Source: Argopecten irradians (lineage: Eukaryota; Mollusca; Bivalvia; Pectinida; Pectinidae). Taken from it: a DNA stretch of 64,000 bases. The DNA lies in NCBI RefSeq assembly GCF_041381155.1, contig NC_091147.1, positions 33,126,909 through 33,190,908 of the forward strand, read 5' to 3'. The notes beneath the pieces are model-generated. The model did not search any database, had not been told where the DNA came from, and was given only the letters and a program-made list of their open reading frames with translations. A program made the position numbers and the translations under genes. Below are positions 1 through 64,000 of the stretch, piece after piece; the first letter of the stretch is position 1; the number at the start of each line of letters is the position of its first letter.

Positions 1-342
1 ATACGCTATGATAGTATTCTATATATAAGCGGAGTACGCGTATGGCTAGAGCTTCGCATTCATATAGTGGGAGAGAACCTGTATAGGCGTAGCCTGTTGT
101 TCGATCCCTTTTCATATTATTCATGTAGTGTACTTTCAGATATATCATATATACATATTAAAAAGTGAAATAAATGCCAGTTGGAATAAGAAATAGCCAA
201 AGAAAATTCTCAGGAACAGCAATGTCTAATTATAGATGCGGTATATAATAGCTAAAGGTAAAAAAAGCGATATAAGCCGTATGCATATAGCAGGAAAAGC
301 GTGCGTATAATATTGTAGATAATTGGAATTCTAAATCTACCA

Positions 343-632
343 TTACCAAAACCAACCGTAGTCACCTTGAACATTCAAACCGTTAGGGGTAAGTATTAAA
401 TCATCTAAGAGTAGTTGTTTGAAAGCCGCCTCGTCATTGGCTAAGTTCTCACTTTCATTCTGTATGATATCACATGAAGTGGCAGCGTCGCCCCACGCGC
501 TTTTGGGGCGATCTCGAGGCGTCGCCATTTTGCCTGATAGTAACCTTTTGCCGGGTGCTGTTGAGGGCCTTGTGTGGTATTCTGGTTTCCTGGTTTGGTC
601 GTGTGTGTCTGACACTTCGGATCGTGGAGTAT
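343..632 (-). CDS. Terminal exon of the seven-exon gene
   Basis: The exon starts after the acceptor CCACCAACAG and reads 96 codons including the stop TAA at 343-345. It contains RPSTAPGKR and ends in an acidic LLLDDL segment followed by GDYGWFW. It is locally GC-richer than its surroundings, as expected for coding sequence. The incoming phase (one base carried over) matches the exon ending at 1032. Confidence 0.7.
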
Positions 633-3600
633 CTGTTGGTGGGAAATGACTTTACATGTAAACACGTGCTTATCAATATGCCATGGAAGGAACAAGAACA
701 CAGGTAATACGACAGCTTCGCTTCTTTCTCAGACATAATTATTTCCTAATGACCATATGATTAGCACTATGCGAATTGTGAGATTATGTTCGATTTTTAA
801 CACATTCTTTTATCTATCTAAAGTCTAAAATATCATCTTATTTGGCATTTCCATTTTGTGCAGCTATATTTTAAACGAAAGATTTACATCCTTTGTTACA
901 TTAAGAATACCATTCTAAACGGAACAAAAGATGCCAGATATTCACATAAAAACAAAAACTTAAATGAAAGATAATTTCAATAATGAGATAATGTTATTCA
1001 ACATGAAATGAGTTTGTGGATGATGACGAACCTGGGGGTGCCGGAACCTCCTCTGCTCGTCCTTTCAGGCGGGATGAGGCAGGTCCCGTCATAAAGCAGG
1101 CTAGCGGATTCTTCCGCGGCATGTAAACACCATATACAGACAGGCCTTTAGCGTCTAAAAGGTGAGCTCTAAACATCAACATAAGATATATATAGTAACT
1201 TCAGTTAGATCTTTTTGTTAAGGCAATTATATAAAAGTATCTTAAGGTAAGCTTTGAAAAGTATACAAACATGTGATGTACAGTGTACGTAACATGTTAA
1301 ATATACTATCATTGATACATGTAATACTAACATTATAAATAGTGTTAAACGTATTGAATAGATTTTTTATGTTATGGAGATATAACACAAAAATTTGAGT
1401 GTACTCTAAATAAATCGCGAAGCGGTTTATGATGAGAGTACACACAGATTTGTGTATCATATCTTCATAACATAACAAAATTATTCAAATTAATCGTTGT
1501 TATTCAATTTACGAAAGATAATCCCTTCAATACTCAAAATTCATTTTGGGACTCTTTTGTCTATGAAATCATTACGCCGTCATCTCAGGCAATCAGATGC
1601 AACGTCACAAACGGTGGCGCCATTTTTTCCTTCAAGGGCTGATAAAGTAAATTTTTATACCGATGAAAATGCTCGTGCCAAGCAAAATTGAAATATATGT
1701 ATGTAACACGTACACTAGTATGTATAACAAGTACACTAGTATGTATAACAAGTAAACTATTACGTATAACAAGTACATTAGTATGTATAACAAGTACACA
1801 AGTATATATAACAAGTACACAAGTATGTATAACAATTACACTAGTATATATAACAAGTACACAAGTATATATAACAATTACACTAGTATATATAACAAAT
1901 ACACAAGTATATATAACAATTACACTAGTATGTATAACAAGTACACTAGTATGTATAACAAGTACACTAGTATATGTAACAAGTACACTAGTATATGTAA
2001 CAAGTACACTAGTATATATAACAAGTACACTAGTATATGTAACAAGTACACTAGTATATATAACAAGTACACTAGTATATTTAACAAGTACACTAGTATA
2101 TATAACAAGTACACTAGTATATATAACAGTACACTAGTATATATAACAGTACACTAGTATATTTAACAGTACACTAGTATATATAACAGTACACTAGTAT
2201 ATATAACAAGTACACTAGTATATATAACAAGTACACTAGTATATATAACAAGTACACTAGTATATGTAACAATTACACTAGTATATATAACAAGTACACA
2301 AGTATATGTAACAAGTACACTAGTATATGTAACAAGTACACTAGTTTATCCTGCAACTGTCCCACATACTGACCGATAACTACTGCCGGATAAACTTGTG
2401 CTTTATCCGTCAATACGATATATGCTTTATCCGTCAATACGATCACGTGAATTTGTTCCATATCTGACGGAACTTTTTCTAACTTGACCCAGAACTTGAA
2501 CCTTCCGGTGAATGAAACGTCATTCAGTCCCGCTAAAACGTGACGTCACATTCATCGAAATGACGTCATTTTTACGATATCGAAAATCTCGTATGGCGGT
2601 GTCGTCTTTTTCTTGGCTCATGACAAAGGTATGTATTGTTAAGTAATTCTTTAATGGGTATTGGTTGTTATTTGAGTATTTTCATTTCCTTTCAGTGATA
2701 TATCACCCTGAATAGAATTACGGTTACTGTTTGTGAATGCGCTTATTTATTTCCCACGGCAGTAAAAAGGAGTACACTCTCATTCGGTTAAGGGAATGAA
2801 TCTTTACCTCCGCATCAAAGAAGCGTCTCGCTTCGAGCGAAACAAAGTAAGGAACTGTCAATTTGCTTTCGTTTTGAAAGCCATAATGGTTGCAGGATAA
2901 ACAGAATACACGGTTAGTATCTTACAATACAAGTTTTATTTTGGTGCTCGACACGGAAAGCCGAGATGACTCGGCAAAGCCTCGTCATCTCGGCTTTCCT
3001 AAGTCTCGCACCAAAATAAACCTTGTATTGTAAGATACTAACCGTGTATTCTCTATATATATAACAAGTACACTAGTATATGTAACAAGTACACTAGTAT
3101 ATATAACAAGTACACTAGTATATTTAACAAGTATACTAGTATATATAACAAGTACACTAGTATATATAACAGTACACTAGTATGTATAACAAGTACACTA
3201 GTATGTATAACATGTACACTAGTATATATAACAAGTACACTAGTATGTATAACACGTACACTAGTATATGTAACAAGTACACTAGTATATATAACAAGTA
3301 CACTAGTATATGTAACAATTACACTAGTATATATAACAAGTACACAAGTATATGTAACAAGTACACAGTATATGTAACAAAACACTAGTATATATAACAA
3401 GTACACTAGTATGTATAACATGTACACTAGTATATATAACAAGTACACTTGTATGTATAACAAATACACTAGTATATATAACAAGTACATTAGTATATAT
3501 AACAAGTACACTAGTATATATTATATAACAAGTAAACTAGTATATATAAAGTACACTAGTATAACAAGTACACTAGTATTATAAAGTACACTATATATTA

Positions 3601-6600
3601 TACAGTAGTATATATATATAACAAGTACACAGATATATAACAAGTACACTAGTATATATAACAAGTATATATAATAACAAGTACACTAGTATATATAACA
3701 AGTACACTAGTATATATAACAAGTACACTAGTATATATAACAAGTACACTAGTATATATAACAAGTACACTAGTATATATAACAAGTACACTAGTATATA
3801 TAACAAGTACACTAGTATATATAACAAGTACACTAGTATTATATATATAACAAGTACACTAGTAAATTATATAACAAGTACACTAGTATATATAACAAGT
3901 ACACTAGTATATATAACAAGTACACTAGTATATATAACAAGTACACTAGTATATATAACAAGTACACTAGTATATATACAAGTATAACAAGTACACTAGT
4001 ATATATAACAAGTACACTAGTATATATAACAAGTACACTAGTATGTATAACAAGTACACTAGTATATATATTATTTAACAAGTACACTAGTATATATAAC
4101 AAGTACACTAGTATATATAACAAGTACACTAGTATATATAACAAGTACACTAGTATGTATAACAAGTACACTAGTATATGTAACAAGTACACTTGCATCT
4201 GTAGTTTGATCCACATATTAGTGAAGCAATCACTGACAAAAAGGAGTATCTTACAGTGTATGGTAATTTGGACGTTGAGATATATTGACAGATTATAGAT
4301 ATTAAAATATCATCAATATACAATATATCAATTTTATTAAGGTTACCTGTTATAGCGGGCACCGGTAAGAAACGCATGCGTAGAGTCTTCCTTCTTGCGT
4401 ACAGGCATATACCTATTAAGGAAATGTTGCATATAATAAAGCTATATAAGAACTCGATAAAGATCAGAGCTATATACTGTTAAACAACTTATTTGTGCTA
4501 ATACGTAATTTTTCATTACCTTCTGCATTTTGTTCAAGTCGATTTAGACCTAAATAGTTCAGTTGATCTATAAACATTTTCGATGGGATGTATTTTTGCG
4601 ACGTATAATACATGAAAATAAGTTGGTTCACAGAATATTGATTTGTGGCTCACTGATTGGTCAATTACAGCGGTTATCATAACGATTGAACGTGTATAAC
4701 GGCCTTATCCTGTATTTAATCCAATATAGATGGTCATTTTCGTGGGCATGATATTTTTGCGGTTTCAGAGGGCATTATTATGGTCGTGAAAAAGTTATCT
4801 GCAAAATAAAAAGTATAATTATATTTAATCAGATCTCGAAATATTTGTTATTTTTTCTCATTTTAAGGCAAAATTGCGAAATGTTCTATCCGCGAAAATA
4901 TCCGGCTCTGCCGTAATAATGGTTGATGTCACAGACAAAATAATCACTTCGACATTTGAAATTACAACAGATATTTTATATAAACAATACGTAATGTTAT
5001 CATACTATCTGCTTTAACCTAACAGTTTGAAGTTTCAAATAAATAAAGCCCATGACACCATTCTTATATATGAATTAAGCAATAAAGGCCCATACCATCA
5101 GTAGACTGAAAATACACGTAATTGATACTAAAACCAAAATCACCCTTACCATATCTAAAAAACCAGTTACCACAATAGAAAGGCGTCGACTACCATATCA
5201 ACATGAAACAAAGGAAACCATATTCCTCGCTCTTTATTATAATTCATTATTCCTAATTAAATAGCCAGACATTTTGAAGCTTTTGTCGAAGAAAATTCCT
5301 AAACCATCTTAATAGAAACAAAACATCGAAAGAGGGTTTCATATCGGAGATAATCCCCGACTAGGTGGTTGATTATAATTGGACATAAAAAAACTACATG
5401 ATTATATATATGATAAAATCCTGGAGCTCACCTGTCGGCTATGAGATACATAAATGTCATGTAATCATTATCCTCGTCAGAGGAATAATCATCACCGCTG
5501 GAAACAGTAATATAATCATACTGGAGTTATCTCCCTTGATTTGGATTCAATAGCTTTGTGTATTACTGTTAAATGAATGTTTACGTGTAACATTGTGTTG
5601 TTTTGTATGGTGACGACGTCTGAACAAAATCAACACCTCTAATGCTCAATTTGATAATGATTTCATATTTTGTATTTCAAAGAAACATTTTGAAAAAATC
5701 CGATTAAAACTCATGACGTAGATTTTAAAATGTGATGCTTTAAATACACTTTGATTTCAAGATTATTAAAAATCCAGAAAAGATAATAAAGTAATTATAA
5801 TATTTGGATTTCAGTCAATAAATAGTTATATCGACCAAAGAAAATATGTATCAACCTTGGACTACGTCATCTGTCATCTGTCGCGGTAGGTATTTTTTCT
5901 TTGGTCGATACAGCCATCGATCATCTAAATGCTATATATGTATAATACTATGACGACCATTTGATATGGAATTTTTCTTAAAATGAGCTATTTCTAGAAA
6001 ATATAATGGAAACAAAATGCGCGCTAAACAATTCCTGTCATGTCTGATGATACAAATAGCTACAAGTGAATTAAAATAAGTATACCTCAATGATAACATA
6101 ATATATACGATGATATACATATAATATTATCTATCCAAATAAAGAAATTCTGATTAAATATTGACACACCGGGCTCGTGACACACAAGTTGTAGGCTAGT
6201 GTAGGATTAACATGCATGTTTATCATAGCCTGACATCATTACAGCGTAGGAAACATTCGTGTAGTGATGACCGGTCTCAAATGATCGCCTAATTAGGTAA
6301 ACATATTGAGGATTCCCGTCTAAAATAATGATAAGCATAGGGCAATAGGTAAGGCTTACAACAATTTGATGGTCTGGACTTGCCATGGGAATGATTTGTG
6401 ATTTTTTGTTTTTTATTGTACTCACCTTACATTTAATAATTGTAACATATTGGTACCATATAAAACAAATGAAAAAATACACACGTACCCTTATAGATGT
6501 TCCACCGCCGACAGAGCATAAACGATACCCATCATTTGGACAATAATTGGTGTTTTATCCTGTACATATATGTCTTATTAACACAAAAAAAGTATTTTAA

Positions 6601-9600
6601 TATAATATATTTCGCTTTTGGTGTCGCATATTTTTTCGGGATGAAATTAATTATTTTCGTTATTTCTATCTTTAAGTGAAATGAAAAGCTTAATTTTTTT
6701 AACGGTGGCAATGGTGTAAAGTAAGTAATTTTTGTTACAGAAGAAAAATACAGAATCGTCTGCTCCTGTTTTTGATAGAAAAAATACTATTTGTCAGCGG
6801 TGGAGCATTTTTAAGCATATGTAATGCAAGATACATTATTCGATAATGCAAGCAATACACCTTGGAAGTGAATATTCAATAAGGACGTCACATAAACACA
6901 CATGCTCATGCTATATATTTCTACACTGCTGGCCATGATATCGACATTCACGTCCAATGACCATGCATTTGTGAAGTAGCACATGTATACCCTCTGTGGA
7001 ATAACAAACATTTTATTAAGGCTTACCATCAGTAAAATCTGTTTCAATAAAACACATTTTATCAAATGCATATTGTGTACCAGTATAAAGAGCTATACGT
7101 TCAATTAGCATTTTTGTGTGTCTGTTAATCCCATGACTGGATAAATGACATGAATGAAATGAAAAGGATATGACTACAATTATAAACAGAGTCCAGAGAA
7201 TCAGAAATCTTGACTAACGACATTGCATCAATTGACAGTAGAAAGTCTATCATGATGCTTTAAGTTCAACGTGTAAGTTCAGATGATAACCTGACATCGA
7301 TTACTTGAGACAAAACGCATCGTCGTAAATCAACATCTCCACATGTAACATGTCAAAATTGTAATCAAAGCTTAACTTAAGTTTTTACGAGAAATCATGA
7401 CATTAATATAATTTTCCAAGAATATTATCTTATATTTTCAATATCGCTGATCATGTTGTAGTATGAATACATTGTAACATCGTTTCACATCACACAGACA
7501 GTAACAAAAAGAATATCTGAATACTTACTCTCTAGGGGTAGTGTTAATAGTAGAATACTGTGTACTCTCCATCTCTACAACACACAGTCGATATCATGTT
7601 TACGTTTATATAGAGTCATATACAAATGTAACAAACCTTGTTATAAGTAAAGGAATGATTTCAAATGGACATATTCTAAAGTCATGTAACAAATATAAGA
7701 ATTAGTTTACATTTTGATTATTATCTACAATAACAAGAAAGAGACAGAAAACGTTTAAATAAACTTGTACACGCTAACATTTTGAACTAATTACTATTCT
7801 AAATGGTTTGATATTCGGTAAATCGTAGTATTTTAATCAAGATTGACCGTCTCACTTTCTAAGATAAATAACGAGGGAAATGTCCTACTACAATGTAGTA
7901 ATGCAATCGAATGTTGAATGTCAGAGAAACACAATAGCTACGTAAACAAAGAGATTATTTTAAAGTTCTTACTTTTGGCACTTTCTCGTCGTTGTGTGTA
8001 CGCATTAACAGGTGCAGAATTACTTCTTTGTCTCGCTCGTAATAACCTACACAAAGGTAAAATAGAACACGTGTAGAGCAATCCATTTCAATGCATTTGG
8101 CATTAGTTTCATGTAATGATTTTGTCTTAAAACTTCTTTCTTTTATCTTTTCTTTTCAAGGTTTTGGTACTTGTTTCATGTTATGTTTTAAAATTTGGTA
8201 GGTACTGAAAATATATTTCTTCTTACAATGGAGATTATTCTAGGTATAATACATGTAGATAAAAAAACCCATCGCGGTTCTGGTGGTAAAATCTTATTCT
8301 AACGTTGTAACAGTTCGGGGAAAATAGGCTTTGAAACGTGGACACATTTCACAATGACATGCATTAATCACTACTCTCAGTGTAGATTTATTAGAAGTAT
8401 CAAAAGTTAAGGCTGAATTACTAGCAACATATCTCATATTTGATGGGAACTTTGGGATAAAAACATACGTTGTTCGAGTTGGTCGGCCATATTTAATATT
8501 TGTAGCATCGGAAGACTGAGTTTGAGTTTGGTGGAGTTCTGTTGCTGAGAGGTACTGGTGCGTAGTGTTTGGCCGGTAGTAAAGAGTTTCACTCCTCTTT
8601 GGTGGAGCAGAGCGCCCTCTAACGAGAGATCGGGTGCGAGGCTCCTTTAGATGTTGCCCATATTGGCCATGCTAGACAAAAAATGTAATAAATTGTTAGA
8701 TTTATTGCGAAAAAGAAAGTAATACGCATGACAGAATAGGTATACATGCTTCAAGATTTATAAATTCGTTTTGTATAATCAGCTATTTTAGCCATTATCG
8801 ATTCAACGTGACATAAATACGATTTATATAAAATACAATCGCACTCTTCTATTGAACCTGAGCATACAGCTAAGGCCCGGTCCCACTGGCGTTTAGGAAG
8901 ATTTGCGAATGCATGGCGCACAAAATTGGCTGATATTCGCTGAACATACGCAACATTCGTAAATCGTACTTGTATCTGTCGCCCAACATCCGCACACGTC
9001 CGTAATTATCCGCAATGGCGTGTTTTTCCGTTCCCAGGATTTTTGAACTGCACAAAATTTTGATTGCGGAAATCATTCGCATTAGATACGCTATTCGCTC
9101 GCAATATATACTCAATACATGCTTATTATATGCGCTGTATATCCGCTGTTATTCGTTGATATCCGCAACTGACAGGGTTTTGCGGCTTTATAGCGAACTA
9201 GGACAGTGTGTAAAAACGAATATATAGCGTACCTATCACGTTGACATCACGAATCAAAATAATTTGTAACGAATGTATATTGAGTTCAGCGTTTGTATTG
9301 CGTCTGTTTTGCATTTGATTTGAGAATAATTTGCGAATGTATAACAAACGTGTTGCGTAAACCAAAACTACTGTATAAATATGGCAAAAATCCACATATT
9401 TATCTATTATTTCCAGTCCGTCGAGAAGTACAGGTGTAATAATGGGTCCTCGGCAATAATACCAAGGCAACATAACAATGGTATCCAACAACATATCAAT
9501 CAAATTGTTCAAATCATGAAATTAATTCAAAGACAGAAAAGAAAAAGTTTTTTGCTTTGATTTGAATTTGAAGCAGACTGGACGTTCTTTGTATTTGGAG

Positions 9601-12600
9601 GATGTAGGATGAAAGTTGCAGCTTGCTTATCTTTGTTGCAGTCGTGTTGTTGTGAAAAGCGATATCGAAAGGCCCGAGCGCGCTTCTTTTCCTACCGTAA
9701 TTCAGATGCCCAACATGCGCAATACAACCGTTCTTTCCGCTACATCTGCGCAATGCATTATTAATAGATTCGTAATATTTCCGTAACAATCGCAATACTT
9801 CCGATCTGTTTCCTCAATATATGCGTTATTTATTCGTAATTGTTTGTTACGTATCCGCATTGTTGGATAATCTTACCGAATGTACCCCTCACGGGAGAGC
9901 ATCCGTTATCGTATTCGTTTTTATTCGTGAAAACCGCATTTGTTCATAATAAATTCGCAGAACGTTATTAACATATCCGTAATTTATAATTGAAAATTTG
10001 TTATTTTTAGCCAATTTTGTTGCGGATGACAACGAACGGCCAAAATTTGTAAACTAAATTCATTCGTAATTAATCCGCTCTTCAGTGGGACCGGGCCTAA
10101 CACTATTGAACCCGTAAAGACACGTCAATTACAATGTACCGGCGTCTTATTTATCCGTTTAAACACGTCTTTTATCGCCTTCGTAATGGTTAAAGTATAA
10201 CTTAATGAATTGGTAGTTGTTGAATGTCTAATCCAGTTATCTGAAAGCCACAGTCACTTTTGACGAATGTTTCAGCTGATTATGCTAATCGTTTAATCCT
10301 ACTAGTCAGTAGATTGATTATTGGACGCTTACTCGTTAATCCATTTGTAATCCCACGTGTAGGCAGGATCTGCCCGACGAACAGATTTATAGTTACGTAA
10401 TCTGGTGTGAGTGATACTGTATCAGAAGAGTACATCTCGTGCGTCAAACCCGTCACAGATCCTGATCAATGTTTCAATACCGCATACTGTATATAATGTG
10501 AAATTCTCGGGATATGAAACTTGTATAAACTTAATTAGCGGTAATTTAAAGTAATTTGGTATACATAAAAAATGCTACATGTATAGCTTTTAAGCTAAGC
10601 GTCGCTCTTTGTAAAGCTCTCTTTGCATGACATAATCCAAAACTCCTGGAGTATCGAGTGTAGAGATCGTAAGTGATCGTACGTAACGAACGCTACGATG
10701 AAGTTAAAAAATAGTGACATCAATGCTTAAATGTTGTATTGCGGTATATTTAATCTACCACGCCAATAATGCCGATAAAAGTTCTCCAAACTGACTGAGA
10801 TCATGTCAAGGAATACGTGTATATAGAATTTCTAATTTGCTCTTTAATTTGAAAAGATATATTGACATTGGTGGGTGCCATAGTACACTCCACCTTAAAA
10901 TCGGCATGGACAGTTGTACCGTAATTCAAACAGAACAAAGTTCAATGATAGAGCAAAATTGTTAAGCTAATACTGTAGATCTTTTATTGATTTATTTCAA
11001 TATTAGCGATGGAATTATCTATCTTTTCAATACTGCATTACACTAATCGCGATCTCCTTGCATTATTGTCAGACGTCAATAATACAATTAAATGATTATT
11101 GACTATATAAAACATTGTTTCACATTGTACACAATCCGATATAAAAATAAATTAATCAAAAGACTTAAAATGACCTTTTAAGCATTAAAAGTACATGTTC
11201 AACATTTTTTAATTATCTTTTTATACAGGATCTTCATTCAATACAACATACAAATGTACTCAATTGACTCTCAGACACATACACACATACTGGAATCACT
11301 CCTATATTGCACATATGCATACAAAAGATATAACAGATGTGTCATATTAATAGAGTCACACCTGATGCATTCTGATCTAATCATTCCACACTTCACACAC
11401 TTTCTTTACTGTTTACAAGCTTTGCGTCATATACACTCACCTACATGTATTCCATCTTTGCATATTACAGAGTTAGCTCCCTTGCGGGTAGGTATTGAAT
11501 GTTACGTCATTATTTTGTGAGCGCAAATAACGTCGTTTTCTCCGAAACGTATGACGTTACACTCTTAAACACATGACGTCACAACCAATACCTACCCGCA
11601 AGTGCAGATAACTCTGTAATATGCAAATTCGGAATTTTATACTCAAGAGATGGAATGAAAGAGACAATAACACTAATTTAACATTTGGAAATGAAAGAGA
11701 TTAACTATATTACACTGAATAGTAAGGAAAGGAAGTCAGGATTAGAAAAAAAGCAAAAAGCGATAGAGTTTGAAAGAAAGAAAAAAAGGACGAAAATCGT
11801 ATAATATAGTAATCAAAAAGATGCAAAAATGTATTTTTATGTATTTTATACCGCTTCGCAATCTATATTGTCAAAAATTGTGTTCCATTTTCTTGGACCA
11901 GATGGTGTTGTATCTGATTTGTTCAGTTCTGATCCGTTTCTATCTCTACGAAATAGTTATAAATTGGTAGGCATATATTGATAAAGAAGTTCTTTTCTCT
12001 GTAAATTATTTGAAAAAAAAACTTTTTGGTAGCTTAAAAAAGACCTTGGTAATGTATGAAATTTGTGTTTATTTGGTAAATCTGAATAAATTCTTGATAT
12101 GTGTAAAATAAACTTTCTTCTACATTCATTACAGTGTTGTTTATAATCACCTTTCTGATAATAGTGTTTATAAAAGATTATCTTCGAAATTCCTATTTAC
12201 CTTCATATCATTGTTTTACGAAATGGAAGCTATAAAAATGTTTTCCGGAATGATTTTCTCATTATATTTTGAGCTTAACATAAACCACGATTTAAGGATA
12301 TCACTCTAGAATGTATTTTTTTTTTTTAATTTTTTTTTTTACATTTTTACATATCTTTATATACTCTAGAATGTTTTTTGTTTTTGTTTTTGTTTTTACA
12401 TATATTTATATATCCTGAACCACAATTTGAAAGAAGATCAGTGTTTATAAAGGATTTAAGAATCATCTGTCATTTCTCTTTAGTCTGACAGAGTCTTCCA
12501 TGTCATACCGTGCATGATCTTTAAGACATTATCCATCCCAATAACCTACCTTGCTGGAACTGAGTAGCCCATGGACAAACAGTGGCGACTCCCCACTATG

Positions 12601-12919
12601 GTTCGACTCTCTACTGGTTTCTATTGCCCAATTCGGTGATCTATGACCTTCTGCAATCTTTTCTTTATGACTTCGATCCACTTCATCACGTATTTGCTGT
12701 ATATATTCAGGTTCCCTATTGTATGTGTAGGGACTTAAGGGATGTTTCTTGCTGCCTGCAAAAACAAAGAGACAGAAAGTTGAAAGCATCATAAAAGAGA
12801 GTGTACAGATTCAATGATAATTTGGATGGTTATTGCAGCCTGCCCAGAATTGTGACCATAATTGTAAATTAAAAAGTGCGTACCGATTCGATCAGAATGT
12901 GAATCGTCACTTCCAAATA
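343..12919 (-). CDS. Seven-exon host gene of unknown function (3' part), minus strand
   Basis: I reconstructed this gene from exons at 12884-12919, 12550-12755, 8469-8671, 7973-8046, 7529-7574, 1032-1168 and 343-632. Each has AG before it and GT after it on the minus strand. The junction phases (1,0,2,1,2,1 in order) all match, so 992 coding nt read without interruption to a TAA at 343-345, giving at least 330 C-terminal residues. The product is polar, with basic/serine/proline motifs such as RQRSNSAPVNAY and RPSTAPGKR and an acidic-aromatic end (GDYGWFW). No enzyme domain, signal peptide or membrane segment is visible. Such RSNSAP/RPSTAP segments occur in cytoskeletal or ciliary proteins, but I do not recognise the family. 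The 5' end is unresolved; a possible first exon lies near 14323. Introns carry a minisatellite and several mobile elements. The joint phase agreement makes the gene model likely; function is unknown. Confidence 0.72.
1032..1168 (-). CDS. Internal exon of the seven-exon gene
   Basis: The acceptor is GATGTTTAG and the donor is CAG/GTTCGT, which is a weak donor. The product includes GVYMPRKNPLACFMTGPAS. If the donor is not used, the frame reads on to a TAA at 994-996, giving an alternative C-terminus (TNSFHVE). The donor version is preferred because its phase joins the 343-632 exon. Confidence 0.62.
1368..1476. repeat. Foldback hairpin, ~42-bp arms
   Basis: The arm TTATGTTATGGAGATATAAC at 1368-1408 is inverted at 1435-1476 (AGAGTACACACAGATTTGTG...). 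The loop contains TCGCGAAGCGG. It is a small inverted-repeat element in the last intron of the host gene. Confidence 0.75.
1582..1692 (+). repeat. Interspersed ~105-bp repeat, copy 1 of 3 in the window
   Basis: The segment with CAATCAGATGCAACGTCACA, then GCGCCATTTTTT, GGGCTGATAAAGTAAATTTT and AAGCAAAATTGAA recurs at 45551-45656 and 62557-62662. The last two are paralogous through the large duplication. It includes CCAAT-like and CRE-like words but no coding signal. Confidence 0.7.
1700..2343. repeat. 21-bp minisatellite, first block (~30 copies)
   Basis: The tandem unit is ACACTAGTATATATAACAAG plus T, with ATGTATAAC and ATATGTAAC variants. Because 21 is a multiple of 3, every frame reads a 7-residue repeat on both strands, so long ORFs here are not genes. 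Confidence 0.97.
2344..2902. mobile_element. Non-autonomous TIR element inside the minisatellite
   Basis: The 14-bp terminal inverted repeats are GTTTATCCTGCAAC at 2344-2357 and its reverse complement at 2889-2902. They bound 559 bp of non-repetitive sequence that interrupts the 21-bp array. An internal TTTATCCGTCAATACGAT word is duplicated in tandem near 2402-2443. No coding capacity is seen, and no clear target duplication. Confidence 0.6.
2903..3052. repeat. Near-perfect palindrome, ~68-bp arms
   Basis: The left arm begins AGAATACACGGTTAGTATCT at 2903 and the right arm ends with its reverse complement at 3052, with very few mismatches. The loop is about 13 bp (TCGGCAAAGCCTC). It abuts the TIR element on one side and the second minisatellite block on the other. 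Confidence 0.9.
3053..4196. repeat. 21-bp minisatellite, second block (~54 copies)
   Basis: It has the same unit as the block at 1700, so the two were once continuous and were split by the insertion at 2344-3052. Several copies between 3520 and 3680 have short deletions or duplications. Confidence 0.97.
4197..5828. other. Intron sequence, no feature seen
   Basis: AT-rich unique sequence between the minisatellite and a small hairpin. No exon with splice sites was recognised. AGTTATCTCCCTTGAT at about 5525 matches a motif seen near other repeats in the window. Confidence 0.5.
5829..5910. repeat. Short hairpin element, ~18-bp arms
   Basis: TATCGACCAAAGAAAATA at 5829 is inverted as TATTTTTTCTTTGGTCGATA ending at 5910. 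The loop contains CATCTGTCATCTGTCGCGG. A miniature foldback element is likely. Confidence 0.65.
6495..6815 (+). mobile_element. ~320-bp MITE-like repeat, copy 1 of 3
   Basis: One end reads ATGTTCCACCGCCGACAGAG and the other, inverted, ATGCTCCACCGCTGACA, forming ~18-bp terminal inverted repeats. Internal words CAATAATTGGTGTTTTATCC and GGTGTAAAGTAAGTAA recur in reverse orientation at 44683-45011 and 61685-62010. Confidence 0.7.
7529..7574 (-). CDS. Small internal exon (46 nt) of the seven-exon gene
   Basis: A strong donor (GTAAGT) and the acceptor GTTGTAG bound a 46-nt exon encoding MESTQYSTINTTPR. The incoming phase fits the exon ending at 7973 and the outgoing phase fits the exon starting at 1168. 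Confidence 0.6.
7973..8046 (-). CDS. Internal exon (74 nt) of the seven-exon gene
   Basis: The acceptor is TTGTGTAG and the donor is AAAA/GTAAGA. It encodes a basic, serine-rich stretch (LLRARQRSNSAPVNAY...). A second frame is also open, but only this one joins the neighbouring exons in phase. Confidence 0.6.
8469..8671 (-). CDS. Internal exon (203 nt) of the seven-exon gene
   Basis: A clear polypyrimidine acceptor (TTTTTTGTCTAG) and the donor GTATGT bound 67 codons plus 2 nt with no stop. The product includes KEPRTRSLVRGRSAPPKRSE and a Q/T/S-rich tail. The phase matches both neighbours. Confidence 0.7.
8874..10097. mobile_element. PIF/Harbinger-like non-autonomous element with TAA target duplication
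   Basis: TIR GGCCCGGTCCCACTG at 8874 is matched by CAGTGGGACCGGGCC ending at 10097. TAA flanks both sides (8871-8873 and 10098-10100). Subterminal inversion continues: CAAAATTGGCT at 8921 pairs with AGCCAATTTTG at 10009. The 1224-bp interior is rich in TTCGTAAT/CCGCAA-type words and has only short ORFs, so it cannot encode a transposase. The three-base TWA duplication and GGCC-starting TIR fit the PIF/Harbinger superfamily, which is inference from those two features. It sits in an intron of the host gene. Confidence 0.8.
10101..11456. other. Intron sequence, no feature seen
   Basis: Unique AT-rich sequence within the intron between the exons at 8671 and 12550. I found no exon, RNA gene or repeat I can support. 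Confidence 0.5.
11457..11627. repeat. Foldback element, ~41-bp arms
   Basis: TTTGCATATTACAGAGTTAG at 11457, continuing through TTGCGGGTAGGTATTG, is inverted at 11587-11627. The loop holds TGACGT-type words. A single arm-like sequence (ATAACTCTGTAATATG) occurs alone near 20025, and related AGTTATCTCCCTTG words occur elsewhere in the window. Confidence 0.85.
11628..12549. other. Intron sequence with T-rich tracts
   Basis: AT-rich, with long T and GTTTTT runs at 12318-12400. No gene or mobile element recognised. Confidence 0.5.
12550..12755 (-). CDS. Internal exon (206 nt) of the seven-exon gene
   Basis: An excellent acceptor (CTCTTTGTTTTTGCAG) and the donor AAG/GTAGGT bound 68 codons containing KKHPLSPYTYNREPEYIQQ and a charged EVDRSHKEK segment. 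The outgoing phase is 0 and matches the exon starting at 8671. Confidence 0.72.
12884..12919 (-). CDS. Possible 36-nt micro-exon upstream of the 12550-12755 exon
   Basis: An AG at 12921-12920 and a GTACGC donor at 12883 enclose FGSDDSHSDRI. The outgoing phase joins the next exon as ...RIGSKKHPLSP. The support is phase and splice dinucleotides only, and the exon is very short. Confidence 0.4.
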
Positions 12920-13906
12920 CTATATCAATCTAATATACTTAGGGTTTAATATCCAAAGGGGAACACCATTCTACATTTCGTTGTGGTATTTGTATGCACT
13001 AGGACCTATGCTTATCTTAATGTTATCTCATAATGGTTATTTCAATATTAGTTTGTTATTAAGTTGCTATTGTGTTAAGATTATGATGTTTTAAATGTTT
13101 ATTAACACAAAAATCCTAGATACAGGCAATACCCATTCAGCAAATTTTGTGTTGAATAATTTTAATAAGCATAGACTAACATGAAACTAAATACGTATTT
13201 TGAAGGAGACATTTTTATGTTCGATCTCACGTTCTCGGAAGGTGGCGGGCCGATCGATTAAGTGCGGTGGGTACACTATGGGTGTATTAATGGATTAGAA
13301 ACACGCTTTAAAAGTCCAACAGACAATGACTGACTGGCTGAGATGGACCTTAGAAAACTAGACGTCGATAAAAATTTACACACCTTACGACAACCCATTA
13401 GCTATAATAGTTAGTTTAGGGTTACGGTTTATGAACATGCCTTTAGAACGGTAGCTATTCTTCACTAAAGAATCATCTTAAGTTAACAAAAGTCCCTCCT
13501 ATCTACCGGGAGTATAATAGTTTACTGGCATTTAAATTTATGGGGTTACAAAATATCTTACCACTTTGGATTATTTTTGTATCAGGGATAACAAACAGAA
13601 GTCTATCGCCTTATCTATGCCGATGTGAATGTGAACATGTCGCTTTATTGTAGATGTATCACCTGGCAAGAGATTAATGAGCATTCCTCAGGATAAGGTT
13701 GTACAGTCAAGTTGTCTCATATCAATAAATGACTTACAAAATTAAAAGAAATAGTATTTTTTATGTTTAAAGTCAAGCATAGATTCAAGGTCAGAAAGAT
13801 ACTTCAGTTATTTCAATATACAGATTACTACATTGTATATACAGAATGTACATCAGTGTATCAAACTGAAATCGGGTATGTTTGACCGATAGGGGTGATA
13901 TTATTA

Positions 13907-14054
13907 GTTACACAGTTTGTTAGTGACCTAATACGGAAAAGAATATTGGGTCTAAAATAAACTTGTATCGGGCGAGGCGAAGCCGAGCCTATACATACAT
14001 GCTTATTTTAGACCCAATGTTTTTCCGTATTAGGTCACTAACAAACTGTGTAAC
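13907..14054. repeat. Near-perfect palindrome, ~60-bp arms
   Basis: GTTACACAGTTTGTTAGTGA starts at 13907 and its inverse ends at 14054. The arms include CTAATACGGAAAA and TTGGGTCTAAAATAA. The central loop is GC-rich (GGGCGAGGCGAAGCCGAGCC) and itself can pair. Confidence 0.9.
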
Positions 14055-14195
14055 GAATTTATCCCATCGAAGACCATTTCAATGAAGTAGCAACTGCAAA
14101 ATGCATAAATATGTACTGAGTATGGAAACCAAAACGACTTAAAACAATGTTCGACTCGAATGCGTTGTCATGGTCCATTTCTGTTAAATAATCCT

Positions 14196-14323
14196 AAATA
14201 AGTGTTGCCGATTTCGGTTTGCTCTGAAAGAGGTCATCAGCGCTATCATTCAAACATTTTATCTCCATCTCTTCGAGTGCCGTCGTCGCGAAGTGTTACG
14301 TACTTGACAGCCATCTTGTTACT
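14196..14323 (-). CDS. Possible 5' coding exon (MAVKYVTLRDDG...), uncertain
   Basis: On the minus strand an ATG in good context (AACAAGATGG) near 14321 opens MAVKYVTLRDDGTRRDGDKM and then hits a stop. One base over, an adjacent open frame continues as LNDSADDLFQSKPKSATLI. Both stretches look protein-like, suggesting one exon with a one-base shift in an A4 run, or chance. It could be the start of the gene ending at 343, but no donor in the required phase was found. Confidence 0.25.
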
Positions 14324-14329
14324 AATGGC

Positions 14330-15845
14330 GTTAGGGGCAAAGAACGATAACTCCAAACCTGATACGATTTCTACTAACCTGATACGACTATATTTTGTAT
14401 ATCACGTGACGTCATTTTAACCAATAGGAATACAGGATTAATATTAAATGAATCCTTATTAGAGATGGAGGTGATTTAGAAATGTCAAATGCCAAAATAG
14501 TATTTTGTATGCGGGTTTACTACAAGAGAACAGTGGCCTTAGAATACCACCATGGAAAATTCAATATTTGGTTAATATGGGGAAGTTTTTTTTGGGTGGT
14601 TGTTGTTTATTTGTTTAACCGAATAGTTCTGTTTTGAAAAGTTTGTTCGGGAATCAACATATACAATATGTAAATATTAACTATAAATGTGGCTCTCTCT
14701 ATATAAACTGCGTATACCTAGATTTGGTTATAAATTTCTTTGGCTATAGAAGATCGCATTTCACGGAGGAGCTGGGACTGAAATAATAGTCGTTATTCAG
14801 TAGCATGTAAGCACAAAACTAGATACCGGTTTAAAAGACGGAATATTTGATAACATCACAAATTTTCACAGATAGGAGTATGGAAATCGGTAAATAGATT
14901 TTCTGTATTGACGCCCGTTGTTAAATGTAACTAAACTCATGTTTAGAGTAATTCATTTCATAGGGGTCTTTTATGTCTACAATAATGGGGCTAGATGTAG
15001 TACAACGCATGTTTTAATTTGGATATTCAGTGACAAAAAAGTTTGGTACAATAATGAACAATGATGACATCAATCACAAAAAGTATTCTAATCTATCGTT
15101 AATCCCTCTGTTATGTTGTGTATAGCAAACATCATATTCGGTAAACTGGATTTGAAAAGGCAATGACGGGCGAACTATCATACCTGCATCGTACAACGCT
15201 TCGCATAATTTATATATACAAATATTTGTATTTGTTCACTTGACTTTGCACAGTTCCATTTTGGTTCTCGGACCCATATAGTAAGGACGTCCTTACATAT
15301 ACCGAGATCCTCACTGCGAGAAGTTGACTCATTAGACGTTATGTCCATATTTTATTTATAAACAAACAGACTGAAACCTTCCCTGTTTGATACGCCTAGC
15401 GTCACACACATATATTTCATTAAGTGTCTACGTATGTACAAATGTAAATAATTTGAAACCAATTTTGACTACAAACCATTTTGATATGCTCTTCTATAGA
15501 TGAATCTCAAAATACAGCGACTGACCGAAGGGATCATTCAGACAATACGCCTAGATATTGTCCCTTTAGTTTATCTGTATATTCTATATGTGTTCATTGT
15601 TTATGTTTTTGTGTACGTCCGTGACCGTCCTTAACATGTAAGTTTATCTGTTCTTCTGGTGTCTTGACAAAGGGGCAGATCGCCTCGAAAATTCGACAAT
15701 CTTTTGTCCACACTGTTTTACTGTACTTCTTTGTCCTATATTTACTAGACATATGTCTATTGTTATATGGAAAATAACTCTTGATATTACTTCATTGACC
15801 CATATCATCATAACTGGATAGACAGATGAAATAAAGGGATAGATT
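14330..15845. other. No gene recognised
   Basis: AT-rich unique sequence between the possible first exon at 14.3 kb and the minisatellites. Nothing with coding, RNA or repeat support was seen. Confidence 0.5.
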
Positions 15846-15847
15846 GA

Positions 15848-16650
15848 TAGCATGATACCTGGATATATAGACGGAGGAGAGATAGAGACATGATACCTGG
15901 ATATATAGACGGAGGAGAGATAGAGACATGATACCTGGATATATAGACGGAGGAGAGATAGAGACATGATACCTGGATATATAGACGGAGGAGAGATAGA
16001 GACATGATACCTGGATATATAGACGGAGGAGAGATAGAGACATGATACCTGGATATATAGACGGAGGAGAGATAGAGACATGATACCTGGATATATAGAC
16101 GGAGGAGAGATAGAGACATGATACCTGGATATATAGACGGAGGAGAGATAGAGACATGATACCTGGATATATAGACGGAGGAGAGATAGAGACATGATAC
16201 CTGGATATATAGACGGAGGAGAGATAGAGACATGATACCTGGATATATAGACGGAGGAGAGATAGAGACATGATACCTGGATATATAGACGGAGGAAGAT
16301 AGACAGAGATAGAGACATGATACCTGGATATATAGACGGAGGAGAGATAGAGACATGATACCTGGATATATAGACGGAGGAGAGATAGAGACATGATACC
16401 TGGATATATAGACGGAGGAGAGATAGAGACATGATACCTGGATATATAGACAGAGGAGAGATAGAGACATGATACCTGGATATATAGACGGAGGAGAGAT
16501 AGAGACATGATACCTGGATATATAGACGGAGGAGAGATAGAGACATGATACCTGGATATATAGACGGAGGAGAGATAGAGACATGATACCTGGATATATA
16601 GACGGAGGAGAGATAGAGACATGATACCTGGATATATAGACGGATGAGAG
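15848..16650. repeat. 38-bp minisatellite (~21 copies)
   Basis: Tandem unit containing GATACCTGGATATATAGACG and GAGGAGAGATAGAGACAT. The copies are almost identical, with one insertion near 16290. As 38 is not a multiple of 3 the minus frames cycle through 38 residues per three units, which creates overlapping ORFs of up to 351 codons that are artefacts. Confidence 0.97.
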
Positions 16651-18955
16651 ATAGAGACATGAACACCATCAGACATGGATAGACAGACGGAGGAGACAAG
16701 AAATATAGACATCATCAGACATGGATAGACAGACGGAGGAGACAAGAAATATAGACATCATCAGACATGGATAGACAGACGGAGGAGACAAGAAATATAG
16801 ACATCATCAGACATGGATAGACAGACGGAGGAGACAAGAAATATAGACATCATCAGACATGGATAGACAGACGGAGGAGACAAGAAATATAGACATCATC
16901 AGACATGGATAGACAGAACGGAGAGGAGATAGAGAAAGATAGACATCACAGACATGGATAGACAGACGGAGGAGACAAGAAATATAGACATCATCAGACA
17001 TGGATAGACAGACGGAGGAGACAAGAAATATAGACATCATCAGACATGGATAGACAGACGGAGGAGACAAGAAATATAGACATCATCAGACATGGAGAAG
17101 ACATCAACAAAGGATAGACAGACGGAGGAGACAAGAAATATAGACAATCATCAGACATGGATAGACAGACGGAGGAGACAAGAAATATAGACATCATCAG
17201 ACATGGATAGACCAGAGGCAACCAGTTCGGAGGAGACAAGAAATATAGACAGATGCATCCGCCAGACATGGATAGACAGACAGACGAAAATCTAAGACAA
17301 GAAATATAGACATCATCAGACATGATAGACAGACGGAGGAGACAAGAAATATAGACATCATCAGACATGGATAGACAACGGAGGAGACAAGAAATATAGA
17401 CACCATCAGACATGGATAGACAGACGGAGGAGACAAGAAATATAGACATCATCAGACATGGATAGACAGACGAGGAGACAAGAAATATAGACATCATCAG
17501 ACATGGATAGACAGACGGAGGAGACAAGAGATATAGATAGACAGTATCAACAGACATGGATAGACAGACGGAGGAGACAAGAAATATAGACATCACAGAC
17601 GGAGGAGACAAGAAATATAGACATCATCAGACATGGATAGACAGACGGAGGAGACAAGAAATATAGACATCATCAGACATGGATAGACAGACGGAGGAGA
17701 CAAGAAATATAGACATCATCAGACATGGATAGACAGACGGAGGAGACAAGAAATATAGACATCATCAGACATGGATAGACAGACGGAGGAGACAAGAAAT
17801 ATAGACATCATCAGACATGGATAGACAGACGGAGGAGACAAGAAATATAGACATCATCAGACATGGATAGACAGACGGAGGAGACAAGAAATATAGACAT
17901 CATCAGACATGGATAGACAGACGGAGGAGACAAGAAATATAGACATCATCAGACATGGATAGACAGACGGAGGAGACTGAAGAGAAAAATAGACATCATC
18001 AGACATGGATAGACAGACTGGAGACAGACGGAGGAGACAAGAAATATAGACATCACCACACATGGATAGACAGACGGAGGAGACAAGAAATATAGACATC
18101 ATCAGACATGGATAGACAGACGGAGGAGACAAGAAATATAGACATCATCAGACATGGATAGACAGAAGGAGGAGACAAGAAATATAGACATCATCAGACA
18201 TGGATAGACAGACGGAGGAGACAAGAAGATAAAGATAGACATCACCAGACATGGATAGACAGACGGAGGAGACAAGAAATATAGACATCATCAGACATGG
18301 ATAGACAGACGGAGGAGACAAGAAATATAGACATCATCAGACATGGATAGACAGACGGAGGAGACAAGAAATATAGACATCATCAGACATGGATAGACAG
18401 ACGGAGGAGACAAGAAAGATAGAAATATAGACATCATCAGACATGGATAGACCAGAAGGAGGAGACAAGAAATATAGACATCATCAGACATGGATAGACA
18501 GACGGAGGAGACAAGAGATAAAGATAGACATCATCAGACACATGGAACAAAAAATAGACAGACGGAGGAGACAAGAAATATAGACATCATCAGACATGGA
18601 TAGACAGACGGAGGAGACAAGAAATATAGACATCATCAGACATGGATAGACAGAAGGAGGAGACAAGAAATATAGACATCATCAGACATGGATAGACAGA
18701 AGGAGGAGAGAAGAGATAAAGATAGACATCATCACACATGGATAGACAGACGGAGGAGACAAGAAATATAGACATCATCAGACATGGATAGACAGACGGA
18801 GGAGACAAGAAATATAGACATCATCAGACATGGATAGACAGAAGGAGGAGAGAAGAGATAAAGATAGACATCACCACACATGGATAGACAGACGGAGGAG
18901 ACAAGAAATATAGACATCATCAGACACGAATAGACAGACGAAATGGATAACAAAG
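16651..18955. repeat. 46-bp minisatellite (~49 copies)
   Basis: Tandem unit containing GGATAGACAGACGGAGGAGA and CAAGAAATATAGACATCATC. It shares TATAGAC and GACGGAGGAGA words with the adjoining 38-bp array, so the two probably derive from a common ancestor. Copies between 17100 and 17620 and after 18400 show many small indels. Confidence 0.97.
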
Positions 18956-20740
18956 AGGAAAAATACCATGCACCATCAGACATAGATTGACATACAGAGT
19001 AAGACGTTGACTGTCACGCGGACAAAATCTAATTCTGAGTATTATTGCTGTAAATACTGTACATTTTATATGTCTTTGACTCAATGTGCAATCGAATGAA
19101 AATAAAGTCAATTATTAGTAATATTATCATTGTAGTATGATATGTTCTTAATTGAAATTCCAAATACCAGCTATACCATTATCTTGACATTTTTGTGAAG
19201 TTATGTTTCTTAAAAAAGTTCGGTGTACATTGGTTTTTTCCATCTTATGCAAACAAATCTGACATGTATGCTATATGCAAATAGTAGCGCCCTTACTTGT
19301 AGAAATTCACTCATGTTTACCGACGATTACAATCGACTACGGGTGGATAGGTTTCTGTACTGGATCGGAAGTTGGTAAAGGAAACAGAATATAGATTAAC
19401 TGTTGGTACACAGTCCGGGCCAATCTAACGAGGGGAGTGAGTTAGTGCGTGCTTTGTTGTGGTAATAGTAAGAAGGCATTACATGTATACAAATCATCCT
19501 GCCAATTTTACACCAAAGAAAAAAAGGCCTACATTCAGAAAGTTCTAACATAAAAAATGTCTTACTTTGGATTACAGTTCTTTATCATGGAAAACAAGAG
19601 TTTGTTTACTGAAACTTGTAGTGTCACGCACCAGGGAAATAGAACAACTCCTTCAGTGGAAGGTGATGGGAAGGTACATGTTCTCAGGCATTCACGATCA
19701 ATGGTGTTTTTTTTTTGAAAATACTTAAATGATTAGTCAATCCTACTCAATCATAAGTCATATAATAATCATCGTACATCTTCAATGTACGTATATATTA
19801 TTTGTCTTAAACATTAAAAAAAAAACCATAATCTTCGGTAACTGCATGTTGTGGATGGCTGAAGTAAAATGGTTTTTTAATAATGCAGAAATAGATTCTC
19901 ATAAAATGAATAGATGACTGTTAAAAAAATCTTTAAAGGAAAAAAAAGACTTCCTGATCGAGTTAGTTATTTCGTTCAGAAAAACAATAATCCAACAATG
20001 GATACCTTAATTACTGCAAGGGGCATAACTCTGTAATATGTTGAATAGGAGAGTATCACACACCTTAACCTCTCGGCCGTTGTTTTTTTGGGGGACAAAT
20101 GAATTGTATCTGACGACGTCGGGCGGTAGAGCATGTCGTTGTCACAGTTGTTTTCGTACTTGAGAAATACGAGGAAAGATAAGATGTCATTTATATATAA
20201 TAGTGAGATTTATTGATAGATAACCAGTTTCACATAGTATATAGTTTCCTCGAGCGAACTAACTTTCTGCCAAGTTTGATTGTAAATGTGTCCAATACAA
20301 GGAAAACTGACGGGTCTGATATAGACCTGTTTGTCTGCACCGTAATGGCATGAAAAGGTTACAACTATATGTAAGTAACATTTATCATGTGAAGGAGAGA
20401 TATATCAGTTTTTACTAATTGTTTGCTTTTATTCTTTGAACTCGAAGACGAAATATTCTTTTTTATGACAATGATTTTGTGTGTTTTGAATTGATTTAAA
20501 TCGTTTTCGCCAAAACAACAGGTCTCGCTGTGGGGCAAGCATTTCATGGGACTGTTTTGGATTATTTTGGTTTTCACGTTTTATATTTATAGTCAGTGTA
20601 ATTTAAGGCCGTTTCCGTTGCTTTGAAGGCCCCTCCACAAAATAAAGCCAGAGTAACCCGAAGAAAAACCCTTCGTCCTTTAACTCAGTAAACTACGCTT
20701 ATTGTGTCAATCTAATTAAAATACGATGTATTATATTATC
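18956..20740. other. No gene recognised; one orphan repeat arm
   Basis: AT-rich unique sequence. The only feature is GGGGCATAACTCTGTAATATG at about 20020-20041, which resembles one arm of the foldback element at 11457-11627. Confidence 0.45.
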
Positions 20741-20744
20741 TAAC

Positions 20745-21385
20745 ATGTAAACTCTGAGTTTCTACAACGTAAACACTGCGGATCTACTCCGTAAACTCCA
20801 TGTACCTACCCCGTAAAGTCCGGTGTATCTAATCCGTAAAATCCATGTATCTTACTACGTACAGTCCGTGTATCTACTCCGTAAAATCCATGTATTTACC
20901 CCGTAAACTTCCAGTATCTTACCCAGTACGCTTTCCCGTTTTACTACTCCGTAAAACTCCGTGTATGCTACTCCGTAAAGTTCGTGTATCTGACTCCGTA
21001 AACTCCGTGTATCAACCCCGGACTCTCTCCATGTATCTGACTCCCGTAAACTCCGTGTATCTACCGGCGTTTAACTCCGTGTATCTATTCCGAGAAACTC
21101 CCGTGTATCTACCGCGTAACGCCATTCCGTTGTATCCTTACTCCGTAACACGTCCCTGTATCTACTCCGTAAACTCATGTACAATTATCCGTTAACTATG
21201 TCCCATTAACTATTCCTTGTAAACTATCGTACACTCCGTGAATCAAATCCGATAAACTCCGTTGTAATCTACCCTCGTACCTTCGTTGTTATCAATACCG
21301 TAAACTCCGAGTAATCTACCCCGTACTACTTTCGTGTATCTACTCCCAGTAAACTCCGTGTATCTACTCTGTATAAGTATTTTCC
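20745..21385. repeat. ~22-bp minisatellite, heavily indel-marked (~28 copies)
   Basis: Units approximate CTCCGTAAACTCCGTGTATC followed by TA. Almost every copy has one or more single-base insertions or deletions, unlike the clean centre of the following 45-bp array. Confidence 0.85.
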
Positions 21386-21839
21386 GTGAGTAGCTAGAGT
21401 AGTAAGGCTAAGATAATGAACATCGCATTTAACAAAGTTAATTAGATTGTTATGAAGACGTAAAACGTTTGAATTTGAGATAAATGGCTAAACAGTATGA
21501 TAATCGCACATATTCTCATCCTCGTAATTGTCGTGCAACAATTTGTTTAGCCATAACTTGAATGTATTTAGTAGATCAGGATAAACCTAGACCCTTATTT
21601 CTACATACAGAAAAAAAATACTCCGAACATATTGTCCCTGTAAAGCACATTGTTGTTAAAACTGCATTATTTTATATGTGATAAAATAACGTGTAACGCA
21701 CGTATTTTACAGAATCATGTCGACCACGACTCTTAACGAGTATGGTATTACCAAAAAGAATCCATTTTTTTTATCAGGCGTGAACCCCAATAAGGACGTG
21801 TAAACAGAATCACTGTACTTAGAGTCACGATTGGTATTT

Positions 21840-24800
21840 ACCCCCGTAAAAAGGAACTGTGTAACACGTGAATCAGAATCAGGACTAACGATGTATTTAC
21901 CCCCTATATAACAGAAAAAACATCAGGACTAACGAAAGTAATTACCCCCTATATAACGTGTAAACAGAATCAGGACTAACGATGGTAATTACCCCCCTAT
22001 ATAACGTGATAACAGTAATCAACAAATGATGAATTGTAACCCCCTATAAAACGATAACAGAATCAGGACTAACGATGGTATTACCCCCGTGAAACAGAAA
22101 TATAACGTTGGAAAACAGAATCAGGACTAACGATGGTATTACCCCCTATATAACGTGTAACAGAATCAGGACTAACGATGGTATTACCCCCTATATAACG
22201 TGTAACAGAATCAGGACTAACGATGGTATTACCCCCTATATAACGTGTAACAGAATCAGGACTAACGATGGTATTACCCCCTATATAACGTGTAACAGAA
22301 TCAGGACTAACGATGGTATTACCCCCTATATAACGTGTAACAGAATCAGGACTAACGATGGTATTACCCCCTATATAACGTGTAACAGAATCAGGACTAA
22401 CGATGGTATTACCCCCTATATAACGTGTAACAGAATCAGGACTAACGATGGTATTACCCCCTATATAACGTGTAACAGAATCAGGACTAACGATGGTATT
22501 ACCTCCTATATAACGTGTAACAGAATCAGGACTAACGATGGTATTACCCCCTATCATAACGTGTAACAGAATCAGGACTAACGATGGTAATTACCCCCCT
22601 ATATAACGTGTAACAGAATCAGGACTAACGATGGTATTACCCCCTATATAACGTGTAACAGAATCAGGACTAACGATGGTATTACCCCCTATATAACGTG
22701 TAAACAGAATCAGGACTAACGATGGTATTATCCTCCTATATAACGTTGTAACAGAATCAGGACTAACGATGGTATTACCCCCTATATAACGTGTAACAGA
22801 ATCAGGACTAACGATGGTATTACCCCCTATATAACGTGTAACAGAATCAGGACTAACGATGGTATTACCCCCTATATAACGTGTAACAGAATCAGGACTA
22901 ACGATGGTATTACCCCCTATATAACGTGTAACAGAATCAGGACTAACGATGGTATTACCCCCTATATAACGTGTAACAGAATCAGGACTAACGATGGTAT
23001 TACCCCCTATATAACGTGTAACAGAATCAGGACTAACGATGGTATTACCTCCTATATAACGTGTAACAGAATCAGGACTAACGATGGTATTACCCCCTAT
23101 ATAACGTGTAACAGAATCAGGACTAACGATGGTATTACCTCCTATATATAACGTGTAACAGAATCAGGACTAACGATGGTTATTACCCCCTATATAACGT
23201 GTAACAGAATCAGGACTAACGATGGTATTACCCCCTATATAACGTGTAACAGAATCAGGACTAACGATGGTATTACCACCCTATATAACGTGTAACAGAA
23301 TCAGGACTAACGATGGTATTACCCCAATATAAACGTGTAACAGAATCAGGACTAACGATGGTATTACCCCCTATATAACGTGTAACAGAATCAGGACTAA
23401 CGATGGTAATTACCTCCTATATAACGAGTAACAGAATCAGGACTAACGATGGTATTCACCCCTATATAACGTTGTAACAGAATCAGGACTAACGATGGTA
23501 TTACCTCCTATATAACGTGTAACAGAATCAGGACTAACGATGGTATTACCCCCTATATAACGTGTAACAGAATCAGGACTAACGATGGTATTACCCCCTA
23601 TATAACGTGTAACAGAATCAGGACTAACGATGGTATTACCCCCTAGTATAACGTGTAACAGAATCAGGACTAACGATGGTATTACCCCCTATATAACTGT
23701 GTAACAGAATCAGGACTAAACGATGGTATTACCTCCTATATAACGTGTAACAGAATCAGGACTAACGATAGGTATTACCCCTATATAACGTGTAACAGAA
23801 TCAGGACTAACGATGGATATTACCCCCTATATAACGTGTAACAGAATCAGGACTAACGATGGTATTACCTCCTATCATAACGTGGTAACAGAATCAGGAC
23901 TAAACGATGGTATATTACCTCCTATAAATAACGTGTAACAGAATCAGGACTAACGATGGTATTACCCCCTATATAACGTGTAACAGAATCAGGACTAACG
24001 ATGGTATTACCTCCTATATAACGTGTAACAGAATCAGGACTAACGATGGTATTACCTCCTATATAACGTGTAACAGAATCAGGACTAACGATGGTATTAC
24101 CCCCTATATAACGTGTAACAGAATCAGGACTAACGATGGTATTACCTCCTATATAACGTGTAACAGAATCAGGACTAACGATGGTATTACCCCCTATATA
24201 ACGTGTAACAGAATCAGGACTAACGATGGTATTACCCCCTATATAACGTGTAACAGAATCAGGACTAACGATGGTATTACCTCCTATATAACGTGTTAAC
24301 AGAATCAGGACTAACGATGGTATTACCGCCCCTATATAACGTGTAACAGAAATCAGTAGCAAACGATGGTATACCCCCCTAGATAATCGTGTAACAGAAT
24401 CAGGACTAACGATGGTATTACCCCCTATATAACGTGTAACAGAATCAGGACTAACGATGGTATTACCCCCTATATAACGTGTAACAGAATCAGGACTAAC
24501 GATGGTATTACCTCCTATATAACGTGTAACAGAATCAGGACTAACGATGGTATTACCTCCTATATAACGTGTAACAGAATCAGGACTAACGATGGTATTA
24601 CCCCCTATATAACGTGTAACAGAATCAGGACTAACGATGGTATTACCTCCTAAATAATAACGTGTAACAGAATCAGGACTAACGATTGGTAATACCCCCT
24701 AAATAACGTGTACCAGAATCAGGACTAACGATGGTATTACCCCCTATATAACGTTGTAACATTAAAACAGAAAAACAACGATGAAGGTATACCCCCTATA

Positions 24801-26715
24801 TAACGTGTAACAGAATCAGGACTAACTATGAATATTACCCCCTATATAACGATGTAACAGAATCAGACTAACGAATTGGGTGTATCAACCCCCTATATAA
24901 CGTGTAACAGAATTCAAGGACTAACGATGAAATTACCTCCTATATAACGTGTAACAGAATCAGGTACTAACGATTGGTATTACCTCCTATATAAACGTGT
25001 AACAGAATCAGGACTAACGATGGTATTACCTCCTATACTAACGTGTAACAGAATCAGGACTAACGATGGTATACCCCCTATATAATAGTGGTAACAGATC
25101 AGGACTAATGATGTTATTACCCCCTATATAACGAGTAACAGAATCAGTGACTAACGATGGTATTACCTCCTATATAACGTGTAACAGAATCAGGACTAAC
25201 GATGGTATTTACCCCCTATATAACGTGTAACAGAATCAGGACTAACGATGGATATTGACCGTCCTATATAACGTTGTAACAGAATCAGGACTAACGATGG
25301 TATATTACCCCCTATATAACGTGTAACAGAATCAGGACTAACGATGGTTATTACCCCCTATATAACGTGTAACAGAATCAGGACTAACGATGGTAATCAC
25401 CCCTATATAACGTGTAACAGAATCAGGACTAACGATGGAATTACCTCCTATATAACGTGTAACAGAATCAGGACTAACGCTCTGGTATTACCTCCTATAT
25501 AACTGTAACAGAAACAGGACTAACGATGGTATTACCTCCTATATAACGTGTAACAGAATCAGGACTAACGATGGTATTACCTTCCTATATAACGTGTAAC
25601 AGAATATCAGGACTAACGATGGTATTAGCCTCCTATATAACGTGTAACAGAATCATGGACTAACGATGGTATATGAACCCCCTATATAACGTGTAACAGA
25701 ATCAGGACTAACGATGGTATTACCCCCAATATATAACGTTGTAACGTGTAAAATAGAATCAGGACTAACGATGGTATTACCCCCTATATAACGTGTAACA
25801 GAATCAGGACTAACGATGGTATTACCTCCTATATAACGTGTAACAGAATCAGGACTAACGATGGTATTACCCCCTATATAACGTGTAACAGAATCAGGAC
25901 TAACGATGGTATTACCTCCTATATAACGTGTAACAGAATCAGGACTAACGATGGTATTACCTCCTATATAACGTGTAACAGAATCAGGACTAACGATGGT
26001 ATTACCCCCTATATAACGTGTAACAGAATCAGGACTAACGATGGTATTACCCCCTATATAACGTGTAACAGAATCAGGACTAACGATGGTATTACCCCCT
26101 ATATAACGTGTAACAGAATCAGGACTAACGATGGTATTTACCCCCCCTATATAACGTGTAAACAGAATCAGGACTAACGATGGTATTACCCCAATATAAC
26201 GTTTAACAGAATCAGGACTAAACGATGATATTACCCCCCTAAAATAACGTTAGTAACAGAATCAGACTAACGATGTGAATTACCTCCTAATATAACGTGT
26301 AACAGAGATCAGTGACTAAACGAAAGGTATTACCTCCTATATAACGTGTAACAGAATCAGGACTAACGATGGTATTACCTCCTATATAACGTGTAACATA
26401 ATCAGGACTAACGATGAATATTACCCCCAATATAACGTGTAAACAGAATCAGGACTAAACGATGGTATTAGCCTCCAATATATAACGTGTAACAGTATCA
26501 GGACTAACGAAGTTTATTACCCGTACCCTGTATAACGTGTAAACAGAATCAGGACTAACGATGTATTACCCCCCTATATAACGTGTAACACAAAACAGGA
26601 CTTACTATGGTATACACTATGGTATGACTAACGATGATATTAACCCCCTATATACTAACGTGTACGTTTACAGAATCAGGACAGGACTAACGATGGTATT
26701 TTATTATTGTACCCA
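21840..26715. repeat. 45-bp minisatellite (~105 copies)
   Basis: Tandem unit with GTGTAACAGAATCAGGACTA and ACGATGGTATTACCCCCTAT. Copies at 22100-23650 are nearly perfect and differ mainly by a C/T choice (ACCCCCT or ACCTCCT). Copies at both ends carry many indels. Since 45 is a multiple of 3 the frames stay open with 15-residue repeats, giving ORFs up to 158 codons on either strand; these are not genes. Confidence 0.98.
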
Positions 26716-27440
26716 GTATGTACACTAAATATTTAACGTGAATAAGAACATGTACATTAAATGTAATATAAATCAGGACTAACGCTAACTTTAAATGGCG
26801 GGACGTACACAACATTTTACTAATTTCAATTCAATTAATCTAAAACTAGATTTAATTGACACATAACATAATACTCGTTAAAAGCAAATCGAAATAAACA
26901 AAGATACATTTAAACGTGTAGTAACTGCATACCGTGTAACTCCATGGGGATAACGATTTCCATTTTCAATATTTCACAAAGTTTCTTTAACGTTGCTATA
27001 ATGGCGACGTAACTCCACGAGGTCGATCCCTGTTCCCTTTCCACTGCGTTAATACGTAAGGATCTGTCGTCATGTACATAAATTTCACTTTAGTTTTAAC
27101 AACCTAGTTCACGTCCTACTGTACTACTTTAAGACAACCATTTCCCCTTCATAGTCCATTTTGGTAACTGAATCTAAAGCAACGATGGTAATACATTATC
27201 GATCCGTTGTAACCTCAGGCCTTTTATTACCCCTTTTCTAACGTTGCTTTGGAACGTTAAACATGTAAGTGGTCTTGTAAAGAACAAAGAATCCAGGACT
27301 AACGATATTACCTCCTATATAACGTTTTTTCAGGACTAACGATGGTATCGAATCCTGTTGGTATTTTAATTTGTTTCTAATGCACGTCCGTTGACCATTT
27401 CCCCTTTTAGTAACAGAATCAGGACATAACTGGCGGCTAC
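26716..27440. repeat. Decayed edge of the 45-bp array
   Basis: Isolated partial units remain, for example CAGGACTAACGATATTACCT near 27294-27320 and CAGGACTAACGATGGTAT near 27331, separated by unrelated sequence. Confidence 0.6.
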
Positions 27441-28600
27441 ATTAACTCCGACCATAACAGATCCCAAACTGATTACTGAAGGCACAGGTAAGTGAGATCG
27501 TTAATACCAAATTTTATCGATCCGGCCGCCATGATGTTTACATGTTGCGAGGGGCGGGGCGTATGCGTATGTATATGTGGTATATATACAGTGTGAACTG
27601 ATTGCAGTGTAGTTCTATTGTTTCATTAACTCAAAGACAATTTAATCTTTATATTTTGTGCTATGGTATGGATTGAATTAAGATTCAGCTTCTTTTCACC
27701 AGTGTATAACACGTATCACAAACCGAGTGCACAAAACAATCCCAACAAGTGTTGATTTTTATTGTCTTTTTGTACGAAAAAGTAAAAAAGTTTAAAGATT
27801 TTTTTGTCGGATATAATCAAGTTTTAAAGAGTGGTAATTTAAATACCCAGACGATATCAATTCTCATTTACTGAAAAGTAGAAGTCATGATCCCACAAAT
27901 GTGTCAATACAGTATAATTAAAATTACCGTTTTTTTAGAATTTAACTAAATTTAAACTGTCTAACAACTTTAACTGTCGTTAAAACAGCAAGATGGCTAA
28001 TATTAAACATGCGTTATTATACCTTCAGTATTCACTGTCAGTCGTTGAATGATCGAATAATACGCGATGTCACCAACACTAAATAAGAACATCTATACCG
28101 GGACGGAGATGTTGTTGTAAAACTTTATTTTTATTGATTGTAGTACAAAAAGAAAACGTACAGTAAAATTCACTGCGTTTCGAAAATACAACATTTGAAC
28201 TCTTCGTGACCTATATGAAAATTTAGAGGTCAAGAGAAGTAATATCAACTAGATTTTCCTAGATGTCACGGGATTTCCAAATCAAAAACGGTTATATGAA
28301 AAAATATACAAATATCTGCCAGTTTTTACTAGTTTCATAACAGTGCATGTGTTTCAATCATCTTATCCCTATTATGTTTGTGCACAGGGGTCGGACAATG
28401 GGCGGTAGTACATATTCGGACATTAGCAGAATGACGTGCACAGGGGGTTTCATCGGTACAAATTGTAATTCATAAATAAAGCTATAGCATATTGAATGGG
28501 TTTTTTTTTTATTATGATCCCCTGAAACGTCTTAATAGGGACATTATATTATTTCACAATGTAATACATTTTTGACAGGGAGATCACGCCCTATAATATT
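27441..28600. other. No gene recognised
   Basis: AT-rich unique sequence. A GC-rich patch (GAGGGGCGGGGCG) lies at about 27549 but has no adjacent coding exon that I can support. Confidence 0.45.
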
Positions 28601-28639
28601 CAATGCACTTGTATAGGAATAGGGGTATTGTATAGACAT

Positions 28640-28790
28640 TTACATGTCCAGTGGCGTAGGAAGATGAAAACAATAATGGAGGGGGGGGGCTGGGCAAAGG
28701 TCCTAAATAATTTCGTGAACTTACCCCCACCACCCCCCCACGGTCTGTGTCGCCCCCACACCACAGGAGATATTTTTCTTACTATCATTA
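28640..28790. repeat. G-rich/C-rich inverted segment next to the SINE
   Basis: Begins with CCAGTGGCGTAGGAAG, then a G9 run at 28681-28689 and a facing C-rich tract at 28725-28740. Probably part of an older interspersed repeat. No coding support. Confidence 0.35.
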
Positions 28791-28792
28791 CT

Positions 28793-29028
28793 TTGTTTGT
28801 TTGTTTTGTTTTGTTTAGAATTTGCGTCCTATTAACAGCAGGTCATGTAAGGGACGTGCACAGGTTTGTTGGTCGGAGGAAAGCAGGAGTACCCGGAGAA
28901 TTAACCCACACCGGTCAGACGGTCAGGTACATGGCATCTGCCCCTCATGGGATTCGAACCCGCATACAGAGGTGGAGTGCTTGTGGAATATGTCGGGACC
29001 ACTCCTAAACACTCGGCCACGCGGCCCT
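28793..29028 (-). mobile_element. tRNA-derived SINE
   Basis: Read on the minus strand the element begins GGGCCGCGTGGCCGAGTGTT near 29028, which has the form of a tRNA 5' end with an A box. It continues to a B box (GGGTTCGAATCCC) near 28950. A body with CTCCGGGTACTCCTGCTTTC, similar to conserved metazoan SINE domains, follows, and it ends in an AAACAAAACA-type tail at 28793-28816. The tRNA-like part cannot fold as a complete mature tRNA, so this is a SINE and not a tRNA gene. Confidence 0.8.
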
Positions 29029-29089
29029 AGATAATTACATATAATCCTTGAGTACAAATTCTAGCGTCCGATAGCAGGAAATTCATGAT

Positions 29090-29575
29090 TACGGCAAATA
29101 GCGTTGCGAGATTCAGGGGAGATCTGGGGTACCACCAGGAATAATATTATGATTAACAATGTCGCTGTGAAGAGTTTTAACGAATGTATTTTGGATGATT
29201 TTGTATGAGCGCAGAGTGCGTCGAAATCTTTTATATTTGGTGGGCTCCGGGGGTCTCCTCCGGGAAAAAAAATGAATGATATAGAATGGCAGTGATGAGT
29301 TTTGCGAGTTTTCATTTTCTGAATTTAGCGCGCCGATGGCTGCCGTGATTTTGTGAGTTTGAGAGGTCCGGGCGGTCTCCCCCGGAAAAAAAATTACGAT
29401 TTAGAATGGGCTGAGAAGGGATTTACGATGTATTTGATGAAATTTGTTATCACCGATGGCGCGAGACTCTTGCTTGTGTAGGTTTTTGGGTCCTTGGGTT
29501 CTTCCCCGCCAGGAAAAAAAACGATTTAGAATGGCAGAGAGAGGAGTTGTACGATGTTTTTTTGATGAATTTAAA
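29090..29575. repeat. Diverged tandem repeat, ~125-bp unit, about 4 copies
   Basis: Each unit has TTTAGAATGGCAGAGA-like, TTTACGATGTATTTGATGAA-like and GGTCTCCCCCGGAAAAAAA-like parts in the same order, at spacings of roughly 120-130 bp (A-runs near 29263, 29383, 29513). The copies differ at many sites, so the duplication is old. Confidence 0.6.
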
Positions 29576-29956
29576 GCGTTCTTAACAAGGTTATTTTTTC
29601 GATTTAAAGTTACACTGCTTTTAGAAATAATCGGCATTTTAATTGTTGTGGTAACTCAAAATAATAATGAATTGTACTGTCTTGCTAAGAAATATATATA
29701 AATTGATCTTTTAAGAAGCACTTTTGAAATAGTGTAATCCCTTGATGGACATTTTTAGGGTCTAGTCTAGTCGTAAAATGTAGAGTTGATTTGAATTTTC
29801 TTATTGGTTTGCACATTACGTACGTGCTTGAACGTTTTAGGAAACGCCGCCGCGCAACGAAAATTTTTTTAAAAATAAAGTACAAAAATGTGAAGGAGAC
29901 CCTTTTTTTCTTTCAAATGTGCATTTATAGAAACATTTCACTCGGCGAACGAAAAT

Positions 29957-30002
29957 GGACGGCGGGGGGGGGGCAAAAAAAAACATGTTTGCCCCCCCGT
30001 CC
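29957..30002. repeat. G-run/C-run hairpin
   Basis: GGACGGCG followed by a G-run and CAAA pairs with TTTGCCCCCCCGTCC across a short A-rich loop. Confidence 0.6.
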
Positions 30003-32100
30003 AGGAGAACGGCTTCCTTCGCCCCTATTTACTGTAGAAGGAATTTGTGTAATATTGATAAATTCTTTTGTATTTTCTTTATATCTTTACAGTTTACTGT
30101 GATATCGTTTGGAGGTGCCAGATCGGAGTACTAGTGATCGTTAGCTAGTAAAGTTTGTCATGGCAAAGAGTATTAGTGATCGTTATCGTCATGGCAGTTA
30201 GAAATGAGAAGCTACATGACGATGTATGATTTCCTCGATCTCTCCATTTCATGGAGGTGACATGATTTCAAAATCTAACTTCATATACATAAGTCAAAAT
30301 GTGCTTTGAACAGAGGGTTACTGTAACAGAGGGACCCGGAAGTATATATCGATCACAAACATGTACATTCTCAAAAGATTTAGGGGTCTGCATTGAAATA
30401 AGTCAAATTCATTATAAGTTGCGTTGTGTTTCGCAACGAAATGGGACATCATTATTAGGATATTTTAAAAGGAACGAAAAAAAAACCCACAAAACGTAAA
30501 AAATGCATACTTTTTAACTATCAAATCCCTTTTTTTGAAAGAGTGTACAATGTATACCGTCGGTGTTGTTGGTCAAATGCGTACCGCCGAGAGATAGACA
30601 AAGAACACTTTTTCTTTGTGTTGATGATACAAATTACTGAAAAATACAAATAAACAATTATTAGGCCAAAAAAATATGTATGTTTAGGGTTGCATTTGCA
30701 AAAAAGGTAGGTCGTGAGGATTAAAAAAACGTTTTTTTTAGTGTCTTTCACTCAATGGCCGGAACGGAGTCTGAGATCGAAATCACGACTTTAAATTTGT
30801 TTTCGTAGAAAAGTGGAAAAAATAGGGTCGGGGGGTAAAAAATAAGTGTCGGTCGGGCAACCTTTAACAGACATATTATTTTGTTGGCCTTTATTTAGTA
30901 CAGGTTTATGTCTGGAGTAGAATAAGTATGGTAATATTGAATATAACTGTAATTTTCTGCTATCTGGCAAACACATGTTTTCATTTACTGTAAAGTTATA
31001 ATAATGTATGTTAACAGTATTAAAACCATTAGTTACTACTACAACTCGCAGCAAAGTTCAAAATACATTGCATGCATTTCACTATACAACTGCTTGTGAA
31101 AAATTGAAGGGAAATAACTCGTACGATCTTTACATTAAGCAAAGAGTAAATAATGAGTAGTCTCCCTTGAATAGAAAAATTGGTCAGGAAAGGAAGTTTT
31201 ACAAAATATTAGGGAAGTAATGACTATTTTAGCCTGAATTAATATATTCTACATTTACCGAGACGAACATTGAATTATTTAATCAACAAGGCACTACAAC
31301 TCGAATCTACGGAAATTCCGGAATGCATTATAGATTACAAAGATAGGAAAGTTTATTTATAACCTTTGTATGTATCATTATAAGAATTGATACATCGTAA
31401 GCTTAAAAGTACAACATTAATATGTTGAAGAATGTCAATATATGTCCCGACAACTGTGGCACACTGGCGCAAGACAAACTTAAATCAAAACATTAACACA
31501 AGTATGCCCGCAGCCATATACATATGAATTTCTACATTTTTGGGGTTGGATAAAGGCCCTTTTGGCCTTTTCCAACCCTATTGGGATCGTTGGCAAAACT
31601 TGGGAGACAATTTTAACACAAACCTACAATAAATAAAACGTTACGAGGCAAGATATAGTTCTCATGTCATATTATTTCTCTTTGCGCTAAATACACATTT
31701 AAACCGATTGTCAGGTATGCCTCAGAATGAAATATCATTATACACTTATATTAAAATGATTTTTCCGTTTTGACCATTTTTTACACGCCCTATAAATTTC
31801 CTTTTAACACGTAGTAATATATTAATGCGCTGGCCACACAATCTACCAGGTACATGTGTAACGTATCACAAATGTAGTTACTCATTCTCATCCGTCAGAG
31901 TTACTTCCCTTCCTTTCACTCTGTCAGTACCTCCGATATCCTGCAAGATTTTCTGGAGTGAGGCTTGGTCACGTGACCCTTCTAAGCCAATCAGTGCTTT
32001 ACGGTATTAAAGTGTCGCGAAAAAAATTCCAGCTGTGAAAAAAGGCTTCGACCAATCACAGCCCCGCTTGCAAACGCTGTTCGGCATAGATGCTGAAAAA
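30003..32100. other. No gene recognised apart from short hairpins
   Basis: AT-rich sequence with two AGGGAAATAACTC/GTCTCCCTTGAA-type words near 31107 and 31160. The GC-richer stretch at 31880-32080, with TGGTCACGTGACC and inverted CCAAT (ATTGG) words, lies just upstream of the RecQ-like remnant and could be its old promoter. Confidence 0.4.
31543..31579. repeat. Small hairpin, ~15-bp arms
   Basis: GGGTTGGATAAAGGCC pairs with GGCCTTTTCCAACCC with one mismatch and a short loop. Confidence 0.5.
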
Positions 32101-32114
32101 AATTGACGACCAAG

Positions 32115-33110
32115 ATGAGCGAAGAATATTTATATGCGATTTCTTTTCTATCGACAGCCTATATACACATCAGTTTTATCGACTATCCTAAGTGGTAAGG
32201 ACGTGTTCCTGTCGACTACAACTGGAAGCGGCAAGTCACTGTGCTATCAGGCTATACCAGTGTTGATTGAAAAGTTGGTACTTGTGATTTCACCATTGAT
32301 CAGTATCATGAAGGAAAAGTCGGAGTTATGACGATGAAAAAACTTCTATATTTAACGGAAATTTGCAGAGCTCTGTTTGAAATCACACATGGAATATATC
32401 CAGTGTCCGGATCGTCCAACATTAAACTAAATGTGAAACTTTGTAATTCTAACATGGATGTTGCGGACATGATGCGGTTGGTAATTTCAGGGTTGCAGGA
32501 GGAAAGGAACAATTTTCCAAGACATGTGGTTTTTACCAGAACAATCAGGGAATGTGCTGCCCTCTACAATGCTCTGAGATTACAGCTTCCCGGTCTCCAG
32601 CATCTTCAGCAGATGTATCATTCCTGTACACTAAACCGGATTAAGGAATCGATTACTGCAGACATGGCATCCAATACAGGACAAATCCGCACCCTTGTTT
32701 GTACCAACGCAGCAGGTATGGGTGTAAATTTTAAAGGTGTATCCCATGTGGTCAACTTTGGCTCCCCAATTGAACTGGACACATTTGTACTGCAAGTTGA
32801 ACTTGCTGGTCGAGATGGTGGGTACTCTGATCATATTCTCATATGAAGTAAAAGACTACTGACAAAGGTGGACAGTGACATGAAGGACTATTCCTTAAAC
32901 AATTCTGCATGCCGTTGCAGTCATTTAATGAAAAACTACACAACAACTTTTTCTTCAGATGTCAAAGGACACAAATGTTGTGATATATGTTCAGTGAACC
33001 GTCTTTGTGATGAAGCCGTTGTTTTGCAGATCAGTTTCAGCATGCAGCTTTTCTGTATTCTGCTACAGACAGTACCAGTGATGAGGACACTGATGAAGAC
33101 ATTATGGTGA
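32115..33110 (+). pseudogene. RecQ-like DNA helicase, internally deleted and frameshifted
   Basis: Three reading frames in series match a RecQ-type superfamily 2 helicase. At 32134-32331 are the motif-0/I region and a Walker A loop (TTTGSGKSLCYQ) followed by LVISPLISIMK. At 32328-32846 is the second helicase lobe (VVFTRTIRECAALYNAL, LVCTNAAGMGVNFKGV and a motif VI remnant, AGRDGG). At 32868-33110 is a cysteine cluster (CCDIC) typical of the zinc-binding subdomain. The DEAH box, motif III and the rest of lobe 1 are missing between the first two parts, and the arginine expected in GRAGRDG has become VELAGRDG. No introns are seen. The element is non-functional as it stands. Mobile-element-associated RecQ helicases are common in invertebrates, so it may come from one. 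Confidence 0.82.
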
Positions 33111-36100
33111 CGACAGTGATAGCGAACTGGTGGATACTTTGTCGGATTACTGATGATGACAATACGCATGATGGTAACAATTTTTAGCGAAGTGAATAAT
33201 TTCTTGGATTACCGTGACTTGTTATAATATATCTACGGCTACACAATAAGGCAGCTTTGTTATTGCCTTTGAACTGATTAAAGTTATGCTGTTGCATATG
33301 TTTCAATTGATTTTTCAGTTTTATGTTACAAAATGAATTCATCAATAATTCATGTTGGTAAAGATTTTAAACTAAGATATGGATAAAAGAAAAGAAAAAC
33401 TTTTGTAATTTTATGTGCTAGATCTTGGCATTTTTAACAAATAGCTCGAATGATATTGATGGGGCTGGAATTGTTTCTAATAGCAACGTAACCCTACAGT
33501 GTATTCCGATTGGTTTGTAAAAATGCCCGTTACATTATATACGTGTATGTTCTTTATCATAATCCAACTAATTGTGAAAGTGTTTAATATTGGAGAAAAA
33601 TGAGTTTTTGGATGAAGATAATAAGAAATTTAAGAACATTTTGAATAAATAACATCTTTCATGTGACTTTCATAGGCTTAAAATGATATCTCTCTTCGTA
33701 TTTTTTTTACATAAATGTTTATGTTGATATGCTTGATATACTACAATAATTTAGTGTGTAGTTTGTTTTAGTTAATAACAAATTCATGGATGTTCTCCAA
33801 CAATTAAAGAAGTTCTTTAACTGAATTGATTTTTTTTTGCATTGTGTTGTCTTTATGGGTATGTCAATTCATGTGTTACATGCAATTCTTTTCTTGACAC
33901 CTAAAGGTGTGCTTCAACATAATTTCTGCAAAATGAAGGAAGCACATACATCTGATCAATTAATATTTTGAGAAAAACAAGCTTGTTTCCTGTGTCCCGA
34001 CACTCACCTCCAGACCCTATGTGTTTTCTTTAGCTGAAATGGGAAACACAACTATAATTTTATTTGGCCTCGGTTATTTATTGAAAATAACATTTATTTT
34101 TTTGAAATTGAGGGTTTTAAAGTACATGGTCAACAGGTCTAAATCTATAAATGGAAAGTCGTCACTTGGTATGGATGCATTTGTCAAATACCAATTACAT
34201 GTAAGTTGAAAATCGCAATCATTACACGGTCAAATAACTCTTGACAAACTTCAATACACATTAAGCTAGGTCTCTGCATTGTGATGCTGACTTGTGAACA
34301 CCTTGTATATAAATCACTATTACGTATTTTTTCTGATATAAATTGTGACAAGATCGATAACCTGGATTGCTATGTTGTCGCCAATTATTATCGATACTGA
34401 CCTTATCGACACCTGTTTTATCCGACACAGTTACCAGGTCACACTTGTGTCGGTAACGCAACGTTTCATTGTACTATATTTAACAATTAAAGACTTGTTA
34501 GATTGCATTTATTGGAGATATAAAAGCAATCTGGGTGGCAGATTAATAGAATAGCGCCCTAACGGTTTAATTTGCACATGTATTTAAGGTCTGATCATAC
34601 AGAGTGGTCAGACAGATGGGCACTCACACATATGTGTGTGGGCCCATTGGGTCCATAATGCCTGGCAGTGTAAATTGTACTCCTTTCCACCATATGTATA
34701 TTTGATGTATATACAGTAGAATAAAACTTCGACTAAATACTGGAGTCCTTTATCTTTCAAATCTACTACTACATATACCTCACGAGCCATGGGACAACCA
34801 GCTACATCCAGCATACACCAACTCCATTTAAAGAAAAGTCATATCAGTATCATTATAAGGCTCGGGGCATTCCACACTTCTACTACAGATGGTGAATATT
34901 ATAGATAAGAGCACAGTAACCCATGGAATATAAGTATTCTAACATAATCAATTTAATCATCATTAGATTTCAAGATGGGTGTTTAATCGATACAAAACTC
35001 CAACCAAAACCTTCAACAACGTATGCTGCGATTGCCTTTTATTCTGTTTATCATAGTTTTACATAGCACACAATGTCACATAAATGGCGCTTTCATACGC
35101 TGCAAAAATAATTTGCGAAATTTGCGTAGAAGTTATTGACTACATGCCATTTCTTAGATATTTGACTGTGCAATGATTTCTTATTGTATTTCAACGCATT
35201 TGCACAGATGTTGGTATATGAATATAACGGGGTACGTGTACATACAGGAAACTGCGCTTATACATGTGACAACGGACAACAATATTACATTGATTATTTA
35301 TTGAAGTAGCTGCATTATACACAAATTAACTCAGCAGTTAAAACTCATGTCCGTTGGTTTTGTAGCATAATGTTTATTTGTGTGTTATATTTGTAGTTTC
35401 GTTAACTTATTAGATACAGATTTATTCTTATAAGTCTAAATATGTTTCGTTCTAACATTTTGGTAAATTGGACGAATGACGTCATCCTGACAATATAACG
35501 ATGAGAGTCACACAAGGCAACAGTCCTGTGACATGCTATATATCCGACACTGTTGTCTTTAGAATGTTTGCGTTACGGATGTATTATTACATGAACACTG
35601 TGTAAGGCGCCCGATGTTTGGAATTATACACAATTGGAGTATGTCAAGATCGTTTCCAAATATCTGAAACGTGTGAATATAGTTTAATATTTTAAAAGAT
35701 TCATTCCTTGAATTAATATTGTAATAACAAATAAATACTACCATACCGTTTTTCTTTTCCTGGGGTTATATTTACAATAACTTGCGTCTGAGTTATAGAA
35801 ATTGATACACCATTATGAATTTAAAATTGTTTGAGCAAATCTATTTTATGACTTCATACTGGATTTTGCGTGTGAATATTGTAAACTATGTTACTTGTAT
35901 ATTTTATTTTCTTTCCTTTTCGAGACAATGATATCAAAAAGATGATCCGGCGACGACTAAAATGGAAATGCCCAAACGAACGTTCGTTGAAGATCACAAG
36001 TAACACTAAAAACATTAAAGACCCACTACCTTTCCAAAACGACTTTTGATTTTTGAAATGGCAATGTAAATGAGGTTAATGATTTTGTTGAGTAACAACA

Positions 36101-37837
36101 GTTATTTGTAGCAAAACGTTAATACTACACTTCGTATCATCTCCTGAATAAACTATTCAAAATAAATCGAATATTAATTTTCATAATGCTGGTCGCATTG
36201 TATTTCCCGCCGTCGTCCTAATCACCGTGCGTTAGTTGATTACCACTATGCCATACGGAATACAGCAGAATGAATTATTAACATGCATTATACAGAGAAT
36301 CTTGTATTTGTTTAGTGATGTTACCTTATTTTAGGTCATCGATATAAAGAACTATGTATGGTTTGGGAGTTTTTTGACCCAAATATATCAAATTTTCAAA
36401 CGTATGTATAATTTAAATTTTACAATAATATAAATTGTTGAATATCAACTTTCGAGTACATCTTTGATGAAATATGTATGCTATTTATGCATCATTGCAG
36501 CTGTATTTGCTATGCTAACCATCCTAAATATGCTAACTTTTCCAAAATATGATAGTTAAGTCAATTTTCTGCTAAATCTTTCATCTAGAAACCATAGATC
36601 GCATCCTTGAACAAATTTTGAACAAAATTTTCAATTTCAGTTAATTTATACTTATTTCGGATGGTTATCATGGCAACTTATAGCTGCGAAATAAAAAAAA
36701 CAACTTTTATTACAATTAAATTTGGTATGTACTAAACATTTCGCATGCAATAATTTTATTTCTTAAAACTCCGTTTAAAAAATCAATGGATTTGGGACCA
36801 AAAAGGACTCAAACCATACATAGTCATTTGCTCATGTTTTTCTTCATTTTTAATTTTTGTTTCTGAAAGGTTTCTGAAAGGTAGTGGGCCCAATATCTGT
36901 ATCTGTCTTATTTTTGATGATTTAGAGAATATAAAATAAATCCTTCTGTAAATCATTCAGCACAAAATTGAAGCCAAGATGAGCGAAACTGATTCGGTAA
37001 CTTTTGTTAAAGAAATTAAAAAATCTTTGACATGAGTGGATCCCATTTAGTCAAACAAGCCGAAATTAGCCGACATTGTTATATCATTGCCGAAAACGTC
37101 ATGTGACTACCGGAACTACGTAACGTCTGTCCGAACTCTTCCGAGAACGGGTCATGAGCTTTCCTCCTTCAGTTCGGCAATAATCGTAACTTCTTTGACC
37201 ACCAGTTTAAAATGAAGGTGTGCTTACATGTATCGACTTTCAACAACTCCCGCACCAAAGTTATTAAGAAAACACTAGGGATATTATTTGACATAACTCA
37301 ATTTCAAATACATTTTTAAATACTAACAAAATCGGGGTCGAGTCTAATTTGACATTTTATTGATAGTTACGTATAGTGAGACTTTAAAGATACAACGGCA
37401 TTAGTCTCTAAATATTTGATGTTGTATATTGAACGGACCTTACTTGTAGAGGTATCTCCTATCCTTGGGAAACTCAAAGTGAGCCATACTGTTAGCCTCT
37501 GTTTTCATTTTTAATATCATTTTAAAATACACAACCATTTGTGCAGAAATGATCCCAGATACGTATTTCAAATTCTATCATTGGATTTTTATGACCATTT
37601 ATCTCACATACTGTATATGCGATTAATGATACTTTAATATTGTTATACTTGTGGTGACTTTAATGGCCCTGTTCTTTTTCAGTATGTCGTGATGATATAA
37701 CACTCTGCTACATCAATTAATTCTCTTTATTAAATCCTAAATCTTCTTATATTAGTCTCAATTTAAGTTATATAAGCCAATATCGTCTTAATTTATTTTG
37801 TAATGATTTTCACCAAGAAAAGCTAATTTGCAATTAT
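33111..37837. other. No gene recognised
   Basis: AT-rich sequence of 4.7 kb. A CCAAGATGAGCGAA sequence at about 36974, the same as the start region of the RecQ-like remnant at 32109, may be a second helicase fragment. A protein-like minus frame at 34608-34814 has no splice support. Confidence 0.4.
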
Positions 37838-38219
37838 TGCATGAACGTATTCCACTCCTTTTTGGCCAGGATTTAGTAACGCGATTATGTCTTAAAATAT
37901 GGGATCTTCTATGGGTGTAGTTTTAAGAATTTTTGTTTTATACTGCGTGCATTGGCAAGCAAAAGTAAACCTTCAGGACGAGTTTTAATAAATTATGTGA
38001 AATGAACACAAATTGAAGATACATTTAATCACATTCATTCAAACAAAGTTACGTGTCAAAAACATTTTAATGTTAAAATGAGCTGCAAAAAAAAATCCAA
38101 CAGGGCAATCATTTGTCCCACCTTCATAGAACACCGAGGTCACGTCATCGGTCCTGACGTAAATTTTTGTATCTGACATTTACGTCTCAACGATATTCCT
38201 CTTTTCGCCCACAGCAAGG

Positions 38220-39262
38220 TCACTATACGCTAATACTAGCCGATTTTGTTTACCATAACTGCATGGTAACATTGAACTTTGAACTTGCGTAAGGAAATGT
38301 TCTGTGCAACGTAAAAGGACTACTTTTTTTTAAAAAGAAACACATGGCTTTGTTTACATTTTGACGCAACATTACGTGTATATTGTTGTTTTTCATAGAA
38401 TTTTGGAAAAATGTAAACAATATATACATGTTTTATATTTATATATGATTCAAACAATTTTTAAATTAACAATGGTATAAAGAAACGGAAAAATATCCCG
38501 ACCGGGGCGACGTGCTTTCATTTTTGTTAAAAATGATGGGTGTCAAATGTAAACATTACCTCTGTGCCTATGTTCGTCCTACGATCGAGCCTTTGGGGTG
38601 GACGGGTGTGAGACCCTCTGATAGAGGTCAGTTATAAACATATCCTCTTGTCTTTGTTCTTTGAGTATTTAATCATGTGTATTATAAAACATGCACCGCT
38701 AATAATCCACGTGTTGACAGTTCCGCGTCACCACAAATACATTGTATCCATCGAACACAAGTGAATTTGGATCTAAGCGTAGATTATATAATCACATGGC
38801 TCCCAAGGATGTAATATCGTCAAGTCAGACGACATCTCAAACACATTGAGCTACTTGAAAATCGGTGTTTTGACAACTTCGGAAAACTAAAGTGTGTAAA
38901 CGTGCGTCAGCTTCGCCTCGCTGCACAATAACGGTCACACATGTGGCCGTGTACAAATTCTTTATGTTATTACGCTATATATTAACTTTTAGCAAAATTG
39001 AATATATATTTAAAGTTCTGATCTGATTAAATAAAATTATCTCTGAAATTTACTTTGTTTGTCATGTTTATTTTACACTAAAATATTGAACTTTTTTGTC
39101 GTCGCGGATGAATAATTCTACCTTACGTGAAGCGTCATCATTCGCTGTTCAATTGAGTAAGCTCCTCCCACTTTTGACCGACTTTTATTGAATAATTACG
39201 TCACTTTCAAATGACGATTTTTTTTGCATAAAATATAAATAAAAAGTCGTGTGAGTGTAAAT
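38220..39262. other. D1-specific segment without gene
   Basis: Sequence absent from D2, ending in the palindrome at 39263-39428. No coding or repeat family was recognised in the first 1040 bp. Confidence 0.5.
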
Positions 39263-39428
39263 ATAGGGATTGGATTTCGTTTTTATGTTAACCATGCTTG
39301 TATGGAGCAATTCCTCTAAGAATATATTCAATATGGGGCGCTAACGCTAACGCGCCCCATAGAATATATTCTTAGAGGAATTGCTCCATACAAGCATGGT
39401 TAACATAAAAACGAAATCCAATCCCTAT
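39263..39428. repeat. Perfect or near-perfect palindrome, ~72-bp arms, at a homology break
   Basis: ATAGGGATTGGATTTCGTTT at 39263 is inverted up to 39428. The arms include CCATGCTTGTATGGAGCAAT. The centre has GGGGCGCTAACGCTAACGCG. D1/D2 homology resumes immediately at its right edge. Confidence 0.92.
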
Positions 39429-41239
39429 TAAGAAATAATTTACAGCAATTCCTTTCAGATCCTTTACTCTTACATTTGTTCCTGAGAGGTGACTTGAGGT
39501 CTTTTTGGAGCTAGTGCCTGGGCTGGTGTGATCAAGGACGGACGAACATTTTTGATTTGGTAAAGGGATGTAAGCTGTAGTTAATAGTTATACGGTCACT
39601 TTCGTTGCCTTCGTCCTGGTGGGCATTTCTAATCAATACGTCGCTCAGTTAGTAGAGCGGAAAACTAATAATTTACTAATAATACTAATAAGTCTCGTCT
39701 AAGCAAGGGAAGAGACTACTGTTCACAAAGGGATGATACCCCCTTAATGGATTATGGTTCTCACCTTGAATTTCTAAATGAACACATCGAAACGGGTTCT
39801 TTCAAATTCCCCCCCAGTCCATAACGACACCACAATGGTTTCCTTCTATGATTGAAAGGTGTTGATATCAAATTGTACATACCTGCTGAGACAGTTGCTT
39901 TGGAAAAGACGACTCAGGTTAAATCGTAGCAAAGAATCTCTTATTTCGTGGGCCTGTAGATGAAAAAAAAACCAAAAGTGTATCATTTGATGTCGGAAAG
40001 CCATAGCAAGTGTCACTATTTGCATATTTATTTCCTCAAAGTAAAACTGTCAATGTGCTATATGACCTCTTTGTATGAAATTGTTTTATTACCAAATCAG
40101 TTATGAAATTATGTTAAAGTTTTAAAGCAGAACTCATTCCGGTATATCATATGATATTTTGGTGATAAAACACAATATTTGAATCTATCATTAATATTCA
40201 TTTAAAAAACACTTTGATAAGATACATTTACCAGAATGGATACCAAATATGAAATATACAATGCATCGTGGATAAAAATACATAACCTTTTATTTGAAAA
40301 ACCATACATGTTGTTACAGTGTATAACATCGCTCATCAAATGGGCTTAAAAATGTGATTACAAACACAACAAATAGATCACGGCCACATACACATTTTAG
40401 GACAAATTCAAAATTAGGGCTATTGTTATGGGCTATTGTGTATAAAGTGGTGATGAATGTATGTTTGGTGGACTGAGAGGACCTTCTGTGTGAGGGCGTT
40501 TGTGTAGGATGAGGCTGTCCTTTGGGCCTCAAACCTGACAGTCTTCCTCATAAAAAGGGATGATGAAATATATTTTTGTTCCACCTAAAATATGAAAAAA
40601 GCTATGATTTGCATCTTGGTTGAAAGAATTGCATTTTCTAACATGAATTGTTCTGCGCTTATGATTAATAAAAACCGAATGGTTTGAATGTATATGTTCG
40701 ATTAGGGACTCTACCATGTGATTTGTTTGATAAGGTAAGAGCAATCGAAAGTGCTGTTGACACAATTAACAAGAAAGACAGTATCTATAGATGTACGCCT
40801 ACTTCTCATTGCAATGGAGGATTAAGGAGCTTATTCCGTATTTGCATATTAAAATAATTATCTGCTCATTGCGAATAGTTATGGATTGTGGTGTTATATG
40901 TTTCAGATTGGCAACGTTATATACTTCTTCAAATAAAACGACATGTGCTGCGCTCATAAAATAAGGGGATGGAATACATTGCAATATGCAGAGACGGAAT
41001 AAATGTCAGCTTAAAGACATAGAAATATAATTCAAATGCACTTTAAAATTAAAATCTTGGACAATGGATAGCATTAACTGAAATTCGATATGGTTTGGCA
41101 AGGAGACTATATCTGAGAAAATCTTTTAATTCTAACTTCCTCACTAAGACTTGATTAAACCAGAAATGCCAAAAAACTTTTACCGTGACCCAATGTTTTA
41201 AATCCAAAACGATTTTGAAACGGTACAACTAATGTAGAT

Positions 41240-42436
41240 ACTTATCTCATGTCAGCAATCATGCATCCATAACCTTTCACGTATGTTACATACCTTTGAA
41301 TTCAATTTTTCTCCAATCCAGGTGATGTTATAAAAGTAATTCAGCCCCAAAGGAATAATTACAGCATATATATCAGATCCACCGAATCTTCGGGCAAATA
41401 AGATCCTCACTAGATTGGCTGTAGACGAGGAGAAGCAGGGTAGTCGGTTAAGGAGTAGACAAAATCTAGAGTAACATGGACAAAGAAACTGAAATTACGT
41501 GGGTTAATAGTCTGAACGAGGTCGTTCTGGGTTTGTTGTTGTACTTCGATATTGCCTCCTCAAACCATTTCTTTCTGCGTCTTGTGCGATTTTCATTTCG
41601 TAATGATAGTGTCTGATTCTCCGGGTGTGATCCCCGACTGTACTCAGACACAATCATTGGAACCAGTTAACGATAAAGACCCGACAATTACTGGAAACAC
41701 CAAAGGAACATATAGCTGATTTTCTGATGAGTAGAAGAGGTAATCGGTATTACTTTCTCTGAAAAGTTATTATATTCAAATTTATATAGTAGAGTTAAGG
41801 AAAATTGAGTCTTTCAGGTTTTTAATTTGTTTTTTAAAAGCAGCAAATTGTAGGGCCAAACATTGAGATAAAACAAGGTGTTTAGAAAACAGAAGATAGA
41901 TTTGTGGAGCCGATCAATCTGAAAGCGTCTTTTTTGGATTTGTTCTTGTATCCAAGCAATATTACCGTAATTGTTCTTCGTACTTGGTCAGGCAGATAAA
42001 ATCTTATGGAAATATTTAGTCAGATAGATATATCTGACCTATGGTAGAAGATAGGTGTTCTCCATAGATAACAAGTTAACACTAATATGGTCTTGATTGT
42101 CGCCCTGAGTCAAGGAAAATTCAAAATGGACAACTTTCTTAAAAATTCGACGGAATATATCAGCGCTTCGGCAAGTGCGACTGTTGCCAAAATTAGACGA
42201 CACACGCGTTCTTTATTCTTTGAACCACGTCGGTTGATATAAAACGAAAATAGGATGAAATATTCGTTTTGTTAACATGATCACGCTTTGCTTTCTTTCT
42301 GGTTCTGCATCTCCTACAACAGGCCTCTCGATTAATCTCACATTTTGACATCATCAGACAACAATTAACACCGTCTGAGGGTGAATCCTTGTGTTTTGAA
42401 ACTCAATATTTTGTATTTTTTTTCTCCAGACTTAAT
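41240..42436 (-). pseudogene. Gustatory-receptor-like gene, D1 copy, frame-disrupted
   Basis: This is the counterpart of the open frame at 58350-59368. The same nucleotide sequence can be followed throughout, but there are about a dozen or more small insertions (for example around 41335, 41400, 41440, 41490, 41580, 41990 and 42240) and some substitutions, so no long frame survives. Nearly all differences are extra bases in D1. It is either a decayed paralogue or an unpolished assembly copy. Confidence 0.75.
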
Positions 42437-43961
42437 CAACGATTATTATCGGTTATATCCACTAGCATTTGATTCATGTATTTCCCTCTAAAATATTCAT
42501 CAAGTTATATGACTGATTTCAACAATATGGCATTATTTATAAAGAATCAGTATCTGATGTCACTACTCCATGCGTATATTTTGATTGGCTGATTGACTAT
42601 CTATTCCTAACGGGCTTATTAATCGTGTTTTGAAAACCACTCAACTTCTCTATTTTCCTAATGGATTAATAAAACCAGGCTGAATTCTGTCAATATGACC
42701 GTTTTTAATTCTTTTTATTTTACTACAAAATTGAACACAAAAAAATTATTAACGAACAAAATCAAACTCGCAATAATGCCCCTAAGTGTAGCTGTTCATT
42801 TGTTTCATCTCTGCAAACATTTAATCGTTCTCTTTGTGTTTGAAGAGCGTAAGTATTTCCCCGGGGATAACTTGTCAAAAAGGACGAGTGATCACTTACT
42901 TCAAAGCTCTATTACAGGTGCGAACCATTATCTTCAAGTGTATTCATTCTGATGATTTGATTGGTAAGAGGTAAATTCACATGACGTGATGGCCGTTAGG
43001 TAACAGAACGTATTTTCGCGTTCAAATGCACTTTTGTTTGATATCCATCTAATGTGTAAATGGTATATACAAATCGTGGATTATATTCTTTATAACACTG
43101 CCTAAAATATATCCTGACTTCATATGTCAACTTGAAAATAAATTTTCTTCCTATATAGTCAAATGATTAAACTAATCTTTTATAAATATGGCAAGCAGAT
43201 AATAAATCTACCTATATGGAATAGCGTGTATGACCAAACGATGCGTTCAGAATAAAGACAGACTAGGTTATTCCACCGTGAATGATGTTATCCTTATATT
43301 TGTTAAAAATTTTTACTTTATCCTCACAACAAACGATAATATATTCTTTTTTATATTTCTTTTATTTTCAAAAACATTTCATAGCAATGCTATATGACAT
43401 TATATCAAACAAATACAACACAGAAAGTGTCATAAAACATTCATCCACACTTTCACTATCAATGTTTTTTTAATGAATTAATTGCCTATTTTTATAAAAG
43501 AAATAGAAAAATTGGCAAAATGACAGAAGGAGAAGGAGATGTGCAGGGAGGAGAAAAATATAGAGGGGGAGATTTGAGAATAAGGATATATAGAGACAAG
43601 GCTGGGCAGAATGAGGGGAGAAGAAGGATAGAATGCACTTTTAACTTCTATAACTGATTATATATGTAGTGATTTGCTAAATTGCAAGAAATTAATTATA
43701 ATATTCAATACATGTACCATGTGTGAAAAAAGTGAAAAAATAACATAGTTGAACATATACACACATTAAGTAGCACATAAAATGAACAGTGTTAAAGAGT
43801 CAAGGTTTAGTCTAAAAGACAAGACTTTCAAGTTTTAACCATTTTTTCCAATCATTATTAAATTTCTCCAAAAAAATCACCTTTTCCAAACATTATATAT
43901 TTTTGCACAGTATAATAATCTTTAACGTAATTGACCAATCTTATAGCATTAAGTGAATTTT

Positions 43962-45190
43962 TTAGCATTTAGTTTTATAAATGTAGTGTTTAATAAAGAG
44001 TAAAATTTTATTATCAATTCTGTTATATATTCCAATATGGTTGAATATTTCAAAAATCATTGTTTCTTTATTGATAGAAAAGGGTATAAAAGATATCAAG
44101 TAGTTTTTAAAAATCAGATAAAAAAATCTGTACTTCAGTACACTCCCACAAGAGATGGGTAATTGTCTCCCTTTCTGCAAAGCAGAATATATATTGCGGA
44201 TTATTAGATAAACCTATTTCAAAAAGATAAGCATTTGTTGTCAAAATATGATGTGAAATTCTGAATTGTAACAGCTGCAGTTTAGTATTAATAGTGGCCC
44301 GAAGAGGAACATAATATGCTTTTTCCATAAATCTTGGTTATAGTCAAATATCCCCCCTCCACACTTAGTTTGGCTAGTAATGCTAGTTTCATTTTGAATA
44401 AGGATTTTATAGAAATCCTGAGATCCACGTGTCTTTTTCAGTATTATTTATAAATTTAAAGGTATTGTTGGAAAAAATAACTCTTTTAATTAGGATAAGA
44501 GACGTATTGAGATAACTTTTAATACCCACAATTAATCCATGATATCCGAGAAAGTTACATATTCCGCCATGAATGTCACACAAATCCATAAAAGATAAAA
44601 AAAAAGTTCCACTAGTGATATCTTTCATTAAGTCTTGTAAACATGTTATTCCTTCATTAAAGATGGCACATTTTTTCACTATCAAAAACAGAAGCAGACG
44701 ATTTAGTATTTTTCTTCAGTTACAAAAGTTACTTACTTTACACCATTACCACCATTGAAAAGTTTGAGCTTCTAATTTTACTTCATGTTAAAAATATGAA
44801 AAATAATTAATTGCATCCCGAAAAAATTCCGTGTCACTATATCCTATATGGAATGAAGTACTGATTGCGCATGCACCAAAGGCAAAATGAATTAATTTAA
44901 TTATTTTTGGTGTTTATTAGATATATACAATGTATATATATATACGATTAAACACCAATTATTGTTCAAATTATAAATATCATTTAAGCTCTGTCGGCGG
45001 TGGAGCATCTTTAATAAATTTTGAGTAAAAAACAGATTTATTCCCAATTTTTATGTTTTCATTATACCATATTGGTGATTTTAAAACAGATATATCAATA
45101 TCATTTTAAAGATTTCAATCTTAAATTATACCATGATTTAAAAACATCTACCCAGAAAGCATTTTTTTATCCTTTTCATTACAATATTTA
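43962..45190 (-). pseudogene. L1/Tx1-like LINE ORF2 3' remnant, D1 copy
   Basis: On the minus strand 45190-45012 encodes fragments such as NAFWVDVFKSWYNLRLKS and SPIWYNENIKIGNKS. After an inserted repeat (44683-45011), 44682-44407 reads KKCAIFNEGITCLQDLM and NFLGYHGLIVGIKSYL, and 44328-44107 reads LQFRISHHILTTNAYLFEIG followed by a zinc-binding FCFAERETITHLLWEC. This is the C-terminal region after the reverse transcriptase in L1/Tx1-type LINEs (zf-RVT-like). Frameshifts and the insertion make it inactive. Confidence 0.78.
44683..45011 (-). mobile_element. ~320-bp MITE-like repeat inserted in the LINE, copy 2
   Basis: Reverse-complement relative of 6495-6815: GATGCTCCACCGCCGACAGA at its right edge, CAATAATTGGTGTTTAATCG and GGTGTAAAGTAAGTAA inside. 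It splits the LINE frame between NKSVFYSKF and VKKCAIFNEG. Confidence 0.7.
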
Positions 45191-45550
45191 AGTAGTCACT
45201 GCCACAATTGGCCAAAAAAGAAAACTTACCTTAAAGAAAAAAAACCACACACACCCGAAAAAATCATTATAAATAATGTAGTCGCGACCCAGTACCCCCC
45301 TTTCATCGGTTTTCGACGGCGTAAGACCAAAATAGATTTTTTACACACAATGTCAAACATATTCAATTCAAATCATTAATTAAATGTTTCAGAAGCATGT
45401 TAATGATGTTTTTGTGCTATATTTCATAAAGTTCATCTACTTTACGAAGCATTGTATCGACAAACACAGTAAGATACAATGTAGCCTACAGTAGGCCTGC
45501 TGTTTCTTTTTCTTTTTGTCAAAGTGACGTTTAAATGATAAAAAGTTTCA

Positions 45551-45656
45551 ATCTCAGTCAATCAGAAGCAACGTTACAAACGGCGACGCCATTTTTTATG
45601 GGCTGATAAAGTAAATTTTAAGCCAATGAAAATACTCGTAACAAGCAAAATTGAAT
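45551..45656 (+). repeat. Interspersed ~105-bp repeat, copy 2
   Basis: Matches 1582-1692, including CAATCAGAAGCAACGTTACA and GGGCTGATAAAGTAAATTTT. Confidence 0.7.
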
Positions 45657-46451
45657 TATTTTGAATTCAAGCTCTTTCTAGTCTTAAAAACACATGGTTA
45701 AAATTGTGTACGCCCAATATTATTTTGTGTATGGGGATGTTGTGTATGTATGTGTGTGATAAGATTATATGATGTGGTCAAAGGAGACAACTTAACTCTA
45801 ATTATACGAGTTATGCCTCTAAGTCTAAGATTTGTCGAAAAGGACAATGGACTGGACTTGGAACCAAACAAACGTGTTCTTGTGTTGTGGAGAATTAAGA
45901 CATGTGGAGCGAGTTCCCGAACCCAACCTCAGTTATATGACACAACTGTAACCTATTGTACCGTTCGGTCGGGTACGAAAAGTCCCTTTGTGTCCAAGTG
46001 GAGCATTGCCTCCGGAAATCACTCGGGCACAGTTTTCTATACCTTTTGTAGGTGTCCAATCATTTTATGCGTATACGTGCATTTATATATCATTTTTGTC
46101 TAAAACAAACATAACGACCCTTCTAAATATCTACCGTACAACTCACAAGATGTCAAATCAACAATTTTAAGACTTGCCGAATAAACTCAGTCCGGAAAGA
46201 CCTGTATTGTGTATGCGTAAAAATACTGCTGTCTCGCTGTGAATTTGATATTTTATACGGCTTAATTTTATTGCTTTGTAAATTAGAGATATAAAACAAA
46301 TACTTTAAAATGCATACAAACATTTTCATAATGATTTGTATGATCATTACTTTGCTCCTTCAGCAGTAATAGGCACCAATTGTAGCTCTAAAGACGATAC
46401 CATTTTCTGTCTAAAAGTCTGTTGAGCTACAATAATACAGCTAGTTTTATC

Positions 46452-47015
46452 CACATTATTTGGGACAAGAAGTCCCTGTGTCCTCGTAGGACTAAGGGTC
46501 CCATTCTTCTTGGTAGGCAAGAAGCCCCAGCCACATTATTTGGGACAAGAAGTCCCTGTGTCCTCGTAGTTCTAAGGGTCCCATTCTTCTTGGTAGGCAA
46601 GAAGCCTCAGCCGCATTATTTGGGACAAGAAGTCCCTGTGTCCTCGTAGGACTAAGGGTCCCATTCTTCTTGGTAGGCAAGAAGCCCCAGCCACATTATT
46701 TGGGACAAGAAGTCCCTGTGTCCTCGTAGTTCTAAGGGTCCCATTCTTCTTGGTAGGCAAGAAGCCCCAGCGGCATTATTTGGGACAAGAAGTCCCTGTG
46801 TCCTTGTAGGACTGAGAGTCCCATTCTTCTTGGTAGGCAAGAAGCCCCAGCGGCATTATTTGGGACAAGAAGTCCCTGTGTCCTCGTAGGACTAAAAGTC
46901 CTATTCTTCTTGGTAGGCAAGAAGCCTCAGTCGCATTATTTGGGACAAGAAGTCCCTGTGTCCTCGTAGGACTAAAAGTCCTATTCTTCTTGGTAGGCAA
47001 GAAGCCCCAGTCACC
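46452..47015. repeat. 80-bp tandem array (7 copies), left subterminal repeat
   Basis: Unit contains CATTATTTGGGACAAGAAGT, TCCTCGTAGGACTAAGGGTC and CTTGGTAGGCAAGAAGCCCC. GGGACAAGAAGTCCC is an imperfect palindrome. A partial unit (CCTTATTTGGGACTAGAAGT) follows and runs into the stop codon of the PHD-containing ORF at 47044. AGGCAAGAAGCCCCAG is the reverse complement of the motif repeated in the right array. Confidence 0.95.
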
Positions 47016-47043
47016 TTATTTGGGACTAGAAGTCCCTGTCTCC

Positions 47044-48198
47044 TTATTTTCCTTTTTTACCTTTTCCTCTGCCTTTCCCTTTGCCTTTTCCTTTTGAAGA
47101 TTTGCAATGAACACAAAGCCATTTTGAATTTGATTTTTTCAAAAATGTCTCATTCCCCTTTAGACCAACACACTTGTAATGATACCAAGAGTTACACACA
47201 TCACATGCAAGGCTTTCTAACAGTACACTAGATGGTTCCCATTCACAAACAGTAGCACACTCTTTACACAAGTATTCATCGTCTTCTTCTACTTCAGGAG
47301 TAGGCATTTTCCTCTTTTCACCCTTTTCCTTAGTTTTTTTTTCTCCTAGAGCCTGTAGCTTCTGTCTCAACGCCTGCTTCTTCTTACGAGGGATTAGAGT
47401 TTTGAATGTATGCAAACCTTCCAAAAGTGCAATACGAACAAAATGTTCATTGACAACACTGTAAAGGTCAAGTAGAAGAGAAAGGAAAACTTCATCTTCT
47501 GTATCATCCAATGTGTTTGAAAAAAGTTGGATCCATTCGTCCAGCAGATCTTCATTATCTCCCAAACCCTGTCTACAAACAATATGAATTTTTTCACCAT
47601 GCAAATGAAAAGATTCAGGTGACATGTACACTTGTAGAACAGAATTTAACTTCAGGAAATAATTGAATACTGAATCATTAACAATACGGAGGCCTCTACT
47701 GGCCCCTTGGCGAAATTCTATTTCAGCAAAACTGTCCTGATCCGTAGATTCAGCCATATCAGTTTCCTGGATTTGTAGCTGTTTGAGCAGATTTTGCTTG
47801 CAGTAGTTGAACTTGCTAGAAAATTTGCATGTTTTACTCTTTCCAAGACTTCTGATAACTGATTGGCGCAATCGTGAGGAAATTTTGTGAATGCAGGCCC
47901 CTGCAATATAACGAAGTTTTGCTTTAGCAGCATCTGAAAAATCAGTATCCGTGGATGAGCCGGCTTGATGTTCAAGGTCTTTTGCTTGTGAATCAATTAT
48001 CATTTGGGAGCGTTGATCAGTTTCCTTTTCAAACAGCCACATGCATAATTTTGTGGAAAATTTGTTTTGTGATTTTGAAATTTTCACACACTTAAAAAGC
48101 TTTTGACACTGTCCTAAATAAAAATCACTGACAAGAAATGTATTAAGTTCCTTCAAGGCCCCTGTCCACTCTGATGACTTTTTAAGTTTCCTTTGCCA
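47044..48198 (-). CDS. PHD-finger region downstream of, and probably fused to, the PIF1 helicase
   Basis: An open frame of 384 codons lies between 48198 and 47047 with stop TAA at 47044-47046. The N-terminal two thirds are helical and include LRYIAGACIHKISSRL, a motif reminiscent of the segment after the catalytic core in P/THAP9-type transposases. A basic linker (PRKKKQALRQKL) follows. Then comes a PHD-type zinc finger with the order C..C, then CDVCNSWYHYKC, then WLCVHC, and a lysine/glycine tail (KGKGKGKGRGKGKKGK). PHD fingers bind histone tails. The frame has no ATG near its start and lies one base out of phase with the helicase. Skipping base 48199 joins the two as EVWQRKLKK into a product of about 891 residues. 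The break may be a mutation, a sequencing error or programmed; fusion is the more likely original state. Confidence 0.75.
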   Translation of the reverse strand, partial: WQRKLKKSSEWTGALKELNTFLVSDFYLGQCQKLFKCVKISKSQNKFSTKLCMWLFEKETDQRSQMIIDSQAKDLEHQAGSSTDTDFSDAAKAKLRYIAGACIHKISSRLRQSVIRSLGKSKTCKFSSKFNYCKQNLLKQLQIQETDMAESTDQDSFAEIEFRQGASRGLRIVNDSVFNYFLKLNSVLQVYMSPESFHLHGEKIHIVCRQGLGDNEDLLDEWIQLFSNTLDDTEDEVFLSLLLDLYSVVNEHFVRIALLEGLHTFKTLIPRKKKQALRQKLQALGEKKTKEKGEKRKMPTPEVEEDDEYLCKECATVCEWEPSSVLLESLACDVCNSWYHYKCVGLKGNETFLKKSNSKWLCVHCKSSKGKGKGKGRGKGKKGK

Positions 48199-48951
48199 TT
48201 ACTTCTAAAACTTTCGCGTACAGATACTGCACATGTTTTTTGAGGATCTCTGTTTCTCCAAATCCTGAAGGTTTGTCCGAAACACATGGTGAGCCTTTAT
48301 TTAATTCCAGGAATTCTTTCACATCCCATGGACATTGCCGATGAAGATTAATATCAGCTTCACTGTCACTACTTGGTGATTCATAAGGTTCCTCATTGTC
48401 GTAGTCCTCTGATGACTTCTGGCTTAATGTCGATGTATCCTCATCTACGGTATGACGACAACAGCTTAGATCTTGTGCAAAGTCTAAAATCTGCTGATGA
48501 TAAAAATCATACACTTCGCCAGGATGCTTCAGATGGGCAGCTGCTGAATTATAGTTTACAACTCTGAGACCTTTTTTATTGACTGCTCGACCAATAGCAA
48601 CTCCCATTTGTCCAGGTGAGAAAAATGAGAAACAATCAACTTCTAGATATGGAATAGTTTGTCCCTGTGCCCTATGCACAGTCAACGCAAATGCCAACTT
48701 TACAGGGTATTGAAGTCGAGTAGCTAGTGTTACTTTTTTGGTTTTATCATACACTTCAAACTTTGTAAGTGGCACAGGAACATTTTTTCCAGCAACAGAT
48801 ATAACAGGACCCTCTTCAGTTAATTTGGTCACTACTCCTCTTGTTCCATTGAATAGGTTATGCTCAAGATTTCTGATGAGGATGACTGGAGCTCCAACTT
48901 TTAAGAGAAGATTCTTTGGGGCGGCACTGTGCATCAGAAGCTTTACTTCAC
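48182..48951 (-). CDS. PIF1 helicase exon 5 (C-terminal motifs)
   Basis: Begins after the acceptor ATTTTTACAG, encodes LKVGAPVILIRNL, LTVHRAQGQTIPYLEVD and MGVAIGRAV, then an acidic serine-rich tail (EEPYESPSSDSEAD). TAA at 48182-48184. Confidence 0.9.
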
Positions 48952-51900
48952 CTGTAAAAATAATAAAACAAATTTTAAGGAAAATGATTTACACATGAGT
49001 ACACAGGGATACGGATTAAAACGGACTGTCAGTTTTGACAAGTTATACTGTACTGTAAATGTAAAGCCAACATATTACAATTTTGAAAATTAATACTCCA
49101 TACCCTTTGCTACATAAAGATTAATCTCAGACCTAAGTATAACAAGAAAATAACAGGCAGTGACAGAGATAATCATTGCAAACATTATCCTGTAAGTCAA
49201 CATGGTCATAATGTAAGTCACAGTGATCTAATTGAGTTCAGATAAGATATTTCATGGAAATTCAAAACTTCAAATAAAAATTAAGAACTGACATGAATAT
49301 AAATATGACACAGAATTCAATAGTAGAAGAGATTTAGAAAATTTGCATAGCCAATATTTTATTAACTTGTACTAGTATAATCTTTCAAGTAATATGTATA
49401 TACAAACAATTACACATTATGTACCTTCATCAACTGACTTATAGACTTTATCATTTCCATCAATACTATTGAGCATCTCATGGTTGATGTAGTCAGCATC
49501 AAAATTGGTGCCAAAGAGTTTCACAACATCAACTGCATTATGCAGAGGTCTGCTCAATCTCCGCAGGAGTTGTTCAGTCTCTTTTGAAGGATCACCATCA
49601 CACAGTTCATGTATAGCCTGCACCAAATCCTCTTCATTTTGTCTGACAACCTGAAAGAAGCATTTAAATACACTTATCTTCAAATGTTGAACAATAATTT
49701 ACAAAAGCTAGTGTCATAATAAGACAAATAGATCTATACATTTACTTATCAATATACAGTTCCTCAACATCCTGTCACAAAGTGACACATTACCGTATAA
49801 TGAATCTCATAGAGATGTGAAGAAAAACCGGAGTACCAGGTAAGGAGAGAAAAACAGTTGTCCCACATGGGTTTCTAACTCACTAACCAGGAGTAGAGGG
49901 TTAAGTGATGATGGCCGGAACACCTAACCATGAAGCTGAAGTGGTCTCATCTTTACTTTGAATAACAAAGTTATGACTTAACTTATTTGAAAGGTTTATT
50001 TACTTATGCTCAAAACTGACTATAAAATTGATAAATGCAGAGTGATGACAGAGGGTGTATCTTTCTATACACATATGATACTAAGGCAGCCTGTACAGAT
50101 TTTTTTTTTTTTTTTTTTTTTTTAAATATTTTAGAGATTTAGAATCTCACACTAACATCTCTTATTCTGTTGGATATCATTTTTCAGGAATAGAGAGAAA
50201 CTTATAGTTTGAATACACATAGTTACTTGTTGCAAGTTTATGTGATGTGGGAAAGTCTTCTGAAACAAAGGACTGAGGAAACAAAAGGATCCATCATCAT
50301 CAAATCTTCTGTTTGGCACTGGAGGCAGCTGTTTAAAATCTCCGTTGGCTATCACCTATAACATGAATGACATTATTTTAAATATTCTCATATTGATAGA
50401 CGAAATGTCACAGATACAACCTTACAAATTAGCAAACACACTATAAACACCAAGTTATTTCTTCAATATTATGTTCCTGTTATCTGTATATCATTAAAAA
50501 AACCTATTTGTAAAGTCAGGAAACTGTTAACTCTTAATCAAGTATGGATTGATAAATTTAGACAGTAAAAAACAGGACCACCTTAACCACTTGAACAGAG
50601 CTGCCCTAATTGCCATCAAAATTACCTGCAGTCCTCCAAATACTGATGTATTTCCTCGAACATATCGACACACAAACTCCAACATTTCCAGCACAGTCTT
50701 GGACATCATTCCTATCTCATCAATGACTAGAACATTGCTTTTAATGATTCTAGTTTTGGCTGACTGGAAACGGTCATCAGTATCAAACAATATCATCAGA
50801 TCTTCATGTGTATGGCGACAATCCATGATCCCAGACCAGTGATGGATAGTTGTAGCACCAAGTCCTAGTTGGAGACTGGCCATACCAGTCATAGAAGTGA
50901 CTGCGACATCTTTTGTTTTTTGCAACTCTTGAATGATACATCTAAAAAATAGCAAAGATATGTTTAAAACAATAATTCTTTACACAATTATTCATAATAT
51001 TGCCACATTTAAGATCTGCAAATAATTTACTGAAGCTGTTATTTCATTATTCAAAAATGTGTCAAATTGACAATATGTTTACATGTAACCTTGACCTTTA
51101 TTGAAAGGTCAAATAGGTTAGAATTATTTCAGCACTCTGATTTAACTTTGGTCAAACCTGTAAAATAGATTGAAACTGATCCCATTATAGTTCTACAGTA
51201 GCTCTTAACAATTTTTGATGATACAGACAGGTTTACCCAATTAAGTAAAGTTTTGTTGTCATTGTCATGGTAACCATATCAATAATAACACATTTATATT
51301 TGTGTATTGAGTCAATTAACTATAACCAATCAGAAATATTGAGTCAAATTAGATTAGGAAGATAGTAGTTTCATTACTTAAATCATTAAATTGAGCATTA
51401 GGTTCATATGTTAATCTTATTTTTCTTCTGCTTACAGGTTGATGCTGAACTATTGTGAAGGAAATGATGACACAGCCTTATATTTGAAGGACATATATCA
51501 AACGTGCCTCCAGTTTCACAATGCTTGTAATATTGTGCCTCCAAGCAAAGATATGATAGCTAGGTTAATACCAAAGCTTTTTCATACACAGAGCTCATTT
51601 AAATATGAAGACAGCATGAGATACGTAGTATTTAAGCGTATGACATTGAGACAGTCACCTTCAACTGAAGAAAACTGGTCCCTGCCTCCAAATTGCTCTA
51701 TTTCCATGTCCCAGGACAATGAAGTTACAGTAACATTTCCAACACACATAGTTGTCAATGGAGAACAGCAGACAATAACTGTCAAATTTGGAGTGCAAAA
51801 CACCAACCTTTCTGTAAGAAATGTGAATTTCTCCTTTGGATATGTAATTAATCCATCTCAGAAGAACATCAGCGGATTATTTGATTTCTTCCAAAATGTG

Positions 51901-54900
51901 AAGTTCTGTAAAGGAATTGATAAGCAGAGAAGTATCCCAAGATCATCTGTTACAGAAACAGTTACCAACTTGTTAGGTGATGAAAAAGAAAAAGTAACAC
52001 GCGTCGCCGCGTGCAAACTTTTTGTTAACTGGAACACAAAACACAACTCCTGTGAAAGCTGTCAACAAAAAGAGTGTCAGAAAAGAAAGCTGTTAGAGCC
52101 GTCACCTCAGCCCACTAAACCCAGTACATCATCGAACAAGGATAACATTACAGAGGTTAAATCTGATGTTTCTGGCAAAGAAAATGAGGTACCAGTTATC
52201 CTTGATCAAAAGGAGCATGATTACATGTCTCAAATCCTTGACAACCTGCTCAGTGCTGATGTTCCAAAGAATTTCAAGCTACTACTGGAGTCTCAGTCAA
52301 GAAACTGTAAGAAGGGATTGGATGTTCACCAAAGGCGTTGGGATCCAGAAGTTATAAGTATTTGTCTCAGTCTCTACTCAACCTCCCCCCAGACCTACAA
52401 CCATCTGTTGCAAAGTAAGATGTTAGTTCTCCCATCAAAAAGACTTTTGCAGTATTACAAAAACTCCATAAAACAGACACCAGGCCTGAATGCTGACAAT
52501 CTGAAATGGATGCAAAAAGAATCAGAGAGACAAGGAGTGAAAGACTTTGGAAAACGAGGAGGGCTAATAGTGGATGAAATGGCCATTCAAGATGATTTGG
52601 TTGTTACTAAGCAAGGAAATGCATGGTCAATAGTAGGTGGAGTTGACATGGGAAAACTGAATAATGATATAGATATCATTACTGAAAGGCAGCATAAGGT
52701 AAAGTTAGCTACCCACGCTCTGCAATACGTTTTCCATGGATTTAGTGGTTTCAGATGGCCAGTAGCATATTATGGAGCTAATCCTGCTACAACTCATCAA
52801 CTTTACAACACATTTTGGGAATGCGTAGACAAGCTTGATGACTATGGCTTTACAGTTGAGTATGTTATGCTGGATGGTGCTACAACAAACAAAGCATTCA
52901 TGTCTATGCTATTTCAAGGACCACCAAGGGAAGTTAATTTTCAATTCCCCGATATTTACTACAGACAGCACATGATGTGTGCTATCCAAGACATTATGCA
53001 TGTCCTGAAAAAAATCAGAAATAACATTGAGTCTAGCACTACTGAGCACAAGACAGTGGGAGGAAGATATCTAGTGTTGAATGACAAGGCAATTGTTTGG
53101 GATCATTGGGTGGAATGTTTCAGATTCAACACTCAAGGTGGATTCAGAGTACACCGGAAACTAACAGAGGAACACATTTCTCTAACGCCTGCATCAAAAA
53201 TGAGGAACAAGCTTGCTGTTGATGTTCTCAGTAAAGATATGCTCTTCCTCATGAAGACATACCAGTCCACTCTTACAAATCCTGAGAAGCTGTCATCCTC
53301 CATTGATCTCCTGGAAAATACTTCAATTCTTGTAAGCATCTTTTGCGATTCCAACAGACCAGTGTCCAGTTCTGGAGACAGTAGGCTAAAACAACTCAGG
53401 GCTGTCGTAGATTTCTTCAATACCTGGGAGGAACAAGTGTATGAGTCCACAATATATATCAAAAGAAAGAACCTCATCACACAGGAGACCAGAGATGATA
53501 TAAATTCCTCAATTACTGGTTTCATTTCACTGTGTGAGCTAAACCTAAAGGATGGAATGTCCAGTATCAATCCAGGATTTTTAAACTCTGACATTGTTGA
53601 GAATTTATTTTGCCAACAACGAGGAGTCAAAAATGGGCTAAACACCAACCCAACACTCGCACAATATGGACCCTCAAATACAGCCATAACACTGGGACAA
53701 TCAACTGTGTCTTCTAAATGCAATTCTGGAAATAGGGCCATGTAATTCAAAGCAACAACACCATGTCCGCTGAATCCAGGTCAAAATAAGAGAAGAAAGC
53801 TGAATCAAATCAGAGTTTAAAGCATAACCACTGATACAAGTAATAGCTAGGACTTCTAGTTCTAATATGGAGGATGGGACTTCTAGTTAAGACAATAGAA
53901 TTATTTGAAGTCCAATTACAGACATTGTCTGTGGTACCACTTATTCACAGAAACAAGTGGATTCTTGCCAACCTAGGACACTGGGGCTTCTTGCCTAAGT
54001 TGAAAATTGGGACACTGGGGCTTCTTGCCTAAGTATAAGATTGGGACACTGGGGCTTCTTGCCTAAGTAGAAGATTGGGACACTGGGGCTTCTTGCCTAA
54101 GTAGAAGACTGGGACACTGGGGCTTCTTGCATAAGTAGAAGATTGGGACACTGGGGCTTCTTGCCTAAATAGAAGACTGGGACACTGGGGCTTCTTGCCT
54201 AAATAGAAGACTGGGACACTCTTCTTGCCTAAGTAGAAGATTGGGACACTGGGGCTTCTTGCCTAAGTAGAAGATTGGGACACTGGGGCTTTTTGCCTAA
54301 GTAGAAGATTGGGACACTGGGGCTTCTTGCCTAAGTAGAAGATTGGGACACTGGGGCTTCTTGCCTAAGTAGAAGATTGGGACACTGGGGCTTCTTGCCT
54401 AAGTAGAAGATTGGGACACTGGGGCTTCTTGCCTAAGTAGAAGATTGGGACACTGGGGCTTCTTGCCTAAGTAGAAGATTGGGACACTGGGGCTTCTTGC
54501 CTAAATAGAAGACTGGGACACTGGGGCTTCTTGCCTAAGTAGAAGATTGGGACACTGGGGTTTCTTGCCTAAGTAGAAGATTGGGACACTGGGGCTTCTT
54601 GCCTAAGTAGAAGATTGGGACACTGGGGCTTCTTGCCTAAGTAGAAGATTGGGACTTCTAGTCCCAACTATTATTAAGGAAATACAGTGAGGCTTCTTAT
54701 ATGCCGAGGAGACTGGGACATCTTGTCCCAATGAAAGAGAAATCGAATGTGGCTTCAAGTCCCAATGGAGGAAAAAGTGACTGGGACTTCTTGTCCACTG
54801 TGAAGACTGGGACTTCTAGTCCCAAATAAGGTAACTGGAGCTTTTAGTAATTTATCAAATGCTGATAAATCCACAAGAACTTGATGTTCTGTCAATAATA

Positions 54901-55561
54901 TACAGCATAAATATATTTTATGCTATATACAATTTTATTATTGACAGAATGTCAAGCTCCTGTGATAAATCACACTTCTTTAATCATTTAGGATATAGAA
55001 AAATGATCATATTCTAGTAAATAGATACAAGGACAAAACAAATTTCTGCTCTTTTTTTAGCACTCCTTCCAATTGACATAAACTTCAGCTTGATGAAGGT
55101 GGTCAGTACAATATAGATGTAGATATATGCTATAGTTAAACTTTAAACTGGTACATGCGTTTTCTTGGCAGAGCGACTGAAGAGTGATAATAATTTATAT
55201 ATATAAGCTGAATGTTGTTAATTTCATTAAAGATGAAACCATTTAACAAATGGAAGTCAAAGCTGTATCCCTATTATGGACGTTTTATACACTTTATAAG
55301 TATTTACATTTATATTGCATTATTGAGTTTATAAACTTCATGGAAATTCTCCATTGCTTTGGTTTACCGCCATTATTAACCAAATGTGCAGACACAGTAG
55401 CTACCGACTCTACAAAGGAATCGGCTGATTTATCTAATATGACATCATATTTCAAATACTTACTTCAACAAATATGTTTTACCAGTACCACATTGTCCTG
55501 TGATAATCACATTATGACCGTCAGCGACGGCGCGGAATGCTGACAGTTGGTCCCTGTTCAT
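48182..55561 (-). CDS. PIF1-family DNA helicase, five exons
   Basis: Exons 55464-55561, 50626-50941, 50227-50355, 49425-49650 and 48182-48951 splice with GT-AG borders and matching phases (2,0,0,1) into exactly 512 codons plus stop. The start ATG at 55561 is the first after an in-frame TAA. Motifs in order: Walker A GQCGTGKT, Ia VTSMTGMASLQLG, Walker B VLVIDEIGMMS, III GDFKQLPPV, and C-terminal TVHRAQGQT with GVAIGRAV. This is a complete superfamily 1B 5'-3' helicase core of PIF1 type, which unwinds DNA during replication and repair. Intron 1 (4.5 kb) contains the plus-strand transposase and the right repeat array. The frame ends in EVMAKET and the PHD region continues in another frame just after. 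The nearby transposase and arrays suggest it belongs to the mobile element and is not the host PIF1. Confidence 0.9.
49425..49650 (-). CDS. PIF1 helicase exon 4
   Basis: Starts VVRQNEEDLVQAIHEL after the acceptor CTTCTTTCAG and ends VYKSVDE plus one base at the donor GTACAT. Covers the linker between motifs III and IV-V. Confidence 0.88.
49790..49940. repeat. Degenerate SINE-like fragment in a helicase intron
   Basis: AAAAACCGGAGTACCAGGTA near 49827 recalls the GGAGTACCCGGAGAA body of the SINE at 28793-29028. The region ends in a tRNA-head-like GGCCGGAACACCTAACCATG. Confidence 0.4.
50227..50355 (-). CDS. PIF1 helicase exon 3 (motif III)
   Basis: Starts VIANGDFKQLPPV and ends FPHHINLQQ at the donor GTAACT. 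43 codons, phase 0 on both sides. Confidence 0.9.
50626..50941 (-). CDS. PIF1 helicase exon 2 (motifs Ia, II)
   Basis: The acceptor is CTATTTTTTAG and the donor CAG/GTAATT. It encodes CIIQELQKTKDVAVTSMTG through Walker B VIDEIGMMS to SVFGGLQ. Confidence 0.9.
51442..53745 (+). CDS. P-element/THAP9-like DDE transposase
   Basis: 767 codons from the ATG at 51442, stop TAA at 53743-53745. It carries the landmarks of the P-superfamily RNase H-like transposase in order: LIVDEMAIQ (first Asp, residue ~378), VMLDGATTN (second Asp, ~478), DIMHVLKKIRNN (the D-x-x-H-LK-IRNN motif, ~517), LTPASKMRNKLAVDVLS, and SDIVENLFCQQRG followed by N-NPT (catalytic Glu, ~720). The N-terminal 70 residues look like a compact helical or winged-helix DNA-binding domain, then a cysteine cluster (CESCQQKECQKRK) near residue 210. 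No THAP zinc finger (C2CH) is visible. A good acceptor (TCTTCTGCTTACAG) lies just before the ATG, so an upstream exon may exist. The gene lies in intron 1 of the opposite-strand helicase. All catalytic residues and the full frame are intact, which suggests recent activity. Confidence 0.88.
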   Translation: MLNYCEGNDDTALYLKDIYQTCLQFHNACNIVPPSKDMIARLIPKLFHTQSSFKYEDSMRYVVFKRMTLRQSPSTEENWSLPPNCSISMSQDNEVTVTFPTHIVVNGEQQTITVKFGVQNTNLSVRNVNFSFGYVINPSQKNISGLFDFFQNVKFCKGIDKQRSIPRSSVTETVTNLLGDEKEKVTRVAACKLFVNWNTKHNSCESCQQKECQKRKLLEPSPQPTKPSTSSNKDNITEVKSDVSGKENEVPVILDQKEHDYMSQILDNLLSADVPKNFKLLLESQSRNCKKGLDVHQRRWDPEVISICLSLYSTSPQTYNHLLQSKMLVLPSKRLLQYYKNSIKQTPGLNADNLKWMQKESERQGVKDFGKRGGLIVDEMAIQDDLVVTKQGNAWSIVGGVDMGKLNNDIDIITERQHKVKLATHALQYVFHGFSGFRWPVAYYGANPATTHQLYNTFWECVDKLDDYGFTVEYVMLDGATTNKAFMSMLFQGPPREVNFQFPDIYYRQHMMCAIQDIMHVLKKIRNNIESSTTEHKTVGGRYLVLNDKAIVWDHWVECFRFNTQGGFRVHRKLTEEHISLTPASKMRNKLAVDVLSKDMLFLMKTYQSTLTNPEKLSSSIDLLENTSILVSIFCDSNRPVSSSGDSRLKQLRAVVDFFNTWEEQVYESTIYIKRKNLITQETRDDINSSITGFISLCELNLKDGMSSINPGFLNSDIVENLFCQQRGVKNGLNTNPTLAQYGPSNTAITLGQSTVSSKCNSGNRAM
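53973..54656. repeat. 34-bp tandem array (~20 copies), right subterminal repeat
   Basis: Unit contains GGGACACTGGGGCTTCTTGC and CTAAGTAGAAGATT. One copy near 54211 lacks GGGGCTT. The CTGGGGCTTCTTGCCTA core is the reverse complement of the core in the left 80-bp array. Confidence 0.96.
54657..54835. repeat. Scattered GGGACTTCTWGTCCC-type motifs
   Basis: After the 34-bp array, GGGACTTCTAGTCCC occurs at 54651-54665 and 54815-54829, and variants GGGACATCTTGTCCC and GGGACTTCTTGTCC lie between. The last one runs into CAAATAAGG, the inverse of CCTTATTTGGGACTAGAAGT at 47016. These are candidate protein-binding sites. Confidence 0.7.
54872..54963. repeat. Hairpin with arms related to the right boundary sequence
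   Basis: CACAAGAACTTGATGTTCTG at 54872, continuing TCAATAATA, is inverted as TATTATTGACAGAATGTCAA ending GCTCCTGTG at 54963. The same sequence in direct orientation ends the element at 55934-55960. Confidence 0.75.
55464..55561 (-). CDS. PIF1 helicase exon 1 with Walker A
   Basis: Encodes MNRDQLSAFRAVADGHNV followed by IITGQCGTGKTYLL. The donor is AA/GTAAGT. It lies outside the right 34-bp array, so the element must extend at least to here. Confidence 0.88.
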
Positions 55562-55933
55562 CGCTGTTGTGTCAGTCAGTGTTTACATTCTCCACAACGT
55601 GTTGACCTACTTGATCATTCTGTGCGGAACAGCGGAAGTGTGACGTCAGCGCATGGATTCGGGAACGAAGTGAAGTTGGCGGTGAAATCAGCTAACTTTC
55701 AAAATGACTTTGGATTACACGTAATTATATGCGGTTGTGAAAAGGTTAGTGTTGATATATGTGAAGAATAACATCTTAATGTAATATCGGCGCGGTGACA
55801 CATGCAGACATTGCCCAGAACAAATTTTACAGAACTTTTACCGAAGGTGGTGAAAATTTTGGCCAGCGATGCATTTCATTCCTGGTGTTTTTATATAGTA
55901 TATAGGGGTATTTTTATATATATTTTTACTATA
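55562..55933 (-). promoter_or_regulatory. Probable promoter/5' flank of the PIF1 gene
   Basis: 370 bp upstream of the helicase ATG, GC-richer than its surroundings (TGACGTCAGCGC near 55640 and CGGCGCGGTGAC near 55788), with no other exon recognised. CRE-like TGACGTCA is present. The role is inferred from position only. Confidence 0.35.
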
Positions 55934-55960
55934 TATTATTGACAGAACGTCAAACTCCTG
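55934..55960. repeat. Candidate terminal repeat at the right boundary
   Basis: TATTATTGACAGAACGTCAA plus ACTCCTG ends precisely where homology to D1 begins at 55961. It matches the two arms of the 54872-54963 hairpin. No partner was found near 46450. Confidence 0.5.
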
Positions 55961-56333
55961 TGCATGAACGTATTCCACTCTTTTTGGCCAGGATTTAGTA
56001 ACGCGATATGTCTTAAATATGGGATCTTCTATGGGTGTAGTTTAAGAATTTTTGTTTTATACTGCGTGCATTGGCAAGCAAAAGTAAACCTTCAGGACGA
56101 GTTTAATAAATTATGTGAAATGAACACAAATTGAAGATACTTTAATCACATTCATTCAAACAAAGTTACGTGTCAAAAACATTTTAATGTTAAAATGAGC
56201 TGCAAAAAACAACAACAGGGCAATCATTTTGTCCCACCTTCATAGAACACCGAGGTCACGTCATCGGTCCTGACGTAAATTTTTGTATCTGACATTACGT
56301 CTCAACAATATTCCTCTTTTCGCCACAGCAAGG

Positions 56334-56577
56334 AAAATCGCTCCAGATTATATACCACTAGATAATACTAATAATGCAAAAATACATGGGCAAAGTTCAC
56401 CGTATACTAGGCCGAAGTGTAATACATGTTTGTGGAACATTTTGTAAGACTTACCGTTAAGATACTTGACGCATCAATAACAAACATATTGTGGACGTAT
56501 ATCCCTATTTGAGGTCCATTCACCTGTATCAGGAAGATTTGTACCTGTAATTGGAACTCAATGCATTATAAACCTAA
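56334..56577. other. D2-specific segment
   Basis: 244 bp with no counterpart in D1, in the place where D1 has 1.2 kb and a palindrome. No coding signal. Confidence 0.6.
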
Positions 56578-57754
56578 TTAAGAAATAATTTACAGCAATT
56601 CCTTTCAGATCCTTTACTCTTACATTTGTTCCTGAGAGGTGACTTGAGGTCTTTTTGGAGCTAGTGCCTGGGCTGGTGTGATCAAGGACGGACGAACATT
56701 TTTGATTTGGTAAAGGGATGTAAGCTGTAGTTAATAGTTATAAGGTCACTTTCGTTGCCTTCGTCCTGGTGGGCATTCCTAATCAATACGTCGCTCAGTT
56801 AGTAGAGCGGAAAACTAATAAATACTAATAATACTAATAAGTCTCGTCTAAGCAAGGGAAGAGACTACTGTTCACAAAGGGATGATACCCCCTTAATGGA
56901 TTATGGTCTCACCTTGAATTTCTAAGTGAACACCATCGAAACGGGTCTTTCAACCAGACCATAACGACACCACAACGGTTTCCTTCTATGATTGAAAGGT
57001 GTTGATATCAAATTGTACATACCTGCTGGACAGTTGCTTTGGAAAGACGACTCAGGTTAAATCGTAGCAAAGAATCTCTTATTTCGTGGGCCTGTAGATG
57101 AAAAAAAAACCAAAAGTGTATCATTTGATGTCGGAAAGCCATAGCAAGTGTCACTATTTGCATTCAAATTTATGTCCAAAAGTACCTTAACTGTCACTGT
57201 GCTATCTGACCACTTTGTAAGAATTGTTTTATTACCAATCAGTTATGAAATTAATGTAAAGTTTTAAAAGCAGCTATCCGGATACATAGGATATATTGGT
57301 GATAAAACACGATATTTGATATATCATTAATATCATTAAAAACACATTTGATAAGCTACATTTACAGAATTGATACCAAATATGAAATATACAATGCAAC
57401 GTGGATAAAAGACATAACATACTATTTGAAAAAACTTACATGTAGTTACATTTATAACATCCTCATCAAATGGGCTTAAGATTTGCTTACAAAATTAGAT
57501 CATGGCCACACACACAATTTAGACAATTCAAATTAGGATTGTTATGGGCTATGTGTTAAAGTGGTGATGAATGTATGTGTGGTGACTGAGAGACCTTCTG
57601 TGTGAGGGCGTTTGTGTAGGATGAGGCTGTCCTATGGCCTCCAACCTGACAGTCTTCCATAAAAAGGACAATGAAATATATTTTTGTTCCACCTAAAAGA
57701 AGAAAAAAGCTATGATTTGCATCTTGGTTGAAGAATTGCATTTTCTAACATGAA

Positions 57755-58036
57755 TTGTACTGCGCTGACAATAAAGCCGAATGGTTTGAACGTATATTTC
57801 GATTAGGGACTACCATTTATTTGTTTGATAAGGTAAGAGCAATCGAAAGTGCTGTTGACACAATTAACAAGAAAGACAGTATCTATAAATATACGCCTAC
57901 TTTTCATGCAATAGAGATTAAGGAGCTTATTCCGCATTTGCATATTAAAGAATTATCTGCCCTTGCGAATAGTTATGAATTGTGGTGTTACGTGTTTCAG
58001 ATGGCAACGTTATACTTCTCAAATAAAACGACATGA
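57755..58036 (+). other. Unassigned 93-codon frame in D2
   Basis: An open plus-strand frame containing FDKVRAIESAVDTINKKD and IKELSALANSYELW. The D1 counterpart (40690-40960) keeps only the first part in frame. It matches nothing I recognise and may be chance; the strand opposite could hold the missing last exon of the receptor gene. Confidence 0.25.
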
Positions 58037-58349
58037 GCTGCGCTCATAAAATAAGGGGAGGAAACTCTGCAATATGCAGAGACGGAATAAATGTCAGCTT
58101 AAGACATAGAAATATAATTCAAATGCACTTTAAAATAAAGTCTTGGACATTGGATAGCATTAACTTGAATTCGATATGTTTGGCAAGGAGACTATATCTG
58201 AGAAAATATTTTAATCTACTCCTCACAAGATTGGATTAAACCAGAAATGCTAAAAACTTTTACGTGACCAATGTTTTAAACCAAAACGATTTTGAAACGG
58301 TACAACTAATGTGGATACTTAACTCATGTCAGCAATCATGCATCCATAC

Positions 58350-59368
58350 CTTTCATGTATGTTATATACCTTTGAATTCAATTTTTCTCCAATCCAGGTG
58401 ATATAAAAGTATCCAGCCAAAGAAAATACCAGCATATAAATAAGAACCACCGAATCTTCGGGCATAAGATCCTCACTAGCTAGGCTGTAGACGAGGAAGC
58501 AGGTAGTCGGCAGACCAAATCCTAGAGTAACAAGGACAAAAAACTGAATTACGGGGTTAATAGTCTGAACGAGGTCGTTCAGGGTCTGATGTTGTCTTCG
58601 ATATTGTTCAACCATTTCTTCTGCGTCTTGTGAGATATCATTCGTAATGATAGTGTCTATTCTCCGGGTGATCCGACTGTACTCAGACACCAAAATTGGA
58701 ACCAGTTCACGATAAAGACCGACATTACTGGAAACACCAAAGGCACATATAGCTGATTTCAGAGAATAGAGAGTGATTGGTATTACTTTCTCTGAAAAGT
58801 TATTATATTCAAATTTATATAGTAGAGTTAAGAAAATTGAGTCTTCAGGTAGAATAGCAAATAGGCCAAACATCGAGAAAAAAGTGTACAGAAAAGAGAA
58901 GATTTGGGAGCCGATCAACTGAAAGCGTCTTTTTTGGATTGTTCTTGTATCCAAGCAAATACCGTATTGTTCTTCGTACTTGGTCAAGGCAGATAAAATC
59001 CTATGGACATATTTAGTCAGAAGATATAACTGACCTATGTAGAAGATAGGTGTTCTCCATATGTAACAGGTTAACACAAATATGGATGCTAGTCGCCCTG
59101 AGTAAGAAAATTCAAAATGTTCACTTCTAAAAATCGACGAATATCTCAGCGCATCGGCAAGTGCGACTGTTGCCAAAATTAGACAATAGGCACAATAACA
59201 CGCGATCTTTATCTTTGAACCAGGTGAATGATCGATAAAGAATCCCGACAATTTCAATATAACGAAAATAGGATGAAATATTCGTTTTGTTAACATGGTC
59301 ACGCTTTGCTTTCTTTCTGGTTCTGCATCTCCTACTACAGCCACTCGATTAATCTCACATTTTGACAT
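58350..59368 (-). CDS. Gustatory-receptor-like 7TM chemoreceptor (3' exon missing)
   Basis: Open frame from the ATG at 59368 (MSKCEINRVAVV...), about 340 residues to a probable donor (CATGAAAG/GTATGG) at 58350; without splicing it stops at 58319. Hydrophobic segments include IACYCAYCLILATVALADAL, LASIFVLTCYIWRTPIFYIG, a long loop with LVPILVSEYSRITRRIDTI, IQFFVLVTLGFGLPTTCFLV and VVLIYMLVFSLAGYFYITWI. This layout, six visible membrane helices with a cytosolic-type N-terminus and a loop rich in charged residues before TM5-6, fits invertebrate gustatory-receptor-like proteins, which are inverted 7TM ligand-gated channels. The TM7 exon with its usual TY...QF-type motif was not found and may lie downstream on the minus strand. 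The D1 copy at 41240-42436 is broken. Confidence 0.68.
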
Positions 59369-60959
59369 GATCAGACAACAATTAAACCGTCTGAGGTGAA
59401 TCCTTGTGTTTTGAAACTCAAGATTTTGTATTTTTTCTCCAGACTTAATCAACGATTATATCGCTTATATCCAGTAGTATTGGATTCATGTCTTTCCTCT
59501 AAAATATTCATCAAGTTATATGACTGATTCAACAATATGGCATTATACAAAGAATCAGTGTCTGATGTCACTGCTCCATGCGTATATTGTGATTGGCTGA
59601 TTGACTATCTATTCCTAACGGGCTATTAATCGTGTTTTGAAACCACTCTACTTCTCTATTTTCCTAATGGATAATAAAACCAGGCTGAATTCTGTCAATA
59701 TGGCCGTTTTTAAATCTTTTACTACCAATTGAACACAAACAAAAAAGTATTAATGAACAAAATCAACTCGCAATATTGCCCCTAAGTGTAAATGTCATTT
59801 TATCATCTCTGCAACATTTAATCGTTCTCTTTGTGTTTGAAGAGCGTAGTATTCTCCGGGGATAATGTCAATAAGGACGGTGTCACTTACTTCAAAACCC
59901 TATTACAGGTGCGAACCATTATCTTCAAGTGTATTCATTCTGATGATTGATTGGTATGAGGTAAATTCACAATGACGTGATGGCGTTAGGTAACAGAACG
60001 TATTTTCGCATTCAAATGCACTTTTGTTTGATATCCATCTAATGTGTAAATAGTATATACAAATCGTGGATTACATTCTTAATAACGCTGTCTAAAATAT
60101 ATCCTGACTTCATATGTCAACTTGAAAATAACTTTTCTTCATATATAGTCAAATGATTAAACTAATCTTTTATAAATATGACAAGCAGATAATAAATCTA
60201 CCTATATGGAATAGTGTATGACCAGAACGATGCGTTCAGAATAAAGACCGACCAGGTTATTCCACCGTGAATAATGTTATCCTTATATTTGTTAATTACT
60301 TTATCCCTCACAACAAACGATAATATGTTCTTTTTTATATTTCTTTTATTTTCAAAAACATTCCATAGCAATGCTATATGACATTATATCAAACAAATAA
60401 GATACAGAAAGTGTCATAAACATTCATCCACACTTTCACTATCAATGTTGTTTTTATTCAAATGAAAGAATTGCCTGTTTTTATAAAAGAAATAGAAAAA
60501 TTGTCAAAATGACAGAAGGAGAAGGAGATGTGCAGGGAGGAGAAAAATATGGAGGGGGAGATTTGAGAATAAGGATGTATAGAGACAAGGCTGGGCAGAA
60601 TGAGGGGAGAAGAAGGATAGAATGCACTTTTAACTTCTATAACTGATTATATATGTAGTGATTTGCTAAATTGCAAGAAATTAATTATACTATTCAATAC
60701 ATGTACCATGTGTGAAAAAGTTAAAAAAATAACATAGTTGAACATATATACACACATTAAGTAGTACATAAAATGAACAGTGTTAAAGAGTCAAGGTTTA
60801 GTCTAAAAGACAAGACTTTCAAGTTTTAACCATTTTTTTCCAATCATTATTAAATTTCTCCAAATAAAAATCACCTTTTCCAAACGTTATATATTTCTGC
60901 ACAGTATAATAATCTTAAAATGGAAATGACCAATCTCATAGCATTAAGTAAATTTTGTA

Positions 60960-62190
60960 AGCATTTAGTTTTATAAATGTAGTGTTAGATAAAGAGTAAA
61001 ATTTCATTATCAATTTTGTTATATATTCCAATATGCTCGAATATTCCAAAAATCATTGTTTCTTTATTGATAGCAAAGGGTATAAAAAATATCAAGTAGT
61101 TTTTAAAAATCAGTTAAAAAAATTCTGTACTTCAGTACACTCCCACAAGAGATGGGTAATTGTCTCCCTTTCTGCAAAGCAGAACATATATTGCTGATTA
61201 TTAGATAAACCTATTTCAAAAAGATAAGCATTTGTTGTCAAAATATGATATGAAATTCTAAATTGTAACAGCTTCAGTTTAGTATAAATAGTGGCCCGAA
61301 GAGGAACATAATATGCTTTTTTCCATAAATCTTGGTTATAGTCAAATATTCCCCCTTAACACTTAGTTTGGCCAGTAATGCTAGTTTCATTTTGAATAAG
61401 GATTTTATAGAAATCCTGAGATCCACGTGTCTTTTTCAGTATTATTTATAAATTTAAAGGTATTGTTGGAAAAAATAACTCTTTTAATTAGGATAAGAGA
61501 TGTACTGAGATAACTTTTAATACCCACAATTAATCCATGATATACGAGAAAGTTACATATTCCGCCATGAATGTCACACAAATCCACAAAAGATAAAAAA
61601 AAAGTTCCACTAGTGATATCTTTCATTAAGTCTTGTAAACATGTTATTCCTTCATTAAAGATGACACATTTTTTCACTATCAAAAACAGGAACAGACGAT
61701 TTAGTATTTTTCTTCAGTTACAAAAGTTACTTACTTTACACCATTACCACCATTGAAAAGTTTGAGCTTCTAATTTTACTTCATGTTAGAAATATGAAAA
61801 ATAATTAATTGCATTCCGAAAAAAATCCGTGTCACTATATCCTATATGGAATGAAGTACTGATTGCGCATGCACAAAAGGCGAAATGAATTAATTTAATT
61901 ATTTTTGGTGTTTATTAGACATATGTAATGTATATATATACGATTAAACACCAATTATTGTTCAAATTATAAATATCATTTATGCTCTGTCGGCGGTGGA
62001 GCATCTTTAATAAATTTTGAGTAAAAAACAGATTTATTTCCAATTTTTATGTTTTCATTATACCATATTGGTGATTTTAAAACAGATATATCAATATTAT
62101 TTTAAAGATTTCAACCTTAAATTATACCATGATTTAAAAACATCTACCCAGAAAGCATTTTTTTATCCTTTTCATTACAATATTTAAGTA
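60960..62190 (-). pseudogene. L1/Tx1-like LINE ORF2 3' remnant, D2 copy
   Basis: Paralogue of 43962-45190 with the same interruptions. The best frame, 61683-61405, reads KKCVIFNEGITCLQDLM and ends NTEKDTWISGFL. The zinc-binding segment nearer the 3' end is further frameshifted (extra A near 61130). Confidence 0.75.
61685..62010 (-). mobile_element. ~320-bp MITE-like repeat inserted in the LINE, copy 3
   Basis: Duplicate of 44683-45011, with GATGCTCCACCGCCGACAGA inverted at its right edge. Confidence 0.7.
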
Positions 62191-62556
62191 GTCACTGCCA
62201 CAATTGGCCAAAAAAGAAAACTTACCTTAAAAAAAAAAAAAAAAAAAAAAAAACACACACACGAAAAAAATCATTATAAATAATGTAGTCGCGACCCAGT
62301 ACCCCACTTTCATCGGTTTTCGACGGCGTAAGACCAAAATAGATTTTTTACACACAATGTCAAACATATTCAATTCAAATCATTAATTAAATGTTTCAGA
62401 AGCATGTTAATGATGTTTTTGTGCGATATTTTATAAAGATCATCTACTTTACGAAGCATTGTATCGACAAACACAGTAAGATACAATGTAGCCTACAGTA
62501 GGCCTGCTGTTTCTTTTTCTTTTTGTCAAAGTGACGTTTAAATGATAAAAAGTTTC

Positions 62557-62662
62557 AATCTCAGTCAATCAGAAGCAACGTTACAAACGGCGACGCCATT
62601 TTTTATGGGCTGATAAAGTAAATTTTAAGCCAATGAAAATACTCGTAACAAGCAAAATTGAA
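62557..62662 (+). repeat. Interspersed ~105-bp repeat, copy 3
   Basis: Duplicate of 45551-45656 through the large duplication; related to 1582-1692. Confidence 0.7.
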
Positions 62663-63459
62663 TTATTTTGAATTCAAGCTCTTTCTAGTCTTAAAAACAC
62701 ATGGTTAAAAATTGTGTACGCCCAATATTATTTTGTGTATGGGGATGTTGTGTATGTATGTATGTGTGTGATAAGATTATATGATGTGGTCAAAGGAGAC
62801 AACTTAACTCTAATTATACGAGTTATGCCTCTAAGTCTAAGATTTGTCGAAAAGGACAATGGACTGGACTTGGAACCAAACAGACGTGTTCTTGTGTTGT
62901 GGAGAATCAAGACATGTAGAGCGAGTTCCCGAACCCAACTCAGTTATATGACACAACTGTAACCTATTGTTCCGTTCGGTCGGGTACGAAAAGTCCCTTT
63001 GTGTCCAAGTGGAGCATTGCCTCCGGAAATCACTCGGGCACAGTTTTCTATACCTTTTTGTAGGTGTCCAATCATTTTATGCGTATACGTGCCTTTATAT
63101 ATCATTTTTGTCTAAAACAAACATAACGACCCTTCTAAATATCTACCGTACAACTCACAAGATGTCAAATCAACAATTTTAAGACTTGCCGAATAAACTC
63201 CGTCCGGAAAGACCTGTATTGTGTATGCGTAAAAATACTGCTGTCTCGCTGTGAATTTGATATTTTATACGGCTTAATTTTATTGCTTTGTAAATTAGAG
63301 ATATAAAACAAATACTTTAAAATGCATACAAACATTTTCATAATGATTTGTATGATCATTACTTTGCTCCTTCAGCAGTAAAAGCACCAATTGTAGCTCT
63401 AAAGACGATACCATTTCTGTCTACAAGTCTGTTGAGCTACAATAATACAGCTAGTTTTA

Positions 63460-64000
63460 CTGTGCGGTATTTTTATTTTTCACATATACATTTGTATCAG
63501 TATCAGTACTTTCTGTAAGTTTGATATATAAGATATGACAATATGACAACATCAACACACATTTCCAAGACTTTTAACGGAACTTGTTTTTCTCACTAGG
63601 CTCCGCATATTGGCTCATTTAATTGCGATATCTTGTACCGTTGCGCAAGATGGAAAGGAAGATACGTGGATTTCAATATTTAGCTAAATACAATGTGTAA
63701 TCATTTATTTTATTCGTACGATCGTTCTTTATTTCGTTCATTCATTGTTCTTTTTTTCTTTTGTTCGTTCGCTCGTTATTCATTCATTCGACTTAAAAAC
63801 GAAGGGAAAGGGTATAGGCAATCGTTTGTTCGATAACATTACTTTAACCTTCACTGGGTGGAAATCCCGTGTTTTGGTCGCTATCAAATCTAGTTTTATC
63901 TTTGTTACTATTCCATAAAAATTGAAAAAATGGAGATCAACTGTTTGATAAAGCTTTCATCAGGATTGGGAAAAGAAATAAAAAGGTTATTCAACTGAGA
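63460..64000. other. Unique right flank, no feature seen
   Basis: Sequence beyond the end of D2. AT-rich, with a TTCGTTC-type microsatellite-like stretch at 63730-63790 and no coding support. Confidence 0.45.

Follow-up and report, generated by a model that had tools for sequence, protein, structure and literature searches.

The window analysed here, a stretch of 64,000 nucleotides from the bay scallop (Argopecten irradians), very probably contains a DNA transposon of 9.5 kb that belongs to the P superfamily (broad sense), is built from two nested antiparallel genes and moves by the mechanism outlined below. A transposase lies on the plus strand inside the first intron of a minus-strand gene for a PIF1 helicase with a PHD finger (Table 1). 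The element is known here from one DNA copy. Relatives of the gene pair adjoin in other bivalves, and it is therefore regarded as a recurrent kind of animal transposon and not a chance insertion. An earlier note on this DNA had proposed a larger P-superfamily lineage with a captured helicase and PHD finger, spanning 46450-55960. This proposal is now backed by recurrence, by a helicase tree and by ends that enclose both genes and fall at most 2 bases from that span.

Table 1. Coordinates of the element, its genes and its flanks (positions within the window)
Feature	Position	Strand	Basis and remarks
Whole element	46452..55962	.	9,511 bp; flanking-homology ends and shared right-end motif
Element termini			left CACATTATTTGGGAC.., right ..CTCCTGTG; left end placed to within about 2 bases
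Right terminal motif CACAGGAGTTTGACGTTCTGTCAATA	55937..55962	-	
Left subterminal array	46451..47044	+	80-bp units, 14 CAAGAAGYC sites
Right subterminal array	53976..54655	-	34-bp units; extra single motifs up to 54843; 18 CAAGAAGYC sites
Mini-element	54872..54964	.	93 bp, palindromic, two right-end-type termini
Transposase	51442..53745	+	starts at ATG 51442, stops early at 53743-53745; lies in intron 1 of the helicase gene
Helicase exon 1	55464..55561	-	start codon, Walker A; aligns with Saccostrea P0044
Helicase exon 2	50626..50941	-	P0044 alignment
Helicase exon 3	50227..50355	-	P0044 alignment
Helicase exon 4	49425..49650	-	P0044 alignment
Helicase exon 5	48182..48951	-	P0044 alignment
Frame change dividing the helicase part from the middle domain and the PHD finger	48183..48191	-	P0044 alignment
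Middle domain and PHD finger (C-terminal part of helicase gene)	47044..48156	-	PF00628, P0044 alignment
Host segment U1, left copy of direct duplication	37840..46451	+	
Host segment U2, right copy of direct duplication	55963..63459	+	

The transposase open frame (51439-53742) comprises 768 codons from a TTG and 767 from the first ATG. It matches the TNP-like RNase H domain (PF21787, E 1.8e-16), which together with a P-transposase fold supplies the core by which the P superfamily is broadly defined. The DDE catalytic residues of that superfamily are present: the motifs VDEM, LDGATTN and VENLF, quoted in the earlier note, are located at D379, D479 and E721, and presumably these residues are the catalytic ones. 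In a profile alignment to the P-transposase chain, with chain positions counted by hand and D379 outside the aligned part, the DG aspartate D479 falls on position 303 and DIVE (D718, E721) on 528-531; D528 is given as a GTP contact of the P transposase in excerpts of PMC7776569. The GTP-binding insertion (PF21788) is recognized in one of 15 transposase members, which is not the window protein, and the fold alignment (274-732) covers this region and is scored as a whole. No THAP domain is detected in the window transposase, which sets it apart from the THAP-bearing P, Galileo and THAP9 proteins. In the earlier note the protein had been called intact. Its 767 codons are confirmed, but about 25 C-terminal residues have been cut off, because the alignment with the relative P0001 continues beyond the early stop, the following window codons aligning in frame up to the last residue of P0001. 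The tail is short in this group, with 61-75 residues after the catalytic glutamate in those 11 relatives whose C-terminus is complete.

The five helicase exons, with GT..AG at the intron borders, splice into 512 codons bearing PIF1 (1.1e-28) and Pif1 2B (3.3e-10) domains, just as the exon structure around the nested transposase had been described. Helicase fold matches span model residues 14-420, i.e. the part without the middle domain. The PHD finger previously noted beyond the helicase is present (PF00628, E 1.3e-6). It is the tail of the helicase protein and not a separate module, because P0044, P0045, P0046 and P0049 each carry helicase and PHD finger in a single protein. In relatives, helicase, middle domain and PHD finger are encoded as one protein, which is split by a frame change in the window copy. 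The lesions of this copy are that one frameshift and the one late stop in the transposase. The middle domain has a conserved pattern, Y-[IL]-A-G-A-C ... RGL ... VF.FF, and may resemble the tails found in transposases of the P, THAP9 and hAT types; it has no assignable Pfam family among the best 25 of 39 matches for P0044 or the first 25 of 76 when all 20 members are taken.

The two ends enclose both genes, with helicase exon 1 inside. An end at the right array (54843), with exon 1 outside, was considered and dropped, because the flanking-homology ends and the shared right-end motif put the boundary at 55962. The left and right termini have in common just CACA and scattered bases, and local alignment of the flanks reveals no long terminal repeat. 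CAAGAAGYC occurs 32 times, on the plus strand in the left array and on the minus strand at the right, and nowhere else in the window. The right-end sequence of the element recurs in the mini-element, which is bounded on both sides by an exact 7-bp target duplication, ATAAATC (54865-54871 and 54965-54971). Around the element itself no target duplication is seen, its flanks TTTTATC and CATGAAC being different, and a blind search there for a target duplication of 7, 8 or 9 bp with an inverted repeat finds nothing above background, as gauged by controls at 8 bp (14 matches versus 7-26 in ten control regions). An Rfam search of 37000-64000 and a tRNA scan of the whole window find nothing, scanning of viral and prokaryote contigs finds no relatives, and a viral fold library has no match that reaches E 0.001.

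Recurrence of the gene pair is certain in Tegillarca, where transposase and helicase-PHD protein bear consecutive gene tags (KUTeg_016935/016936), and two further cases have transposase and helicase/PHD matches on contigs of equal size. For 20 of the 24 transposase relatives there is no equal-sized contig with a helicase/PHD match among those listed (120 of 211 for the helicase, and many contigs are short). In a tree of 37 rows, 35 of them hand-chosen from the 120 listed, the window helicase falls with 15 further element-like helicases, of which 10 are named as bivalve, in one group with 100/98 support. The human and two fungal PIF1 proteins that represent host PIF1, with none from bivalves, fall outside these 16 rows; a grouping with host PIF1, which the earlier note had named as evidence against its view, is therefore not what the tree gives.

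These results bear on how the nesting arose. The P elements of the literature carry a transposase gene alone, and, with the right array placed between transposase and exon 1 of the helicase, the arrays by themselves enclose the transposase and exons 2-5 but not exon 1. Both points would fit a stand-alone P-type transposon that landed by chance in an intron of an unrelated helicase-PHD gene, of the host or of another transposon. This is nevertheless very unlikely, given the consecutive pair in Tegillarca and the two equal-sized contig cases, a left array that sits past the PHD-encoding end of that gene and not beside the transposase, and ends that embrace both genes. For a host helicase gene, chance nesting is rejected on the strength of recurrence and ends, and the tree, which holds no bivalve host PIF1, agrees. 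Less probable still is a domesticated locus in which a fixed transposase-helicase pair serves the host. Long open frames are retained and the spread in bivalves is broad, with helicase relatives also in Haliotis and the nemertean Tubulanus, but Argopecten has the helicase at least twice (P0043, P0040), Mytilus coruscus has it several times (P0047, P0050, P0054, P0061, P0077), and arrays, ends, mini-element and the lesions of the window copy all speak against domestication.

The element is flanked directly on both sides by a host segment of about 8 kb, whose two copies break at the element ends within 2 bases. This direct duplication, together with unmatched short flanks, forms the footprint of a hybrid element insertion, and is best explained by aberrant transposition of the kind known under that name for P. 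One copy would have contributed its left end and a sister (or homologous) copy its right end, and the two together would have inserted nearby, leaving the duplication on the flanks. Pairwise alignment of U1 with U2 shows a divergence of about 4% and indels, and U2 lacks a 1.2-kb part of U1 (38220-39426). Alleles of highly heterozygous bivalves look similarly divergent, with indels, and the duplication might thus be an assembly artefact in which divergent haplotypes were placed in tandem around an element that is still real. This appears unlikely, since U2 starts at the right end of the element, a point set independently by the internal mini-element, and the window contains no N.

In the mechanism proposed for the transposon, the transposase would bind the CAAGAAGYC sites, probably via an RFX-like winged helix, and pair the ends, with DDE chemistry staggered by 7 bp moving the element. 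The helicase-PHD protein may act as an element-borne helper on transposition intermediates or replicating ends, with the PHD finger holding it on histone tails. Transposition may in this way be coupled to replication or chromatin. A bolder and rather doubtful extension treats the element as an animal lineage of P-type transposons whose machinery is split over the antiparallel nested genes and whose ends are paired after replication. In it the middle domain would descend from the C-terminal domain that an ancestral P transposase gave up, a step that draws on the possible resemblance to transposase tails noted above. Catalysis would fall to a transposase with a short tail and an RFX-type DNA reader, working with the helicase-PHD partner, whose PIF1 motor would act at forks or between sister chromatids while the PHD finger picks the chromatin. 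Sister-chromatid products like the observed duplication would then arise regularly as a side effect and copy host genes.

The gene pair is found together in different bivalves, which points to a role of the helicase-PHD helper for the element. A P-type lineage with its own PIF1-PHD protein offers a system for testing how DDE transposition is coupled to replication and chromatin. A set of mollusc proteins recorded as 'PIF1' or 'PHD-type domain-containing' would become transposon genes, and the footprint of a tandem duplication that breaks at the element ends shows one way in which host genes could be multiplied by transposons of this kind.

The P element is the textbook one-gene cut-and-paste transposon. 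Drosophila P and zebrafish Pdre2 (THAP9) share with the scallop element a P-type RNase H DDE transposase, subterminal inverted repeats and a short target duplication. In contrast, the scallop element has a second, opposite-strand PIF1-PHD gene, an RFX-like winged helix with no THAP domain detected, a short transposase tail and a 7-bp duplication at its mini-element, where excerpts on P and Pdre2 give 8 bp (PMC7776569, PMC10983969). Among the literature matches listed, no title or abstract opening describes a P-type element with PIF1-PHD, Repbase lying outside this scope. A bivalve repeat survey counts P among its 17 profile superfamilies, and a term search of it finds neither 'P superfamily' nor 'P element' nor 'helicase' (PMC10294476). 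Galileo, according to portions of PMC2775673 and PMC4168063, combines repetitive ends, in which tandem repeats are direct, with 7-bp target duplications and a record of rearrangement. These features are common to both, whereas Galileo has a THAP domain, those portions mention no element-borne helicase, and the scallop arrays are built of differing units (80 and 34 bp) around a common motif. Kolobok likewise adds a helicase or nuclease to a DDE transposon: KolobokH carries RecQ, Kolobok-1_CCri has it on the complementary strand, and KolobokP is abundant in bivalves (excerpts of PMC9587614). Its transposase belongs to another superfamily, its helicase is RecQ and not PIF1, and those excerpts mention no PHD finger. 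Helitron RepHel proteins also place a PIF1-type helicase in a transposon, and the Helraiser structure 7lcc matches the scallop helicase part; the scallop element differs from Helitrons, which have a Rep domain and neither inverted repeats nor target duplications, in its DDE transposase and inverted arrays, and the Pfam families listed at E 1 for its three proteins (best 25 of 49 for the helicase) include no Rep domain. Hybrid element, sister-chromatid and reversed-ends transposition produce tandem direct duplications with the transposon at the junction (as outlined in part of PMC3744419). The process is observed genetically in maize Ac/Ds and cited there for P, while at the scallop locus the footprint alone is seen.

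The transposase and a PIF1 helicase gene lie on opposite strands of a common 9,511-bp element, whose ends at 46452 and 55962, placed by duplication edges and a mini-element, enclose both genes whole, as the earlier note had supposed for all three modules (see table below). The arrangement that it described was also found: the transposase sits in the first intron of the minus-strand gene, whose five exons with GT..AG borders join into 512 codons that match PIF1 and contain the helicase motifs sought. The PHD finger reported behind the helicase is present, not as a separate region but as the tail of the same gene. Helicase and PHD finger form a single protein in the relatives P0044 (Saccostrea, 894 aa), P0045, P0046 and P0049, and tblastn of P0044 against the window gave ordered matches running from exon 1 through exons 2-5 to the PHD frame. 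The genes had been called intact and complete, which neither fully is. The P0044 alignment changes frame between 48191 and 48183, so this copy of the helicase gene is frameshifted; the transposase ends too soon, at a stop at 53743-53745, since the codons behind it still align with the transposase relative P0001 up to P0001's end.

Features of the element and of the surrounding window
Feature	Position	Strand	Remarks
Long minisatellite arrays	1700-4193; 15851-18940; 20747-26613		units ~21 to 46 bp
Helicase C-terminal domain fragment	32328-32846	+	PF00271, 1.2e-10
Left tandem array	46451-47044		80-bp units; flanks genes
Frame with terminal PHD finger	47044-48156	-	Pfam match
Transposase frame	51439-53742	+	PF21787 match; in helicase intron 1
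Right tandem array	53976-54655		34-bp units; flanks genes
Palindromic mini-element	54872-54964		93 bp; inside the large element; both ends of right-end type; hairpin z -8.1
Helicase exon 1	55464-55561	-	start codon, Walker A motif; part of five-exon gene

The window helicase is 99% identical across 95% of its length to P0043 of Argopecten irradians; P0043 and P0025, the window's own PHD frame, each come from a contig of 39,156,874 bases. Argopecten has another copy, P0040, which comes from a contig of 73,140,430 bases and shows 97% identity across 51%. Elsewhere in the window, the helicase C-terminal domain fragment is RecQ-like by eye and perhaps comes from another transposon.

Matches between the flanks stop at 46449 and resume at 55961, leaving the element exactly between two copies of host DNA. 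Because the right array does not enclose exon 1, the helicase gene had at first seemed to extend past the element; this was dropped once the edges of the duplication and the mini-element placed the right end at 55962. The right end carries CACAGGAGTTTGACGTTCTGTCAATA at 55937-55962 (-), a motif whose two further occurrences in the window are both ends of the mini-element, and is thus located independently of the duplication. Exact 7-bp repeats of ATAAATC surround the mini-element (chance ~9e-5 at a fixed place), which shows that target duplications in this system are 7 bp long. At left the element starts with CACATTATTTGGGAC at 46452, a sequence of which the left array contains repeated near-copies. 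Two results count against these ends: local alignment of the flanks showed no long inverted repeat at the termini, and a target duplication plus inverted repeat around the element, searched for blind, did not rise above background.

The two sides mirror each other in their repeats. CAAGAAGYC occurs at 32 sites in the 64 kb against 0.66 expected, 14 on the plus strand at left, 18 on the minus strand at right and none elsewhere. GGCAAGAAGCC has 23 matches in the window (7 left, 16 right) on opposite strands between the sides, and a 40-nt stretch at left is 93% complementary to one at right. The winged helix of the transposase probably reads the CAAGAAGYC sites, with DDE chemistry presumably as in P and the helicase-PHD protein as a putative helper.

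The host DNA on either side is a direct duplication, with matches of 37838-46449 against 55961-63459; taken up to the element's ends, the copies span 37840-46451 (8.6 kb) and 55963-63459 (7.5 kb). Pairwise alignment gives 96.0% identity over 7,201 columns, with bins of 98-99% at both edges and 91-97% between; 38220-39426 of the left copy has no good counterpart. Each copy starts with the target CATGAAC and ends with the target TTTTATC (one base shorter at right), and the two sequences bordering the element do not match each other. Hybrid element insertion is established in P-element genetics, and the duplication has the form predicted by it or by sister-chromatid transposition. PMC3744419 describes a tandem direct duplication, the transposon at its junction, as a product of transposition of the sister-chromatid type. 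Two haplotypes joined in the assembly remain a rival explanation, against which stand the coincidence of the junction with an independently defined element terminus and the lack of any N in the window. An insertion of this kind requires that replication has brought two sets of ends next to each other; speculatively, a replication-linked helicase would suit it. The right copy also holds a 377-aa open frame (58319-59452, -), gustatory-receptor-like and 7TM by eye with no Pfam match, whose left counterpart (~41248-42422, -) is broken. A near-perfect palindrome (39263-39428, 94% over 170 columns), perhaps another small transposon, lies in the part of the left copy missing at right.

The nearest solved structure to the PHD finger is TAF3 by profile and BPTF by window sequence, both readers of H3K4 methylation. 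Between helicase and PHD finger, the predicted model of P0044 has a conserved, mostly helical domain, with no assignable Pfam family among the matches listed (best 25 of 39 for P0044; 25 of 76 for 20 members). PF27108 is precomputed on the PHD-bearing relatives P0031, P0042, P0049, P0076 and P0110, and was absent from the Pfam matches when four of these five were scanned here.

The helicase did not group with human or fungal PIF1; grouping with a host PIF1 was part of the outcome that the earlier note had set against its reading. In a tree of 37 rows (window, human and 35 chosen by the author, with no bivalve host PIF1), the window helicase and 15 element-like rows grouped at 100/98, and human and two fungal PIF1 fell outside.

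Recurrence of the modules together, which that note asked to have checked, is borne out in part. A comparison by eye of contig sizes between 24 transposase relatives and 18 PHD and 120 listed of 211 helicase relatives gave four sizes in common; the remaining 20 transposase relatives matched no listed size. Tegillarca granosa carries a PIF1-PHD gene (KUTeg_016935) and a transposase (KUTeg_016936) with consecutive tags on a 51,137,090-base contig. In Mytilus coruscus, P0047 and P0017 come from contigs of equal size (1,449,616), as do P0037 and P0011 (788,175), from which each pair is inferred to share a contig. Tegillarca P0003 and P0056 (58,541,600-base contig) were not counted because their tags are far apart, which leaves no evidence of linkage. 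Across the four linked loci, Tegillarca and Mytilus are nearest in both proteins, at 60.6-62.2% (two Mytilus transposases) and 61.0-63.2% (helicase-PHD). A Walker A motif was present in 6 of 32 helicase models examined, and many models begin just behind the exon 1-2 junction; this agrees with an exon 1 far from the others, such as an intron 1 containing another gene would give, but weak gene models could have the same effect. P0042 joins the N-terminal half of a transposase of this kind (26% identity, E 2e-24) to a PHD finger in a single gene model, which may be rearranged or result from faulty gene prediction. The relatives P0020, P0079 and P0083 carry ABW185 tags and are assigned to a metagenome bin of Sedimenticola, a symbiont whose assembly perhaps includes DNA of its bivalve host.

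No P-type element with PIF1 or PHD was found in the literature searched. Most subscription papers and Repbase lay outside that search, so such an element may have been described before, or in a database alone. Accessory helicases are known from DDE transposons: KolobokH has RecQ, and Kolobok-1_CCri has it on the complementary strand (PMC9587614). In its repetitive ends and 7-bp duplications the scallop element resembles Galileo (PMC2775673, PMC4168063).
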